Below, piece by piece: positions 1 to 64,000 of a stretch of DNA of 64,000 nucleotides (the first letter of the stretch is position 1; each line of letters begins with the position of its first letter). The stretch covers positions 62,001 to 126,000 of the forward strand of contig JAUIAH010000017.1 in assembly GCA_030425385.1 (NCBI GenBank). The letters run 5' to 3'. Position numbers and translations under genes: made by a program. Below the pieces are notes generated by a model. That model was not told the origin of the DNA. It was given only the letters and a program-made list of their open reading frames with translations, and made no database searches. The DNA is from Verrucomicrobiia bacterium (lineage in GTDB: Bacteria > Verrucomicrobiota > Verrucomicrobiia > Verrucomicrobiales > DEV007).

Positions 1-2821
1 CGCCATCGGGTACTTCCATGACTTTGAATTCGATATCGACCCCGGATCCTGGGGGAGCCTTTTGATAGGCTTGAAATTTGGGAACAGCCACTTCAAGGAG
101 CGTCATCAGCTTCTTCTGATCGTTGCGACTGAGGATCGTCTCTCCGCTGAGGGCAAAGCAACTGCTAGGACTGATCTGGTGGGCATCCGCGGAGGTGATG
201 CGATGCATCTCTGGAGTGAGTCCGGCAATGCGTGGGTTCTGCACATTCTCATTCCCTGCATTCACTGCGATTTCGATGTTGTGTGGTCCATGGTAGTAGA
301 TGACGCCTGTGGATTCTTCTTTGCGATAGCTGGGATGCACCAAGATGCCCATGCGGACACTGGATTGATCGATACTGGCGCGTTGGCGTGCCTGATAGGC
401 TTCCGGTTTCCACAGAGAGGCCCACACGCGCTTGATGGCATTGGAAATGTCTTCTTCTGAGTTGGAGGCGAAGCCATGATTGGCTTCGTAGAAGGCAAAG
501 TGGCTTTCGTATAAGCCGGCACCACTGAAGTCGCGGTTGTCTTCCGCGTTGGAGGAGCTCCGAAAGCGCAACTTCAGCGCCTCGCCCTTGGCTAGTGGGT
601 GCTGGGGTAGCAATCGCGTGTTGATCTGGGCCATGACCGCAGTGATATGCGAGCGGAGAAAGCGGCCGTGAAGGATTTGCGCACGGATGCGCTCTAGGTA
701 GTTCTGGACGATGCCAGGATTCTGAACACGAGCGAGACCGGCGATGAGTTCTTCTACACCGTTCCGTTGAAGGTGCGTTTCGTAATAATGAAAGGGGATG
801 GCAAAGCCTGGATAAATATGTTGCACCCCGCGGCTTTTGTCCAAAGGCAGTGTGCTGCGAAGGAAGGCGTAATTAGCGGCCTTGGCGCCGGCATGGGCGT
901 GAAGATGTCGGCATTCTTCTGCCGTCTTGGGGGTATCGATCTCTAACAGATCGGCTGCCTCACGGGGAACAGCCAGGGACACCTGAGGTGTGGCCTGGGT
1001 GGGCGCGGCGCTGGGGAGGGCCGCTTCTTTGAGGGTCACTGAACCTCCGGCGGACGCGCTCGCTTCGAGTCTGACATGTTTGCGATCATAGCTAGCATAT
1101 TTCTCGGCTGCCCCAGGGATCTGGAGGAGGGGAAGAGGAGGGGATTGGCTGCGGGCGTAGCCGTCGTAGTGTGAGGCTTTCATGATGGGGTCCTCCAGGA
1201 TGATGGCGGCGAAGGATCCTTCATTGGGCATGGTCAAGCCAGACTTCAACACCCAGATCGTGCGCGCGCCATTCTCGGGGTCTTCCCGTAAGTGGCGCTC
1301 CATTTCCTGTTGTGATCGGAACACGCGAAGGAGGCCGTGGGCGATGCCTGGCAAATGAATATCATTCTTTCCAGCGAGGATGGATTGGTGGTTCTGGTAG
1401 AATTCCTGCTGAAGCTGCCCTAGCACTTGCAGGGCACTCTTGCGTGCTTCGAATTCGAGGTAGCGTTCAGCGTGCGTCGAATGCGCCGTGAATGCTCGCG
1501 CGGCCTTGCCTAACGCTTCGTCCATCTTCGCGTAAGCGAGGCCATGCATGTAATTGAGAAAGGCATGGAAGGCACGCGTCTCTGACATGTGTCCCTTGCC
1601 GAGTGAGGGTGCTTTGGAAAGCTCGCCCATGAGAGCTTTACGGTCTTTCTTGCTGTAGAGCCCTTCAATGAAGAGCAGATCAACCAGGGTGCGTGCTTGA
1701 TCGATGGGTGACCGTTGAGCGCGGGCAGATGCGAAGAGTCCGGTGGCACTCGTGGCGATTTCAGTGAGTTTCTTGAGGTGATCGATCTCTTCCTCATCAC
1801 CCCAACCGGAGGGAGCCCGTTTCGCGCGAAGCGCGCTCAGATGCTCGCGCAATTCAAGACCGACGGTGATGAAGCTATCGGCGAGATCACCCGGGGAAAG
1901 GTTGTGATAGCCTTCTTTGAAGAGAGCTGTGTAGGTATCGCTCTGAAACGTCCCTGGCTTGCTAAAGATCGTCTCGTAGCGAGCCGACGCACCAGCGCCT
2001 TCTTCGCGGACGCCGTAGTAGGTTTTGAGATCTCGAAGGAGCTGCTTCATCGCATAGATCTCCTCCACGAGCTGTCCAGAATAGCGGGCCCCGAAATCGG
2101 CAACACCAAACTCGCTCTCGTAGCTCTCGCCTAACGCATCCACATATCGTTTGAACTTAGGTTCAACCTCGCGGGTTCGCTGCTGCGGTTGGAGGCGCTG
2201 TTCCAAGCGCGCCAAGTACTGCTCGACGAGGTTGACCACGTAGGGCGAGATGCGATGCGCTTCTTCTCGGATGTCGCGAAAGGATGGGTCCATGCCGCCA
2301 CTCCCGCGCTCGCTCCCTAACAGAACGGCGGTCAATCGCATGCGGTTGATGAGCACGGTGTGATTCGTCTGCCCAAACACTTCCACCAATTTGCGTCGCA
2401 ACAGATAATTGGAATTCTCCTTTACCGCCTCAACCACATAGCCGAGGACGAGGTCATTGCAGTCATCAATGTCGTGCTGTTGCCAGGCCAATCGGGGATC
2501 TTTCTTCACGAGCTCGCTCTGGAGAATGAAGGAACTCAAGGCATCGTCACCATAACCGCGGTTGCGGAGAGTGTAGAGACTCCGCAAGGGGGTGAACACG
2601 GCCTCCTCTGGCGAGGTGGTGCGGCGCCGCAGGTCTTGAGGGGAGCGTGATCGAGGAAAGCGCAATTGCGCTGGGACAGCTTGTTGTGGGGTCTGCTGAA
2701 TCCAATGTTGTTGTGAGCGAGCGTGTCGCCGTTGGCGTTCGCGATCGAGATGGCTTCGACCGGCGGCCACGGCTGTGATCGCTAGGGCTCCATAGAATAA
2801 CAGCTTAGGAATTCTCGACAT
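1..2821 (-). CDS. PEP/pyruvate-binding (PPDK N-terminal type) ATP-grasp protein, 3' end outside window
   Basis: The frame stays open from an ATG at 2821 to the window edge (940 codons, no stop), so the C-terminus is missing. The N-terminus MSRIPKLLFYGALAITAVAA looks like a signal peptide or membrane anchor. About 600 residues without a domain I recognise follow. From about residue 740 comes the ATP-grasp signature of pyruvate phosphate dikinase/PEP synthase: RFRSSSNAEDNRDFSGAGLYES, interrupted only by normal family variation, then VDIEFK near the edge. In known family members this fold binds ATP and transfers phosphate towards pyruvate or another acceptor through a histidine domain. No histidine or PEP domain is seen, but it could lie beyond the edge. 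A second in-frame ATG at 2827 is an alternative start. The N-terminal leader is odd for a normally cytosolic enzyme domain. Confidence 0.8.
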   Translation of the reverse strand, partial: MSRIPKLLFYGALAITAVAAGRSHLDRERQRRHARSQQHWIQQTPQQAVPAQLRFPRSRSPQDLRRRTTSPEEAVFTPLRSLYTLRNRGYGDDALSSFILQSELVKKDPRLAWQQHDIDDCNDLVLGYVVEAVKENSNYLLRRKLVEVFGQTNHTVLINRMRLTAVLLGSERGSGGMDPSFRDIREEAHRISPYVVNLVEQYLARLEQRLQPQQRTREVEPKFKRYVDALGESYESEFGVADFGARYSGQLVEEIYAMKQLLRDLKTYYGVREEGAGASARYETIFSKPGTFQSDTYTALFKEGYHNLSPGDLADSFITVGLELREHLSALRAKRAPSGWGDEEEIDHLKKLTEIATSATGLFASARAQRSPIDQARTLVDLLFIEGLYSKKDRKALMGELSKAPSLGKGHMSETRAFHAFLNYMHGLAYAKMDEALGKAARAFTAHSTHAERYLEFEARKSALQVLGQLQQEFYQNHQSILAGKNDIHLPGIAHGLLRVFRSQQEMERHLREDPENGARTIWVLKSGLTMPNEGSFAAIILEDPIMKASHYDGYARSQSPPLPLLQIPGAAEKYASYDRKHVRLEASASAGGSVTLKEAALPSAAPTQATPQVSLAVPREAADLLEIDTPKTAEECRHLHAHAGAKAANYAFLRSTLPLDKSRGVQHIYPGFAIPFHYYETHLQRNGVEELIAGLARVQNPGIVQNYLERIRAQILHGRFLRSHITAVMAQINTRLLPQHPLAKGEALKLRFRSSSNAEDNRDFSGAGLYESHFAFYEANHGFASNSEEDISNAIKRVWASLWKPEAYQARQRASIDQSSVRMGILVHPSYRKEESTGVIYYHGPHNIEIAVNAGNENVQNPRIAGLTPEMHRITSADAHQISPSSCFALSGETILSRNDQKKLMTLLEVAVPKFQAYQKAPPGSGVDIEFKVMEVPDG

Positions 2822-2912
2822 CGGCATGAACAGTCAGGTTGCAAGCCGGAGCACGATCCGCCCCAACCGATGTGCAGACTATCAAGCTGGCGGGAGAATG
2901 CCAGAGTGGATT

Positions 2913-5768
2913 TCAGGGAATGGGATGCTCCACACGCAGGCGGTAGAAGGCATCCCCACGGGGAAGTCTGAGGGTACGCCATTGACGAGGACCGTCTGGC
3001 GATTCACGGAGAATCTCGTAGGTCAGCGCCTCCCATTGTTGCAAATCTCGAGACTGCTCTAACACCCATGTGACTCCCGCATCCACGCGAACGCCGTGGG
3101 CAAGTTCGAGACCAAGTGGCGTGGAGGAAAGAAGCGCCCAAGGCCCTTCCGCGAGGTCCGTAGCGAGGGCAAACTCTGCCAGGTGATTGAGCCCATCGCC
3201 ATCCGGGTCGGCATGAGGATCGGTGAGATGATTGGATAGCATCCACGTTTGGAAGGTCGTGGATTCAAGGACGTCATAGCGCACTTCATTGAGCGCCGAC
3301 CACGCGCCATCGTGAACGAGCCTGGCCCGGAGGGTCACCGATTTGGCGAGTGTGAGTGGGTTCTCGTAAACGAGCGCTTCCGGGTGACGGATACCTCCGG
3401 TGCCCCTGGGGTCCGTGCCGTCAAGGGTGTAGAGAATGGTGCCACCGTTGGGAGTGAAGATGCCCTTGGCATCTTGCGATCGCATGGCGACAGAAGTGCC
3501 TGCATGCACGAAACCACCTCGCTGGCTGAAGATGGGCGCTTCGAGATCTGGGTAGAGGCCTTGTTGACGAAATTGCTCAAGCACGATGGCGGAGCGCTGA
3601 GGGAACCAATCCTCTAACAGGCGTTGGCGAAGCATGCGGAAATCTTCCGCAACCGTGTAGGGGCGGGCACGGCGGTAGTCTCCCCAACGTGCGGATTCAG
3701 CGATGAGGGCGTGCTCGATCTCTTGCGAGATCGCCATCCAGCGCGCGGCAGGCTGATTGCGTTCCGGGTGTTGAGGGTCCCATTGAGGAAAGTGCTTGTC
3801 GACCGCTAACACACCTTCATTGAAGAAGGCGCGATGGAGGTGATCGGCAAATCGTAGACGATACTCCAACTGATCGCGTAGTGGATGATGAAACTTTGTA
3901 GGGGAATCCTCGTCGCGTCGGTGGCGAAGCGTGCGGTTCTCCGTCACGGCACCTTTCATAGCGTGTTCATTGTCCCAGCTCAGGAATTTGAATCCGCCAC
4001 TCTGCCCAGTGCGATCGTGGCCCATGTAGAAGTTTCCCGGCCAATCTTCTGCGGCCGCATACATGTTATGAATCATGTAATCGATCATCGACGGCACATC
4101 GAGATACTCTTGCACATTCACATAGGCTGCGTGATCTGTGAAATCGCGATACCCAGCGCTGAAGCGTCGGGCGTCATTCTGAATCAATCCCAGAAGCGTG
4201 AAATAGGCATCATCATTGCCGCGAATGATCTCTTCGTGGTTCTTGATGACATCCCAGTCACTGGGATCGCCACCGTGGTAGCTCGCCATGAAGGCGTCGT
4301 TAGGGCGCTCAGTAGGATTGTAGACACCCCAGTAGAGGCCATTGATATAGAGGTGCACCCAGGTGCCGTGACAGGCAGGCCAGCCCATCGCCAATTGCGT
4401 GCGTCGCGTCCATTCGTCCCGGATGAACTGCCCCGCTCGATTGCTGATGCGATCATAGACCCAAGCGTCTTGAGCGTTGGAGCGGAGCACGAGCGTGTCG
4501 AAAGAAGTGGTGGCAGCCTTGCCGAAGACAGGATACTCCAGCCGCGAAGCGCCATAGCGTTCTTTGAAAAGCAATCGGAGCGAGTGTTTCGGATTTCTGA
4601 TAGGATCGCGTGAGGTGAAGCCCTGGATACGGAGACCGGCATCGATCTGAAAGCCCTCGCGTCCGTCAGGGTGAATCAATTCGACAGAGGCTGCGCGCTC
4701 GGATTCTTGTCCGCGTTGTTGCGTGTGATGATAGATGCCATCGGTTTGGCCAAAGAAGTCGTCCGTGGGAAGGGCTAGTGATAGGGAAGGGAGCGCGTAG
4801 AGACTTTCGGCGATGACGGCTTTGGCTGCTTCGGGCGAAAGCGTGGCGTCCCCTGCGATGAGCGGGAGATGGGCGGGGTCGTTGTCCATGCCATAATCAG
4901 CGCCCGTCCAAGTGGTAGGGAACCCGGGAGGTTCGTCCGGTTGCTCCACGACATCATTGGGGAAGAGATACGTTTGGGTGTCGATGTTAGACGCAAGATG
5001 GCCTTCCTTGTAGGCCATGGCGCGCACGGTAGTGGTGCGCGTGATAGGAAAGGAGGCGCCGGGGACGAGCGTTTCGCCGATGGGCCCGGTGAAGACGTTG
5101 CCGGGTCCAGGCACGCGTCCATCGGTCGTGTAGTAGATGGTAGCGCCTTCCGTGGCGGTATCGATCGCCAGCATGAAGGGTTCTCGATAGAGGCCGCGAT
5201 CGATAGAGAAAGTGGTGTCTGCCACGCGCCCAAACCAAAGCAAGCTATTGGGAAGGCTGGGCGTTTCCCGGCGGAGATCGCCGTGTGAGGGTTGGCCATT
5301 CTCCCATTGAACGCCATAGGAAACGCCTGGCTGTTGCTTGGGATAGCGCGTCCAGCAGTGAACGAGCGTTTCGCCATCGGGTTGCACGAGCGCAAGGAAT
5401 TCACCCGTGCGACGCAGTTTGAAATTCGTGTGGATCTCCGTTTGGAAAGGGTGATTGCCTTCCTTGCCTGACGCAATCACCAATGCGTAGCTGTTGGGAG
5501 GAATGATGAGATTCGGCAGAGGGAACTTGGTTAGATTGCCAGGATTGTCCGTGAGGTGCCAGCCAGTGAGATCGGTGGATGCTGCCGTGGGATTGTGGAG
5601 TTCGATCCAATCCTCGGCATCGCCGTCGCGGTCGAGGAAGGTTCCGGTGTTGGCCGCCATGAATTCGCTGATGTATGGCGCGGTGGTCGTGGGAAGGATG
5701 TCTGCTGGAGAGGGTGATCGCAATGCCAGCAGTGCGATCAAGGTCATCCATGCATGGCAGCGGAACAT
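2913..5768 (-). CDS. secreted LTD/CotH-kinase-like surface protein
   Basis: I chose the ATG at 5768 (951 residues): it gives a clean signal peptide (MFRCHAWMTLIALLALRS) and has AGGA about 9 bases upstream, whereas the longer frame to 5867 adds a basic, unlikely extension. Just after the leader is a lamin-tail domain (ISEFMAANTG...DWIELHNPT...LTGWHLTD). Next is a chitobiase C-terminal-like beta domain (IYYTTDGRVPG), then a CotH-type region with RIQGFTSRDP, LYINGLYWGVYNPTERP and FKFLSWDNEHAM. A second IYYTTDG-like beta domain (ILYTLDGTDPRGTG) lies near the C-terminus. CotH-family proteins are atypical kinases of secreted or coat proteins; kinase activity here is inference. It is transcribed divergently from the LamG protein and lies 91 bases before the dikinase-like gene. 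Confidence 0.85.
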   Translation of the reverse strand: MFRCHAWMTLIALLALRSPSPADILPTTTAPYISEFMAANTGTFLDRDGDAEDWIELHNPTAASTDLTGWHLTDNPGNLTKFPLPNLIIPPNSYALVIASGKEGNHPFQTEIHTNFKLRRTGEFLALVQPDGETLVHCWTRYPKQQPGVSYGVQWENGQPSHGDLRRETPSLPNSLLWFGRVADTTFSIDRGLYREPFMLAIDTATEGATIYYTTDGRVPGPGNVFTGPIGETLVPGASFPITRTTTVRAMAYKEGHLASNIDTQTYLFPNDVVEQPDEPPGFPTTWTGADYGMDNDPAHLPLIAGDATLSPEAAKAVIAESLYALPSLSLALPTDDFFGQTDGIYHHTQQRGQESERAASVELIHPDGREGFQIDAGLRIQGFTSRDPIRNPKHSLRLLFKERYGASRLEYPVFGKAATTSFDTLVLRSNAQDAWVYDRISNRAGQFIRDEWTRRTQLAMGWPACHGTWVHLYINGLYWGVYNPTERPNDAFMASYHGGDPSDWDVIKNHEEIIRGNDDAYFTLLGLIQNDARRFSAGYRDFTDHAAYVNVQEYLDVPSMIDYMIHNMYAAAEDWPGNFYMGHDRTGQSGGFKFLSWDNEHAMKGAVTENRTLRHRRDEDSPTKFHHPLRDQLEYRLRFADHLHRAFFNEGVLAVDKHFPQWDPQHPERNQPAARWMAISQEIEHALIAESARWGDYRRARPYTVAEDFRMLRQRLLEDWFPQRSAIVLEQFRQQGLYPDLEAPIFSQRGGFVHAGTSVAMRSQDAKGIFTPNGGTILYTLDGTDPRGTGGIRHPEALVYENPLTLAKSVTLRARLVHDGAWSALNEVRYDVLESTTFQTWMLSNHLTDPHADPDGDGLNHLAEFALATDLAEGPWALLSSTPLGLELAHGVRVDAGVTWVLEQSRDLQQWEALTYEILRESPDGPRQWRTLRLPRGDAFYRLRVEHPIP

Positions 5769-5857
5769 GCGCCATTCCTGCATACGACGGGTAAAATGAC
5801 AACTCCGCGATCGATGCGTGCTTGGCAACATCCGCCATTTGCTGGAGGATCCACTCC

Positions 5858-8308
5858 ATGAGTACAAGAATTCCCCTAATCTTATGGATATGCGTGTCGG
5901 CGATGATGTGCATCGGCAATGTGTGGGCGGAGCCTATTGCTGTCTCGAATGCCAGCTTTGAGTTGGAAGCGCTCGATCCCGGTGGCTGGACCAATGCGCT
6001 TCAACCAGCTGCGGCAGGCGAGCCGAGTTCAGGCTGGATCGGTCGGAATGGCGGCAGTGACGGGGGCACCTTCATTGAGCACATCTCTGGATTCCATGCC
6101 GATGGAAATCAGCATCTAGGGATGCAGAACAACTATTATGTCTTTCAGAATACCGGTGTCCCATGGGAGGCCAACACGGTCTACACGTTGACGGTCGCGA
6201 TTGGCAATCGCAATGCGGGTTTTAGTCCAGAGGGAGCGCTCGCTATCATCGGTCTCACTACCATTGATGCGGCGCCTGATCCAGACAATCGCCTCGCGGA
6301 CATGAATGCCAATGAGATGATTGAGAATGATCCCTGGCTGGCGGTGGCTCACGAGTTGATCCCGCCACCGATGGATGAATCGACCTTTGAGGATGCGGTC
6401 TTGATCTTCCAGACGGGTGACGCCTTACCAGCTGGCAATGTTGCCATCTTTCTAGGAGACGATGCTTCTACTGGACGCGCCCACTTTGACCACGTGCGGC
6501 TCGAAACCACGCCGGTCAATGGTGGTGACAATCCCCTTGATCCCGATGGTGATGGCATTCTCACGCCTGTCGAAGAGAAGCACGGCCTCGATCCGAATGT
6601 GGCGGATGCGGATACGGATCATGATAACGATGGCCTGACAGCCAATGTGGAGATCTTTGAACGAGGGACGTTGGCTAATGATCCAGATACTGATGGTGAC
6701 GGTTTGTTAGATGGAGTGGAGACTGGGACGGGTGTCTTTGTGGATGCGTCTGATACCGGAACCGATCCTGTGGAGGGCGATACGGATGGGGATGGGCTTT
6801 CGGACGGCGCGGAGATCGCTGGAACGACGAGTCCATTGAAGGCGGATACGGATGAGGATGGATTCTCAGATGGAAAGGAAGTGAGTGCCAACACCGATCC
6901 CACTGACCCTAACAGTCGTCCTTCGTTTCCAGTCGTGATCGGGTATTGGCCCTTTGACGATCCTGGTAGTGCGGAGACGGCAGAACTGGGGCCCTCGGCC
7001 ATCGTGAGCACGGTGAATGGGGATCCGGAATGGGTGACGGGGCACACCGGTCAGCCGAATGACTTCGCGATCAAGTTTGACGGTGTGGATGACTCGGTGA
7101 CGACGGAGGTGAGTTTGTTGAATGATCTGCCAGAGCTGACCATGTCCTTCTGGGTGCGTATGGAAGAGGAACAGTTGGGCAATCGCATTGGCCTCGTTGG
7201 TCAGAATGATGCGGTGGAGTATGGCATGATCGACCCCGCGACCATGCAGTGGTGGAGCCCGGCAGGTTCGGTCAATGTGCCCTTCGGTCCCACCATTGAA
7301 GACTGGACGCACGTCGCCGTGGTGCTGGATGCAGAAGGATTCAAAGTCTTTGCCAATGGGGAAATCATCGGTGAAAGCGCCGGTGGCGGTCCGGTGAGTT
7401 CGGGTGACTCGCTCAATATCGGTGGAGACGGTATCTTCGACAACGCGGGCAACTATTTCCTCGGTGAGATCGACGACGTGGCCATCTGGGATGAGGCGCT
7501 AACTGATCAACAAATTGTCGACTTGGCGAGCAAAGCGGTGTGTCCGTTAGGGACGTGTGCGACTGGGAGCTTTGACATCACGGAGCTTCGCCGGGCGGTC
7601 GATGGCCAGGTGGATCTCACCTGGGAATCACTCGCTGGACTCTTCTATGATGTGGAGCACTCGGCTGATCTCACGCCGGGTTCGTGGCAAGTCATTCTCA
7701 ATGACTTCGCAGCTGCTGGTGGCGAGGCCTTGCTGACCTCTGCTATCGTGCAAGGTGACGAAGGAAGCGCAGCCTCATACTTCCGGGTGGTGCAAGTGCC
7801 GCCGCCGCCGTTCCTCGAAGAGGGCTTTGAAGGGGCCGCCGAAGGTTGGGAGGTCAGCCTGTTGGCGGGTGGGACGGAAACCGCCACGACCTGGGAGTTC
7901 GGTGCACCGACCAATGGGCCGAGTGCTGCAAAGACCGGAGATGGAGTAGCAGGCACGGACCTCGATGCGAATTATGCCAATGGCACGACCATCCAGCTCC
8001 GGAGCCCTGTCATTGATACGGCGGGTGCCACAGGAGTGAAGCTGAGCTTCGCCTACTATCTCGACGCTCTAGAAGGAGAGGGAGGGCGTGTGAATTTGCT
8101 AGAAGAGAACGGCGATCTCATCCAATCGCTCGAGCCCCTTTTCACGGGAGGCGATGACGGCAACACCGCGGACTGGACAGAGGCGAGCATTCGCTTGCCT
8201 TCTCTCGATACGGTGCGCTCGTTCATCATCGAGTTCCAGTTTCTCACGGCCGGCGATGGTAGCAATGGAGCCGGGTGGTTTATCGACGACGTGCGCGTTG
8301 CGAAGTAG
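5858..8308 (+). CDS. secreted LamG / thrombospondin-3 repeat protein
   Basis: The ATG at 5858 has GGAGGA at 5844-5849 as a good ribosome site and opens a signal peptide (MSTRIPLILWICVSAMMCIG...WAEP), giving 816 residues. Residues about 25-215 form a beta-rich domain. Calcium-binding thrombospondin type-3 repeats (DPDGDGILTPVEE, DTDGDGLLDGVETG, DTDGDGLSDGAE) span about 225-350. A LamG/concanavalin-like domain follows (IGYWPFDDPG, KFDGVDDSV, DDVAIWDEAL). The C-terminal 160 residues (LEEGFEGAAEGWEV...AGWFIDDVRVAK) resemble 'choice-of-anchor J' domains. No PEP-CTERM or LPXTG anchor is seen. An adhesin or glycan-binding cell-surface role is inferred. It ends seven bases from the convergent gene at 8316. 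Confidence 0.85.
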   Translation: MSTRIPLILWICVSAMMCIGNVWAEPIAVSNASFELEALDPGGWTNALQPAAAGEPSSGWIGRNGGSDGGTFIEHISGFHADGNQHLGMQNNYYVFQNTGVPWEANTVYTLTVAIGNRNAGFSPEGALAIIGLTTIDAAPDPDNRLADMNANEMIENDPWLAVAHELIPPPMDESTFEDAVLIFQTGDALPAGNVAIFLGDDASTGRAHFDHVRLETTPVNGGDNPLDPDGDGILTPVEEKHGLDPNVADADTDHDNDGLTANVEIFERGTLANDPDTDGDGLLDGVETGTGVFVDASDTGTDPVEGDTDGDGLSDGAEIAGTTSPLKADTDEDGFSDGKEVSANTDPTDPNSRPSFPVVIGYWPFDDPGSAETAELGPSAIVSTVNGDPEWVTGHTGQPNDFAIKFDGVDDSVTTEVSLLNDLPELTMSFWVRMEEEQLGNRIGLVGQNDAVEYGMIDPATMQWWSPAGSVNVPFGPTIEDWTHVAVVLDAEGFKVFANGEIIGESAGGGPVSSGDSLNIGGDGIFDNAGNYFLGEIDDVAIWDEALTDQQIVDLASKAVCPLGTCATGSFDITELRRAVDGQVDLTWESLAGLFYDVEHSADLTPGSWQVILNDFAAAGGEALLTSAIVQGDEGSAASYFRVVQVPPPPFLEEGFEGAAEGWEVSLLAGGTETATTWEFGAPTNGPSAAKTGDGVAGTDLDANYANGTTIQLRSPVIDTAGATGVKLSFAYYLDALEGEGGRVNLLEENGDLIQSLEPLFTGGDDGNTADWTEASIRLPSLDTVRSFIIEFQFLTAGDGSNGAGWFIDDVRVAK

Positions 8309-8315
8309 GATCTTG

Positions 8316-8810
8316 CTAGTCTCGCGGTTTCTCCATCATCACGGATAGGACCCGGGAGAAACGTTCAGAGGCATCCTCTTGATCGCCCGCCAAGTCGAAG
8401 GTCGCGTCGTCTCCAAAGAGGACGCCTCCCCATCCTGTTTGGACGCTTCCTTCACCATAGAACGTCCACAGGTGGATCAAGGTGCGATCGTGCAGTTCCA
8501 GATCCACGCGAAAGCGATCAAATTCATTGGTGACGCCCAAGAGGCCGATTCCGGTTGGGATGGATCGGCATGAGTAGTCGATCCGAGCAACCTCATCGAA
8601 GGCTATAGTCTGTGAACGGCGAAAGAGCCAAGCGAGACGGCGATGGATCGTCACCAACTGGGCATCTGGATCCACCACAATATGTTTATGAGAGAGTCCC
8701 AGGGCGATGAGGGTGACTCCAAGATGGGTGCGCGAATGGAACTGACCATGAGCCATCCAGCACTTTGGGGAAATGGCTAGCAATCGGGAAGTGATGACGC
8801 GAAGGCTCAT
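8316..8810 (-). CDS. hypothetical protein, 164 aa
   Basis: I do not recognise this family. The protein is basic at its N-terminus and alternates hydrophobic stretches with charged residues (HKHIVVDPDAQLVTIHRRLAWLFRRS), in the style of a small beta-rich PH-like protein. No signal peptide is convincing. It starts 16 bases after the stop of the NA37-like gene (8826) on the same strand, so the two are probably co-transcribed. It converges on the LamG gene with only seven bases between stops. Confidence 0.6.
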   Translation of the reverse strand: MSLRVITSRLLAISPKCWMAHGQFHSRTHLGVTLIALGLSHKHIVVDPDAQLVTIHRRLAWLFRRSQTIAFDEVARIDYSCRSIPTGIGLLGVTNEFDRFRVDLELHDRTLIHLWTFYGEGSVQTGWGGVLFGDDATFDLAGDQEDASERFSRVLSVMMEKPRD

Positions 8811-8825
8811 GAATGACCGCGCTCG

Positions 8826-9872
8826 TCAGACTTCATCGTGGAAGTAGATCTTCACATAGTTCATGTGCTTGTCGTCATCGAATCCGCGTTCGAGAAACTG
8901 CTCAGACTGCTTGATAAAGCCGCTGTTGAAGCGGATGTCGGCCCCAGTATCTAGCTTGAGGCGTGCTTTCAGGCGCTTCTTGGCCTTCTCCGTGGCGGCT
9001 TTGTTGACGACGAAGGTGTCGTTCAGTTCCTCGCCGTTCTCGCCTTCATAGATGGTCTTGAACTCGGCAAATTGCTCGATCAATTCGGGTTCTGCTAGGG
9101 CAACTTGTTGAAAGTCATTGAGATCAAACTGCTCATTGGCGTCCATGTAGTCGAAGGCGCGATTGGCAATCTCCACCCGTTCTTCCGAACGCACTTCATC
9201 GGGCAAGCCTTTCTCAGCAAAGGCCACACACATGTCCGAATAGCGCCGGGTATGGTAGTCGTCTTCATCTGCGGGGATCACGTCCAGGAACTCGTGGATC
9301 CAGAAGTGGGTGGCTCCGCCGCTTTTATCGAAGACGTAAGCGACGTAGCCGTCCTCCGCGGCGTGATTGATGATGAGACAGCCTTTGTCGATCTTGTCAG
9401 GATAAATGCCTTGCTGAGTGATCAGTCGAAGATCCCCCTCGTGCATGGCGACCTGGAGAAAGGGAACCTTGCTTTCAGATTTGATCAGGCAGATGCCTTG
9501 AGTGGGCTCGCCATCGGCGATAACATTGTCTAACAAGCCCACGCAGAGATCGCCAGACTTGATGTTCGGGTGTTTGGAGTTGGCGTAGAGATGCTTGGCA
9601 ATCTTGGCGCTCGTATCTAACAAGAGGTCATTGTTCTCGAAGATGGTCTTGGCTAGCGCTGGCATGGGTTGGTCTCCTGTCTGGCGAAACTGATGCCTTT
9701 CCAAGGAACGAAAGGGCTTGAGGAAGCAATGGGTGAGCAGCTCGGCCTCGTCCTCGTCAAAAGTGCACAGTTTCTTGGAGGTCTGCAGAGGTTCTTCCCG
9801 CAGGGGATTACCGACCTTGGCGAGCCCCATGGCGCGGAGATAGGCGTCCTTGAAATGAACCGTTGCGTGCAT
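8826..9872 (-). CDS. 37-kDa nucleoid-associated protein family (NA37/NdpA-like)
   Basis: This 348-residue protein matches the NA37 family by several blocks: DEDEAELLTHCFLKPFRSLE near the N-terminus, IAKHLYANSKHPNIKSGDLC, a central DKIDKGCLIINH and a C-terminal half rich in charged residues. Family members such as E. coli YejK bind the nucleoid; the biochemical role is poorly defined. The start has a clear GAAGGG six bases upstream of the ATG. The pnp terminator hairpin lies in the 129 bases before it, so it probably has its own promoter. The 164-residue gene follows 16 bases downstream. Confidence 0.75.
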   Translation of the reverse strand: MHATVHFKDAYLRAMGLAKVGNPLREEPLQTSKKLCTFDEDEAELLTHCFLKPFRSLERHQFRQTGDQPMPALAKTIFENNDLLLDTSAKIAKHLYANSKHPNIKSGDLCVGLLDNVIADGEPTQGICLIKSESKVPFLQVAMHEGDLRLITQQGIYPDKIDKGCLIINHAAEDGYVAYVFDKSGGATHFWIHEFLDVIPADEDDYHTRRYSDMCVAFAEKGLPDEVRSEERVEIANRAFDYMDANEQFDLNDFQQVALAEPELIEQFAEFKTIYEGENGEELNDTFVVNKAATEKAKKRLKARLKLDTGADIRFNSGFIKQSEQFLERGFDDDKHMNYVKIYFHDEV

Positions 9873-9931
9873 GGTTCCCTTCTACGAGTTGGCCGGGCTC
9901 TGCCAAGCGGTATTTCCCTCCTACAAATGAA

Positions 9932-9963
9932 AGCGCCCCAGAGCGGAGAGGCTCTGGGGCGCT
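9932..9963 (-). terminator. rho-independent terminator of pnp
   Basis: Arms 9932-9943 and 9952-9963 form a perfect 12-bp stem with an 8-base loop. On the minus strand the stem is followed by TTCATTTG. It sits 38 bases after the pnp stop codon and before the NA37-like gene. Confidence 0.85.
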
Positions 9964-10001
9964 GGCAAGTCTTGCGAAATGGTCTTCGCGAGCGGTCTGG
10001 C

Positions 10002-12167
10002 CTAGGCCTCGACTTCCTCGGGGGCTTCTTCGCCACCGCCTGCGTCTTTCTCGGCCTGCTCGGCACGCTCTTTCATGGCGGCTTTGCGGCTCATCTTGAC
10101 CCGGCCCTTCTCGTCGATGCCAATGCACTTGGCCCACACGAGATCGCCTACCTTGACGACGTCTTCCACTTTCTTCACGCGGAAGTCGGCGAGCTCGGAG
10201 ATGTGAATCATGCCATCTTTGCCAGGTAAGACGGCCATGAACGCACCGAAGTTTGTGGTGGAAACGATCTTGCCCTGATAGAGCGCGCCCACCTCGATCT
10301 CGGCGAAGATGTTCTTGATCATCTGCGTGGCGCGTTGGAGGCCTTCCTCCTTCACGGCGTAGATGTGGACGGTGCCATCATCCTCGATGTTGATCTCGGC
10401 ACCGCTTTCCGTTTGGATGCCACGAATGACCTTGCCACCAGGGCCAATGAGCTCGCCGATGCGATCTTGCGGCACCTTGATCGATTCGATGCGCGGAGCG
10501 TGTTCACTGAGCGTGCCAGGCTGAGCAATCGCACCATTCATGACGTCTAGCACTTTGCCGCGAGCGTCCTTGGCTTGGTGGATGGCTTCTTCCAAGATGG
10601 AGAGGGGGATGCCAGGCAGTTTGAGGTCGAGCTGATAGCCGGTGACCCCTTCTGTCGTGCCGCAGAGCTTGAAGTCCATGTCACCGAAGAAGTCTTCGGA
10701 ACCAATGATGTCTAACAAAGTATGATACTTGCTCATCTCGCCACCATCGGAAAACTCGGTCACGAGCCCGACAGAAATGCCCGCGACGGGGCGACGGAGA
10801 GGCACCCCGGCGTCTAGCAAGGCCATGCTACCGCTACAAACAGTGGCCATGGAGGTGGATCCGTTAGACTCCATCACTTCACTGGAGATCCGGATGGCGT
10901 AGGGGAAATCTTCCGGTGATGGGAGCACGGGTTCGATCGACCGTTCAGCGAGTGCTCCATGACCGATCTCCCGGCGGTTGATGCCGCCCATGCGTCCCGT
11001 TTCACCGACGCTGAAGGGAGGGAAGTTATAATGGAGGAGGAAGCGCTTGGAATCTTCGCCACCCGTGTAGTTGTCGAAATACTGCTGATCATCCATCGTC
11101 GCCAGCGTGCACAGGCCCAGCGCCTGGGTCTCGCCGCGGCTGAAGAGTGCGGAGCCATGCGTCCGTGGGATCAGATTCGCCTCGGCACTGAGGGGGCGAA
11201 GTTCACCCGTGGCACGGCCATCGCAACGCTTCCCTTTCTCCAGGATCGAAATGCGGAAGGCCTTCTTTTGCAGGAAATCGAACGCCTGATTGATTTCGAA
11301 GTCACCGGCGTCTTCGAACTTTGCCAGGATGGCTGCCGTCACCTCTTCGCGGAGAGCCTCCACGGCTTTGCCGCGCGCCACCTTTCCCGGAGTGTAGATG
11401 GCTTCCTCGATCCGGTCGCCCGCAACTTCGTAGGCGATGTCTAACATCTCTTGTTTGACAAGTGATAGTTCCACTTCGCGCTTCTCTTTGCCGGCCTTGG
11501 CCACGAGCTCTTCTTGCATGGCGATGAGCTTGGCGACGTTCTCTTGAGCAAAGTGCAAGGCCTTGATGAATTCATCTTCGGGAAGTTCATCAGCCGCACC
11601 CTCGATCATGATCACGTCCGTCTTATTCCCGACGTAGATGAGGTCCAGGTCACTCTCTTCACGCTGACTGTGGGTGGGATTGACGACAAATTGGCCGTCG
11701 ACTCGACCGACCCTCACGGCACCGATGGGACCGGCGAAAGGGATATCAGAAACACAAAGGGCGGCGGACGCGCCGTTCATCGCAAGGACGTCGGCATCAT
11801 TCTCGCCATCGGCACTGAGGAGGAGAGCGATGATCTGCGTGTCGTAAAGGTAGCCCTTGGGGAAGAGTGGACGCAGGGGACGGTCTGTCATCCGGCAGGT
11901 AAGGATCTCTTTCTCCGTTGGACGGCCTTCGCGCTTGAAGTAGCCGCCAGGGAAACGACCGGCTGCCGAGGCTTTCTCTTTGTACTCGACACTGAGGGGA
12001 AACCAGTCTTGCCCTTCGCGGACTTTCGCTTGGGAGACGGCCGTGACGATGACGATGGTCTCGCCGAGGGTGACGGTGACCGCACCGTCAGCTTGCCGAG
12101 CCATCTTTCCGGTCTCGATGGTGATGGTTTGCGAGCCGATCTGGCCCGAGACGTTCTCGATACTCAT
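10002..12167 (-). CDS. pnp: polyribonucleotide nucleotidyltransferase
   Basis: PNPase degrades RNA 3'-to-5' by phosphorolysis as a ring trimer and takes part in mRNA turnover. With the ATG at 12167 the protein is 721 residues, the usual length. Two RNase PH-like halves are present (ETGKMARQADGAV, GRFPGGYFKREGRPTEKE, DRPLRPLFPKGY in the first; GEVMESNGS-type SSEVMESNGSTSMA and KYHTLLDIIGSEDFFGDMDFK in the second). They are followed by a KH domain (IGPGGKVIRGIQTESGAEI) and an S1 domain (ISTTNFGAF-type VSTTNFGAFMAVLPGKDGMI) with an acidic tail. An alternative in-frame ATG at 12197 adds ten residues. It is downstream of rpsO, as in many bacteria, with a stem-loop between them. Confidence 0.97.
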   Translation of the reverse strand: MSIENVSGQIGSQTITIETGKMARQADGAVTVTLGETIVIVTAVSQAKVREGQDWFPLSVEYKEKASAAGRFPGGYFKREGRPTEKEILTCRMTDRPLRPLFPKGYLYDTQIIALLLSADGENDADVLAMNGASAALCVSDIPFAGPIGAVRVGRVDGQFVVNPTHSQREESDLDLIYVGNKTDVIMIEGAADELPEDEFIKALHFAQENVAKLIAMQEELVAKAGKEKREVELSLVKQEMLDIAYEVAGDRIEEAIYTPGKVARGKAVEALREEVTAAILAKFEDAGDFEINQAFDFLQKKAFRISILEKGKRCDGRATGELRPLSAEANLIPRTHGSALFSRGETQALGLCTLATMDDQQYFDNYTGGEDSKRFLLHYNFPPFSVGETGRMGGINRREIGHGALAERSIEPVLPSPEDFPYAIRISSEVMESNGSTSMATVCSGSMALLDAGVPLRRPVAGISVGLVTEFSDGGEMSKYHTLLDIIGSEDFFGDMDFKLCGTTEGVTGYQLDLKLPGIPLSILEEAIHQAKDARGKVLDVMNGAIAQPGTLSEHAPRIESIKVPQDRIGELIGPGGKVIRGIQTESGAEINIEDDGTVHIYAVKEEGLQRATQMIKNIFAEIEVGALYQGKIVSTTNFGAFMAVLPGKDGMIHISELADFRVKKVEDVVKVGDLVWAKCIGIDEKGRVKMSRKAAMKERAEQAEKDAGGGEEAPEEVEA

Positions 12168-12324
12168 GGTAGGTGTTCGTTGTGGTTGGGTTTGCATGTT
12201 TCCCAAGTCAACGAAGCCGTCTCCACCGGCCTGCAAAGTTCGAGTGCCCGGGAGGGGAGGGGATTCCCTGGAACACGAAGTTTACCTGCCAGTAGAGCGC
12301 CAAACGTTGGCCTGGATATGGAAA

Positions 12325-12357
12325 GACTCAGCCCACACCAAGGTGCAGAGCTGAGTC
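12325..12357 (-). promoter_or_regulatory. stem-loop in the rpsO-pnp intergenic region
   Basis: Arms 12325-12332 and 12350-12357 are a perfect 8-bp inverted repeat, with a second small CACC/GGTG pairing inside the loop. The position, between rpsO and pnp, matches where enterobacterial pnp mRNA has its RNase III processing hairpin used in PNPase autoregulation. That the hairpin does the same here is inference. The minus-strand TTT after the stem would also allow partial termination. Confidence 0.6.
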
Positions 12358-12428
12358 GAAAGGGTCTGGCCACCTCGGGTCGTGCGGTTGAGGCATGGGG
12401 CCCATGGGTGGCGCTGGAATGGGTGGCT

Positions 12429-12686
12429 TTAGCGGCGAAGCTTGAGCGATTTCAAGAGGCCCTGGTAGGTCTCTTCATCGCGTTGCTTCGTGTAATCGAG
12501 CAGTTTCCGGCGGCGAGCCACCAGCTTGAGCAGCCCACGGCGAGAGGAAACGTCCTTCTTGTGCGTGGACAAGTGATCCGTGAGATGCTGGATCCGGTCC
12601 GTCAGCTGGGCAATCTGCACTTCGGCACTTCCCGTGTCTTTCTCGTGCTTCTTGAAATTGGCGATGTCGATCGTTAAGTCACTCAT
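12429..12686 (-). CDS. rpsO: 30S ribosomal protein S15
   Basis: The 85-residue protein is a standard S15: it has the conserved [30 protein letters not shown] and [18 protein letters not shown] blocks. S15 binds the central domain of 16S rRNA early in 30S assembly and in several bacteria represses its own translation through a leader RNA structure. It is followed by pnp on the same strand. The ribosome site is weak; a short perfect hairpin (12713-12726) lies in its leader. Confidence 0.98.
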
Positions 12687-12712
12687 GTGATGTCAATAAG
12701 GTCACCCGACCG

Positions 12713-12726
12713 CCGAGTGATCTCGG
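12713..12726 (-). promoter_or_regulatory. small hairpin in rpsO leader
   Basis: CCGAG and CTCGG pair perfectly around a four-base loop, 27 bases upstream of the rpsO start codon. S15 leaders are commonly structured for autoregulation; the role here is inferred from position only. Confidence 0.4.
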
Positions 12727-12740
12727 AGGCAAGGGGCGGG

Positions 12741-12769
12741 AATAGAATCATAATTCTACCGAGTGGCAA
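12741..12769 (-). promoter_or_regulatory. possible sigma-70 promoter of rpsO-pnp
   Basis: On the minus strand TTGCCA (12764-12769) is separated by 17 bases from TCTATT (12741-12746). The spacing is ideal and the match to the consensus is moderate. It lies 55-80 bases upstream of rpsO. Confidence 0.35.
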
Positions 12770-12822
12770 CTGAAATCATCCGGATCTGAGATTCGTGTGT
12801 GGGAACGGCCTGGTCGCCAGGT

Positions 12823-13533
12823 TTAGTAGTCGTCCTCATCGTCGCCAATCCCCGAGAATGACCCGAAGCCGCCATCGTCTTCGTCTTCGTCGTCGTCATC
12901 TTCCCAACCGCTGCGCATCCAGTCATCATCATCATCTACCATGGCGACGGGGTCAAAGTCGTCGAAAGCGCCCTTGCCTGCGGCCGCCGCTGCCGCCACA
13001 GCTGGAATATCGATATCCTCGTCATCGGGGTCACCATAGAAACAACGTCCATCGCGCACGCCATAGGCCACCTTGGCTCCTGAGCTGTCTACCGTCTCGG
13101 CCGCGTAATCATCCAGCTCGGCTGGCTCCGATAATAGGATCTTCCAAAACGCATTGGCGATGCGCTTTGCTTCTTCCTTCTTGGCTTTCCCATCGAAGTG
13201 GACACGCGTACGGCCATCTTTATCGGCCAGGCAACGAAAGATGACGCCTTCCTCCTCATCCTCGGCATCCGTACCCGCCTTGAGCGAGGCATCGACCACT
13301 GTGGGCGTCGTGTCTGATTCTTCAGGTGCGGTGAGGCCGAAAGCGACCATCAGGCGGGATTGCGCCCAGACGCCTTCGGCCTTCTGATCAACCAGCTTGC
13401 TCAGATTCTGCAAACCCTCCTTCTTCATGTTCTTGGGAAGTGCATCTACCAAGGCAGACGAGGTCTTGGATGGGCGGATGAGAGGCGCATCCAGCTCTAG
13501 GCTGAAGGTGTAGGCTCCTTGGTGGACTTTCAT
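12823..13533 (-). CDS. hypothetical protein with acidic repeat tail
   Basis: I do not recognise this 236-residue protein. The first half is ordinary (MKVHQGAYTFSLELDAPLI...). A middle segment suggests a compact alpha/beta fold (GRTRVHFDGKAKKEEAKRIANAFWKIL). The last 60 residues hold an alanine run, then clusters of five to seven Asp/Glu, and end in DDEDDY. Such tails often bind basic proteins or metal ions, but nothing here shows which. It has no signal peptide. It is divergent from the DNRLRE-like gene and 136 bases upstream of rpsO. Confidence 0.7.
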   Translation of the reverse strand: MKVHQGAYTFSLELDAPLIRPSKTSSALVDALPKNMKKEGLQNLSKLVDQKAEGVWAQSRLMVAFGLTAPEESDTTPTVVDASLKAGTDAEDEEEGVIFRCLADKDGRTRVHFDGKAKKEEAKRIANAFWKILLSEPAELDDYAAETVDSSGAKVAYGVRDGRCFYGDPDDEDIDIPAVAAAAAAGKGAFDDFDPVAMVDDDDDWMRSGWEDDDDEDEDDGGFGSFSGIGDDEDDY

Positions 13534-13663
13534 AAAGATAGAGGGCAGGCTTCAGGCAAGTTATGACCCCGGAAGATCCGGGCGCAAGTCCTTCTCTTCG
13601 TTGGAATTTCAAGCTTTCGTAGAGAAACGTTCTCCTGAGAAGAACCTCACAAACTGCAGTTGA

Positions 13664-14590
13664 ATGCGCGAATTTCCGTCCATTTCCGCGACTTGGATCG
13701 CCATTGCCCTCATGGTGAAGGGGGGCGCTGCCATTTCAGCTGGGGAAATCATCGCGTTACCATTGGCGCGAGACACTGGGCTGTTTGAGCTCGATCCTGA
13801 TTTCAACCTTGGAACCCAGCGGGACCTGCCTGCCGGTGCCTTGGGCGATATGGGTGATCGACGACGGTGTCGCATCCTGTTTCAAGTGGATCTGACCCCA
13901 TTGCCGGAGGGCGAGGTGATGGCAGCTCGTTATCGGGTAGAGGTGACGATGGAACCTCAGAGCGGTCGACGAGCGTCTACTTTCGCCCTGCACCGGATCC
14001 TGGTGCCCTGGAGTGAAGGGCGGCAACGCGGTGACCTCCCAGGCGGGCAACCCGCTGAAGAAGGGGAAACGACCTGGGCAGCCCGGGCGCATCCTGATCT
14101 CGGATGGTCCCTTCCTGGCGGCGCATTAGGCGTGGACTATGCCGCGGACCCGAGTGCCACGGCCGAAGTCTCGCGGACGGGGGAAGTCGTCTTTGCTTTC
14201 AATGCCAAGGGACGAGCTGATCTTGAATCCATGCGCGATGACCCCGCGTCAAATCACGGTTGGGTGCTGCTCTCCCAATCCGAGGATGAGCCCAAGACAG
14301 CAAGACGGTTTGCATCCCGGGAGCATCGGACCACGCCTCCGCTTTTGGAGATCGAGATTGCCTCTCCTGCGAAGGACTCGGTGCTCAGCATTCGACGCGA
14401 AGGGGATCGCTTGGTGATCGTTGCGGAGGGAACTGGTCTCCGCCTGGAGTCATCTCCTGATTTGGAGGACGGCAGTTGGGAGGTGGAAGCGGATGCGGGA
14501 ACGGAGGTCAATGGGGGCGTTCAGTTTGAGAAATTCCTGAATGAACCCGCTCGGTTCTATCGTATACTAACGGGTAACGCGAGTCCGTAA
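13664..14590 (+). CDS. secreted protein with DNRLRE/CBM96-like domain
   Basis: The 308-residue protein opens with a leader (ISATWIAIALMVKGGAAISAG). The bulk resembles the DNRLRE-type beta-sandwich: RRCRILFQVDLTPLPEGEVM, then FALHRILVPWSEG, which is the 'phase of work' pattern of these domains (a hydrophobic-R-W-x-EG block). The C-terminal part (LRLESSPDLEDGSWEVEA...RFYRILT) is the short 'verrucomicrobial autotransporter-like' beta motif also seen at the ends of other secreted proteins in this window. A cell-surface or glycan-binding role is inferred. It lies 50 bases before the DUF1800 gene on the same strand. Confidence 0.7.
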   Translation: MREFPSISATWIAIALMVKGGAAISAGEIIALPLARDTGLFELDPDFNLGTQRDLPAGALGDMGDRRRCRILFQVDLTPLPEGEVMAARYRVEVTMEPQSGRRASTFALHRILVPWSEGRQRGDLPGGQPAEEGETTWAARAHPDLGWSLPGGALGVDYAADPSATAEVSRTGEVVFAFNAKGRADLESMRDDPASNHGWVLLSQSEDEPKTARRFASREHRTTPPLLEIEIASPAKDSVLSIRREGDRLVIVAEGTGLRLESSPDLEDGSWEVEADAGTEVNGGVQFEKFLNEPARFYRILTGNASP

Positions 14591-14640
14591 GGGCACTCTC
14601 CTCGCGTCCTTCCTACCCACCCCCCGTTTCTTCGTCTCTC

Positions 14641-17600
14641 ATGAAGCATTCCTTCTTGCTGATCATGTGTAGCCTTGCTGTGAGCAAGGGCATTCTCTTG
14701 GCACAGGAACCCCCACTAGGAGTCACCGAGATCGGCCTCACTTCAGAGGGTTATCTGCGCGTCGGAGCGCTGGTGCCCGAAGGATATCGGCACGCGGTCC
14801 TGGAGGCGAGTTCGGCGCCGGCCTCCGGTCTCTGGGAGGCGATGGTGGCGGGTCCCTTACCCGAGGATGGCGCGTGGCGACTACAATTCACCCTGCCCGA
14901 CCCTGGGGCCTTTGCTCTGGTCCGGGTCCGCGTGGGTGCCTCGACCGAGGTCCCATTAGCGAAACATGCCGACGAGCGTTGGCTCGAAGTGGAACGGATC
15001 AATGATCCGAAACCAGATCCAGACCCGGATCCCAATCCAGACCCGGATCCCAATCCAGACCCGGATCCACATCCAGATCCAGATCCAGATCCCGACAATC
15101 ACCCCAATCCGGCGCCGCAAACCGAGACGGAGAAGATCGGGCATCTGCTGAACCGCATCGCGTATGGGCCTTCCAAAGCAGCGTTTGATCAGGTGCAAGA
15201 AATGGGCATTGCCTCTTACATTGATTCACAGTTGACCCCCAGAGAACCCGCGCAAACGACATTGAAAGCAACGGATTATTTCCTCGATGCGGTTCCCGGC
15301 GAAGAAACGTTTCTCATTGAGGACGGATCGGTCTGGCAGTATTTTAAAGGCAGGGAAGAACCGCCAAATGATTGGAATGCGTTAGGATTTGCCGATATCT
15401 TCTGGGAAACGGGTCGGGCCGGGATCGGCTATGGGGATGGCGATGATCGCACCGTGCTCGATGACATGGCGGGCGATGATGGGTATCTCACGCTCTACGC
15501 CAGGCATCGGTTCCAAGTAGCCGATCTCACCGCCGTGGAGAATCTTCGTCTGCGTTTGATCTATGATGATGGTTTTGTGGCTTACCTGAATGGCAGGGAA
15601 ATTGCGCGGGCAAATGTGACTGGGGTGCGTCCCCGTCACGATCAGATGGCTGATGGCGCGGGCGGAAATGTCGATAATGATCTCCCAATGGACTTTGTCA
15701 TCCTCGACGTGGATGACTATCTGGTCGAGGGTGAGAACGTTCTCGCCGTGCAGATTCACAATGCGGGCTTCGGTAGTTCTGATCTATCATTTGCGCCATC
15801 TTTCTATCACGCGCCGTCGCCTAGTTACGAGGCGATCCGGGGACTGCCGGAGTTGCAACGGTTGGTGCACGATCAAGGGATCTATTCCGAGCGCCAATTG
15901 CAGATGGTGCTGGCGGATTTCTGGGAGAATCACTTCACGACAGACTATCACAAAGTCGTCGACTATTTGGAGGAATTGGGGCCATATGAGCAGCTATTGG
16001 GGAATGATGTCATCGAAGATCAGATTGAACGCCAGATCGAATCGGAGGCGGCGCAAATGGAGTTTCAGGAATACGCCTTCTTCCGCGATCATGCGCTCGG
16101 CTACTTTGGCGATCTTCTGCTCTACAGCGCGACGAGCCCGAGTATGTTAATCTACTTGGATAATGTGACGAATCTCAAAGAGCAGCCGAATGAGAACTAC
16201 GCCAGAGAGATCCTCGAATTGTATGCATTCGGGGTGGATAACCGGTATACACAAAGCGATATCGAAGAATTGGCGCGTTGTTTCACCGGATGGACGATTC
16301 GAAAAGTGCCGCTGGAATATCTCAAGCCGTTTCCCGAATGGGCGCGTGAGCCGCATACGGCTCCGAGTTTGGAAGTAGTGGAGGAAATCCCCTATCTTGA
16401 TTTGGGGCCCGGATGGCGCTATTTCAAGGGCACCCGAGAGCCCTCTCCGGATGGGGAAGAGGCGCCGACAACTGCCTGGGCACAGCCAGGATTCAATGAT
16501 GCCTTCTGGGAGAGTGGCGCCACGGGGATTGGCTATGACGATGGGGATGATGCCACTGTGCTGAGCGATATGCGCGGAAACTATTTGAGCGTGTATGCGC
16601 GCCGGCAGTTCACGCTGGAGGCCGATGCGCCTCTGCAGGACTTGGTCTTGAGCGTGCGCTATGATGATGGCTACGTGGCTTATTTGAATGGTGAAGAGAT
16701 TGGTCGTAGTTATTCGATGCGTAATTACGGGAGCCCGCCGCCCTTTGATCGCGAATCACGCAATCATGAAGCCGATAACGAGCCGGACGTCATTCGGTTA
16801 GCTGATCATCAGCATTTGTTGCGCTTTGCGCCGGAGCAGAATGTGCTCGCCTTCCAGGTGCACAATACGACCCTCAATAGCTCAGATCTGAGTCTGGCCC
16901 CTCGTATCATTGAACCGCGCTATGCGGAAGGGAGCATCGACCCAACAGATTCGGCAGGGTTATGGACATTCCGCTTCAATCCAGATGAGCACGATCTCGG
17001 CGAGAAACGTCTCTTTGAGGATTCACCTCATGAGATTGTCATTCCCGCGGGGCGCACGGGGCAGGCAGGGGTCAATGATGCGATCCAAGTGATTGACGCC
17101 ATGATTGGACATCCTTCGACGCGTGAGTTCGTGGTGATCAAGCTGGTGAACAAATTCGTTTCCGATGAGATTTCTGTTGAGAGCTATCAAGAACGCTCGG
17201 CGCCAACGGCTCTGTTAGAATTAGTGGATGCTGGGATTGCCGCCTGGCAGACGGGGCCGCGTCCAGGTCATATCGGCACGGTGATGCGCGTGCTCTTGGA
17301 TCCTGACAATCAGGCTAACGCCTTCTGGTCAGGCATCGCCTATCGTTCTAAGGTTAAGAGTGCCGTCGAGTATCTCAACAGTGCGGTGCGCGCGTTGGAT
17401 GCGGAGATCATCAATGACCGTCTGCGCGATCGGAATGAAGACCTCGGGATGCAAATCTTCGAGCGCGAAGACCCTGACGGATTTCCCGAAGATGGGCCCG
17501 GATGGATGAATACCCAAGGACTTCTCGAACGGATCAAATACGGTCAGGCGTTGACGCGAGGCCTCGCGAGAAGCGGAGCGGCTTGGGACCCGCAATCCTT

Positions 17601-17832
17601 CTTTCAACGCTACCAACTCACCTCTCCGGAAGCGTTGATCGAGCATTTCAATCGCTATTTCTTCCAGGGCCATCTTCAAGAAGATGCCCGCCGAGTTCTT
17701 ATTGATTTCGCCAATACGGATGACGAGTGCCTCCCCAGTCCGTGGGGATTCCAAGGAGTTGCAGAGCAGCGACGGCGTCTCCGCGATCTCACAGCTCTCT
17801 TGCTCGCGGCACCGGATTTCCAATTTCAGTAA
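14641..17832 (+). CDS. DUF1800 protein with two inserted jelly-roll domains
   Basis: This 1063-residue secreted protein begins with a leader (MKHSFLLIMCSLAVSKGILLAQ) and a beta domain. A Pro/Asp linker of DP dipeptides follows (residues about 123-155, bases 15007-15105). DUF1800 starts at LLNRIAYGPSKAAFDQVQ. Its core is split twice by related domains of about 160 residues: residues about 232-388 (VWQYFKGREEP...YDDGFVAYLNGREIAR...VQIHNAGFGSSDLS) and about 589-756 (WRYFKGTREP...YDDGYVAYLNGEEIGR...VHNTTLNSSDLS). DUF1800 blocks resume between and after them (LADFWENHFTTDYHK, CFTGWTI, FNPDEHDLG). DUF1800 and DUF1501 genes usually occur as neighbouring pairs; their function is not established. The DUF1501 gene follows 22 bases downstream. 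Confidence 0.9.
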   Translation: MKHSFLLIMCSLAVSKGILLAQEPPLGVTEIGLTSEGYLRVGALVPEGYRHAVLEASSAPASGLWEAMVAGPLPEDGAWRLQFTLPDPGAFALVRVRVGASTEVPLAKHADERWLEVERINDPKPDPDPDPNPDPDPNPDPDPHPDPDPDPDNHPNPAPQTETEKIGHLLNRIAYGPSKAAFDQVQEMGIASYIDSQLTPREPAQTTLKATDYFLDAVPGEETFLIEDGSVWQYFKGREEPPNDWNALGFADIFWETGRAGIGYGDGDDRTVLDDMAGDDGYLTLYARHRFQVADLTAVENLRLRLIYDDGFVAYLNGREIARANVTGVRPRHDQMADGAGGNVDNDLPMDFVILDVDDYLVEGENVLAVQIHNAGFGSSDLSFAPSFYHAPSPSYEAIRGLPELQRLVHDQGIYSERQLQMVLADFWENHFTTDYHKVVDYLEELGPYEQLLGNDVIEDQIERQIESEAAQMEFQEYAFFRDHALGYFGDLLLYSATSPSMLIYLDNVTNLKEQPNENYAREILELYAFGVDNRYTQSDIEELARCFTGWTIRKVPLEYLKPFPEWAREPHTAPSLEVVEEIPYLDLGPGWRYFKGTREPSPDGEEAPTTAWAQPGFNDAFWESGATGIGYDDGDDATVLSDMRGNYLSVYARRQFTLEADAPLQDLVLSVRYDDGYVAYLNGEEIGRSYSMRNYGSPPPFDRESRNHEADNEPDVIRLADHQHLLRFAPEQNVLAFQVHNTTLNSSDLSLAPRIIEPRYAEGSIDPTDSAGLWTFRFNPDEHDLGEKRLFEDSPHEIVIPAGRTGQAGVNDAIQVIDAMIGHPSTREFVVIKLVNKFVSDEISVESYQERSAPTALLELVDAGIAAWQTGPRPGHIGTVMRVLLDPDNQANAFWSGIAYRSKVKSAVEYLNSAVRALDAEIINDRLRDRNEDLGMQIFEREDPDGFPEDGPGWMNTQGLLERIKYGQALTRGLARSGAAWDPQSFFQRYQLTSPEALIEHFNRYFFQGHLQEDARRVLIDFANTDDECLPSPWGFQGVAEQRRRLRDLTALLLAAPDFQFQ

Positions 17833-17854
17833 CCCTACTTTCTCACCATTTCCC

Positions 17855-19201
17855 ATGATGACTAGCAGACGTCGATTTCTTCAGCGTGGTCTTGCCGGAT
17901 CCGCATTGCTATTCCAGCCCTTCCTCCTCAATCGCGTGCTCCATGGGGCCGAGCCTGGGGATAATAAGAAGCTCCTCTTTATCTTCCAACGGGGCGGCAA
18001 TGATGGGTTGAATACCGTGATTCCGCGAGGGGATTCTGAATACAACGCCACGACGCGTCCCACCCTCTACATCGCTCCCGGTGTGGGATTGGATCTGGGC
18101 AATAATTTCGCCGAATTGCATCCAGCTTTGGCTCCCATGATGTCTCTCTACCATTCGGAGCGTCTGACGGGTGTTCCTGGCCCCGGAAATCTCGCTGTGA
18201 TTCATCGGGTGGGCTATGCGAATCAATCGCGTTCGCACTTTGATAGTCAAAGTTATTGGGAGAAAGGCGTGCCTCGTGATGCCTCTGTTCGCGATGGTGT
18301 CTTTTATCGACAGCTTGCGCAATCGATGGATCTCGATGCTCCTGACAATGCGTTCGTCGCCGCCGCGATTTCGAGTTCACAGATCGAAGCCCTGCAGGGG
18401 GCGCATGCCATTCCCAATTTCCGTCGATCGGAGGACTTTGCCGTATTGGGAGATGATGGAGGCAAGTTTCTTGGGGAACTGCCTTCGGTTGACGCCCCTG
18501 TCGGCAAGGGTGTCCGGGGCCTCTACACGTCTCCTGGCAGCCTGCCTAACTCGCGTTATGCCCAACTTGTCAAGCAGACTGGGCAATCGATGACAAATAC
18601 GTTAGGGACATTGGAAGAAGCCGTGGCCCAAGGAGCGTATACGCCTGCCAATGGCGCGATTTACCCAGACTCCAGCTTTGGAGAGAAGCTGCAAGAAGCA
18701 GCCATGCTGATGAAACGGACCCCTGTGCGCGTGGTAGGATGCAATTTGAGCGGTTTCGATACCCACTCGGGTCAGGGTAGCGCTCAAGGAGATCATCCCG
18801 AGCTCTTGGCGGACATCGCTAGTGGGTTCCAAGCACTTTATTTGGATCTTCAAGATCAATGGGACGATCTGATCATTGTCACCATGACGGAGTTCGGCCG
18901 CACTTCGCGAGAGAATGGTGCGCAAGGAACCGACCACGCCGAAGCCAGCACCATGTTTGTGGCAGGTGGAGGAGTGAAGGGAGGAACCTATAACTGCGAT
19001 GCCACCACCTGGGCGGATGGCGATATCTTCAGCAAACGGGGACGTTACCTCGCCAGACGCACGGATTTCCGCGCTGTCTTTGGGGAGATCTTCACCAAGC
19101 ACTTTGGCAACAGTACCGCCCTCCTTGATACCATCATGCCCGGCTATTCCCTAGCTGCTGACGACATTCCTGGCGATTTCGAAACCCTTGGAATTCTGTG
19201 A
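17855..19201 (+). CDS. DUF1501 protein with Tat signal
   Basis: The ATG at 17855 (448 residues) opens a Tat-type leader (SRRRFLQRGLAGSALLFQ), so I prefer it to a longer frame that overlaps the DUF1800 gene. The family blocks are clear: LLFIFQRGGNDGLNTVIPRGD, the FDSQSYWEKG region, LSGFDTHSGQGSAQGDHPELL and VTMTEFGRTSRENGAQGTDH. DUF1501 proteins are related to the alkaline-phosphatase/sulfatase fold; substrate unknown. It follows DUF1800 by 22 bases and the two are almost certainly one transcription unit. Export of the folded protein, perhaps with a bound metal, is inferred from the twin arginines. Confidence 0.93.
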   Translation: MMTSRRRFLQRGLAGSALLFQPFLLNRVLHGAEPGDNKKLLFIFQRGGNDGLNTVIPRGDSEYNATTRPTLYIAPGVGLDLGNNFAELHPALAPMMSLYHSERLTGVPGPGNLAVIHRVGYANQSRSHFDSQSYWEKGVPRDASVRDGVFYRQLAQSMDLDAPDNAFVAAAISSSQIEALQGAHAIPNFRRSEDFAVLGDDGGKFLGELPSVDAPVGKGVRGLYTSPGSLPNSRYAQLVKQTGQSMTNTLGTLEEAVAQGAYTPANGAIYPDSSFGEKLQEAAMLMKRTPVRVVGCNLSGFDTHSGQGSAQGDHPELLADIASGFQALYLDLQDQWDDLIIVTMTEFGRTSRENGAQGTDHAEASTMFVAGGGVKGGTYNCDATTWADGDIFSKRGRYLARRTDFRAVFGEIFTKHFGNSTALLDTIMPGYSLAADDIPGDFETLGIL

Positions 19202-19736
19202 GAATGGATGAAGGAGCGCTGCGACATCGTATTGAATGGAGAGTTTATTGAGGCACCAATTGCATTTCATCTTTATGAGTTGCCAGCGGCTCATTTCGAT
19301 CGGCTCGACAGCCTTCTCGACGACACATTCGATGTCGTTCGGGTGATAGGCGAAAGTGGGCACTTCCATTTCAGGATCGATCTGGGGCATGGCTCGGTAG
19401 CCGTGAGGCCGTGGCCCATTCGCGCACGTAGTGCAAGTCATCCATGGCTGATGGCCTGCGTCGTCACTCCAGAGAGCAATAATCCATTGAGGTGGCTAGC
19501 CGCAATTCACACGCACCGAAGATTTCGAAGAGCTTTGGCACCTTTCGGCCTCCGCAAGATGGATCGAGACGAGGGTGGTCAGGATCGCGCGTTGGAGTGT
19601 GTCTCATAGGAGCCTCGCGAGGATTCGTTTTGCGGTGTCTCCGCTCCAGTGTTGTACTCTATCGTTGGGTCAAGTGTTGGAACGTTTATTGTGATTGCTC
19701 AGGGTGGTTTGCGATGGCACACGCGCTTTGGTTCAT
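19202..19736. other. 535-bp intergenic stretch, no confident gene
   Basis: Between the DUF1501 stop and the stop of the giant secreted gene I see no convincing gene. Short frames on both strands overlap each other (19208-19609 plus, 19151-19441 minus), and neither shows a family motif or ribosome site. A 10-base palindrome CCTCGCGAGG near 19612-19621, followed by ATTCGTTTTG, could be a weak terminator for the plus-strand pair. The region could hold decayed coding sequence. Confidence 0.5.
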
Positions 19737-22700
19737 TTAGGGGCTGAGAGCCTCGCTGGTTCCGCCTTCCGTGGTGACGCGGACGGGGGCGCTGCCTGCG
19801 GATGGAACGGTGACCCCCAGGCGATTGTTGCTGCCGCCGGTTTCCCAGATGTCAATGCCATCATTGGAGAATGGACCTTCATCGGTGACGGTGGCGTTGC
19901 CGAAATCGACACTGACATAGCCTTCAATGAAGCCGGTTCCTGTGAGAAGAGCGTTGGCGTTAGGGGCGGCGGACGATACCGAATTGAGTGTGGGCACAAT
20001 TTGGAGGAAACGGGCGGCTCCACCATTGAGGATGCTCGCTGGGCCGGTTCGGGCGTTCTCAGGAATGGTGAAAGTGAGCATGCGCCCATCTGGCGATACG
20101 CTGTCCGGAGAAACCGTGGTGATATAGGGGGTGCCTGAGGTGGTCATGGCTTCGAGAGCGATGAACGTGTCGTTCTGATAGTGTTGTCCTTGGAAAGTCA
20201 GGGATTGTCCGACATTTCCCGAGGCGACGCCAACGCTGGCGGGAGTGCCGGTGAGAGCGCTGCCAGTGATCGTTGTCAGATCGGTGACTCTGCCAGAGGA
20301 TCCGCCTTCTGTGATGATCTCGTAAGGAAGCCTTCCCGCTTCGGGAACGGTGACATCCAGGCGATTATTACGACCGCCTGTCTCCCAGATATCGATCCCG
20401 TCATTGCTGAAGGGGCCTTCGTCGATCACCTGGCTTTCGCCAAAGCGTGCGGTGACGAATCCCTCAATGAATCCGGTTCCTGAGAACCGCGTGGAGCGCC
20501 CTCGGCCTCCGTTGATGGCGGTAATGCGCGGGACGATCTGAAGCCGAGCACCTTTGCCCCCGCTGAGGATGGTAGCCATGCCTGTACGGGCCTCTTCAGG
20601 AACGACGAATGTGAGGGAAGTGCCATCCGGCGAAACGGTTTCTGGCGCGATGGTAGTGATGTAAGGCGTGCCACCTGTGGTCATCGCCTCCAGCGTGACC
20701 TGAGTGGTGTCGAGTGCATAGCCGTGGCCGACGAGAGTCACACGTTGATGGACGTTGGCGGAAGCCTCGTTAGTGTCACTTGGCGTTCCTGTTAGGGATT
20801 GGTTTGAGAGCATGGTGAGGTCGCTGAGTCGGCCGGAGGAGCCTCCTTCCGTGATGATTTCATAAGGGAGATCACCTTCTTCGGGGACGGTGACGACCAA
20901 GCGATTGTTGCGTCCGCCCGTTTCCCAGATGTCGATGCCGTCGTTGGAGAATGGACCTTGGTCCACAACTTGGAGCGCTCCGAAGCGCGCGGTGACGAAG
21001 CCCTCGACGAACCCTGTCCCCGACAAGGTAGTGGAGCGACCACGGCCTCCCGAAATGGCGGTCACCCGAGGAACGATCTGCAAGGGTTCCCCGTTGCCGC
21101 CGCTGAGGATGGCTGCCACACCCGTCCGCGCTTCTTCCGGGACGCTGAAACGCAAGAGAGTGCCATCTTCATTGACGAAGGTGGGGTCAATGGTGGTAAT
21201 GTAAGGTGTCCCGCCAGTGGTCATGGCTTCCAGGGTGACCTTGGTGGTTCCCTCACGGTAACCTTCTCCTCGCAATGTCACCATTTGTCCCACGTTCGCG
21301 GAATCCTGATCTCCATCTGCAGGCGTTCCGGTCTCGGAAGCTGATTCCATCTGGGTCAGATCCGTCAGTCGACCAGAGGATCCGCCTTCCGTGATGATCT
21401 CATAAGGCAAGTCTCCGTCTTCGGGCACGGTGACCACAAGGCGATTGTTCCGACCGCCCGTTTCCCAAACGTCAATTCCATCGTTGCTGAAGGGGCCCTG
21501 GTCTGTGACGTCGACGGCGCCGAAGCGGGCCGTGGCGTGGCCTTCGGTGAAACCAGATCCTGACAACGTGGTGGTTCGTCCTCGCCCGCCGCTGACGCTG
21601 GTGATTCTCGGCACGACTTGCAAGAGCTGGCCGTGAGCGGCATTGATGAGACTCACCATGCCGGTGCGAGACGCCTCTGGGAGGATGAAGGTGAGGCTCG
21701 TTCCGCCAGGATCGACGGTGGCTGGTTCAATGGTGTGAATGTAAGGAGTGCCTCCAGTGCTGATGGCTTCCGTGAGGATGCGGGTGGCTGTAGTGAAGCC
21801 TTTGCCTTCGATCCTGACGATTTCTCCAATGTTCACGGAGGCTTCGGTCTCGAGGCGAGGAGTGCCGGTGCTTGCCTGGGCGAGAACCGCCGTGACGTCA
21901 GCAGCGACTCCCGTGGAGCCGCCATCCGTGACGACTACGTAGGGTAAGGAACCATTCTCTGGCACGGTCGCGTCCAGGCGGTTGTTACTTCCGCCCGTTT
22001 GCCAGATGTCGATCCCATCGTTGGAGAATGGGCCGCGATCAGAGACCACGGCGTTTCCAAAGCGAACGCTGCTGCGCCCTTCAGCGAATCCTGTTCCTGA
22101 GATGGTGACTTGCCTGCCAGGGCCGCCGTTGGAAACTCCTGTGACCACGGGCACGATCTGCAAAGTGATGGTGGTGGTGTTAGGGAGCTGTAGCTCGCCG
22201 GTGACGGCGTCTCCGGGAACGACGGCAACGCCTGAACGGCCATCGGCGGCGATGTTTGTAAGAGGCACTACTCGCGTCCGAACGGTTCCGCCCGTGGTGA
22301 TGGTGGCAAAGGTCACTTCCGATTCCGTTGTGAAATCGGCCCCAGTGATGAAGATCTCTTGCCCGACATTCGCGGAGGCAACGTAGCGGTTGGTGGGCGT
22401 TCCCTGTGTCGCGGTGACGAGCAATGGGCCCTTGCGGAAAGTCGTGACAAAGAAGTCGCCGAGACGATTTCCAGTGAGGTCGGCCACCTGGTCACTCAAG
22501 GTCACTTGGTAGAGGTCGTCGATAAGAGTACTGTTAGGTTGGAGGAAGACTTGATCTCCATCGGCATTGAGACCCACGGTGAAGTCTTCCAAGGTCACGT
22601 CGTCGTTGGTTCCTAGACGGCCATCTGGTCCGGCCCGAACGATCACAACATTGTCAGCGTGGACCGTTGACGGGTCTAGCGGCTCATTCACCCCAATGGT

Positions 22701-25700
22701 CAAGCTATCGAGGCCGCCGACGTAGGCGCCATCGGGCGGTGCGGTGTTTCCAATCTCTGGTGGTGTGGAATCCGGCGTGAGGGTGAAGGAAAGCTCGTCG
22801 CTCCAAGTGGCGTTGCCGCCTGTGTCACTCACACGCGCCTTCAAGCGCAGGACGGTTTCTCCGCTGCGAGGAGGGGTGATGAAGCGGATTTCAAAGGGGA
22901 AATTGCCGTCCGTGAGGAAGGGCTCGTCATTCACATAGAATTCGACATTGCGGACTTGGACGTCATCGGCCACGGCGGCCGTCACTCGCATGGCCTTTCG
23001 TTCTTCAACCTCATTGTTAGATGGTTGAGAGCTTAGCGTGATCTGCGGAGGGCGTTTCTGTGAGTCGAAGGCTAGGTAGTTGACCACCTGTAAGCCAGCG
23101 CTGTGATCTGCGATGTAGGCGATTCCGTTGAATAGGGATACGGCGCGAGCAACGCCGGGCGTAGGAAGTTCAGTGATGGGGACATCTGTGAGAGTGGGAT
23201 CCGCACTATCATAGAGCCAGACATGATGGGGCCCATCGAAGGATTGATTCGTACTACGAGTGGTCACAAGCAAGCCTGATCCGTTGGGGGCGACTTGTTT
23301 CCACCCAAATTGGGCCGTTTGCGTCGTGGTGATCGGCTGCAGGTTGGTGGGATCCGCAGTATTCACAGTATCGTAGCCACGCCGATGGACGACATAGCCC
23401 ACGCCCCCGCCAACGGCCAAGCGCATGCGCCCATGCGATGTGTTCCATGCGCTGGACACGGGGAGCCTTCCATCGAGACGTAGGAAGGTGGTCGTGAGCG
23501 GAATCGTGAATAGGGTGCCCGGTGTGAGTGCGTAGAGATGATCGGCATCAAGGCGCAGATCGTGAATCGGACCTTGTAGGTTTAGCGTATCGAGCACGGC
23601 ACCTGAACGGAGGTCAAGTTTGACTAGCAACCCACTTTCCGTGCCTGCGTATCCGGTGCCAGCACTGGCACTGACAGCGATCACGTTGCCCAGGTCTAAC
23701 TGATGGATCAAGGTCACTTCAGGCAGTGAACGGATGTCAAAGACGGACACGCCTTCGCTTGCATTGCCCACCAAGAGGTGAGCGGCATCCAGGGCGACGG
23801 ACTGAGCGCTCCCAGGCGTGCCTATTTGGGCGACAATGGTAGGGTCCATGCCTGTGAACACGTTGAACACGCTCACGCCAGCCTCCAAGTCAGCCACGGC
23901 TACCAAATCGTTTAAGGCATCGATATCCACGGCTGTGCCCGGCGTGTCAGCGGAGGCGATGATGCCCGTGCGGACCGGAAGCCCACCCAACGGATCGCCC
24001 CCTTGAGCGAGTTCCGCGCCATCTAACACACCATCATTGTCGGTGTCGGCATTGGTGGCATCGGTACCGAGCGTCTCCTCCGCTTGATCGTTGAGGCCGT
24101 CTCCATCGGTGTCCAGGTGGGTGCCTGGCGGAACGATGGCTGTCGGTGGCAGGTGGATGGTGCCGCCCGCCTGTGGGGCGACGAACTGCGTGACTCCCGT
24201 TTCGCCCGTTTCAGGATGAACGAATTCCACGGTGTAGGGCATGCCCGGTTGCACTAGCAGATCGAAGGTGCCTTGCCCACTGGTCGTCCCGCGCTGTACG
24301 AATCCGGTTGTGCGATTGATCAAGCGAAAGCGGATGCGGACATTGATAGGGCGAGCATCGCGCAGACGCTGTGCTTCTTCGCGCGCGAGGTCCTCTAGCC
24401 ATTCGTATTGGACAAAGAATGGGGTGCGCCAACCATCTGCGAGTGCTTCTTCGTAAACATCGCGCAGCGTCTCGGCAGCTTGTCGGATGGTTGTGATTTC
24501 GTTGGGAGGAAGACCATTGGTGATGACTAACTGAATGCGATCGATCAGGGCCTCGATGTCTGTTGGTGTGAGATCGTCAGGAAGTACCCTCACAGGATCA
24601 TCAACAATCTCACGTTCTTCTGCTTCGGTGAGTTCGCCGTCGGCAGCGGCATCCATGATGTCGTCCCAAACGATCCGGCGTGCCTGCAAGCCGCCGGGCC
24701 CGGCGTTTGACCATGCGGGGTTACCCGTGACGGCGTCTTGCATGGCGCGCGCGGCCTCAAATAGACGATTCTGCAAGGCGGGAGCGCGCATTCGCAGCTC
24801 GCGTAGTTTGCGTTCGTGAATGAGACAGTCTTCCAAGGCGGCGGACCGCACGGCGAGGTCAGCGGCGAGCAAGCCATTGGTGATGGTGTCCCCGACAGGA
24901 CCGCCCACCGAGGCGATGAGACTCATTTCGCCAGCCTGGACGAATCCCGTCACGCAGGCGCCTGCATCACCCCCATTGGCCCAGCAATCTAAGGCAGCTC
25001 CAAGGAAATTAGCAACCGTGCCGACGGAATCTCCTAACACAGGCACGGCTTCGATAGGCGCGAGGACGGCGGCAAAGAATCCCTGAACGGCGCCTGTTTG
25101 CACAAGGGCACGTTCGGTCGCACAAGGATCCTGTTTGTCTGCGAGCCCGCCACCAGTGAGGCGGCAGAGAGGGTTCGTCCCGTGCCAACCTGGTGCTCGG
25201 ATCCCGGTGCCAGGATCGGAAACGGCCCACTGCCCATCGGCAGAGATGGTGGCGGGACCGGCTACTTCCCATCGACCGGTGTCGTGGTTGAAGCTCCAGA
25301 TAGCCGTTCGTGCACCGGGAGAGAGGGCGCGACCGGTCTTGGGATCGGGCAAGTTGGGGAACTGCACAGGCACGGGTTGGTCGAAGTTTGTGGCTCCGTC
25401 GGTTTGAACGGTGATGACTAACGGAAGATCCAATCCTTGCGGCAGGGTCCCGGGCAAGCGGTCTGGTGGCACGGGAGCAATGCCAATGCTTCCGCCGCGG
25501 CTTCCATCGTCTGAGAAGAGTGTGTCTGGTGGGACTGTTAGTCGAACTCCATCAAACTCCGGGAATTCTTGCAACACGGCATTGGGGAAACGGACTTCGG
25601 TCTGTGTGAGGGTGCTCGTGGCTTGCAGGGTGCCTTCGACGATGAGGGGAAGGTAGATGTTGCCGACAGTGACTTCTTCTTGTGCTCGACTCGTCCAGGT

Positions 25701-26786
25701 CTTCCCCACGAAGGGATAGTAGGCTCCTTCGGGAATTGCATTGGTGGCTTGACGTCCGTCAATGTGTACGAAGAAGCGACCGACGGGAGCGGGTTGAAGC
25801 CGGAAATTCCCCATCTCATCAGTGATGGCGAAGAGTTCGTCTTCCATGCTGTCCACGGTGATGCGCACGCCCGCGAGTGGTTCGTTGACGAAGGTTGTGC
25901 CGTCCGCTCCGGTTTGGGGATTGGAAGCAAAGACACGTCCACAGACCGCGGTGTCTGGCAGTGTGGTGAGACTTAAGGTGTCGAAGTCAATGGTGGTCTC
26001 GCCACCTGGAATGCCATCGCCATCCGCATCGATCTCTTCGCCGTCTTCGTCCTGAATCGATCCCCCTCGAAAGGTCACCCGCACACGGGCGGCGGCGGGT
26101 AAAGGATCCTCATAGAAGAGGGTGGCGACTTTGCGGTCTGCCGAAAGGGTGGTTCTGCCAGGGAGGCGACGCCCAGCAAATTCAGCGAAGAATTGATCGG
26201 CACGAATGGTTGTGCCGACGGCGAGGGCGCGATCAAATCGAAGGACGGTCTCGCGGGTCAGGGCGACGCCGTCTTCGCCATCAAGCGGAGAGCTGGTCAG
26301 CTTGGTGGTGAGGCGCCCGTCGCCTCCTTGCAAGAACTCCTGCAAATGGGTGAGGCCATTGCCATCGGGATCGTCTTGGGCGTCGGCATCATTGAGAGGG
26401 TCGAGAATTCCAGAGCGCTCCAATTCGTAGACATCATCGATCCCGTCCCCGTCAGAATCCAAGGATGCTGTTAGAGGAACTTGGCGTAAGCGATAGAAGA
26501 GTGCTCTGTCAGGAACCGCGGAGGCTTCTTGCAGTGTGCTCGTTCCCCTGGCGCCGAGGGCCATGCCCACCGCTTCGGGGAAGGCTTGGAGATCGCTACT
26601 CCGCTCGAGGATGTAGTAGGCGTCGTTGGTTGAGGGGTAGGTGACACGGACCCGTTGATCGGGACCGCGGCTCACTTCATTAATGGCGAAATCTTGAGCA
26701 AACCCAGGGCAGGCTCCCAAGAAGAGAACAACTGCCAAGGCCCGCACGAGCAGATTCCCTGCGACGGAAACGAATCGATCGAACAT
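19737..26786 (-). CDS. giant secreted multi-domain protein with five ~180-aa TIG-like repeats
   Basis: A 2349-residue protein with a signal peptide (LLVRALAVVLFLGACPGFAQ). In order: a beta domain, a thrombospondin-3 stretch (about 110-150, DSDGDGIDDVYELE), a Big_5-like Ig domain (LTSSPLDGEDGVALTRETVLRF), and carboxypeptidase-like and mixed regions. A helical segment spans about 580-830. A second DxDGDG stretch lies at about 892-935, followed by LVIVD-type propeller repeats (about 935-1240: VADLEAGVSVFNVF, GNASEGVSVFDI). Two more Ig domains follow, then five tandem units of about 180 residues from about 1450 to the end. Each unit carries a TIG/IPT-like TISGTGFAEG...RFG and the near-invariant FSNDGIDIWETGG. 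No C-terminal anchor is visible. It is the last gene after the polysaccharide-export genes on the same strand, so a matrix or adhesin role is plausible. Confidence 0.9.
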   Translation of the reverse strand: MFDRFVSVAGNLLVRALAVVLFLGACPGFAQDFAINEVSRGPDQRVRVTYPSTNDAYYILERSSDLQAFPEAVGMALGARGTSTLQEASAVPDRALFYRLRQVPLTASLDSDGDGIDDVYELERSGILDPLNDADAQDDPDGNGLTHLQEFLQGGDGRLTTKLTSSPLDGEDGVALTRETVLRFDRALAVGTTIRADQFFAEFAGRRLPGRTTLSADRKVATLFYEDPLPAAARVRVTFRGGSIQDEDGEEIDADGDGIPGGETTIDFDTLSLTTLPDTAVCGRVFASNPQTGADGTTFVNEPLAGVRITVDSMEDELFAITDEMGNFRLQPAPVGRFFVHIDGRQATNAIPEGAYYPFVGKTWTSRAQEEVTVGNIYLPLIVEGTLQATSTLTQTEVRFPNAVLQEFPEFDGVRLTVPPDTLFSDDGSRGGSIGIAPVPPDRLPGTLPQGLDLPLVITVQTDGATNFDQPVPVQFPNLPDPKTGRALSPGARTAIWSFNHDTGRWEVAGPATISADGQWAVSDPGTGIRAPGWHGTNPLCRLTGGGLADKQDPCATERALVQTGAVQGFFAAVLAPIEAVPVLGDSVGTVANFLGAALDCWANGGDAGACVTGFVQAGEMSLIASVGGPVGDTITNGLLAADLAVRSAALEDCLIHERKLRELRMRAPALQNRLFEAARAMQDAVTGNPAWSNAGPGGLQARRIVWDDIMDAAADGELTEAEEREIVDDPVRVLPDDLTPTDIEALIDRIQLVITNGLPPNEITTIRQAAETLRDVYEEALADGWRTPFFVQYEWLEDLAREEAQRLRDARPINVRIRFRLINRTTGFVQRGTTSGQGTFDLLVQPGMPYTVEFVHPETGETGVTQFVAPQAGGTIHLPPTAIVPPGTHLDTDGDGLNDQAEETLGTDATNADTDNDGVLDGAELAQGGDPLGGLPVRTGIIASADTPGTAVDIDALNDLVAVADLEAGVSVFNVFTGMDPTIVAQIGTPGSAQSVALDAAHLLVGNASEGVSVFDIRSLPEVTLIHQLDLGNVIAVSASAGTGYAGTESGLLVKLDLRSGAVLDTLNLQGPIHDLRLDADHLYALTPGTLFTIPLTTTFLRLDGRLPVSSAWNTSHGRMRLAVGGGVGYVVHRRGYDTVNTADPTNLQPITTTQTAQFGWKQVAPNGSGLLVTTRSTNQSFDGPHHVWLYDSADPTLTDVPITELPTPGVARAVSLFNGIAYIADHSAGLQVVNYLAFDSQKRPPQITLSSQPSNNEVEERKAMRVTAAVADDVQVRNVEFYVNDEPFLTDGNFPFEIRFITPPRSGETVLRLKARVSDTGGNATWSDELSFTLTPDSTPPEIGNTAPPDGAYVGGLDSLTIGVNEPLDPSTVHADNVVIVRAGPDGRLGTNDDVTLEDFTVGLNADGDQVFLQPNSTLIDDLYQVTLSDQVADLTGNRLGDFFVTTFRKGPLLVTATQGTPTNRYVASANVGQEIFITGADFTTESEVTFATITTGGTVRTRVVPLTNIAADGRSGVAVVPGDAVTGELQLPNTTTITLQIVPVVTGVSNGGPGRQVTISGTGFAEGRSSVRFGNAVVSDRGPFSNDGIDIWQTGGSNNRLDATVPENGSLPYVVVTDGGSTGVAADVTAVLAQASTGTPRLETEASVNIGEIVRIEGKGFTTATRILTEAISTGGTPYIHTIEPATVDPGGTSLTFILPEASRTGMVSLINAAHGQLLQVVPRITSVSGGRGRTTTLSGSGFTEGHATARFGAVDVTDQGPFSNDGIDVWETGGRNNRLVVTVPEDGDLPYEIITEGGSSGRLTDLTQMESASETGTPADGDQDSANVGQMVTLRGEGYREGTTKVTLEAMTTGGTPYITTIDPTFVNEDGTLLRFSVPEEARTGVAAILSGGNGEPLQIVPRVTAISGGRGRSTTLSGTGFVEGFVTARFGALQVVDQGPFSNDGIDIWETGGRNNRLVVTVPEEGDLPYEIITEGGSSGRLSDLTMLSNQSLTGTPSDTNEASANVHQRVTLVGHGYALDTTQVTLEAMTTGGTPYITTIAPETVSPDGTSLTFVVPEEARTGMATILSGGKGARLQIVPRITAINGGRGRSTRFSGTGFIEGFVTARFGESQVIDEGPFSNDGIDIWETGGRNNRLDVTVPEAGRLPYEIITEGGSSGRVTDLTTITGSALTGTPASVGVASGNVGQSLTFQGQHYQNDTFIALEAMTTSGTPYITTVSPDSVSPDGRMLTFTIPENARTGPASILNGGAARFLQIVPTLNSVSSAAPNANALLTGTGFIEGYVSVDFGNATVTDEGPFSNDGIDIWETGGSNNRLGVTVPSAGSAPVRVTTEGGTSEALSP
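19780..22450 (-). repeat. five tandem ~540-bp coding repeats
   Basis: The block encoding FSNDGIDIWETGG recurs at about 19848, 20385, 20925, 21465 and 22002, a period of 537-540 bases (about 180 codons). The middle three copies are the most alike; the outer two are more diverged. The period is a multiple of three, so copy-number change would keep the frame. Confidence 0.9.
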
Positions 26787-26789
26787 GAG

Positions 26790-26810
26790 GGATTACTGTT
26801 ATCGTAATCC
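26790..26810 (-). promoter_or_regulatory. hairpin abutting the start codon of the giant secreted gene
   Basis: GGATTAC and GTAATCC are perfect 7-bp arms around a 7-base loop. On the minus strand the hairpin ends three bases before the ATG at 26786, in a gap of 76 bases from the upstream export gene. It would cover the ribosome-binding region, or act as an operator; which is not decided by sequence. Confidence 0.45.
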
Positions 26811-26862
26811 TCAGAATTGTCATGGAAAGGATCGATCCAGTCGCATCGGTGCGGCTGGAGGG

Positions 26863-27945
26863 CTATTGAATGCCAATGGTCGCCGGTTGAGCCGCGTCGG
26901 GATCGATGAGACGACCACCTTGGTAAACGGCCACGGCTTGGGCGGCGGCGCTGACCACCTCGACGAGGTATTGTTCGGCCTTCTCCCAGGGAGAATCAGG
27001 CACCCAAACAATGTCTCCCGCTTCCAGTGGGAAATCAGTGGCTTGGCCCTGGGTGATGTTCTTGAAGTTGACGATGGCGTAAGTGGGCTCGGTGAGCGAT
27101 CCTCGCAGAACGACCACTTTCTCTCGGTAGGCCTTGGTGGTGGGGCCACCGGCGCGAGCCATGGTCGAAACGAGCGTGGATCCGCGTTTGTGCGTGAAGG
27201 ATTTCGGATTGGCCACGGCTCCTAACACATAGACTTTGGCGTCTTGGGTAGAGGGAATGTAGATGTAATCGTTCGGTTCCAGATAGATATTCTGAGACAT
27301 GTCGCCCCCTCGGACGAGGCTGGCGAAATCCACGGGGATCATCTTGTGATTGCGGACGACATAACTGCGCGAGAGGTCGGGAAGGCTTTCGATATCTTCG
27401 TTCAGTGTGCTCGCGAGGCCGCCGGCTTCGGAAATGGCATCAAGGACAGTGAGAGGACGGACGAGCGGAAACACCCCAGGCTTCTTCACTTGTCCAAGGA
27501 TGAAGTAGTTGCGGCTCGTGATGTCATTGAGCGTGACTTGCACGAGCGGTCGCCGTTCGAACGCCTCCATCTTCTTCGTGATCGCGGCAGTGAGTTCTTC
27601 CACGGTCCGCCCTTCGGCAGGCACCCCTTCGGCGAGGTCAAAGTAGACCATGCCATCCGGCATGACTTGCGTCACTTGACGAGACTCTGGCTTGTCCGCG
27701 AGTTCGATGGTCAAATTATCCCCCACGCCGAGGCGATAGGCTTGGCTGGGTGGGCGTAACATGCGAGAAGAGACGCCTCCGCGGACCTTGTAGTCTTTGA
27801 ACTCGGGAGATCCCTCCATGCCCACTTGGGCGGCCTGGGTGCGGGGATCGAAGCGATTCGGGCCATTGGCCGAGGGAATGGGATCGCAGGAAACCAGGAG
27901 CATTCCAATGAGACCGAGCAGGGAGAGCCGAAGAGTCGTGTTCAT
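26863..27945 (-). CDS. polysaccharide export lipoprotein (Wza-like, SLBB)
   Basis: The 360-residue protein has a lipoprotein leader (LLGLIGMLLVSC). After it comes the poly-export domain (YRLGVGDNLTIELADKPESRQVTQVMPDG, RTVEELTAAITKKMEAFERRP) and two SLBB domains (YFILGQVKKPGVFPLVRP; VYVLGAVANPKSFTHKRG). Proteins of this family form the outer-membrane channel or collar for capsule and exopolysaccharide. It follows the second SLBB gene by 33 bases and belongs to the same minus-strand unit as the Wzz-like gene. C-terminal residues are helical, as in Wza. Confidence 0.93.
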   Translation of the reverse strand: MNTTLRLSLLGLIGMLLVSCDPIPSANGPNRFDPRTQAAQVGMEGSPEFKDYKVRGGVSSRMLRPPSQAYRLGVGDNLTIELADKPESRQVTQVMPDGMVYFDLAEGVPAEGRTVEELTAAITKKMEAFERRPLVQVTLNDITSRNYFILGQVKKPGVFPLVRPLTVLDAISEAGGLASTLNEDIESLPDLSRSYVVRNHKMIPVDFASLVRGGDMSQNIYLEPNDYIYIPSTQDAKVYVLGAVANPKSFTHKRGSTLVSTMARAGGPTTKAYREKVVVLRGSLTEPTYAIVNFKNITQGQATDFPLEAGDIVWVPDSPWEKAEQYLVEVVSAAAQAVAVYQGGRLIDPDAAQPATIGIQ

Positions 27946-27978
27946 GAAGAGCAGTCGGGTAAAGATTTGAGTAAAGAG

Positions 27979-28932
27979 CTAGTCTTTCAGGCGTGTTTCG
28001 ATGTCCACTTTGGTCGTTGCCGCTGCGCGGAGGAATCCGGTGAGCGCACTGTCGAGAATGTTCTCCGCGTGATACCAGGGTTCGCGGTGAACGTAGAGGA
28101 TATCGCCCGGCTTGATGGGCACATCTGCTTGGCGAGCCTTGAGCACTTGAGAGACATCGACCACGATGGTCTCGGGTTTGGTCATGCTGCCGCGGACGAG
28201 GAGGACTTTGCCTTTCCAAGCGCCCTCTGCGAAGCCAGCCTGCTCGACGATGGCCCCGACGACACCCAGCCCAGGGCGGACGCGCTGCATGCCCTGATTC
28301 TGCACGTATCCGAAGACGTAGAATTCGTCGTCGAGATTCGAGGCGATGTAGATGTGGTCCTCGTGCTGAAGGGTGATGTTCTGTTTGGTATCGCCCTCGG
28401 CGTAGAGTTTTGTAAAGTCGATGTTCAGCTTGCGACCGCGCCGAACGAGGAAGGATTGATCGAGATTGACGCGCTGATTCACCACGCCCACTGCCGCATC
28501 TTCCTTGGTCAGGCCGCCCGCACGGGCGATGGCCTCTAACAAACTCACTGGGCGATCGAGCGTGTAGCGTCCTTGGTCCGGCACTTGGCCCAGAATGGTG
28601 TAGCTCTTGCTGCCGATACCACCGGGAGTGAGCACGACGCGCACATTCCGCTCCACTTTCTGTAACTCCGTTTCCACTGCCTGGCGCGCTTCGGAAACGG
28701 TCCGGCCAGCAACGGATACACGGTTGTTCTGATAGGAAATGGTCCCGTCCGGAGCCACCGGCAGTCCTTCCACTTTTGTTTCGGGTCGGCCTAACACATG
28801 GATGTTCACGGTATCGCCCGGTCCAAAGCGATAGGCAGGCCGAGACTGGGCGCTGGATTCGAACAGTGTGAGGGTGAGTGCGGCGAGGGCGAGTAAGGAT
28901 CGCCCCAGGAGACAGGTGACAGGGTGTGACAT
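27979..28932 (-). CDS. second polysaccharide export protein (SLBB)
   Basis: This 317-residue protein has a Sec leader (LLALAALTLTLFESSAQ) without an obvious lipobox cysteine. It carries the poly-export domain (YRFGPGDTVNIHVLGRPETK, LPVAPDGTISY) and SLBB domains (YTILGQVPDQGRYTLDRP; FYVFGYVQNQGMQRVRPG). Having two related export proteins side by side suggests a hetero-oligomeric or two-step export channel. It lies 16 bases after the Wzz-like gene and 33 bases before the lipoprotein export gene. Confidence 0.93.
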   Translation of the reverse strand: MSHPVTCLLGRSLLALAALTLTLFESSAQSRPAYRFGPGDTVNIHVLGRPETKVEGLPVAPDGTISYQNNRVSVAGRTVSEARQAVETELQKVERNVRVVLTPGGIGSKSYTILGQVPDQGRYTLDRPVSLLEAIARAGGLTKEDAAVGVVNQRVNLDQSFLVRRGRKLNIDFTKLYAEGDTKQNITLQHEDHIYIASNLDDEFYVFGYVQNQGMQRVRPGLGVVGAIVEQAGFAEGAWKGKVLLVRGSMTKPETIVVDVSQVLKARQADVPIKPGDILYVHREPWYHAENILDSALTGFLRAAATTKVDIETRLKD

Positions 28933-28948
28933 GGTCAGGATGTGGCGT

Positions 28949-31216
28949 TTAAAGTTCGTTGTCGTCTTCCGTGGTCTTCTTGGCAGTCTTGGGTGCCTGA
29001 TCGTCCCTCCACGAGAAATACGCTTTCTGGATCTTGTTGATGGTGTTGATGACGAAGCCTTTGACAGGTTCGTTCAGAAAGATGATGCCATTGGGGATGC
29101 CGAGGATGCGGCGGAAGATGCGGCTCTGTGAGGAAGCGGTCTTGCGCGCGGTCTTCTGAGGCGAGTTGATGAGATAGTGTTGGTCAAAGTGCTTTGAAAT
29201 CGCAGCCAACGAAGACGTGGGGCCGATAGCCCAGCGGCAGAGCACGTAATAGTGTGGAGGCAAATCTTCCAACAAACGGGCGAGTTGCTCCGTGGAGTAG
29301 TCGGCCGCGCTCACATAGCGAGCGGAATGGGTCACATTGCCAGCAGTCGGAATCAATGGCTGATCTTCAGGCTGGAGCAGCGTGGATAAGGCGCTGGAAC
29401 TGCTGGGTCCTGGCTTCTCGGTTAGATCGAGAGCGGTGATGGGTGGGCTGGCCACTGCGGTATGGCCATCGCCATCCATCTCGTCTTCATCCGCCATCAG
29501 ACTGGCAGAACTGCCACTCGTGAGAGCGCTTGTTCCCTTCCAGAGATCTTCGGAACCCGTACCGCCTGCTTGGAGGAATGATGACGCCTTGTTATGCTTT
29601 CGTGAGGGTGGTGTGAAGGGTAGGAGATTGGCCTTGAGAAAGGAATCGGGCACCGGCTCTTGAGACACGTCCACGAAGAGGACCAGGGCGTTGTCGCGCT
29701 TGATGCTTTGTAAGAGGGTTTTCCAGAAAAGGAATTCTGACTTCAATTCGCCCACGACTGGGAAGAGGATGCGACGTCCCTCCTCGCGTTGGCGCGATAA
29801 GTGTGAGAGCCAGAACTCACGAATGGCTGTTTCGTCTTCCTCTTCGTCTTTCTGTAAGAGGCAGAACTTTGGCATGGTCCGCGTGGTGATGGCTGCCTGG
29901 AGCATGGTGCGCATTTCGGGGCGGCGCCATTCGCGGAGGAGCGCCCAGAGAAACATGGTGCCAAAGGCCAGCCCGGCTAGAAGGAGGCCACTAGCAATGG
30001 TCTTGTATTTGCCGGTCGCAAGATCCGCCAAGCCCCAGTCCGCTGCTTGAAAGACCTTGAGATAGCCAGGCGTCTGCTCACCTGCGTAATACTCGGCGTA
30101 GTTGAGCCGCTGCCGAAACTCATTCTGGCTCGCAATGAGCTGGGCGCGCTCATCCGCAACCTTGCGGAAGGCCGCGGCTGCGGAGGGGAGATCGGCCATT
30201 TGCTTCCGCTTCTCCTCTAAGGCCTTCTGGGTGAGATGGATCCCTTCTTCGAACCGGAATTGCTGATCCTTGAGGTCGAGGTAGCGATCGTAGAGGGTCG
30301 CCGCACTTTCCATTCTTGCGCATTCGAGGATCTGCGCCTCGGTGGGCTCACCCGTCAGTTCACGATCAATCTGAGTTTTGAGAAGGCCGACTTCTTCTTG
30401 GAGCTTAGTGACTTGGGGGGAATCTCTTGTGAAGCGGGTCTCCAGCAGGCGAAGTTCTTGGAGTTTGCGCCCGTAGTCGTAGCGCAAGGGATGGTGCTCC
30501 ATGAGTGCGGAAAGCGCCTTATTATAGCGCATATAGAAGGTCTTCTCCTCCGTTTCATACTGGCGGAGTTCCGCTTCCAGTTTCTCAATCTCCAACGAAA
30601 GTTGAGCGAAACTCGCGGTCTCATCGACGATGACCTTCTCTTCGGCTAATTGCTGAATCTTCTGATTAAGAGGAATCAGTTCGGCGTCGAGACGCTCCAA
30701 GTCTTTGCGAAGCGAGAGGGCTTGGTCTCCCGCCACGGCGCGCATGTGTTCCTTGGTCTTCTCGACGATGATATCTGCCCATTGATTGACGATGACGATT
30801 GCCAACTTCTCGGTAGGCCCCTTGGCCGTCAGGTAGAAGAGTTTCTCCGCGGCGTCATATTCGATCTCCAAGCGCTGCTCCAATTGCTTGATCGTCTCAG
30901 GCGGGTCAAACCGCTCGCCCAAGACCTTGAGCACTCGGGGGCTCATGGCCATTTGTTCCAAAGCCTCGTCCTTCAGCATGTCGGGAGACCAGGCGTCGGG
31001 ACCAAAGAAGCTGGTGCCCTCGGCTTCTCCAGTTTTCCGGAGAATGGCGGCCACGGAATAGGTGTTCTTCTTGAACAATTTGTATCCAATGGCACCACCG
31101 GCTCCGAGACCGAGGAGCCCCAAGAGGAAGAGCGGAATCCAATGATCGCGGATCGCAAGGAGGATGCGAAGAGGATCGAGTGAGAAGGGAAATCGAAATG
31201 GGCTGCCAGATTTCAT
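28949..31216 (-). CDS. Wzz-like chain-length determinant with degenerate BY-kinase domain
   Basis: The 755-residue inner-membrane protein has a first membrane segment at about 26-48, a long periplasmic coiled-coil region (about 150-395) and a second membrane segment at about 404-425. In bacterial tyrosine autokinases the cytosolic part then carries a P-loop. Here the matching place reads LFPVVGELKSEFLFWKTLL (about 482-500), without the GxGKS/T glycine-lysine pattern. The following LVLFVDVSQEP resembles the Walker A' strand but lacks the usual DxR. About 120 low-complexity residues (Ser/Asp/Glu) follow, and there is no C-terminal tyrosine cluster. It probably controls chain length and export but cannot act as a classical tyrosine kinase. 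It heads the operon with the two SLBB proteins. Confidence 0.88.
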   Translation of the reverse strand: MKSGSPFRFPFSLDPLRILLAIRDHWIPLFLLGLLGLGAGGAIGYKLFKKNTYSVAAILRKTGEAEGTSFFGPDAWSPDMLKDEALEQMAMSPRVLKVLGERFDPPETIKQLEQRLEIEYDAAEKLFYLTAKGPTEKLAIVIVNQWADIIVEKTKEHMRAVAGDQALSLRKDLERLDAELIPLNQKIQQLAEEKVIVDETASFAQLSLEIEKLEAELRQYETEEKTFYMRYNKALSALMEHHPLRYDYGRKLQELRLLETRFTRDSPQVTKLQEEVGLLKTQIDRELTGEPTEAQILECARMESAATLYDRYLDLKDQQFRFEEGIHLTQKALEEKRKQMADLPSAAAAFRKVADERAQLIASQNEFRQRLNYAEYYAGEQTPGYLKVFQAADWGLADLATGKYKTIASGLLLAGLAFGTMFLWALLREWRRPEMRTMLQAAITTRTMPKFCLLQKDEEEDETAIREFWLSHLSRQREEGRRILFPVVGELKSEFLFWKTLLQSIKRDNALVLFVDVSQEPVPDSFLKANLLPFTPPSRKHNKASSFLQAGGTGSEDLWKGTSALTSGSSASLMADEDEMDGDGHTAVASPPITALDLTEKPGPSSSSALSTLLQPEDQPLIPTAGNVTHSARYVSAADYSTEQLARLLEDLPPHYYVLCRWAIGPTSSLAAISKHFDQHYLINSPQKTARKTASSQSRIFRRILGIPNGIIFLNEPVKGFVINTINKIQKAYFSWRDDQAPKTAKKTTEDDNEL

Positions 31217-31317
31217 CGTAAGCTACGCCGCTTCCTCCACACCGATCGCATCATGGATGCGCCAGGTGAAGGATTATGGCTGTTCCATTCTTATCAGTTG
31301 TTATCGTTGCTGCAAGG

Positions 31318-31330
31318 ATTCTCAGAGAAT
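31318..31330. promoter_or_regulatory. 13-base dyad upstream of the Wzz-like operon
   Basis: ATTCTC-A-GAGAAT is a perfect dyad about 100 bases upstream of the Wzz-like start codon and just inside the AT-rich gap. It could be an operator. There is no independent support. Confidence 0.3.
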
Positions 31331-31344
31331 AATTATGATTTCTA

Positions 31345-32586
31345 TCAATCTTGAAGAAGATTACAGAAACCCTGTGAGCCGATGTGTTCCCTCAATGGAG
31401 GTGAGGCACTGAGAAGAGTAAGACCAAACCGCTGCTTTTCCAGAGCGTCCTTGCGGTGATTGATCCGTAACAGCGTGGGGTAGTCGATGAACTGCGTGTG
31501 TGTGAGGTCGAGCTGAAGGTCCTGAGCCGCCTCCAGGGCAGCATCCCAGAGGGGGAAACGCCATTGAGGCGGGGCCACGATTGTCTCATTCTCTCTTTTA
31601 AGAACAGGCTCCGGAAGAGACTCAAAGGTGACCATGGGTTCCATGATTCCATTCTTGCGGAGAGCGGCTTCCATGGACGGACTCACAAGGATGTGGGCGC
31701 TACCATGAAACCGGATGTGGGCAACGATGGCAGCGAGCCTCTCTGGCGTGAGCTGCGTCTCCTTTTGAAGGTCGAGCACCTTTGGTGTGCCCGTCTTTAA
31801 AGTGGCTGGCTGCTTGAAGCGCTTGGAAAGGAGACGCTTCTGCTGCCAGGCTGCCCTGGCGAGGAAGCGGAAATTCCCGAAGTAGCGACTGGCGAGCCGC
31901 TTGGGATCAGTCAGCATACGCCAACACCATTCGAACCCAATGCGCTGCACCCAATGAGGAGCGCGCGTCTGTTTCCCCGCAATGAAATCGAGACTCGCTC
32001 CGATACCGATGGCAAGTTTCGCCTGAGTCTCGGAGAGAAAGCCGGAAATCCAGCGCTCTTGTTTCGGACTTCCGACCGCTACGAGAATGAGATCGGCTCG
32101 GCTGGCATTGATATCGGCCACGATCGTGGCGTTGTCCCATTCGTGCACGTGAGCATAGGGTGGCGCGTGGAAACCCGCAATTTCCAGCCCGGGCCAGCGT
32201 GCTTGCCCAATCTCCGCCGCTTTGGCCAGCGTGGGCTCGTCGCTTCCCAGGAAATAGACGCGATAGCCTTCGCGCGCCGAGATCTCCAAGAGTTTGGGCA
32301 CCATGTCGGAACCCGCCACGCGTTCCGGGAGTGGGCGCCCATACCACCGAGAGAGCCACACGAGCGGCAGACCATCGCAGAAGATGCGATCCGCCTGAAA
32401 GATGAGGTCACGCAGGGCGTGATCCTGGGGGGCTCGGGTGGTGAAATCGACGTTGGCGGTCACCCAGTACGCTTGGCGATCCCCGCGCATGACAGCTTGA
32501 AAGTCAGCCAGAGCCTCGTCCATCGTGGTGTGATGGAAAGGAAGGCCAGCGATGAGAGAGAGCGGGGGTTCTTCCTCAGTCGCCAT
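31345..32586 (-). CDS. WecG/TagA/CpsF glycosyltransferase with C-terminal STAS-like domain
   Basis: Residues about 1-245 are the WecG/TagA family: GLPFHHTTMDEAL, VTANVDF, FCDGLPLVWLSRW, ERVAGSDMVPKLLE, GLEIAGFHAPPY and VAVGSPKQERWI. Such enzymes transfer N-acetylmannosaminyl-type sugars to a lipid-linked acceptor in the cytosol. The remaining ~160 residues read as a STAS-like fold (LQLDLTHTQFIDYPTLLRI...RFGLTLLSASPPLREHIGS). The phospho-acceptor position of STAS proteins (IDS) is IDY at about residue 365. The ATG at 32586 overlaps the upstream STAS gene by 11 bases; a longer in-frame start at 32613 exists. The overlap suggests translational coupling. Confidence 0.88.
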   Translation of the reverse strand: MATEEEPPLSLIAGLPFHHTTMDEALADFQAVMRGDRQAYWVTANVDFTTRAPQDHALRDLIFQADRIFCDGLPLVWLSRWYGRPLPERVAGSDMVPKLLEISAREGYRVYFLGSDEPTLAKAAEIGQARWPGLEIAGFHAPPYAHVHEWDNATIVADINASRADLILVAVGSPKQERWISGFLSETQAKLAIGIGASLDFIAGKQTRAPHWVQRIGFEWCWRMLTDPKRLASRYFGNFRFLARAAWQQKRLLSKRFKQPATLKTGTPKVLDLQKETQLTPERLAAIVAHIRFHGSAHILVSPSMEAALRKNGIMEPMVTFESLPEPVLKRENETIVAPPQWRFPLWDAALEAAQDLQLDLTHTQFIDYPTLLRINHRKDALEKQRFGLTLLSASPPLREHIGSQGFCNLLQD

Positions 32587-32893
32587 GGCGTTTGCACCGC
32601 AAGTCGAACACATGGTGGAGCTTAAGAAACTCGATCATCGAGGCCACGGCCGGCTGGGCATTGGTAATGGTAATCGCCCGAGCGTTCTCAGGAAGCGAGT
32701 GGTAGAAACTGAGCAGATGGGCCACCGCGGTACTGTCGATCATGGCAACGTCACCCAGATCGACCGTGTACTCGCCACCGGCGCCAGCGAGCGGCTTCAC
32801 CGCATCGTCGAAAGCGGAGGCATTGGACGCATCGAACCGGGTAGTCTGAACTTTGAGGACGATCGATTCCCCCGCTTTATCCACAGAAATCAT
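32576..32893 (-). CDS. STAS-domain protein (anti-sigma antagonist type)
   Basis: A 105-residue single-domain STAS protein. The signature strand-helix reads YTVDLGDVAMIDSTAVAHLL, with Ser54 in the position phosphorylated by switch kinases in SpoIIAA/RsbV-like proteins. In such systems dephospho-STAS binds a kinase/anti-sigma or a GT partner. No kinase or phosphatase is encoded nearby. It overlaps the start of the WecG-STAS gene, which carries a second STAS-like domain lacking the serine, so a local STAS-STAS interaction controlling the transferase is an attractive inference. Confidence 0.88.
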   Translation of the reverse strand: MISVDKAGESIVLKVQTTRFDASNASAFDDAVKPLAGAGGEYTVDLGDVAMIDSTAVAHLLSFYHSLPENARAITITNAQPAVASMIEFLKLHHVFDLRCKRHGD

Positions 32894-33003
32894 CAGGAAG
32901 TAATATTTAATAGCGATTTATATAATTACTAGGATCAATTTTAAAAGCTTCGTGGCAGTAGACGTTTCAATCTCCTTGAAATTCGAAAAGTTGATCCGAC
33001 TGA

Positions 33004-33020
33004 TTGGCACGGGAATTGAT
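33004..33020 (+). promoter_or_regulatory. possible sigma-54 promoter
   Basis: TTGGCACG followed by TTGAT at the right spacing matches the sigma-54 pattern (TGGCAC-N5-TTGC) except for A in place of the -12 C. It lies about 140 bases before the sugar transferase start, in the AT-rich divergent gap 32894-33162. Some exopolysaccharide loci use sigma-54; here the mismatch weakens the call. Confidence 0.3.
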
Positions 33021-33162
33021 ACGGATTTCTTAACTTGGAAGGGGATTGAAGTTGCGGCGACCATGAAGTCCGCTAGATTTCTTCCTATTATACTGGCTCT
33101 TATCATTCTTTATAAAAACTCTTGAATTTGGGAGTCTCTTCTGATACACATTGCCTCGTCCT

Positions 33163-33906
33163 ATGGTGAAAGCAGACAAACTTAGAACAGAAGTCCCTGA
33201 AGAGGTGGCCAATTACTGGTCGGGAGCTCTGAATGTGAAAACGCAGTCTCGCTGGAATCGCAACCTTCGCTTGAAGATGAGGGTGTGGCGCATCTCGATT
33301 CTCTTCTCGCTCGCAATCAAGCGACTCATTGATGTGGTTGGGAGCCTGCTGGCGCTCACGCTCTTCTTTCCCGTGCTCGCCGTGGTCGCCGTCGCCATTA
33401 AGTTGGAAGATGGTGGACCGATCTTCTTCCGACAGCACCGCGTGGGAAGAAATGGTAAACTCTTCTTAATGTTTAAGATTCGTTCCATGCATCTGGATGC
33501 GGAAGCGCGCAAGCTGGCCTTGGCCAAGCACAATCAGCACGGACGTTCGACCACTTTTAAAATGAAGAATGATCCCCGGATCACCAAAGTGGGGCGGTTT
33601 ATTCGTCAGTATTCGATCGACGAGATCCCACAGTTCTTCAATGTGTTGCGGGGGCAAATGACCTTGGTGGGACCACGGCCAGCGGTACCCAGTGAAGTCG
33701 CTGAATACTCCGCATCGGAGTTGCGCCGCTTGATTGTGAAGCCTGGAATCACTGGCCTCTGGCAGATTGGTGGGCGCGGTGACATTGATTTCCAAGGTCA
33801 GGTTCGGCTTGATCTTCAATATATTCGAAGTGAGGGCTTTTGGTTGAATGTCAGGATACTCTTTCTGACGATTCCGGCGGTGTTAGCGGGTAAGGGCGCT
33901 TATTAA
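33163..33906 (+). CDS. initiating undecaprenyl-phosphate sugar phosphotransferase (WbaP/EpsB type)
   Basis: From the ATG at 33163 the protein has 247 residues; a TTG twelve bases upstream is an alternative. It has one membrane segment (about 46-70, IDVVGSLLALTLFFPVLAVVAVAI). The bacterial sugar transferase core follows: GPIFFRQHRVGRNGKLFLMFKIRSM, FIRQYSIDEIPQFFNVLRGQMTLVGPRP and KPGITGLWQI. These enzymes attach the first sugar phosphate to the lipid carrier and start repeat-unit assembly. It is the first gene of the plus-strand half of the polysaccharide locus and is divergent from the STAS gene. Confidence 0.95.
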   Translation: MVKADKLRTEVPEEVANYWSGALNVKTQSRWNRNLRLKMRVWRISILFSLAIKRLIDVVGSLLALTLFFPVLAVVAVAIKLEDGGPIFFRQHRVGRNGKLFLMFKIRSMHLDAEARKLALAKHNQHGRSTTFKMKNDPRITKVGRFIRQYSIDEIPQFFNVLRGQMTLVGPRPAVPSEVAEYSASELRRLIVKPGITGLWQIGGRGDIDFQGQVRLDLQYIRSEGFWLNVRILFLTIPAVLAGKGAY

Positions 33907-33925
33907 ATCGCACGCGTATCCGTTC

Positions 33926-35125
33926 ATGGTTTCCCTCACCCACCAGGCACGGAAGAAATCGGATGCCACGCTGCACTTGCGTATTTCGAGTGCCTTGCGT
34001 TCCGATGCCCTCCGCTCGGGAATGCCTTTCGCCTTGTGGAAAGTGGGTGACCTACCCTTGCTCTATCACTGGCTCGACCATGCCGTGAATGAAGGCTATT
34101 CGCGAGTCCTCATTTATTGCACGGATCATGAGGTCGCGATTCGCAAAGCGATTGATAGCGCTACCCTATGGCCCATTGAAATCGATCTCATCGTTGATCG
34201 GGGAGAATCGGAGCATCCAGGGTGTGATTTGGCGGATACCTTGCCGGGTGAAGCGCATTTGGATCGTCCGTTAGAAGAGTGGGAACTGATGGATCATTGG
34301 TTCTCGCTGGAGAAATGTTGGTTGGAGCGGCAGCGTTTGGTAGATGAGGAAATGAGCGTTTCCTCGGAGGGCATTGGTCGCTGGTGTCAGATTCATCCAT
34401 CGGCGACGATTCATGAGCCGGTCTGGATTGGCGATCATGTGAGGATCGGGCCAGATAGTGAGATTGGTCCCTATGTGTCCATCGGTAATGGATGCGTTCT
34501 GAACGGGCATAACCGGCTCAAGCATTCGAAGGTTGCGGATCATACCTTCATGGGGCGGCATACGGAGTTGGATCAATGCTATTTGGAAGGGGGGCGCCTG
34601 ATGAACCGGAAATACCGGGGCACGGTGGATGCGGTGGAGTCGTTTATTGCGCGGGATTTGACGATCAAACGCTCGCGGCCTACTTGGCGAGAGCGGTGGC
34701 AGGCATGGCTGCTGTTGACGCGCATCCGGTCGCGATTCGGATTCCAAGAAGTCCGCACCCTTCCCGTTCGGGAAATGGTAGGGTATGACGGACGGACAAT
34801 CTTGTTAGGGGAGGCGGATTCGTTGCTGTTGCAACGGGTTCCTCTATTGAAAGAAGCTGTCAAAGGGCGCGCCTTTCTCTTTGGCGTTCTCCCCAGAACA
34901 GAAGCGCAATTGGGGCAATTGCCCGAACGCGAGCGCAATGTGATCACGCAAGTGGGTATCGGAGCCTTCTCACTTGCCGATGTGCGCGGCGTCCATGATG
35001 CCGAGGACCCCAGGGAAGGGAAACTTGCCCTGGAACAGGCTCTTTCTGATCGTCGCCAGATCCACTCAGAATGCGGCGACTACATTCGTAAACTCTTTAT
35101 CAAATCACGATCCAAGGATCAGTGA
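33926..35125 (+). CDS. nucleotidyltransferase-like / left-handed beta-helix protein
   Basis: The 399-residue protein begins like a sugar-nucleotidyltransferase (SGMPFALWKVGDLPLLYHWLDHAVNEGYSRVLIYCTDH), but the GxGxRxxP(K) nucleotide loop is not evident. Residues about 150-230 are hexapeptide repeats (IHPSATIHEPVWIGDHVRIG, EIGPYVSIGNGCVLNG, HTFMGRHTELDQCYL) of a left-handed helix. The C-terminal part (RVPLLKEAVKGRAFLFGVLP...QVGIGAFSL) resembles the tail of initiating sugar transferases, though it lacks the upstream membrane and catalytic blocks. It may regulate or scaffold glycan synthesis or may still transfer an acyl or nucleotidyl group. It lies 19 bases after the sugar transferase. Confidence 0.7.
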   Translation: MVSLTHQARKKSDATLHLRISSALRSDALRSGMPFALWKVGDLPLLYHWLDHAVNEGYSRVLIYCTDHEVAIRKAIDSATLWPIEIDLIVDRGESEHPGCDLADTLPGEAHLDRPLEEWELMDHWFSLEKCWLERQRLVDEEMSVSSEGIGRWCQIHPSATIHEPVWIGDHVRIGPDSEIGPYVSIGNGCVLNGHNRLKHSKVADHTFMGRHTELDQCYLEGGRLMNRKYRGTVDAVESFIARDLTIKRSRPTWRERWQAWLLLTRIRSRFGFQEVRTLPVREMVGYDGRTILLGEADSLLLQRVPLLKEAVKGRAFLFGVLPRTEAQLGQLPERERNVITQVGIGAFSLADVRGVHDAEDPREGKLALEQALSDRRQIHSECGDYIRKLFIKSRSKDQ

Positions 35126-35146
35126 AGACCGTTTCTGATGGGTATC

Positions 35147-35165
35147 TCACTCCGTGGTGGAGTGA
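35147..35165. other. intergenic inverted repeat
   Basis: TCACTCC and GGAGTGA are perfect 7-bp arms around a 5-base loop, between two co-directional polysaccharide genes. There is no T-run, so it is more likely a processing or pausing hairpin than a terminator. Confidence 0.4.
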
Positions 35166-35207
35166 CTCGAATCCTGTCTGCTGAGATGAGCCTTGGATGC
35201 TTGAGAC

Positions 35208-37565
35208 ATGAGCCGTCCTAAACTTCTATATATCGACGCGACCTTCCTCACACGCATTGGGGGGGACATGAATCGGAGTCGGTTCTTGTGGCAAACGCTG
35301 AAGGATCAATTCGATGCCGACCTGTTATTGATTCGCCGCGATGACGATACCGACGAAGACATCGAGAAGCATGAGGGAGACCATCGTGTAACCGTAGTGC
35401 GTGGCAACAAAGGGAAGGGATGGCTTCCCAAGTCCGTCTACACATATTCAGCTCAAGATCTGGAGACGTTTCGCGACTTATTGCGGAAAGAAGGTTATGA
35501 GTATCTCTTTCTGCGTGCGACCTCGCCTGGTCTATTGGCGCTGGAAGCAGAGAAAGTGCTGCCAAATGCCAAGATAGTGGTCGATTCGGATCTTGTCTTT
35601 TCGCAGTATACGAAAGGGTACTGGGAGAAGGATCGGTCATTGAAGAATCGATTCTTTCTGTTGGAGTCGAAACGCTTTCGGAGTTTTGAGAAGCGTTTGT
35701 ACAGACGGCCTTATTTGTTCTTCGTCGCCAATCCGGAAGATCGCAAGTTTCTGGAGCGGTCGTATTGGAAAGGGGCGGCCCCCTCGCGGTTTGAAATTCT
35801 TCCTAATGCCATTGCTTTTGAAGATCTTCCCAAGCGTGAAGGGAAAGAGAAGAATATCCTCTTCTTCGGGGCATTGGATTCTGCGCCCAATGTGGATGCG
35901 TATCAGTTTCTCATGGATGAGGTCTATCCTCATATCGCGAAAACGCTGGAAAGCAGTGGCGTCAAGATCTTCGTGACGGGAAGGAGAGAGCAGTCGATCT
36001 ATAAGGAACTGATCGCCAAGCATGGGGCGGAGAACCACGTGCGAATCTTGGGTGGGGTGGATGACATGTTGGCGACCATTCAAGAGTCTTTATTCACCGT
36101 CTTTCCCGTGCGGCAGAATTCCGGTACGCGAGTACGTGTGCTAGAGGCTGCTAAGGCAAAGCGGACAGCGGTGACAACGGCGTTGGGGGCCGAGGGGTAT
36201 GATTTGGGCGACGATTGCTTGTTCATTCGCGATACGCCGAAAGATTATGCGGATGCCATTATTCAATTAATCAACGATCCCGCCTTGGGGGATCGCATGG
36301 GAGCGCGGTTGTTCGATTCGGCAAAGGGCGATTACGGAGAAGAGGTGGTGGCGGCAAACTTCGTCAAGGAGATGGTGGGATTCCAGCCTGGCAGGATCAA
36401 ACTCGCGATTCTAGCCAATCGATTCTATCCCGAAGTGGGTGGAGCAGAGACGAATATCTTCTATCAAGCACGTCATCTCGCTAAGAACGGGTGTTGCGTG
36501 ACGGTGTATTCGCCTAAGCGCATTGAGTCGGTATCGAAGGAATATGTCGATGGTATTCGCGTGCGCCGGTTATGGAATCTTTTTAATCCGTTCTCAGTTT
36601 TTCCGTATAATCTTCCAAGAACCTTCTCCCCGTCTTTAGTATTTCGGTTGCTCGTGAACCGTTACGATGTCGTGCAGTCTTTCCCATCTCCGCACTACAA
36701 TGCGATGACGGGATTGGCGTGCCAGAAACTTTTGGGAAAGAAGACCATTCTCGTGTCTTTTGATTTCAGAGATTACGCCAGTATTATCAAGGATACCGGA
36801 AAGATCACGGACATGCTTGCGGACTATCGTCCCATCTTGCGGGAACGGCTAGCCTTGGCGCATCACGACCATGTCTTCGCTATTTCTGAGAAGGAGATTG
36901 AATTCTTCCAATCATACACGGATCGCGTCAGTTACTCCCCGGTCCCCATCCTTCTGGACGAATATGTGAAGCCCTCGCCGTGCCCAAGGGCGAAATATGG
37001 CATCGATCAAGATGCCTTTGTCTTTCTGTGTCTTGGGCGTGTGTGCAATGTGAAAGGGCAAGACTTGGCTTTGAAGGCCTTCGATGAGGCTTTGCCACAG
37101 TTGCCCAATGCGAAACTGGTCATTGTGGGGCGACGGGATTTCGAAGTGGGCTTTAATCAGGAATTGACCGAATACGTGGCCGAGAATGGTCTCGAGAAGG
37201 ATGTGATCTTTACCGATGTGGTGGAACGAGAAGAAGTCTTGGGATGGTTGCGGCACAGCGACATTCATGTGATTCCTGTGCGCTTCATGAATTCGGGTGC
37301 TGTGGTGGTGGAGTCATGGGCGAGTGGGACGCCAGTGTTGCAGAGCGATGTGGTCGATCCTAATTTGGTGAAAGACGGAGAGAACGGGTTCTTATTCCGG
37401 TCGCTTTCTGTTGCGGATCTTTCCGAGAGCATGGTGCGTGCTTACGAAAGCCGCGATGCTTTTGAGGCGATGGCAGAGAAAGGTCAAGCGTTGGTGAAAG
37501 AGCGCTATACGTATGAGTATTTGACGAATTTATATCTCGAAAAGTATCGAGAACTGATGGGATGA
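35208..37565 (+). CDS. tandem two-domain glycosyltransferase (GT4-like + GT4)
   Basis: One 785-residue protein holds two complete GT-B transferases joined near residue 393. The first (about 5-390) is GT4-like with ILPNAIAFEDLP, ILFFGALDSAPNVDAYQFL and FPVRQNSGTRVRVLEAAKAKRTAVTT. The second (about 394-785) starts KLAILANRFYPEVGGAETNIF and has FVFLCLGRVCNVKGQDLALKAF and MNSGAVVVESWASGTPVLQSDV. The second E-x7-E-like ESWASGTPV is typical of GT4; the first domain uses RVLEAAKAKRTAV. Two sequential sugars could be added by one polypeptide. Both domains look intact. The stop overlaps the polymerase start codon by four bases (ATGA). Confidence 0.92.
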   Translation: MSRPKLLYIDATFLTRIGGDMNRSRFLWQTLKDQFDADLLLIRRDDDTDEDIEKHEGDHRVTVVRGNKGKGWLPKSVYTYSAQDLETFRDLLRKEGYEYLFLRATSPGLLALEAEKVLPNAKIVVDSDLVFSQYTKGYWEKDRSLKNRFFLLESKRFRSFEKRLYRRPYLFFVANPEDRKFLERSYWKGAAPSRFEILPNAIAFEDLPKREGKEKNILFFGALDSAPNVDAYQFLMDEVYPHIAKTLESSGVKIFVTGRREQSIYKELIAKHGAENHVRILGGVDDMLATIQESLFTVFPVRQNSGTRVRVLEAAKAKRTAVTTALGAEGYDLGDDCLFIRDTPKDYADAIIQLINDPALGDRMGARLFDSAKGDYGEEVVAANFVKEMVGFQPGRIKLAILANRFYPEVGGAETNIFYQARHLAKNGCCVTVYSPKRIESVSKEYVDGIRVRRLWNLFNPFSVFPYNLPRTFSPSLVFRLLVNRYDVVQSFPSPHYNAMTGLACQKLLGKKTILVSFDFRDYASIIKDTGKITDMLADYRPILRERLALAHHDHVFAISEKEIEFFQSYTDRVSYSPVPILLDEYVKPSPCPRAKYGIDQDAFVFLCLGRVCNVKGQDLALKAFDEALPQLPNAKLVIVGRRDFEVGFNQELTEYVAENGLEKDVIFTDVVEREEVLGWLRHSDIHVIPVRFMNSGAVVVESWASGTPVLQSDVVDPNLVKDGENGFLFRSLSVADLSESMVRAYESRDAFEAMAEKGQALVKERYTYEYLTNLYLEKYRELMG

Positions 37566-39055
37566 TTGAATATGCGAAGATCCTCATCGGCTTGGTGGCC
37601 TACCTGTTGGTGGCGCCGTTGTTAGGATTTCTCATGCGGCAGTATCGCCCTGGGCAGATTGCGGCCTTTATGGGGATGATTGTGGGAACGGCGTTCTCCA
37701 CCGACCACATTATGCTGACGGCATTCAACGTCAATCACACGGGGCACACCCGTGGGTTTGAGATCTCGTTCATGGTGTTTTGTGCCATCATTTTGGTGGT
37801 GGCGGGGATGACAGGGCGTTGGAAAGCCTTCCGCTTTTGCCCTCCGGGATTCTTCTTCTATGCGCTCTATTGTGTGGCGGGGACAATCACGCTCCTATTA
37901 GCGTTGCCGATACCCTGGCCAGAAGTGCTGGTGGATCTGGAGAATGGGGGGCGATGGGTGAATTCGATGTATATCTGGGAGGCTGTGGTGCGCTTCTGTC
38001 AGCTGGGGCTGGTCTATTTGGCCACGCATTCTTTCATCCGAAACAAGGGGGATATTCTCTGGTTTTGCCGAGCATTTGCTTTGGCGCTAATTATCGTCGG
38101 CATTGCCGCGCTTTATGATCGCTACGTCGGAGGGACACATAAAGTCCGCGCCACGTTTGATCATGAGAATTCTTTGGGAGCATGGGCCTACATGGGCGCT
38201 ATGCTATGTCTGGCGGTGAGTTTCCATCCAAAGGTGGGATTGTGGACGTCGCTGTTTCTGTTCTGTGGTTATGGCGCGGGTGCGGTTGCCGCCGTGTTGA
38301 CGGTTTCACGCGCGACGGCGGCCATTGTCGGCGTGTTGTCGTTGGCAATTGCTGCCTATGGGTTGATACGAAATCCATCGAGAAAAGGTGCGCTCATTGG
38401 CGTGTGCTTTCTTCTTGCGATGTTGGTGGGGACCTACCAGTACCGAGATACGATCCAAGAGCGCTTTCTCCAATCCGCCTTGGCGGACAAGCGTGATCGC
38501 GAGGCAGAGACGGAAGATTTGCGTATTGTGCTGAATCGGCAATCGAAGGTGATGCTGAAGGATAGTTTCTTAGGGATTGGTTGGAATAACTATCAGGTGG
38601 CGTGTAGCCGACCGGTATTGCGCTATAGCGCGATTCTTGAAGAGCACGAAGCGGCGGATGGAGACAAGCATGCGGAAGAGACATTTTATCGTAACCCAAC
38701 CACCGAATGCCTGTATTGGTATTTGCTGGCGGAGACGGGCTACTTCGGCTTCTTCTGTTATGTGGCTTTCATGACGGTGACGCTGTGGCTTGTGTTCAAG
38801 GCCTACTTGCGCTACCGCGGCGATTGGGTGGGAGATTTCCTCTTTGCCGCATTATTGGTATTAGGGGCAACTTATGCGCATAGTTGGCTGGAGAAAGTGC
38901 TCCTCCAGTCCAAGAACATGGTGCCTTGGTTGGCCTTATTAGGGATCGCCGCAAAGCTTGAGACGATTCGGCGGGTGAAGAATCGCCGCGTGCAGACGGA
39001 AGAGACCGTTACCCGCGAAACGGATACGTCGGCACTCCTGCAGGTGACGTCTTGA
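37562..39055 (+). CDS. Wzy/O-antigen ligase-like polymerase
   Basis: The 497-residue protein has about ten to eleven membrane segments (LIGLVAYLLVAPLLGFLM, FMVFCAIILVVAGMTG, WTSLFLFCGYGAGAVAAVL, and others) and a large extracytoplasmic loop between the late segments (FLGIGWNNYQVAC...YRNPTTECLYWYLLAETG). This matches the Wzy_C / O-antigen ligase superfamily, which polymerises lipid-linked repeat units. Translation is coupled to the glycosyltransferase through an ATGA overlap. The last 47 bases overlap the 3' end of the convergent SMP-30 gene. No flippase (Wzx) gene is present in the window. Confidence 0.88.
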   Translation: MIEYAKILIGLVAYLLVAPLLGFLMRQYRPGQIAAFMGMIVGTAFSTDHIMLTAFNVNHTGHTRGFEISFMVFCAIILVVAGMTGRWKAFRFCPPGFFFYALYCVAGTITLLLALPIPWPEVLVDLENGGRWVNSMYIWEAVVRFCQLGLVYLATHSFIRNKGDILWFCRAFALALIIVGIAALYDRYVGGTHKVRATFDHENSLGAWAYMGAMLCLAVSFHPKVGLWTSLFLFCGYGAGAVAAVLTVSRATAAIVGVLSLAIAAYGLIRNPSRKGALIGVCFLLAMLVGTYQYRDTIQERFLQSALADKRDREAETEDLRIVLNRQSKVMLKDSFLGIGWNNYQVACSRPVLRYSAILEEHEAADGDKHAEETFYRNPTTECLYWYLLAETGYFGFFCYVAFMTVTLWLVFKAYLRYRGDWVGDFLFAALLVLGATYAHSWLEKVLLQSKNMVPWLALLGIAAKLETIRRVKNRRVQTEETVTRETDTSALLQVTS

Positions 39056-39872
39056 GGTGCAGGAGGTGACCGGAATCGGGAAACCTAGTGTGTTGTTCGG
39101 GTGTAAGATCGACCCCCGCTGTCGTGACGAAGAGATCGGTTAAATTGGGCCCACCGAAACAGCAGGCGCTTGTTTGGTAGGCGTGGGTGGCATGGGTTTC
39201 CAACACGGCACCGGTGTCGGGATCGCGTTTGGTGATCCTGGCTCCAGCCCAGTGCGCGACCCAGAGATTGCCCTCGGAGTCGCTCGTCATGCCGTCGGGG
39301 AAACCTTCTTCCTCGGTGAATTCTACGAGGGGACGTCGGTTGGAGATGTCTCCGGAATGGGGATCCATGTCAAAGACATCGATCCGGCGAGTGGGGGAAT
39401 CGATGTAATACATTCGCCGTTGATCGGGTGACCAGGTGAGGCCATTGGAAACGCCCACGTCTTCAGCCCATTGGGTGACTTCGCCCGAGGGATCGATGCG
39501 GTAGAGGGCACCGAGAGTGTCTGTTTCCTCGATGTCCATGGTGCCGCACCAAAGTCGGCCTTGAGGATCACACTTGCCGTCATTAAACCGCGTGCGTGGC
39601 TGGGGATCAATGTCAGGCTGTTTCTCCAGTGCCCCCGATTCGGGATCGAAGAAAGCGATGCCGTTCTGAAGCGCGAGGACGAGTCCGCCAGAGTGCCGTG
39701 GAGCCACGGTGCCCACCATTTCTGGAAGGTCCCAGGAGGCATTGCGATGCCCGTCTGGATCGTAGCGGTGAAGGCGCTTGCCTAGGATATCGACCCAGTA
39801 AAGGACATGTTCGTCGGCGTGCCAACAGGGACCTTCTCCAAGATGCGCGGGTTGTGGAGTGAGGCGCTTCAC
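39009..39872 (-). CDS. SMP-30/gluconolactonase family protein
   Basis: A 287-residue six-bladed propeller of the SMP-30/LRE family. Key blocks: HLGEGPCWHADEHVLYWVDI with the metal-binding Glu, TRFNDGKCDPQGRLWCGTMD, SNGLTWSPDQRRMYYIDSP and EGFPDGMTSDSEGNLWVAHW. The Asn and Asp metal ligands of these blocks are present, so lactonase activity on a sugar lactone is plausible; the substrate is not shown. The start is GTG at 39872, overlapping the upstream lipoprotein stop by four bases (GTGA). No signal peptide, so cytosolic. Confidence 0.93.
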   Translation of the reverse strand: MKRLTPQPAHLGEGPCWHADEHVLYWVDILGKRLHRYDPDGHRNASWDLPEMVGTVAPRHSGGLVLALQNGIAFFDPESGALEKQPDIDPQPRTRFNDGKCDPQGRLWCGTMDIEETDTLGALYRIDPSGEVTQWAEDVGVSNGLTWSPDQRRMYYIDSPTRRIDVFDMDPHSGDISNRRPLVEFTEEEGFPDGMTSDSEGNLWVAHWAGARITKRDPDTGAVLETHATHAYQTSACCFGGPNLTDLFVTTAGVDLTPEQHTRFPDSGHLLHLKTSPAGVPTYPFRG

Positions 39873-40306
39873 GAGTGTGGGAGGCGGATGGCGATGCCGT
39901 GAAGGTGTTTGTTAGGCTTGAGTTGAGCGCTCGCGGGTCCGGGAGTGAAGCCCCCTTCGAGACCGAGGTAACCCTCGGTGGTGGCCGCCCGATCATAGAC
40001 GCTGAGTTGGGGCACAATGATGGCATCGGCCCCCATGGTTGCTGCCTGTTCTTTCATTTGGCGAAGAGCGCGTTCCCACTGGGAGCGACGTGACACCGAG
40101 AGAAGGCGATTGTGTTTGGCGGAAACAGGTCCCATTTCCTTGTAGACCCCTGGAGGGCGAGCGTAGACGGCAATGTGCTCAGGTGACGAAGGAGCACCAA
40201 GACTCAGCTGTGTGGGATGCGCGACGAAATCCGGCTGGTAGCCAGACTGACATTGACAAAAGAAACTGAGCGCGATGAAGGCGATGAGGAGGGGGGCAGC
40301 GTTCAT
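39869..40306 (-). CDS. small hypothetical lipoprotein
   Basis: The 145-residue protein has a lipoprotein-like leader (LLIAFIALSFFCQCQSG) with two candidate cysteines. A segment EQAATMGADAIIVPQLSVYD resembles the 'AxxxGADAIV' block of small YbjQ/DUF4156-type envelope proteins, but the match is short. It is coupled to the SMP-30 gene by a four-base overlap. Function unknown. Confidence 0.65.
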   Translation of the reverse strand: MNAAPLLIAFIALSFFCQCQSGYQPDFVAHPTQLSLGAPSSPEHIAVYARPPGVYKEMGPVSAKHNRLLSVSRRSQWERALRQMKEQAATMGADAIIVPQLSVYDRAATTEGYLGLEGGFTPGPASAQLKPNKHLHGIAIRLPHS

Positions 40307-40534
40307 GGAGAGAGCTTCTCAGGAGGAGGCGAACGATTCAAGGGGAATCGTGACCTGGTCTCTTGAAGAGGGTTGTACACCGGTTCTTCACCAAGTTGTT
40401 CGCAACGGATTAGCAAAGTGATAGCCAAGAGAGGGCATTTCCGAATGGAAAGGGCTTGATGCGATGACCCTTTCCGTTAGGCTCCCGAATCTTGTTGTGC
40501 TTCTCGGATGATGAGGCACGCTGCCTTCCCTCCC

Positions 40535-42004
40535 ATGTCTGACACTATTACCACAGATTCGCCGGTTCGCGATCGCGACGATTCCTCTGAAAAGCCTAGT
40601 TTCCGCAAGGCGAAACAGAAGTCGCTTTCCGAGTTGATGGATGATCCACGGCAGGCGCTCCCCAGTAGCCGAGAAACCGAGATGGGCGTCCTGAGTTGCC
40701 TGATGCAATCGCCTGATGCGGAACTTCTGGGAGAGGCGATTGAGAATCTGCCAGGGCCAGACTGTTTCTATGTGCCTGCACATGCGACCCTCTTTGAGTT
40801 GATCTTGGAGATGTATAATGGTGGGCAGCCGATCGATCTGATTTCGGTGGTCACGACCTTACAAGATCGGAAGCTTCTGGAGAAGGTAGGTGGGGCCGGG
40901 GCGGTGAGTGAGATCTACGCCTACTCGGCGACCTCCGCCCACTTCACGTATTACCTTCATATCCTCACACAGAAATACGTCCTTCGCCGGATCATCCAGT
41001 CGTGTACGGATTGTATCACCCAGGCGTATGAGGATCAGGAGAATGTGGACATGCTCCTGGACGATGTGGAACAGCGCATCCTCGCCATCCGGGAGACGCG
41101 GCAGTCGAAGACCTTCGCCAACATGAAGGACGAAGTGATGAAGGCGATCGCGGAGATCGAGGAGATGTACAACAACAAGGGGAAAGTGACAGGAATTTCC
41201 ACCGGTTTTGTCGGGCTCGACGACAAGACGACGGGAATGAAAGGGGGGGAGATGATCGTGATTGCGGCGCGTCCTTCGATGGGGAAGACGGCTTTGGCGC
41301 TCAACATTGTCGAAGCGGTGGGCATCGATCAGCAGAAAGCCGTGGCGGTGTTCAGTTTGGAAATGCCGACTTCCCAACTGGTGTTGCGATTGTTGTGTTC
41401 GCGGGCGGGCGTCGAGATGTCGAAGCTGAACGGCGGATTTCTCTCACAGAATCGCGATTTCCCTCTCTTGATGAGTGCTGCGGGGACGTTGGCCAACAGC
41501 CCGATCTTCATCGATGACACTCCCGCGCTGAGCATCCTGGAAGTGCGGTCGAAAGCTCGGCGCTTGAAGAAGCAGCACGACATCCAATTGATCGCGATCG
41601 ATTACTTGCAGCTTTTGCGTTCGAATAGTCGCCGCGCGCAGGATAATCGGCAGCTGGAGATTTCGGAGATCTCATCAGGACTCAAAGCACTGGCGAAGGA
41701 GTTGAACATTCCCGTCTTGGTCTTGGCCCAGTTGAACCGCGGACCTGAAAGTCGCGGCGGCAAGCCGCGTTTAAGTGATTTGCGTGAATCCGGTGCCATC
41801 GAGCAGGATGCCGACATGGTTGGGCTCTTGTTGCGGGAGAAATATTACGCCGAGGATGCGGAGGATGCCGAAGAGAAAGCGGGGAAAGCCATGCTGGACG
41901 TGGCCAAGAACCGGAATGGGCCGACAGGGGAAGTGCCTTTGGTATTCTTGGAGCAGCACATGCGATTTGTTGACCGGGCCAAGGATGACGATGAAGATAT
42001 GTAG
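40535..42004 (+). CDS. dnaB: replicative DNA helicase
   Basis: DnaB is the hexameric helicase that unwinds DNA at the replication fork. From the ATG at 40535 the protein has 489 residues, a normal length; an in-frame ATG at 40508 is also possible. The N-terminal domain (RETEMGVLSCLMQSPD) is followed by a RecA-like core with RPSMGKTALALNI (Walker A), FSLEMPTSQLVLRLL and IAIDYLQLL (Walker B), then LNRGPESRGGKPRLSDLRESGAIEQDAD. No intein is present. The zinc-ribbon-like gene follows eight bases downstream. Confidence 0.98.
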   Translation: MSDTITTDSPVRDRDDSSEKPSFRKAKQKSLSELMDDPRQALPSSRETEMGVLSCLMQSPDAELLGEAIENLPGPDCFYVPAHATLFELILEMYNGGQPIDLISVVTTLQDRKLLEKVGGAGAVSEIYAYSATSAHFTYYLHILTQKYVLRRIIQSCTDCITQAYEDQENVDMLLDDVEQRILAIRETRQSKTFANMKDEVMKAIAEIEEMYNNKGKVTGISTGFVGLDDKTTGMKGGEMIVIAARPSMGKTALALNIVEAVGIDQQKAVAVFSLEMPTSQLVLRLLCSRAGVEMSKLNGGFLSQNRDFPLLMSAAGTLANSPIFIDDTPALSILEVRSKARRLKKQHDIQLIAIDYLQLLRSNSRRAQDNRQLEISEISSGLKALAKELNIPVLVLAQLNRGPESRGGKPRLSDLRESGAIEQDADMVGLLLREKYYAEDAEDAEEKAGKAMLDVAKNRNGPTGEVPLVFLEQHMRFVDRAKDDDEDM

Positions 42005-42012
42005 GCCCACTG

Positions 42013-42582
42013 ATGAACCGCGACGATTCCCTCTTTCAAGACGACTCCTTCGAGCCTGACGGGCCTCCCGTGCCGAAGGTGTTTCATTCCTTTTACGAAG
42101 AACGCCCGTTCCGCTGTTGCACTTCGTGCGGGGAGACTCTCGATGATCTAGGCGAGCCCTATCAGGTGACGAAGACCTTTCATGGGGAGGAAGTGATCCT
42201 GGAATACGCGATGTGTCATCCCTGCCAACAGGACATGCTCGAGGAGCTTTCCGAGGAGAGCGTGGAGAAATTGAGTCAGTTCCAGATCGAACGCTCACTT
42301 GAGCCGAACAATGATCCTGACTTGGGGATCTATCGGTGCGAGTTCTGCCTGAATTCGCGAGAGGACGCGAAGGGCAATCGGCAACATTACTCGATGGCGG
42401 CGATCTGTTTCGGCCCAAGTATGGTGGAACGTCCCATCTTTGTATGTGAATCCTGCATGTTGGAGATGAATGAGCGTATGTCCGAGCAGACGCGTCGGCG
42501 CTGGCGAGACTTTGTCGACAACCATTTCCCCGGCGTACCAGCCAATGCGTTGCCCGATCCCTCCACGGTTCCCGTGCTGTAG
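42013..42582 (+). CDS. hypothetical protein with two cysteine-pair (zinc-ribbon-like) motifs
   Basis: I do not recognise this 189-residue protein. It has two sets of cysteine pairs: RCCTSCGETL with CHPCQQDM, and YRCEFCLNS with FVCESCMLEM, which could hold two zinc ions. No signal peptide. It lies eight bases after dnaB and before a strong terminator, so it is co-transcribed with dnaB. A link to replication is only positional. Confidence 0.8.
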   Translation: MNRDDSLFQDDSFEPDGPPVPKVFHSFYEERPFRCCTSCGETLDDLGEPYQVTKTFHGEEVILEYAMCHPCQQDMLEELSEESVEKLSQFQIERSLEPNNDPDLGIYRCEFCLNSREDAKGNRQHYSMAAICFGPSMVERPIFVCESCMLEMNERMSEQTRRRWRDFVDNHFPGVPANALPDPSTVPVL

Positions 42583-42681
42583 ATGGGACCTTGCGCCGCA
42601 GAATCGAAATTTCTTGTAGAAAGTTCGTGACAATCTCCAGCAGGCGGGTATGATCTCACCACATCCAAGCACATCCCTCCT

Positions 42682-42724
42682 GAGCCCCTATTCCGACCTC
42701 CCTTGGAATAGGGGCTCTTTCTTT
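42682..42724 (+). terminator. strong rho-independent terminator of the dnaB unit
   Basis: Arms 42682-42694 and 42705-42717 form a perfect 13-bp stem with a 10-base loop, followed by TTTCTTT. It terminates the dnaB unit and lies inside the longest possible frame of the next gene, which argues that the next gene starts after it. Confidence 0.93.
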
Positions 42725-42733
42725 GCGAGATGG

Positions 42734-43552
42734 GTGCTCCTTGCCTCGGTTGTCGTGGGCATGGCAGGCTGTGCCGGGCCCACTCAACGCGGGCCACTGA
42801 CCTTGGCGTCATCCGGTTGGCTCATTCGCCCAGGCATGCCCCAGCGTTATCTCGACAAAGAGCTACAGGCGGTCCTGCCCCTGCAGAAGGGGTCCGGAGC
42901 AGAGCGTCTCTTCGTCTTCTATCAGGAGAAGGGCCAAAGCCAGTGGTTTCCAAACTGGGCCGGAAAGCTTGATTTCACCGGGGTAGCTTGGGATGACGCC
43001 AAAGCTGGGGTCTTGATCCATCCTCAATACGTGGTGTTTGCGAGCCATTTCCCCCGACGCGTTGGCGAGACCCTGACTTTTCATGATCGATCCGGCCGAC
43101 CCATCCAGCGGAAACTGACCGCTCGGCGGCGGATTCACCAAATTCGTAATCCCGATGTGACCGTGGGGAAACTCGATCAGCCAGTGCCTGATACAGTGAC
43201 GTCTTATCCGCTCTTGCCCACGGGGATCGACTACCGCGTCCTCAATGGGGCGCCGCTCTTGGTCACGGACAAGGAGCGGAAGGTCCACGTTTTCCGGATC
43301 AATCGAGTGAGCCAGCATGGCTATGAGAAGATCGGAGCGCGGCCGGCTCTCGGGGAGGAACTGGGCAGCGGGTGGAGCGAACGCTTGGAGCGGGGGGATT
43401 CGGGTCATCCAGCGTTTGTGGTCGTGGGGGGACGCCTGGTGCTGGTCTCGACCTTAAAAGGGGGGGGATGGGGAACGCTGGGCCCATTCTTTGGAGGTGA
43501 ACGGCTTCAACGCGCCGTCCTCCGAGCCATCGCCACTCTTGAAGCCCAGTAG
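42734..43552 (+). CDS. trypsin-like serine protease lipoprotein
   Basis: The frame is open from 42650, but a complete terminator lies at 42682-42724, so I place the start at the GTG at 42734. That gives a short lipoprotein leader (LLASVVVGMAGC). The protein looks like a divergent trypsin-fold protease: VVFASHFP would hold the catalytic His, DVTVGKLDQPVP the Asp, and ERGDSGHPAFVVVGGRLVLVS is the GDSG block with the nucleophilic Ser. A signal of a membrane-anchored envelope protease follows. The start codon is uncertain and no good ribosome site is seen. Confidence 0.68.
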   Translation: MLLASVVVGMAGCAGPTQRGPLTLASSGWLIRPGMPQRYLDKELQAVLPLQKGSGAERLFVFYQEKGQSQWFPNWAGKLDFTGVAWDDAKAGVLIHPQYVVFASHFPRRVGETLTFHDRSGRPIQRKLTARRRIHQIRNPDVTVGKLDQPVPDTVTSYPLLPTGIDYRVLNGAPLLVTDKERKVHVFRINRVSQHGYEKIGARPALGEELGSGWSERLERGDSGHPAFVVVGGRLVLVSTLKGGGWGTLGPFFGGERLQRAVLRAIATLEAQ

Positions 43553-43624
43553 GCTTCGCAAATTATTTCGAGAAATCGTCCCTCAAGTTGTAACGTTTTA
43601 ATAAAAACAACGAATATATAGGTG

Positions 43625-43711
43625 ACGGGCCTCTTCGGGGTCCGTGAGGAACCGCAAGGCGGCGCGACAGCTTGACTGGGGAGGACAGGTTGCGCGCCGC
43701 CGGTCGGTTCC
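43625..43711 (+). ncRNA. candidate structured RNA, copy A (strand uncertain)
   Basis: A GC-rich block next to an AT-rich one. ACGGGCC/GGTCCGT (43625-43631 / 43639-43645) forms one hairpin. A long two-part stem pairs 43648-43654 with 43705-43711 and 43658-43666 with 43693-43701, all perfect. Blocks CTTCGGG, AACCG and ACTGGGGAGG (43633, 43650, 43675) recur at the same spacing in copy B at 56593. No known RNA family is recognised. It lies nine bases after the stop of the DUF445 gene (minus), so a minus-strand 3' UTR or terminator role is the main alternative. Confidence 0.45.
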
Positions 43712-43719
43712 GGATAACA

Positions 43720-44439
43720 TCAGGGGAGAAAGCTGGTGAGAAGGCCGATGAGCCCTCCAAAGACGCCGCCCCAGACGACGAGCCAGCCGAGATGCTCCCG
43801 GATCATGTCTTGCACGATCTCCTTCACCATCTGTGGGGTCAATTCCTCCAAGCGGCGGTTCACAATGCCGTCCACTTTAGCGATGATCGCCTCCGTCGGC
43901 TTGCCCGCTTTCACCCCGCTCACCAGGGCCTTCTTTAGTTTGGGCGATCCCACCAAGTGGCGAATCTCCTTCTCCACATTCTTCTCGAAGGGCTCCTTCA
44001 GTGGGGCGAGCGCTTTCGCCCCTCCAAGCATTCCTAGCATGCCTCCCATCGGAGAAGCCATCACGGTTTCCGTGAGGTTCTGGAACATTCCGTCGTAATC
44101 GATCAACTCCAGGATGGGCTCGGGATCCAATGGCTGCTCGCCATCTCCTTCACTGGCAAAGAACTTGGCGACATTCTCCGAGGTGAAGAATTGGCTCATG
44201 ATGAGGTCTCGGATACCGCCCTTGAATTCTTTAAAACGCGTCGGCACGACACCCGAACCGTAGAGTCCCGGCACCTTCTCAAAGAGCATGTGCACGGCCA
44301 GCCAATTGGTGAATGCCCCAGAAGTCGCAAAGAGGCCGATGGCAAGGAGGGGGGCGGCGAGAGGGTGGGTCGCGGGCATGAGGAATCCCACGATGGCGAC
44401 GGCGATGGCTAGGAGATTGGTAAAGAGGCTTTTGTTCAT
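43720..44439 (-). CDS. DUF445 family membrane protein
   Basis: From the ATG at 44439 the protein has 239 residues. An N-terminal membrane pair (LFTNLLAIAVAIVGFLM, PLLAIGLFATSGAF) leads into the DUF445 signature TNWLAVHMLFEKVPGLYGSGVVPTRF. A soluble helical region follows, and a C-terminal membrane segment (LVVWGGVFGGLIGLLTSF) ends the protein. The family is widespread and its function is unknown. An upstream ATG at 44457 adds six residues. Copy A of the structured element follows its stop. Confidence 0.9.
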   Translation of the reverse strand: MNKSLFTNLLAIAVAIVGFLMPATHPLAAPLLAIGLFATSGAFTNWLAVHMLFEKVPGLYGSGVVPTRFKEFKGGIRDLIMSQFFTSENVAKFFASEGDGEQPLDPEPILELIDYDGMFQNLTETVMASPMGGMLGMLGGAKALAPLKEPFEKNVEKEIRHLVGSPKLKKALVSGVKAGKPTEAIIAKVDGIVNRRLEELTPQMVKEIVQDMIREHLGWLVVWGGVFGGLIGLLTSFLP

Positions 44440-44513
44440 CCGAATGATGGATCGCAAATGCCTATGATTTGAGTGGCACCCGAGGCTTTGTCAAATGGCC
44501 TCTGAAGAGCGAG

Positions 44514-45503
44514 TCACTCCGCCCATAGCACATCGAAGCGTCCTGACGAATCGGCTGCTGCCCGGGGCATGCCACCCGTGTTGAACTGCATGGTGATCGT
44601 TCCATCCTTGTCGATAGCGATGATCCCACCCATGCCCTTCTTGAGACGCTCTGTTAGGGTTGTCTCCACCGCATCTTCCACAGAGGTCTTCGCATAGCGC
44701 ATCTGGGCGGCGATATCATAGGCAATGGCTCGGCGGATAAATTCCTCGCCCACGCCGGTGCAGGAAACCGCGCAGGTGCGATTGTCGGCATATGTCCCCG
44801 CGCCGACGATCGGAGAATCACCGACGCGCCCAAACTGCTTGTTAGACAAGCCTCCAGTAGACGTGGCCGCGGCGAGATTGCCCGCCTGATCGAGAGCGAC
44901 ACACCCCACCGTTCCCTTGATGATATGCGAGGATTCCAGCGGTGCGGCAGATTGCGATTGTTGCCTCGCGCGCGCCGCTTCCCATGCCTTCTTCGCCGCG
45001 GGTGTGGCGAAGTAGGATGGCTCCACGGTGGCGACCTCCTGTTCCGTGGCAAAGGTATCCGCGCCAGGGCCTGACAAAAGCACGTGACGCGTTTCTGTCA
45101 TGACTTTGCGAGCCAACCCGATGGGATTCTTCACCGTGGTCACGCCGGCCACCGCACCACAAGACAAGTCCTTCCCATCCATGATGGAGGCGTCGAGCTC
45201 GAACCCACCCGCAGCATTCATCACCGCCCCTTTCCCCGCATTGAACTGCGGATCATCTTCTAAGAAGGTGACCACGGCCTCCACGGCATCCAGGCTGCTC
45301 CCGCCTTCTTTGAGAATGCCGACACCGATCTCCAAGGCTTGTTTCATAGAGGCATGCCGCTCGGCATTGGCCTCTTTGCTAAAGCTTGTGGGCGCGCTGC
45401 CCGCTCCTCCGTGGATGGCGATGGCATACCGGGATCCCTCGTCAGCGTGTCCGAGCGATGCCGCAGCGAGAAGGAAGGTCAGGATGAAGAAGGGGCGGTG
45501 CAT
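44514..45503 (-). CDS. isoaspartyl peptidase / L-asparaginase (Ntn-hydrolase)
   Basis: The 329-residue protein has a Sec leader (FFILTFLLAAASLGHA) and is therefore exported. The type 2 asparaginase pattern is complete: AIHGGAGSAPTS, FNAGKGAVMNAAGGFELDASIMDG, then KGTVGCVALDQAGNLAAATSTGG, in which the Thr of GTVG becomes the new N-terminal nucleophile after self-cleavage, and GDSPIVGAGTYAD. These enzymes remove isoaspartyl residues from peptides or hydrolyse asparagine. The NIPSNAP gene lies 15 bases upstream on the same strand. Confidence 0.95.
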   Translation of the reverse strand: MHRPFFILTFLLAAASLGHADEGSRYAIAIHGGAGSAPTSFSKEANAERHASMKQALEIGVGILKEGGSSLDAVEAVVTFLEDDPQFNAGKGAVMNAAGGFELDASIMDGKDLSCGAVAGVTTVKNPIGLARKVMTETRHVLLSGPGADTFATEQEVATVEPSYFATPAAKKAWEAARARQQSQSAAPLESSHIIKGTVGCVALDQAGNLAAATSTGGLSNKQFGRVGDSPIVGAGTYADNRTCAVSCTGVGEEFIRRAIAYDIAAQMRYAKTSVEDAVETTLTERLKKGMGGIIAIDKDGTITMQFNTGGMPRAAADSSGRFDVLWAE

Positions 45504-45518
45504 GATCGACGGTAGCTG

Positions 45519-45926
45519 TCAGTGGATGGGTGAATAATCAGTCGCCTGAAGGAAGGAGGATTCAACTTTCTTTACCAGAGGCCCGTCCTTGCGTGAGGCT
45601 TCAAAAGCGGCCTTCCATTCAGGATCATCGATAAAGCCCTTCCATGCTTTCTCCCGAGCTTCCTTGCTCGGGTAGGCTAAGATGTAGACCAGCGTCTCTG
45701 GTTGATCTTCGGGAGTCCAGTAGCCTATCAGAGACATCCCGTGTTTCACAAACAGCGCATTCGTGTGATTGCGGAAGCGTGCGTGAAGATCCTCAAGCTT
45801 GCCCTCGTGCGTGTGATAGGTTCGCATCTCAAAGACACGGTTGACTGGGCTAGTCGATTCCGTCTCGTGCGCGGACAGAAGAGTGATAGTGGTAAGGAAT
45901 GTTAGAAGGCAAAGTAGCGGTTTCAT
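45519..45926 (-). CDS. exported NIPSNAP family protein
   Basis: The 135-residue protein has a signal peptide (LLCLLTFLTTITLLSA) and the NIPSNAP domain: FEMRTYHTHEGKLEDLHARFRNHTNALFVKHGM, then GYWTPEDQPETLVYILAYPSKEAREKAW. The domain has a dimeric alpha/beta-barrel-like fold; its enzymatic role in bacteria is not known. It is co-oriented with the asparaginase gene (15-base gap) and divergent from the ankyrin lipoprotein. Confidence 0.92.
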   Translation of the reverse strand: MKPLLCLLTFLTTITLLSAHETESTSPVNRVFEMRTYHTHEGKLEDLHARFRNHTNALFVKHGMSLIGYWTPEDQPETLVYILAYPSKEAREKAWKGFIDDPEWKAAFEASRKDGPLVKKVESSFLQATDYSPIH

Positions 45927-46009
45927 TGGTTAAATGGCATGGTTTCTCGAGGATCTTGTCAAGATTTCCCGTGGCAGAGTGGCGTGACCATGCTAGAAGA
46001 CCCAGTGTG

Positions 46010-47623
46010 ATGGTCCACTCAAGCCCCTATCTCCTGCTGCTCGTGTTCATCCTGACGATCGGCGCGTGCCGCGATCCAGAAGAGGCAGCGCTTCATGATC
46101 TTGAGGAAGATGGCTTTGGCTTTGCCGTGAGTGACTTTCATCGTGCCGCTGCCCAGGGGGATGTGGCTGCGGTGGAGAAGTTTCTCAAGGCAGGGATGGC
46201 AGTGGATGTGGAAGGTGAGGACGGTCAAACAGCCTTCCAACGGGCTGCTGCCATGGGAGAGGATGGAATGGTTCGCTATCTTGTCGAGGCCGGGGCGTCG
46301 ACGGACCAACGCCTAGATGGTGGTCGGACCTTGCTCATTGAGATTGCCGGACGCACAGACGGGGACCTGGCCATGCTCGATTTCCTTCTGGAGCATCATG
46401 CCGATGCCAAGGCCATGGATGCGCAGAATCTGACCGCGCTCATGGTGGGGGCGATGGCGGGCAATGTCGATGCCGTCCGGCGCCTTGCCATGCGAGATGT
46501 GCGTTCGCTAGATAAGGCGTTCTTGTTAGCCGCAGCGCAAGGGCACACGCACTGCCTGGAGGCGTTGATCGAATTCGGTGCTTATGTGAACTGCCGCAGC
46601 CACGATGGGCAGACACCTCTCATGTACGCCGCGGGGAAAGGTCATGCAGAGGCTGTGAAACTGTTGTTGCGCCATCACGCGAATCGATTTGCCATGGACG
46701 AGAGCGGTAAGACTGCGAGCGAGCGAGCGGAAGCCGCCTCATACGCTACTCTAGCAGAGATCCTGCGCGACACCTCTGATCTTGTTCCGCCCAAGGTCCC
46801 GGCGAATAATGAGTTTGTGCCCAGCTTGGATGGCCAATTAATCGCCTTTCTGTCAGACGCAGATCCCGAGATTCATGCCGCCGCGATCGAGCCCCACCGG
46901 CCACTTCTCGATCCTTTGAATGGTCCCCCGGAAGAGACGGCAGAAGGTTCGAATGGTGGGAATCCACCTGCCGGAGCCACGGGGACGTCACCCAAGTTGC
47001 CTGTGGGCCGTCGTGCGGACGAGCAAGTGCCTGTCAATACCACTACTGGGGGAGCGCGCGGACGTCCCACGGCAAGTGTGGATGAAGAAACGCAACCCAC
47101 CGCGTCCAACGACCCCGCTTCAGTATCACCCGTCAATGTCGATCTGCCGAAGGAGCTGCGATTGGGCCGTTTCAACGAGCGCTTTGAACCTATCCTCATC
47201 ACCGACGTGACGGACAAACAGGCGAAGGTTCGTCTCCTCCACCGGCCCACTACCGATGCCAATGCCATCGTGATGGTGATGGTGGGAGAGCGCATCCCAG
47301 ACACATCGTATGAAGTGCAGAAGGTGACAAAGCGAGTTCGTCCGGCTAAGGGCGGCGGCACTGTCGATGTTTCAGAGGTGATGGTGCAAGACCGGGTGAG
47401 TCAGGAAGAGCAGCGCTTTGTTAGAGGAACCTTGCCGCGGGATGCCGACACGCACTTGGTCGTGGAAACGCGCCGCTCGCATCAGCGATTTGCCGCACGG
47501 TTAGGCGATGTCTTCACCGTTGCCGAAACCGAAGAGCAGTACGCTGTCTCGGACATTCGTCCGCATCAGCTCGTCGTGCGTAACCTGACTTCAGGGGACG
47601 TCTTGACAATCAATCGCGGGTGA
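46010..47623 (+). CDS. ankyrin-repeat lipoprotein
   Basis: I chose the ATG at 46010 because it opens a lipoprotein leader (YLLLLVFILTIGAC); an earlier in-frame ATG at 45899 would overlap the NIPSNAP start and add an unlikely extension. The 537-residue protein has about six ankyrin repeats (FHRAAAQGDVAAVEKFL, GQTAFQRAAAMGEDGMV, LTALMVGAMAGNVDAV, GQTPLMYAAGKGHAEAV). A Pro/Gly/Thr-rich disordered stretch (about 300-400) follows. The C-terminal beta domain (ARLGDVFTVAETEEQYAVSDIRPHQLVV) is not recognised. It ends 13 bases from the convergent degenerate megasynthase gene. Confidence 0.85.
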   Translation: MVHSSPYLLLLVFILTIGACRDPEEAALHDLEEDGFGFAVSDFHRAAAQGDVAAVEKFLKAGMAVDVEGEDGQTAFQRAAAMGEDGMVRYLVEAGASTDQRLDGGRTLLIEIAGRTDGDLAMLDFLLEHHADAKAMDAQNLTALMVGAMAGNVDAVRRLAMRDVRSLDKAFLLAAAQGHTHCLEALIEFGAYVNCRSHDGQTPLMYAAGKGHAEAVKLLLRHHANRFAMDESGKTASERAEAASYATLAEILRDTSDLVPPKVPANNEFVPSLDGQLIAFLSDADPEIHAAAIEPHRPLLDPLNGPPEETAEGSNGGNPPAGATGTSPKLPVGRRADEQVPVNTTTGGARGRPTASVDEETQPTASNDPASVSPVNVDLPKELRLGRFNERFEPILITDVTDKQAKVRLLHRPTTDANAIVMVMVGERIPDTSYEVQKVTKRVRPAKGGGTVDVSEVMVQDRVSQEEQRFVRGTLPRDADTHLVVETRRSHQRFAARLGDVFTVAETEEQYAVSDIRPHQLVVRNLTSGDVLTINRG

Positions 47624-47636
47624 TGGGCGGTCTGCC

Positions 47637-50600
47637 TTAGGAGAGAATCGTCTCTTTCGGGTGCAGCAGTTTGCCGAGTTCCTTGCCGAGCGAGTGCGGA
47701 GTGAGCTTGGCAATCGAAGCGACCGTGAAGCCCCCTCGCGCAAGTCCGTCCCAACCAAGTTGACGCTTGGTTGCTTGGAGACCTGGCCGCATGAGTGTGA
47801 GGTTTCCTGGATAAGCCCGGGGAACATAATTCCTCACTGCAGGGTGATCCACATCGGGAGCGTCCTCCGCGCAGGGATTGTGAGTGCCTGCTAGGATCAG
47901 TCCATCCATTGGGATCTCCAGATCCACGGCTTGTTGCGCCATTTCATATCCGAGAATGCCGCCTAGTGGTCCACCGCCAATCGTGAGATTCTGTGAGAGT
48001 CCTTCCTCTTGCAGGCGTTCCCAACAGATCGCGGCCGCCTCTTCAATGGTCACCTCCGGCATGAGATCGGCGTGGAGCAAATGAATGGTGTTTCCGTCAG
48101 GAAGCAATTCAGCTGCTTCACGGAGCAAGGCGGATTCTCCATCGCTCATGGCGACAAGCACCAGCGGCGCTTGATCACCGCTGCTGCCGTTGCGAATGCT
48201 TTCCAAATGAGCCGTGACCGTGGGCAGCGTATCAGATTCAAGATCGTCTGTGGCTTCCACGAGAATCCCATCGGCACCCCACGTCGCCTTCATCCCCGTG
48301 CAGAAGAGCTTGCCGGGAGCGTTGGGGAAGGGTGAACGCATCCAGCGAGAGTCCTTCGCCTTAGCAAGAGTTTGAACGAGTGCTAGACCATCGCCGCCCA
48401 CCCAAAGATCGCCAGACATTCCTTGAGGCACGGGTTGGAATGCGTCGTTGAGAACGAAGACTTGAGTGTGTGGAATGGGAAGACCGATCGGCATGGTCTC
48501 CCGTTCAAGGTCTTCTTCGCTAACCGTGTGACTACAGGTGAGGAACGTGTTTTCCAGTGGGCCGTAGCCAACGGTAAGACTCACAGGCAAGTCCTGGAGG
48601 ACGCGCGTGGTGACGGAAGGATCTGGGAGTTCTCCTTTGATGATGATCTGACGGATCCAGGAGAGATCGTCAGCGTGTTCGTCCATCAAGGCGGCGAGCG
48701 TTGTTCCAGATAATACCAGCGAACTCACTCGTTGAGTGGCGATTGCTTCCGCAAGAGCCTCGGTGGAGTGAGAACCTCTCGGAATAGCTAAGACACCACC
48801 ATTGAGCAAGGGGCCCCAGACTTCTAACAAACACTGATCGCTATCCGTTTGGCCTCCAAGCAAGAAGATCTCGTGAGCGCCAATGGTTGCGTAGTCCGTA
48901 TTCTTAACCAGCCGCACGAGAGCGCGGTGGGGGAGACGCACCGGTTCGGGTGAGTCGTTGTCCCAATGATAGAGAACCACAGCGGCATCGTCCCGTGTGG
49001 TTTGCGATCGGAGGTTTGCGATCCCTTTCGCGTCGGGGTCGTAGGTGACGGCATCGATGTCCAAGGTGGGAATCGTGGAGCCGGGTGACCATGCTGCCCA
49101 ATCCTGACGCTTTCCTTGAACGAGCAATAGCGCGGGATTGGCAGCCTTGAGCCTATCCAGATCGGGTTCTCGAGAACGATCAAGTGGGAGGTAGGCCGCG
49201 CCGACCTTGAGAACGGCAAGCCACGTTTCAATCATGCGTGGCGACGCCTGCATGAGGACACCGACAGTGTCGCCAGGTTGGATGCCTTTATCAATCAACG
49301 CCTGAGCCATCTCATCGCTTCGGGCGTTCAGCTCTCCGTAAGTGACCTTCTCCTGCCCATGGCGAATGGCGATGCGACCGGGCATCTTCGTAGCAAGCGT
49401 TTCAAAGAGGCGGTGAACGGGTTCATGCGGAGGTGCCCCCGTAGTGGTCACGTTCCGATGCACCACCAAAGTCTCGTAGACTTCATCAGAGACCAATCGT
49501 AGGTCTGCTAGGGTGGCGTCAGAGGCTGCCGCGATAAGATTCTGAAGGAGAACCACAAACGAATCGATCCAGCGTTCAATCGTTTGGGAGTCAAAGCGAT
49601 TGGCATCGTAGTCGCATAGGATTTGATCTCGAGTCACTTGCCAATGCAGGGGAAGCTTGGCTGGCGGGGATGAGAGTCCCAAGCCGCAGCCGGGCCCGCA
49701 AGCGGCTAGCCATTTCTGAAAGCGGTCCTGATTGCTGAGGGCATGCGCATTGGCCACTTCCTTGGCCGCCAAGACAGCGGCGAGAGCATCCCTGAGCGTG
49801 AGATGCCGCTCAGAGAAGACGAGGGGCAGAGCTTGGCCATCAATCTCACTAAGGAAGGTGACAGACTCTTTCCCGGACCACGCGCTAAAGACGCTATGGA
49901 AAGCCACGCAAAGGAGATCGTCGCGGTCACCACCCCAGGCTTCCGCCTGCTTTCCTAAGGCGTCGAGCAACGTCTTCGGCACCTGACGACAAATCGTCTT
50001 GGGAGTGAGTGGTCCCTTCCCGTGACGGTCTTGAGGCCAATGGCGCTTCGCATTGCGAAGAGTCTCTGTCCAGTAGAGCAAGTGTTGTTCATCTTGCTTG
50101 CCGGCCATTCGCGCAATGTAAGAGTCGGGATGCTTGAGAAAGAACCCGCGATCTTGGAGAGCATTGACGCTTTCATCAAACCGGGAGACGAACTGATCCA
50201 GATCGTCATCGGAGTGGGCGAGCGTGGTCGTATTCGGGCGACTCGTCGAGAGGCGAAGCCCATGATAGAGCGCCTCCGCAGGAAGTAACCATGCCTGTTC
50301 CAAATCTTTGGTCACCTGAATCGTAAAGAGGCATCCAAGGCTGCGGATCGCTAGCGGCGCTTCCATTTGCAACGAACTTTCTTGCAGAGCGGTTATTGCC
50401 TGTTGGGTGCGGCTACGCCATTGACGCAAGTCCTTCTGCGTGGTCTGCTGAATGCTCTTGATAGTGGCCTGCACGGCCACAAGTGGCAGGCTGTGATGCA
50501 GGGGGGGCGCACTAGCAATGAGGCGATCTTGGCTAGAAGAGCGCCACCCATCACTGCGGGCCAGAATGCCGACCGGAAGGCCATCTGACAAGGACTCTCC

Positions 50601-53600
50601 ATAAATGGCAAAGTCCGGGCGGATGGAGGCGAGACTGCGGCCATCTTCTTCATCCCAACGGAAGGCGGTCTCGCGTTCATCGAGGATGAGCGCCATGCCG
50701 CAGCGTTCCGTTTCTTCCCGGATGACATCGAGGATCTCTGCCCGTTGAGCGGGTTCCAGATCGATCAATGAGAGGGGATCGACGAGGATGGCGGCCAACT
50801 CGTGACGTCGACGAAAGATCTGTGAAGCGAGGCGCGGGTCCTCCGGATGCAGACAGACGCGACCGTTGACGAAGCGCTTCTCTTGCCCAGAAATCACGCC
50901 GATGCCAGGGCGGCCGCCCCGGTCTTGAGCAAGTGATAGGGCAAGATCAAGAGCGTCTTTCGATGATTGGACAAAGGTGATCTTGTCAGTGAAGAAGTCA
51001 TCCCGAAGCGCATCAATGATCCCGAGTTTGAGGGAGGACATGCTTTCGGGGGATTCGTCGGCGATGTGGTCGCGGATGGCGCGAACGACTGCTTCAGATT
51101 GGTAGCCCAACCAATGCGTGAGGAGGGAGTCGGAGACATCGATGTAGGCATTGTCATCAGCATCCCAAACACGGCTCCCCTGTGCGCGCCGAGTGATGAT
51201 TTCAGGGCGTTCGCGCAGCATGCCTCCCGTGTGTGCGCCCAAACGCTCCCGCTCTTCCTGGCTCTTGGGCGCTTGAGAACGGCTGCGTTCGAGTGTCTCT
51301 TCAAAGTAGTCTCCGGTAGCATCGACAAGGCTGAGGTCGCGTTCGAGAGGCTCTGTCGCTTGCGGAAAGACCGCTGAACGAAGGTCGTCTAACGCTTTCT
51401 CAATGACTTCGAAGCGCTCCTGCAACTGTGGAGGATTGCCGCTGGCGATGGATTGGTCGTTGTCTGAAGAGGGCTCAGTGTCTGTTTCAAGCATCGGGAA
51501 TGGGTCATTAGCAGTATCCTCAACCTCATCACGTGGATCGGCATCGGTATGCAGAGCGAGGAGACCAGAGGCAGCTGCGGCTGCAGTGGTGCTCTGGGAA
51601 TCTGTGGGAAGCTCCGCCACGACCTCTGCCGACTTAGGTTCGTCATCCAGGGAATCAGCGAGAAGCTCCATCGCAGCCCGGGCACCTGAGGACGTGATGA
51701 CAGGTTTGTTCTCCGCCTCGGGAGCGTCGGCATCGTTGTCAGGGGTCTCATGAGATGACTCGGAGCTGATGGGGGAAGCGGGCTCCTCATCGACCTGATG
51801 AAAGGTGTGCCAATCGATTGCCAGACCGTTCTCCCAGAGCTTGCCAGCGATTTCAGCGGTGTGAAGGACTTCTCTCTGCGGGCCTCGGGGAGATCCAGAG
51901 AAAGCTTCAAAGGCACCATCGGGTAACGATTGTGTGAGGGAAGTCCCGGGACCAATTTCCAAGGAGATGCCTTGGAAGGCTTCACCGAGATGCTGCAACG
52001 CTTCCTGAACGCGAAGCGGATGCGATAAGTGTGAGGCCCAGTAGTTGGGAGAACAGCAGGTTTCTTCACTGATCCAATCGCCAGTAACTCCAGAGAGGAA
52101 AGGGAGGCGAGGTTCGCGGAGGTCAACGTATTCGAGCACTTGCTCAAAGGAGGCTTCCATGGCCTGCATGGCGGCCGATTGCCGGGCATGTGCAAAGGGT
52201 AGCCGTGTGTGAGGGACGGATCGCGAGTCGAGGAGTTCGATCAATTCTGCAATCGCTTCCGAGTCGCCCGTGATGATCGACTCGTGGTCAGATTGATAGA
52301 CGGCCACGTCCACGCGTTGCTTGAGGAAAGGCTTGATCTCACGCGCGTTCGCCTCAATGCGCAAAGTCATGCCAGGCGTGCCCATGGATCGGATCAACTC
52401 GGATCGTTTCGCGAGGAGAGCGAGGACTTCTTCCAATGTGAAGACACCGCTCAAACAGGCAGCGACGTATTCCCCCGTGCCTTGACCGAAACAGGCGGCC
52501 GGTTGCAGACCCCACGACATCCATAGACGCGCCTGCGCGAAGGTGGAGATAAACAACGCAGAATCGGCGTGCACAGACTGGGCCGGATTGGAGTCGTTCA
52601 ACAAGGTCTCACGGATATCGTGCCCCGTGACTTGCTCATGAACCTTGCTGCACCAATCGACCACTTCGCGGTAGACCTCTTCGGTCTCATAAAGACCTTT
52701 GCCGTGATAGGAGTGGAGTGCGAAAGTGTCAGGAAAGAGAAACACTAAGCTTGGTGCAGGGGTGCGCACGGCCGTGGGCACTACCGTTTGGTGACCATTT
52801 GCGAGATCGTGAATGTCTTGAATGACAAGGCTGGAGCGGAACGCACTGGCAGGACGCGAGGTCGCAACGATTGCTGCCAATTCCGGTAAGTCCTCACGGG
52901 ATTGCAAGGCGAACTGATCTGCCAGGGTCGCCCATTCAGAGAGGACGGATTCCTTGGTATCGGAAGAAACGACAATCAATGCAGGCCGTTCGATGGGTTC
53001 ATTGAGCAGTTGGCGTGCTTCCTCTTCGGCGAGGCGTTTCTTCTCAGCAGCGGCAGCCTCAGCTTTCTGTTGTTCTTCTGCGAGGCGCCTGGCTTCAGCT
53101 TCAGCTTCAGCGGCCTGACGTGCTGCCTCCTCTGCCTCATGCTTTGCTTTGGCGTCGGCCTCAGCTTTGGCGGCTGCCTTCCGTGCTTCCTCTTCTGCCG
53201 CACGTTGGGCCTCTTCGTCTGCTTTGCGCTTGGCTTCCTCCTCAGCGCGCTGGCGAGCTTCTTCTGCAAGGCGCAGCGATTCGGACTCTGCCTCTTCCTC
53301 GGGTGACGGATGTGCGCGAACGGTCACGCGCTGTGTTACTGCTAGATCATCTTCCTCATCATCCACGGAGGATAGCATGAGGCGTTTGACGGTGCTGGCG
53401 AGACCTTCGATCGTCGCCCGTTCGTGGAGGTGTCGGCTGAATGACCACGTGAAGCTGAGGACACCGTCTTCCAAACAGGTATCCAAGGCGACGGGATGCA
53501 CGCGCAGAGCCCGCGGGCTGCGCAATGGACCGACGTCTTCGGAGGCGAGTTCAAAGTAGGGATTGTTCGCCAGTGCTTCGTGCATGCCGCTACGATGTTG

Positions 53601-56480
53601 ATAGCGGATCCACGGGCGCAACTCAGGGCGGGTTGTGTTCCCCAAACCCTCTAGTTTCTCTAGGACGGTCTGTTGGCGACGAATCGTGGTGAGAGTGACG
53701 TCTTGCTGTTCCGCGGGCACGAGCGCGATCAAGCCACGGCGATCGCACCACCCTAGCATATGCGTGGTCTTGTCTGAAGGAGCGCGTCCTGACCAGAACC
53801 ATTCTGCTAGGGTTGGCGATCCGCCCTTCACATGGATGGCGTGAGTGAGAGCCTTGAGGACGCTTGCTTCCAATCCGTTGGGACATTGCTGGATCAACGA
53901 AGCCGTTTCGGATGCGGTCAATGAGAGGGAGAGCGTTTCGCGGCTCCCTTCGATATTGCGGCCTGGGTTCTCAAAGTCGCTCGGAATCCCGTCTGGTGCT
54001 AGTTTGGCCGACTCAAGGCCATCAAGATATCGCCCTCGTTCGGCATCGTTCTCCCGCTGAGTAGCGATCCATTCCGCATAGGTGGACTGTGGTTCCGGGA
54101 GACTGGGTGTGAGCCCTTTCTGCAAGGTGAGACAGGCGTTCGCCAGATCGTGGATGAGGATTTGCCAGGAAGCTTGATCCGTGACCAGTTGATGAGCGAC
54201 TAGCAGAAGTCTGGGATGACGTTCAGGGCCGAGGTCAAAGTAGACCGCTCGTAGGAGGATTCCCTCTCTGAGATTGAGACGGCCTTGCGTCGCTGCAGCA
54301 ATGGTTTCGACCTGCATGTCGATACCCTCTTCTGAAGCACGAGAGAGATCTACCATTCGGAGTAAGTCGTCGTCTGGAAGAAGGCTGGCGACTTGTTCCC
54401 AGCCCTCGTCGCCTTGGCTGAAACGCAATTGCAAGACGGGATGATGGCCGCGAATGCATTCGAGTCCTTTGCGGATAAGGCTAGGATCCAGGCGCTCTTT
54501 CAAGCGTAGCATGAATGCTTGATTCCAGTGATCTCGGCCTTCAATGTCTTGCTGGAAGAACCAGTTTTGAATGGAACTGAGGGAGAATGGATCGCTCGGC
54601 AGGGACTTGGGCGGCAGCGTCACCCGGGCCACTTCAGTGATCAGTTTCGTCTCGTCTTCATCCGTAGCAACTACCGTGAAAGGCGAGGCCGCAATCTTTG
54701 TCGTCTCGGCCTCGGCTTCGGAGTCAACTGAAGAGATAGGTTCAGGATCAATGTCAGGGAGAGTGTCCTGAATATAGCCATCTAACGCCATGGTGCGCCA
54801 GCGGTTGGCGATCTCTTCGAGCGTGTCCGAGTGAGCGGTGAATTCGCCAACCTCTCCTTGTGTGAGTTCCGACGATTGCGTTTCAAAGGGCGCTTGTTCT
54901 GCGAGAGCTGTCGCGACTTTGATAGGGATCTGGTAAACACTCCAGTCGTCCTCAGGGAGATCTTGTTGGTAACTCTCAATGGTCGCGGACAAGAACGATT
55001 CCGTGGGCGTGTTTGCGGGCGTCCTGAGAAATGGGAGATCGATGTCGAGGCAATTGTGCTGGGTGGCAATCGTGCCGAGCTCCGAAAGCATGCGAGATTC
55101 GATCCCCAATCCCAGGCAGTCATCGTCCAGGAGGAAATTGTGGACGAGGAGCGTGCGCTTGACGCGTTCAAACATGATCATCCCAACGACTCCATGATCA
55201 GCGAAAGTGTCATGGGCGCGGAACAGCGTGGCGTAGTGGTAGGGACGGCCTAACCAAGTCTTGACTTCGCTGGCCGAGAAACGGCGGGAAGTCGCATTGA
55301 GAAGTGACGATGATTGCGTCAATTCAGCCATCCGCTCGTGAGCTTCAGGAGAAGGAGACGTCTGACTGATTTGGATGCCGATGAGTTCAAGGTAGTGGGA
55401 GAAACTACCGGATTCCCGTCGCTTGAGACGCCGCTTGGCCTGTTCCTGGTCCTTGCGATTGCGTGTCGCCCCCATGTCCTTCGTAGAGAGATCGCGGTCG
55501 AAACACCACAGATGCTCCAGGAAACTGGGCACTTCCTCGCCAGTGCTAGGATACCGGATGCTAAGAACCTCTGGACAACCGGTGCGAACCGCGTGGACAT
55601 GTCGCGTGTCTTTGCTGAGAAAGGCCACGCGACTCAGGGGAATCCCGACTTCTTTGGCCAGCACCTTGACTGCCTCAGCGGGCGAGTTGGAGAACGCCTG
55701 CCAGGCCATGATGTCCTCTTTCTTGAGGATCATGTCAGGATGATCCTGAGCGGTCTGTTCCGCAGCCCGAGTATCGGTTTCTGTGAGGACTCCGAGGATG
55801 AGACCCGCTTCACGCTGGCCTGCGAGAGCCCGTTGGAAATGGCGATGAGGCGCACGAATGGCAGGAGCGTGCGTCACCTCTGGAGATCCTTCCCACAGCG
55901 TGTCACGATCATGAATGATGATCAGCTTGGTGCTTGGTTGATAGATCTGATAGAGTTCCCGAGCGGCCATCATGGCAAGACCGGGAAAGAGAGGGACCGT
56001 CTTGTCGTCTCCCGTGGCAGCGGCACCCATCCACTCAGGCGATCGACAAATGTTGATGTGCTCATGCTTGCTGAGGGAGGCAAAGAGTTGTCCCTCAACA
56101 TGGCGAGCGTGCTTAGCCGCTTCGGGATCGGTGGACGTCGATGGAGGCGCGAGCATCACGATGACAGACCGATCGTTCTCCTCACATACTTCTAGCAATC
56201 GTCTTGAGAAGGCTTGAGCAGCGACGTCCACAGCTGAAGCACCAGCCTCCGTCGCTTCGTAGTGAATCCAATCACTTGGCCGAACCACAAGGAAGCTCAC
56301 CATGTCTCCAGCGGCCTCCACCGCCCCGCTATCGACCAGTGCCACCGGATCCGCCACAGCATCTCGGATCTCCACCGAATGTTTCCACGCGAAACGGTCA
56401 CACCAGGCCCGGAGTGCACCATCGAGAGGCTTGATATCAAAGGTTCCAGTAAGAAGGATCTTCGGATTCGGAGCAGTCAT
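47637..56480 (-). CDS. intact 2947-aa hybrid PKS/NRPS-like protein with all catalytic motifs degenerate
   Basis: Domain order by eye, with residue positions approximate. FkbH-like (about 65-530): the Asp nucleophile motif DxDNTLW reads HDRDTLW, and the later DD reads SK. Condensation (about 630-1055): HHxxxDG reads HQLVTDQ. Ala/Glu/Arg-rich coiled coil (about 1057-1157). Acyltransferase (about 1240-1530): GHSxGE reads GQGTGE and the catalytic His (AFHS) reads ARQS. Class III aminotransferase (about 1720-2110): the PLP lysine GK reads GES. C-terminal half of a condensation domain (about 2125-2340). Adenylation (about 2355-2740): the P-loop reads HWDNDSPEP, GYGPTE reads GYGPLE, TGD reads TGM, and the C-terminal subdomain is missing. 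Thioesterase (to the end): GxSxG reads GGPLGG. No carrier domain is visible. The frame is open for 8.8 kb. Thiotemplate synthesis is not credible; a scaffold or binding role is the inference. Confidence 0.85.
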   Translation of the reverse strand: MTAPNPKILLTGTFDIKPLDGALRAWCDRFAWKHSVEIRDAVADPVALVDSGAVEAAGDMVSFLVVRPSDWIHYEATEAGASAVDVAAQAFSRRLLEVCEENDRSVIVMLAPPSTSTDPEAAKHARHVEGQLFASLSKHEHINICRSPEWMGAAATGDDKTVPLFPGLAMMAARELYQIYQPSTKLIIIHDRDTLWEGSPEVTHAPAIRAPHRHFQRALAGQREAGLILGVLTETDTRAAEQTAQDHPDMILKKEDIMAWQAFSNSPAEAVKVLAKEVGIPLSRVAFLSKDTRHVHAVRTGCPEVLSIRYPSTGEEVPSFLEHLWCFDRDLSTKDMGATRNRKDQEQAKRRLKRRESGSFSHYLELIGIQISQTSPSPEAHERMAELTQSSSLLNATSRRFSASEVKTWLGRPYHYATLFRAHDTFADHGVVGMIMFERVKRTLLVHNFLLDDDCLGLGIESRMLSELGTIATQHNCLDIDLPFLRTPANTPTESFLSATIESYQQDLPEDDWSVYQIPIKVATALAEQAPFETQSSELTQGEVGEFTAHSDTLEEIANRWRTMALDGYIQDTLPDIDPEPISSVDSEAEAETTKIAASPFTVVATDEDETKLITEVARVTLPPKSLPSDPFSLSSIQNWFFQQDIEGRDHWNQAFMLRLKERLDPSLIRKGLECIRGHHPVLQLRFSQGDEGWEQVASLLPDDDLLRMVDLSRASEEGIDMQVETIAAATQGRLNLREGILLRAVYFDLGPERHPRLLLVAHQLVTDQASWQILIHDLANACLTLQKGLTPSLPEPQSTYAEWIATQRENDAERGRYLDGLESAKLAPDGIPSDFENPGRNIEGSRETLSLSLTASETASLIQQCPNGLEASVLKALTHAIHVKGGSPTLAEWFWSGRAPSDKTTHMLGWCDRRGLIALVPAEQQDVTLTTIRRQQTVLEKLEGLGNTTRPELRPWIRYQHRSGMHEALANNPYFELASEDVGPLRSPRALRVHPVALDTCLEDGVLSFTWSFSRHLHERATIEGLASTVKRLMLSSVDDEEDDLAVTQRVTVRAHPSPEEEAESESLRLAEEARQRAEEEAKRKADEEAQRAAEEEARKAAAKAEADAKAKHEAEEAARQAAEAEAEARRLAEEQQKAEAAAAEKKRLAEEEARQLLNEPIERPALIVVSSDTKESVLSEWATLADQFALQSREDLPELAAIVATSRPASAFRSSLVIQDIHDLANGHQTVVPTAVRTPAPSLVFLFPDTFALHSYHGKGLYETEEVYREVVDWCSKVHEQVTGHDIRETLLNDSNPAQSVHADSALFISTFAQARLWMSWGLQPAACFGQGTGEYVAACLSGVFTLEEVLALLAKRSELIRSMGTPGMTLRIEANAREIKPFLKQRVDVAVYQSDHESIITGDSEAIAELIELLDSRSVPHTRLPFAHARQSAAMQAMEASFEQVLEYVDLREPRLPFLSGVTGDWISEETCCSPNYWASHLSHPLRVQEALQHLGEAFQGISLEIGPGTSLTQSLPDGAFEAFSGSPRGPQREVLHTAEIAGKLWENGLAIDWHTFHQVDEEPASPISSESSHETPDNDADAPEAENKPVITSSGARAAMELLADSLDDEPKSAEVVAELPTDSQSTTAAAAASGLLALHTDADPRDEVEDTANDPFPMLETDTEPSSDNDQSIASGNPPQLQERFEVIEKALDDLRSAVFPQATEPLERDLSLVDATGDYFEETLERSRSQAPKSQEERERLGAHTGGMLRERPEIITRRAQGSRVWDADDNAYIDVSDSLLTHWLGYQSEAVVRAIRDHIADESPESMSSLKLGIIDALRDDFFTDKITFVQSSKDALDLALSLAQDRGGRPGIGVISGQEKRFVNGRVCLHPEDPRLASQIFRRRHELAAILVDPLSLIDLEPAQRAEILDVIREETERCGMALILDERETAFRWDEEDGRSLASIRPDFAIYGESLSDGLPVGILARSDGWRSSSQDRLIASAPPLHHSLPLVAVQATIKSIQQTTQKDLRQWRSRTQQAITALQESSLQMEAPLAIRSLGCLFTIQVTKDLEQAWLLPAEALYHGLRLSTSRPNTTTLAHSDDDLDQFVSRFDESVNALQDRGFFLKHPDSYIARMAGKQDEQHLLYWTETLRNAKRHWPQDRHGKGPLTPKTICRQVPKTLLDALGKQAEAWGGDRDDLLCVAFHSVFSAWSGKESVTFLSEIDGQALPLVFSERHLTLRDALAAVLAAKEVANAHALSNQDRFQKWLAACGPGCGLGLSSPPAKLPLHWQVTRDQILCDYDANRFDSQTIERWIDSFVVLLQNLIAAASDATLADLRLVSDEVYETLVVHRNVTTTGAPPHEPVHRLFETLATKMPGRIAIRHGQEKVTYGELNARSDEMAQALIDKGIQPGDTVGVLMQASPRMIETWLAVLKVGAAYLPLDRSREPDLDRLKAANPALLLVQGKRQDWAAWSPGSTIPTLDIDAVTYDPDAKGIANLRSQTTRDDAAVVLYHWDNDSPEPVRLPHRALVRLVKNTDYATIGAHEIFLLGGQTDSDQCLLEVWGPLLNGGVLAIPRGSHSTEALAEAIATQRVSSLVLSGTTLAALMDEHADDLSWIRQIIIKGELPDPSVTTRVLQDLPVSLTVGYGPLENTFLTCSHTVSEEDLERETMPIGLPIPHTQVFVLNDAFQPVPQGMSGDLWVGGDGLALVQTLAKAKDSRWMRSPFPNAPGKLFCTGMKATWGADGILVEATDDLESDTLPTVTAHLESIRNGSSGDQAPLVLVAMSDGESALLREAAELLPDGNTIHLLHADLMPEVTIEEAAAICWERLQEEGLSQNLTIGGGPLGGILGYEMAQQAVDLEIPMDGLILAGTHNPCAEDAPDVDHPAVRNYVPRAYPGNLTLMRPGLQATKRQLGWDGLARGGFTVASIAKLTPHSLGKELGKLLHPKETILS

Positions 56481-56592
56481 GGAATCAAGTCGACACAGGT
56501 TTCCCGACGTGGAGAGCCTCTAATGAGTGCTCAATGAGATGGGGAACGCCTAGAAACATAATAAATATGAAAATTATATTTCGTTAAAATGT

Positions 56593-56767
56593 CTTCGGGT
56601 CAACTAGAAACCGAGACTCTGGACGGAGTCAGAACTGGGGAGGCGGCCAGGCACGGGCCAGTAGCGTGTCCGTGCGGGACCGAACGTCGAAGGGGTGAAA
56701 GCGCGAATGGCAATTTCGCAGGACTGAAAGGCTGGCGAGAGAAGCCTAGCGAAACTGCGAAATCGCT
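56593..56767 (+). ncRNA. candidate structured RNA, copy B (strand uncertain)
   Basis: Intergenic 56481-56771 holds an AT-rich stretch (about 56550-56592) then a dense set of perfect inverted repeats: 56593-56601 with 56678-56681 and 56688-56692; 56615-56619 with 56626-56630; 56635-56638 with 56647-56650; 56651-56656 with 56670-56675; then three more hairpins at 56703-56719, 56729-56747 and 56748-56767. CTTCGGG, AACCG and ACTGGGGAGG match copy A in order and spacing. On the minus strand it is the leader of the megasynthase-like gene and the 3' UTR of the ankyrin-YkuD gene; on the plus strand it could be a free RNA. No known RNA family is recognised. Confidence 0.5.
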
Positions 56768-56771
56768 CTGC

Positions 56772-58508
56772 CTACTTCACGATCGAGACGCGATCGCCAA
56801 CTTTCGACTCCTTGAAGAAGAATTTCGCCGTGGAGTTCGCGAGACGAACACACCCGTGTGAGGCGGGATAACCAGGCAGCGCGCCCGTGTGAAACCCCAT
56901 GGCAGTGCAACTGAACCGTTGGAAATAGGGCATCTTAGCCGAGTTGTAGAGGTTCGAGTAATGCATGCGTGACTTGTCTGTGATCACATACTCGCCAGGG
57001 ATGGTAGGATTCGACCGTCGACCAGAGGAAATCGAACCGGTGCGCACTTTCTCTCCGTCTTTGTAGTAGGTCACCCGTTGTTTGGACAAGTCGATCACGA
57101 AACGGCGACGTTGCTCGTGATCTTCGTGCGGAACGCCGATGAGTATTTGTTGGATCCTCACATTCTTGCGTTTGGCCGCCAGTTGGATTGGGTAGACTTT
57201 TCGGGGGGCCGTCGGCGCAAATCGATTGGCTCCCAGTTCGATTAGTTTGAGAAGCACCTCCTCTTGATCGAGGCAGACGGCACACATGAGAGGAGTGATG
57301 TCGTGCGTGTTGCGCAGATAGAAATCTAACAGAGCACTCTTAACCAATTTGCGGAAAGTATCTGAAACAGGATGCTCAAGAAAGGTATCCGGTTCAGGAG
57401 CTTTCTCATGAGTGATTAGGGCCATGGTGGTCGCGGTGTCTCCTAACACGATGGCCAGGGGAATGGCTGCTTGCCCTTCCTTGCCGGGTGCTAACATGTC
57501 AGCGCCATGGTCGATGAAGAATCGCGCGAGGTCTGCTTTCTTCTCGCGGACGGCGAACGTCAGTGGGGTCTCGCCATCAGACCGCGCCTCATTCACATCG
57601 GCTCCTTTCTTCACCAAGGTGTGAATGACGGCCTCATCACCTTGCGGGAGGGCGACCCAAAGCGTGCCGGACACGTCTTCTACGCGCGTGAGTAGGGCTT
57701 GGGCGCCTGAGGTGAATCGCTGCTCTAGCGCATGACGAAGGGAGTGCTTCCCTGACGGATCGGCAGCATCAATGTCGGCACCAAATACCAAGAGTTGCTC
57801 TAACAGGGATCCCGCATCGGCATCTTCCAACCCGATGGTTTGGAAATGCTGGCAGAGGTAGTTCAAGAGCGGCTGTCCTTGGGGCGAAGACGTGTTGGCA
57901 GAAGCTCCTGCTTTCAGCAGTTCAGTGACCAGAGGTGCATTTCCAGACTGCAAGGCTAGAAAGATGGGTGTCTCACCGGCTGAGTTGGCAATGTTAGGAT
58001 CGGCTTTCGCTTCGAGGAGTGCGGCCATGGTCGGCGCATCTGCTCGCTTGACGGCATCGATCAATGCCGGTTCACCAGAATCAAAGAGGGTGTCCGGAGA
58101 AGCGCCGTGCTCTAGCAAATACTTTGCGAGTGCGAGATTGTGTTTCTCTATCGCCAACTGAAGAGCAGGGGCATCCTTGGCGTTCCTCGCATTGACATCA
58201 ATGTCGAAGTCCAGGAGGGCGGTGGCGGTGACCCAGCGCTCATCCATGATCGCTTGATGAATCGGTGCGTTTCCTTCTGAGAGGGCCTCCCGCATGGAGA
58301 TGCCAGCGCGATGTAACGTGGACAGGGTCGCCGCATCATCGCGTCCGATGGCGGCGAAGGCTTCAGATTCCGTGGGAGAAATTCCCAATTTCTCTAGCTC
58401 TCGCAAAGCCACCTGGGGGTCCTGAAACCACCCAGTGTGATAGAGATAGCCTGCCCCGCAGCCTGCTAATAGCAAGAGAATGAGGAGAATCTTGAGGGCA
58501 CGCTTCAT
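56772..58508 (-). CDS. ankyrin-repeat lipoprotein with C-terminal L,D-transpeptidase (YkuD)
   Basis: From the ATG at 58508 the protein has 578 residues and a lipoprotein-like leader (LKILLILLLLAGCGAG). About ten ankyrin repeats span about 45-440 (NAPIHQAIMDERWVTATALL, GETPIFLALQSGNAPLVTELL, GETPLTFAVREKKADLARFF). The last ~125 residues are a YkuD domain: FVIDLSKQRVTYYKDGEKV, SSGRRSNPTIPGEY, CTAMGFHTG and SHGCVRLAN, with the catalytic Cys and His in place. YkuD enzymes make 3-3 cross-links in peptidoglycan or attach proteins to it. An ankyrin array tethered to a wall-modifying enzyme is unusual. A longer in-frame ATG at 58556 is less likely because it precedes the leader. Confidence 0.9.
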   Translation of the reverse strand: MKRALKILLILLLLAGCGAGYLYHTGWFQDPQVALRELEKLGISPTESEAFAAIGRDDAATLSTLHRAGISMREALSEGNAPIHQAIMDERWVTATALLDFDIDVNARNAKDAPALQLAIEKHNLALAKYLLEHGASPDTLFDSGEPALIDAVKRADAPTMAALLEAKADPNIANSAGETPIFLALQSGNAPLVTELLKAGASANTSSPQGQPLLNYLCQHFQTIGLEDADAGSLLEQLLVFGADIDAADPSGKHSLRHALEQRFTSGAQALLTRVEDVSGTLWVALPQGDEAVIHTLVKKGADVNEARSDGETPLTFAVREKKADLARFFIDHGADMLAPGKEGQAAIPLAIVLGDTATTMALITHEKAPEPDTFLEHPVSDTFRKLVKSALLDFYLRNTHDITPLMCAVCLDQEEVLLKLIELGANRFAPTAPRKVYPIQLAAKRKNVRIQQILIGVPHEDHEQRRRFVIDLSKQRVTYYKDGEKVRTGSISSGRRSNPTIPGEYVITDKSRMHYSNLYNSAKMPYFQRFSCTAMGFHTGALPGYPASHGCVRLANSTAKFFFKESKVGDRVSIVK

Positions 58509-58581
58509 GGTAGGGGAGGCTTGATGGAAGAGAAGCCACCTTTGATCGACTTGCAAGCGCTAGCGGACCAGAGCGGTTTTG

Positions 58582-59454
58582 TCAGTCTTTGGCGCGACGA
58601 CTTTGATAGAAGACCTGTGCGGTCCTCCCCATGTAATGAGGCATTTGGTAGTCTTCAGCGGCCAACCGATAGTGTTTCAGAGCCGCGGCATCGTTCCCGA
58701 GAGCTTCCTCGTAGAGGGCCAGATACAGATGGGCGTAGCAGAGGTGATCACGCTTGGAGAGGCTCTCCGTGCCAGCGGCCTTGAGCACGTCTTCCTTCGT
58801 GCCCTTGCCAGCAAAGAGATCATGAATTTCCTTCATGGGCACCCGCGTGTCTCCCTGAATGGGAATCAGGGCTTTTCGCGCGCCGTCGACCCCTTCGAGG
58901 CGGGCCACGCAAAGAAAGTGCCAGGCAGCATTCTCTACGTCATGTCGATTCACCTTCTGATGGGCCTCGAACTGGGCCCGGCCTTCGCGGAACAACGCCG
59001 CACCGTAGTGCGCCAGGCCACGTTGCCAATGAGAGGGCATCTTCTCTGGCACTTTCTCCAGATACACGTCAAAGTCCGCTACCGCCCCTTTGAAATCCCC
59101 ATGCATGAATTTGGCAACGCCTCGCCGGTGATAGAGGAAATCTTCTTCAGGCTCTTGCGCGAGCCACTGGGTGAGAGCCTCGATCGCCCCTTGGTGATGA
59201 CCGCTCCGCTCACACAGAGAAGCGTGGAGACTGAGGGCGTCCACGTCAGCCTTTGCGGCGACTGCTTGTTGAGACAGGAGCATGGCGCCCGTGAAATCAC
59301 CTTGCCGTGCCCGCGTCCGCGCTTCCTCTAGCAAAGCGGCAGGATCAGCAGCAGGCTCTTTCTCCTTCTCATCCGCCCAGAGCACCGAGGCACCGAGAAT
59401 GGTCACAAGTACCAACAGCGCTTGGCCGGATCGGGTCCATTGCAGATTTCTCAT
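58582..59454 (-). CDS. exported TPR protein
   Basis: The 290-residue protein has a signal peptide (QALLVLVTILGASVLWA) and helical tetratricopeptide-type repeats (ALLEEARTRARQGDFTGAMLL, AIEALTQWLAQEPEEDFLYHRRGVAKFMHGDFKGAVADFD). The C-terminal part is also helical (YAHLYLALYEEALGNDAAALKHY). TPR proteins are binding scaffolds; no partner can be named. It follows the TIM-barrel gene by 18 bases on the same strand, so the two may be co-transcribed. Confidence 0.85.
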   Translation of the reverse strand: MRNLQWTRSGQALLVLVTILGASVLWADEKEKEPAADPAALLEEARTRARQGDFTGAMLLSQQAVAAKADVDALSLHASLCERSGHHQGAIEALTQWLAQEPEEDFLYHRRGVAKFMHGDFKGAVADFDVYLEKVPEKMPSHWQRGLAHYGAALFREGRAQFEAHQKVNRHDVENAAWHFLCVARLEGVDGARKALIPIQGDTRVPMKEIHDLFAGKGTKEDVLKAAGTESLSKRDHLCYAHLYLALYEEALGNDAAALKHYRLAAEDYQMPHYMGRTAQVFYQSRRAKD

Positions 59455-59472
59455 GAGCAGATGGAGAAAAGG

Positions 59473-60399
59473 CTAGGCCTTCACCTTATCGCGCACGCGT
59501 TCCAGAAGCTTGCGAGTCGCAATGATGCCGTCGAGTTCGCTCAACTTGCTCCCTTCATATTCCACACCGACATACCCGTGGTAGCCCGCTTTTAAGACGA
59601 TATCCATCATCTTGAAATAGTCTGTGTGCGTCTCGTTGCCTTCTTCATCGAAGTCGTGGCTCTTGGCGCTAACGGCTTTGGCGAAGGGCATGAGTTCCGT
59701 CACCCCTTGATAGCGATCATACGTCTTGCCACCTCCGAGATTGAAATTTCCGAAGTCTGGCAAAGTCCCACAGTTGTCCATGTTGACCCGCTTCATCACC
59801 GCGGCCAGCCAGGAGCCATCCGAAGAGTAACCACCGTGATTCTCGACAATCACATTCATGCCATAAGGCTTGGCCAACGCTGACAATGCGGCGAGACCGT
59901 CCGCTGCCAATTTCTCTTGCTCCTCACGCGATCCTTTGGAACCCGCATTCACTCGGATGGAGTGGCAGCCCAGCAATTGCGCGCCATTGAGCCAGGCGGC
60001 ATGCTTCAGCACCGTGCGGTGACGGGCCGTCGCCTCGGGATCTCCCAGCTGCCCCAATCCGTCGCACATGATGAGCAGACTTTCGACGCCAAGATCCTCA
60101 CAGCGTTTCTTCAGCTCATTGAAATCCTTATCACTCGGCGCAGGATTTCCGAACAGCGTGTTCACGTACTCCACTGCGTCAATCCCACACTTCTCTTTCG
60201 CGAAGGCGGGGAAATCAATGTTCTTCAAGTCGCCGCCCCAAACCATCTTGTGGACAGACCACTCAGCCACTGAAATCTTAAAGGGAACCTTGTGGTCTCC
60301 ATGGTGATCGGCGAAGGCCGTGGCTGGAAAGGCGGTCGCAGCGCTAGCAGCGAGGGAGGACTTGAGAAAGGAACGGCGGTCGCATTGGGCAATCTTCAT
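59473..60399 (-). CDS. Tat-exported sugar phosphate isomerase/epimerase-like TIM barrel
   Basis: The 308-residue protein has a Tat-type leader (DRRSFLKSSLAASAATAFPATAFA). The rest is the xylose-isomerase-like/AP endonuclease 2 TIM barrel: IDAVEYVN, ESLLIMCDGLGQLGD, LGCHSIRVNAG, NVIVENHGGYSS, LPDFGNFNLGG and GVEYEGSKLSELDG. Glu and His residues that usually bind the metal are present (VENHGG, SHDFDEEG). Export of such enzymes is common in this phylum, for extracellular sugar metabolism; the substrate is not shown. It shares strand and close spacing with the TPR gene. Confidence 0.93.
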   Translation of the reverse strand: MKIAQCDRRSFLKSSLAASAATAFPATAFADHHGDHKVPFKISVAEWSVHKMVWGGDLKNIDFPAFAKEKCGIDAVEYVNTLFGNPAPSDKDFNELKKRCEDLGVESLLIMCDGLGQLGDPEATARHRTVLKHAAWLNGAQLLGCHSIRVNAGSKGSREEQEKLAADGLAALSALAKPYGMNVIVENHGGYSSDGSWLAAVMKRVNMDNCGTLPDFGNFNLGGGKTYDRYQGVTELMPFAKAVSAKSHDFDEEGNETHTDYFKMMDIVLKAGYHGYVGVEYEGSKLSELDGIIATRKLLERVRDKVKA

Positions 60400-60459
60400 A
60401 AAGAAGAGCCTAAACGTGCCAGCCCCAGTGACAATCAGAAAAGCAGTGTGCCCTGCCGT

Positions 60460-60963
60460 CTAACTCTCCGTGAATACGAGGCGGTCATCAGATTCAAGCG
60501 CCTCGGCAATGGCAGGCCACCCTTCAGGACGCTGGATCTGGAACACGCGGAGGTAGAGCGTGACCAGCGGGGCTGGGTAATGCTCTAACAAATGATCAAT
60601 TGCTGGCTTCAGCTTGTCCTCCTCAATCGTCTCTGGAAGGTCTTCCACCGCACCGTCCTCATCCCGTTCGATGCCGAGGTCGTCCACGAACATGATGAGC
60701 ATTTCTTTCTTCGCCTTCAACAGCCAGACTTGAAGCAAATGCTCGGCCACGGTATCGGCTGATTTCTGCCGCAACGTCTTGATCACCCAATCAATCTGAG
60801 CGGGGGCTGGTTTCTTCTGCACGAAGACCGGCCGCAACTTACGTTGCACCGCCAACGTGGCGACGGTGGTCTTGTAGATCTTGCGTGATTCCTCTCGAAA
60901 GTAGCCCACGATTTCGCGAGCGAGGTTGTCATCGAGCGCCTTGAAGATTTCGAAACACTGCAT
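60460..60963 (-). CDS. hypothetical protein, 167 aa
   Basis: I do not recognise this cytosolic, mostly helical protein (MQCFEIFKALDDNLAREIVGYFREESRKIYKTTVATLA). It is rich in charged residues and has no signal peptide or metal motif. It starts 28 bases after the rhodanese stop on the same strand, which suggests shared transcription. Its length and composition resemble small uncharacterised verrucomicrobial proteins, but no function can be assigned. Confidence 0.7.
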   Translation of the reverse strand: MQCFEIFKALDDNLAREIVGYFREESRKIYKTTVATLAVQRKLRPVFVQKKPAPAQIDWVIKTLRQKSADTVAEHLLQVWLLKAKKEMLIMFVDDLGIERDEDGAVEDLPETIEEDKLKPAIDHLLEHYPAPLVTLYLRVFQIQRPEGWPAIAEALESDDRLVFTES

Positions 60964-60991
60964 AAGGGAAACGTGCTGGCTTGGTGCGTTG

Positions 60992-61420
60992 TTAGTCTTT
61001 CTTGGCTTTCTTCACGTCCAGGCCTTCGTCCTCCCAGGCCATGATGCCGCCATCCAAGTGATAGAGTTTGAGGAAGCCCAGCTTCTTCAGTTGCTTCAAT
61101 GCCGTCTGGCTGCGCTTGCCCGAGCGGCAATGGATCAGGTAGGAAGTTTCCTTGTCGAGCTTGGCTGCTTTGGCGGCGAATGCGCTCGATAGCACATCCA
61201 CATTGACGGCGTGAGGGATGTGGCCTTCGGCAAACTCCTCTGCCGTGCGAACGTCGAGCACGACGAAGTCATCTTTGTCCTTGTTAGCCTTCCACAGCTT
61301 ACCCGCTTCCTTGGCGTCGACGTGTTTCACCATGGGATCACCTTTAGGCTTGTCAGCCCACACAAAGGGCGTGGCGAAGAGAAGAAGAGAGGCGAGGAGG
61401 AAGAAGGAGGCACGTTTCAT
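60992..61420 (-). CDS. exported rhodanese-like protein
   Basis: The 142-residue protein has a Sec leader (ASFFLLASLLLFATPFVWA) and one rhodanese domain: VVLDVRTAEEFAEGHIPHAVNVDV and the active-site loop LIHCRSGKRSQTA with the catalytic Cys, then LYHLDGGIMAWEDEGL. Rhodaneses transfer sulfane sulfur; a periplasmic one may act in sulfur relay or as a stress protein. It lies 28 bases upstream of the 167-residue unknown gene. Confidence 0.95.
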   Translation of the reverse strand: MKRASFFLLASLLLFATPFVWADKPKGDPMVKHVDAKEAGKLWKANKDKDDFVVLDVRTAEEFAEGHIPHAVNVDVLSSAFAAKAAKLDKETSYLIHCRSGKRSQTALKQLKKLGFLKLYHLDGGIMAWEDEGLDVKKAKKD

Positions 61421-61470
61421 AGTGCTTCAGCAAAGGTAGGATCTGAGGCTAAAGCAAGCGCTACCTGCAG

Positions 61471-63285
61471 CTAAGAATCACTTTCCGCCGGGGCCAGGGC
61501 TACCAGTCGGCGGTTTCCCTGGTCCGCCACACGAAATCGGCCTCGCGAATCGACGGTGATACCCCATGGCGTGCTGAATTGGCCGATAGCGCTGCCCTGA
61601 CGGCCATAGGTGCCCAGCAGGTTGCCGGAAAGGTCGCACTGTAGGATCCGGCCCGCGCCGTACTCGATCAGGACAAGGTGATGGTGAGGACTCATCACCA
61701 GGTCGTAGGGCAAATGCAAGGGCACATGCTGACCATCGTGTGTGAGTGGGAGGACTCTATCAAAGCGCCCATCGTCGTGAAAGATCTGCAAACGATTGTT
61801 CACAGCGTCCGCGATGTAGAGGCGATCAGCATGCCAGACGATTCCAGATGGCCGCTGAAAGGCACCAGGCTCCGTGCCGAACGTTCCGAAACTGAGGATG
61901 TGTTCGCCTGTGAGGGTGAACTTTTGGATGCGATCGTTCGAACCATATTCGCCGACGTAGAGATGACCCTTGGGATCCTTGGTAATGGCGACAGGATAGA
62001 TGAATTCTCCAGGACCACGGCCACTCTTACCAAAGCGTTGTTTCTCCTCACCCTCAGGACTGAATGTGATGATTTGGTGATAGTGCGTATCACAGACGAC
62101 GATGTCTCCCTGATCTAAGACCACCACGCCTTCAGGGCGCCCTACGGAAATGTCAGGCATGCGCCAGCGACGGATGACCTTGCCTTGAGCGTCAAAGACA
62201 AGCACCCTCCCAGCATCGTCCAGTGCCACAATCTCATCGTGAGGACCCACTGCCACACTTCGTGGCGCGGGAAGCTTGGGACCATCAATGGGTAGTCGCC
62301 AAGCGTTGACTTCTGCCATTGTGAGAGTAGGCCACTCCTCGGTGCGCTCACATCCCATGCCAAAAGTGATCAGGAGGATCCCTAACCAACGCAGCATCGC
62401 CCGCCATCCGTCACCGGTGGGCAGGGTGCGGCCGCGATGGCTGAACGTCCGTTTCGCGCCCGAGGCTGCGTCTTCGAGGGTGGACTCCATGACAGGACCA
62501 TAACACCTGCGGCCATGAAACACCAAGGGTCCTGCTTCGTGTGGTTGGAGGTCGAGGCGTTCAGGGCGAATGCTAGGTCCCGCCTCGCTCGCCGCTTCGC
62601 CAAGCCATCGTTTCCGCTCGGCAGCATCAGGTATCCAGTTGGTATGCCCGAGCACCTGCGCCAGTGTTTCCGTTTCGGGCGAATGATAGAGCGCATCGAC
62701 GGAGCCCACGAAAGCTATCCGGCCATCCGCAAGGCAACAGACCTGCTCGGCCTGAGAGAGCACGGTTTCAGCTTCGTGTGAAGCGAAGACGAGGGAACGT
62801 CCCTCCAACCATCGGCGGATGACGGCCCAGCAGGCGCGGCGCTGAGGGCCTTCCAAATGTGCCAGAGGTTCATCCATGATCAGCCATGAGGCCTCTGTAG
62901 CCAGCGCACGTGCGACTGCCAAGCGGGTTTGTTGTCCCAACGAAATGGCTTCTGGTCGTGAATGGGTGAGGCCCTCAAGTCCGAGATCTCTGAGAAGGCG
63001 TTCATTGATCGATCCGGCAACGGCTTCTAGGTGCTCGCCGACAGTGTATCCTGGCCAAAGACCCAGACCCGAAGGGACCCACCCCATCGTGGCACCTGAA
63101 GTGTCCATGGTCCCCGCCAGTGGCTCTTCAAAGCCGACGAGGACATTCAACAGGGAAGTCTTTCCTGCCCCAGAGGCTCCCATCACCGCGGTGATTCCAG
63201 GTGTAAACGTTAGGCTAATAGCATCGAGACGCGGCCGCGAAGTGCCAGATAGACGAATGGCTTCCAGGGTGATGGGGGGGCTCAT
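61471..63285 (-). CDS. ABC transporter ATPase fused to an NHL-repeat lipoprotein
   Basis: The ATG at 63285 overlaps the permease stop by four bases (ATGA); a longer frame to 63573 overlaps the permease in another frame and is rejected. Residues about 1-230 are an ABC ATPase: GASGAGKTS (Walker A, about 36-44), ISLGQQTRLAVARAL (signature, unusual), WLIMDEP (Walker B) and FASHEA (switch His). Near residue 297, in frame, is a lipoprotein-type leader (MLRWLGILLITFGMGC), then NHL propeller repeats to the end (SGRGPGEFIYPVAITKDP, TEPGAFQRPSGIVWHADR, SAIGQFSTPWGITVDS). Either the two proteins are truly fused or translation restarts at the internal ATG at 62397, which has GGA upstream. Confidence 0.82.
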   Translation of the reverse strand: MSPPITLEAIRLSGTSRPRLDAISLTFTPGITAVMGASGAGKTSLLNVLVGFEEPLAGTMDTSGATMGWVPSGLGLWPGYTVGEHLEAVAGSINERLLRDLGLEGLTHSRPEAISLGQQTRLAVARALATEASWLIMDEPLAHLEGPQRRACWAVIRRWLEGRSLVFASHEAETVLSQAEQVCCLADGRIAFVGSVDALYHSPETETLAQVLGHTNWIPDAAERKRWLGEAASEAGPSIRPERLDLQPHEAGPLVFHGRRCYGPVMESTLEDAASGAKRTFSHRGRTLPTGDGWRAMLRWLGILLITFGMGCERTEEWPTLTMAEVNAWRLPIDGPKLPAPRSVAVGPHDEIVALDDAGRVLVFDAQGKVIRRWRMPDISVGRPEGVVVLDQGDIVVCDTHYHQIITFSPEGEEKQRFGKSGRGPGEFIYPVAITKDPKGHLYVGEYGSNDRIQKFTLTGEHILSFGTFGTEPGAFQRPSGIVWHADRLYIADAVNNRLQIFHDDGRFDRVLPLTHDGQHVPLHLPYDLVMSPHHHLVLIEYGAGRILQCDLSGNLLGTYGRQGSAIGQFSTPWGITVDSRGRFRVADQGNRRLVALAPAESDS

Positions 63286-64000
63286 CGTGCCAAACGCGTG
63301 GTGGTGAGGAAATAGCCTAACACCGTGACAAGGCCGAGAAGGAGAAATGGGACAGCCACAATGACGACAACATAGGCAGATAACATGGTGTCGCGACCGT
63401 AGTGCATCAAGTTGTAGAGTCGCACCATCACGGGCGTCATTGAGGTGGGTGCGAGGATCGCGGACACCGTCACTTCGAAATAGGCTAGGGCAAACCCCGT
63501 GGCCCACACAGCGAGATGCGGGGCGCGATAGGTCGACCAGTAGGCGATGCTCCGTCCTGACAGACGTCCACACCAGGCGCTTTCGGAGCGTTCCCGTTGC
63601 CGGGCGAGGGCAAGGAGAGCGCTGATGATGGGAAAAAGGAGACAGGTGAGACCAAGCACGAGGGGTAGGGGGCGCTCTCGAAGGCCAGTAGGAACGATTG
63701 CAAGGAGACTTAAGCTAAGTAGCAGCGACCCTAGCAAGCCTGCGGAAACGAGAAGGTATCCCCATAAACGGAAACGAACAGTCCAGCGGCGGGCAAGGAG
63801 GTAGGTTAGGGTCGCAGCAACGGCCGCCACTAGCAAACTCTGCCTCACCTCTGCATGCATGGAGAAGGCTTGGGGCAAGCGATGGAGGCCGTGGAAGGCC
63901 TCGGACCCTACCAAGCCGATAGGGATGAACGTGATGATGGCACTAGCAAAGAACGCATAGGCAACGGAACGACGTGAGGTGAACGGGCGGGCCTTGCCTG
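63282..64000 (-). CDS. ABC transporter permease (iron/thiamine FbpB-type), 5' end outside window
   Basis: The frame runs off the right edge without a start, so the N-terminus is missing. At least six hydrophobic segments are visible (FFASAIITFIPIGLVG, LLVAAVAATLTYLLA, LLVSAGLLGSLLLSLSLLAIV, and others). The cytoplasmic EAA-like loop reads GRSIAYWSTYRAPHLAVWATGFALAYFEVTVSAIL, and MTPVMVRLYNLMHYGRDT matches the FbpB/ThiP group of binding-protein-dependent permeases. It overlaps the ATPase start by four bases and forms one transporter with it. The substrate-binding protein would lie to the right. A TTG at 63914 is an internal codon, not the start. Confidence 0.85.
   Translation of the reverse strand, partial: GKARPFTSRRSVAYAFFASAIITFIPIGLVGSEAFHGLHRLPQAFSMHAEVRQSLLVAAVAATLTYLLARRWTVRFRLWGYLLVSAGLLGSLLLSLSLLAIVPTGLRERPLPLVLGLTCLLFPIISALLALARQRERSESAWCGRLSGRSIAYWSTYRAPHLAVWATGFALAYFEVTVSAILAPTSMTPVMVRLYNLMHYGRDTMLSAYVVVIVAVPFLLLGLVTVLGYFLTTTRLAR

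Follow-up and report, generated by a model that had tools for sequence, protein, structure and literature searches.

A verrucomicrobial genome carries an intact gene for a 2947-residue protein with the domains of an FkbH-type megasynthase, in which every recognisable catalytic domain is dead, and the same dead state recurs in three genomes. We regard it as quite probable that the protein is a pseudoenzyme retained from a live megasynthase and working as a non-catalytic binding platform, scaffold or regulatory partner. It also seems reasonably likely that an entire megasynthase was stripped of catalysis and carriers in a shared ancestor and that several species have since preserved it as a non-catalytic protein of roughly 320 kDa with a binding or scaffolding role. 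Here "live" denotes a homologue with intact motifs, G000 is the genome of the analysed DNA (8.0 Mb, 74 contigs), and the window is the whole 64,000-nucleotide stretch under analysis.

As the initial annotation had it, the gene is a single open frame on the minus strand with no internal stop; a promoter scan returned weak consensus matches only. Pfam and NCBIfam place AMP-binding, condensation-superfamily, acyltransferase (AT), class-III aminotransferase and FkbH domains on the protein, with scores well above chance and far below those of the live homologue. The full order is FkbH, epimerization (E), AT, aminotransferase, truncated condensation (C), adenylation (A) and thioesterase-like (TE; Table 1). 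The second of these, residues 632-1055, had been named a condensation domain and has to be renamed: its best solved relatives are stretches of PvdL, TycA and GrsA that bear E domains, and its C-terminal part matches TIGR01720. It occupies the position of the ketosynthase (KS) in the live homologue, and no KS on the dead protein is matched by Pfam. The actual condensation remnant, which lacks its N-terminal half, follows the aminotransferase and precedes the adenylation core, an arrangement shared with the live homologue. Searches for the PF00550 carrier (PP-binding) domain gave no match in the dead protein or its orthologues (E up to 10 / 0.1).

Table 1. Features of the pseudo-megasynthase locus in window coordinates.
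Feature	Position	Strand	Basis
Pseudo-megasynthase gene, 2947 codons plus stop	47637..56480	-	Open frame; orthologues; selection
N-terminal region, residues 1-160, before the HAD part in FkbH-type proteins	56001..56480	-	Low-depth AlphaFold2 model alpha/beta, pLDDT mostly 60-87; start codon position kept in orthologues
Dead FkbH, HAD-like and GNAT-like lobes, residues 161-540	54861..56000	-	TIGR01686; alignment; Foldseek; conservation
Dead epimerization (E) domain, residues 632-1055	53316..54587	-	PvdL/TycA/GrsA relatives; TIGR01720
Ala/Glu-rich charged helical linker, residues 1056-1160	53001..53315	-	Sequence; codon test
KS-AT linker remnant and dead acyltransferase, residues 1161-1585	51726..53000	-	Pfam PF00698; KS-AT linker models match G002 orthologue
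Dead class-III aminotransferase, residues 1736-2120	50121..51275	-	Pfam PF00202; alignment
N-truncated condensation remnant, residues 2121-2290	49611..50120	-	Position as in live homologue; weak Pfam C-terminal match in G002 orthologue
Dead adenylation core, residues 2291-2745	48246..49610	-	Pfam PF00501; alignment; Foldseek A-core matches (weak model)
Dead thioesterase-like domain, residues 2746-2947	47640..48245	-	Alignment; Foldseek
Ankyrin-repeat lipoprotein-like gene, tail-to-tail with the dead gene	45899..47623	+	Syntenic neighbour in 3/3 genomes; not proposed as a functional part

The motif changes first read by eye in the FkbH, AT, aminotransferase, A and TE domains are upheld by per-domain multiple alignments against 11-13 live homologues, with the catalytic-residue lists taken from general knowledge of each enzyme family. 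In the acyltransferase, GHSxGE has become GQGTGE (His-Ser to Gln-Gly) and AFHS has become ARQS (His to Gln). The aminotransferase carries Glu in place of its PLP lysine and has lost the DYHGNFDE loop. The adenylation core has no P-loop, its TSGSTGxPK being wholly replaced; GYGPTE has Leu for Thr, TGD reads TGM, the C-terminal subdomain is absent together with its lysine, and no carrier follows downstream. TSGSTGxPK, GHSxGE and AFHS are gone from all three dead proteins. The thioesterase has Pro for its serine (GGPLGG), with the lid and catalytic His deleted, and in the E domain HHxxxDG has become HQLVTDQ (His to Gln) and the EGHGRE motif is gone.

The usual task of an FkbH protein is to place glyceryl from 1,3-bisphosphoglycerate onto an ACP (PMC7489565). 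The dead protein has lost the HAD acids as well as the ACP. Loss of the FkbH nucleophile, as originally claimed, stands for D30/D32, now His and Arg (HDRDTLW, residues 190-196), and for the later DD, now SK (LSKD replaces DDN); it needs amending in that an invariant D-x-D survives one residue later (HDxD), shifted rather than erased. None of the three dead proteins retains the second acid pair or the SCR cysteine, and the GNAT-type phosphate-binding loop, SCRxLGKGVE in live proteins, is broken in each of them by loss of its Arg and Cys. Across DxDxT, the later acid pair and the SCR Cys, none of 15 cells is kept in the aligned register, and the TIGR01686 score is 105 against a cutoff of 147. 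Multiple alignment rules out that catalytic residues were misaligned by eye; FkbH alone has an alternative register, the HDxD, and there the second acid pair is lost all the same.

Taken over the three dead proteins, 11 of 82 named catalytic or cofactor cells (13%) are kept, as against 458 of 1129 other live-invariant cells (41%; Fisher 2.6e-7, to be read as a contrast rather than a strict p-value since cells are not independent). The 11 survivors are the AT Arg, the aminotransferase Asp, part of the A-domain GYGPTE and TGD, and the first His and the Asp of HHxxxDG. A few persisting ligand-contact residues (the AT Arg, the aminotransferase Asp and the shifted FkbH D-x-D) would be compatible with some remaining ligand binding or with a new activity. 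As a functional megasynthase the protein fails throughout: it has no carrier and no intact KS or C, and its A and AT core motifs are gone. What it does have are the marks of a pseudoenzyme, namely a homologous fold whose catalytic residues are lost and retention by selection.

Two orthologues are equally dead, lacking the same catalytic residues, often with the same replacements, so the possibility raised at the outset, intact orthologues beside a single broken copy, does not apply. A contig scan with the single protein found no orthologue; a profile scan found both. One, in Verrucomicrobiaceae bacterium HS5BWF_bin.44 (G001; JAACDM010000069.1), is full-length at 2945 residues and 44% identity. 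The other, in Verrucomicrobiales bacterium PL25a_bin.108 (G002), lies on two contig ends at 40-42% identity, with its N half on JANQJH010000211.1; from where the pieces break we infer that they are one gene. It lacks the E and TE parts, leaving the E domain in two of three orthologues. In the genus's fourth genome (G003), contig ends flank both sides of the locus, and the absence of the dead gene there is uninformative. Profile searches across the order (387 genomes) and the phylum (388 genomes, evenly drawn) yielded no fourth member, the next best non-member scoring 216 bits against at least 1065 bits for members; the sample thus comprises three members from a single genus, of which two are metagenome-assembled. 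Three independent genomes rule out a sequencing or assembly artefact, and private decay of a single copy is ruled out because the orthologues are equally dead and share replacements.

The ankyrin gene is tail-to-tail with the dead gene in all three genomes, and the order asparaginase, ankyrin gene, dead gene is common to G000 and G001. We claim no functional link: the ankyrin family occurs in 40 of 74 family genomes, and the dead gene was found in this genus only. The ankyrin protein has a conserved C-terminal domain of ~165 residues without a Pfam match. Just upstream of the dead gene, a 594-residue protein (window 56772-58556, minus strand) carries ankyrin repeats and, at its C-terminus, an L,D-transpeptidase (YkuD) domain; the G001 locus carries FloA/NfeD genes in its place. 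Elsewhere in the window, a 2349-residue protein (19737-26786, minus strand) with a single recognised domain, Big_5 Ig-like, is probably a large surface or secreted protein, and one frame (61471-63573, minus strand) fuses an ABC-transporter ATPase domain to NHL beta-propeller repeats.

A live homologue is encoded in the same genome (L016; G000:C35:346500-362500). It has 3616 residues, all motifs intact, and the order FkbH-ACP-KS-AT-ACP-aminotransferase-C-A-PCP-TE, with one KS and three carriers by Pfam. Motifs are likewise intact in its orthologues from G001 and G003 and in about ten other homologues within the order, and G002 holds fragments of a live homologue. In three genomes the live megasynthase (L016, L037, L038) lies tail-to-tail with a PspA/IM30-like gene, near a uracil-DNA glycosylase; a second megasynthase of ~4000 residues has a similar length in many family genomes, which suggests a conserved product in the family. 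Dead and live proteins share 20-35% identity by domain. In FkbH, AT, aminotransferase and A trees the three dead proteins form one clade with 100% support and a long stem, and the dead A domains fall among verrucomicrobial terminal A domains. At 130 positions live-invariant residues are lost in all three dead proteins, with the same replacement throughout at 32 of the 130. The named catalytic sites follow this pattern too: His-Ser to Gln-Gly and His to Gln in AT, Asp to His and Asp to Ser in FkbH, and PLP Lys to Glu. These shared replacements indicate that death is ancestral and that G000 and G001 diverged after it.

Coexistence of the two proteins raises a specific form of the preferred explanation, in which the dead protein is a prozyme-like regulatory partner that binds, titrates or activates its live paralogue. 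A dead paralogue that activates a live one is reported for the trypanosome AdoMetDC prozyme (PMC5201418); here the dead protein keeps the domain order of the live homologue apart from the KS/E exchange, and the live homologue is present in G000 and G001, with the fragments in G002. However, the dead and live genes lie on different contigs, the part removed is the KS, through which such synthases usually homodimerise, and many family members carry the live synthase alone, without the dead gene. We consider this partnership a tentative proposal, possible but somewhat improbable.

Conservation along the dead protein bears on a different alternative, that one module has acquired a new activity, likeliest the GNAT-like FkbH half or an altered aminotransferase or AT shell, and that the rest is structural. 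Across the three dead proteins, 66% of residues 401-450, in FkbH, are invariant, compared with about 30% elsewhere, and the most conserved stretch is the GNAT-like lobe (412-451, 479-484). An AlphaFold2 model of residues 1-607 from three sequences reached a pLDDT of 59, and Foldseek matched it best in the PDB to 3slr, an FkbH-like phosphatase structure, followed by GNATs for the C-terminal lobe. The A-TE model from two sequences reached a pLDDT of 44, its usable part being the TE core (~465-575 of the segment); with this poor model, A cores and thioesterases still ranked first. The folds are probably kept, for which the models, held at low to medium confidence, offer support rather than proof. 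The GNAT matches, the invariant HDxD in place of DxDxT, the kept aminotransferase Asp and AT Arg, and the reported capacity of catalytic residues to migrate in pseudoenzymes (PMC10211241) all speak for a new activity. Against it stand the broken SCRxLGKGVE loop, the loss of the second HAD acid pair, the missing carriers and the loss of most cofactor-site residues, and we judge it distinctly unlikely.

Selection on the gene was assessed with codon models. Along the G000-G001 path, omega = 1 is rejected both for the gene as a whole (likelihood ratio 942) and in every folded domain (31 to 227); the main charged linker is indistinguishable from neutral (0.2) and a second linker is borderline (6.7). 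Saturation of dS makes the omega estimates unreliable as values, but the possibility raised at the outset, dN/dS near 1, is not borne out. The early argument that neutral decay would have broken the frame proved right in direction: a simple neutral simulation run to the observed divergence yields about 60-100 stops in each lineage, and none is observed, while 37 indel events between two orthologues all keep the frame. The evolutionary rate of the dead gene is about double that of the live homologue (dN G000-G001 0.57 vs 0.25), and one orthologue lacks E and TE, so parts of the dead protein are dispensable. The rate, those missing domains and the neutral-looking linker are also what a still undisrupted, decaying pseudogene would show, yet with neutrality rejected in every folded domain, the frame kept through every indel and the same dead residues shared, that reading is strongly disfavoured and most improbable. 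Together, the alignments and codon tests establish, at the sequence level, loss of catalytic residues with retention by selection.

For the retained, non-catalytic protein that we favour, the ancestor would have been a live FkbH-ACP-KS-AT-ACP-aminotransferase-C-A-PCP-TE megasynthase of the kind still found in the same genomes. The sequences show that the KS, all carriers, the A C-subdomain and nearly every catalytic residue were lost in a common ancestor of at least three species, and the codon tests show that purifying selection has kept the whole protein since then. With carriers and active sites gone, assembly-line chemistry is impossible by its known mechanism, so the most likely job is non-catalytic; a binding, scaffolding or regulatory role is what we infer by elimination. 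The folded shells could form a large binding platform for a live megasynthase or its tailoring enzymes, much as the glycopeptide X-domain recruits P450s, or for a small ligand, and the conserved GNAT-like half of FkbH (residues about 401-485) would be the first candidate interface.

Known systems resemble this protein in part. In the live verrucomicrobial FkbH megasynthases, homologous FkbH, AT, aminotransferase, C, A and TE domains follow one another as they do here, and the dead protein keeps a KS-AT linker remnant, but in the live ones all motifs are intact and the KS and three carriers are present. The X-domain of glycopeptide-antibiotic NRPSs is an inactive condensation-type domain that recruits Oxy P450s (PMC5238595), and so exemplifies a dead NRPS domain retained to recruit proteins; it is, however, a single dead domain beside a carrier in a working synthetase, whereas here every domain is dead and there is no carrier. 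Nor does our protein look X-domain-like in detail, having an E-type domain and no PCP, with no P450 among the neighbours scanned. Human FASN contains pseudo-KR and pseudo-methyltransferase domains (PMC10258763), likewise dead domains kept in a type I megasynthase, but embedded in an active enzyme, whereas the dead protein has nothing recognisably active. The AdoMetDC prozyme (PMC5201418) is also a conserved dead paralogue that coexists with a live one, but it is a small single enzyme with a proven allosteric role, whereas the dead protein has seven domains and a putative partner role. Single dead domains are thus known, and we found no precedent for a whole dead megasynthase in the papers searched, a set that mostly excludes subscription papers; the initial statement that no family of this kind is described agrees with that search.

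Known pseudoenzymes concern individual domains, and dead domains also occur inside working megasynthases; a whole assembly line that is dead in every domain yet under selection is undescribed in the papers searched. If the protein is a scaffold or regulator, megasynthase shells would be re-usable as protein platforms. Genome-mining tools that call biosynthetic clusters from their domains would count such genes as biosynthetic although they are not. Since these genomes also encode a live homologue, the question can be tested directly.
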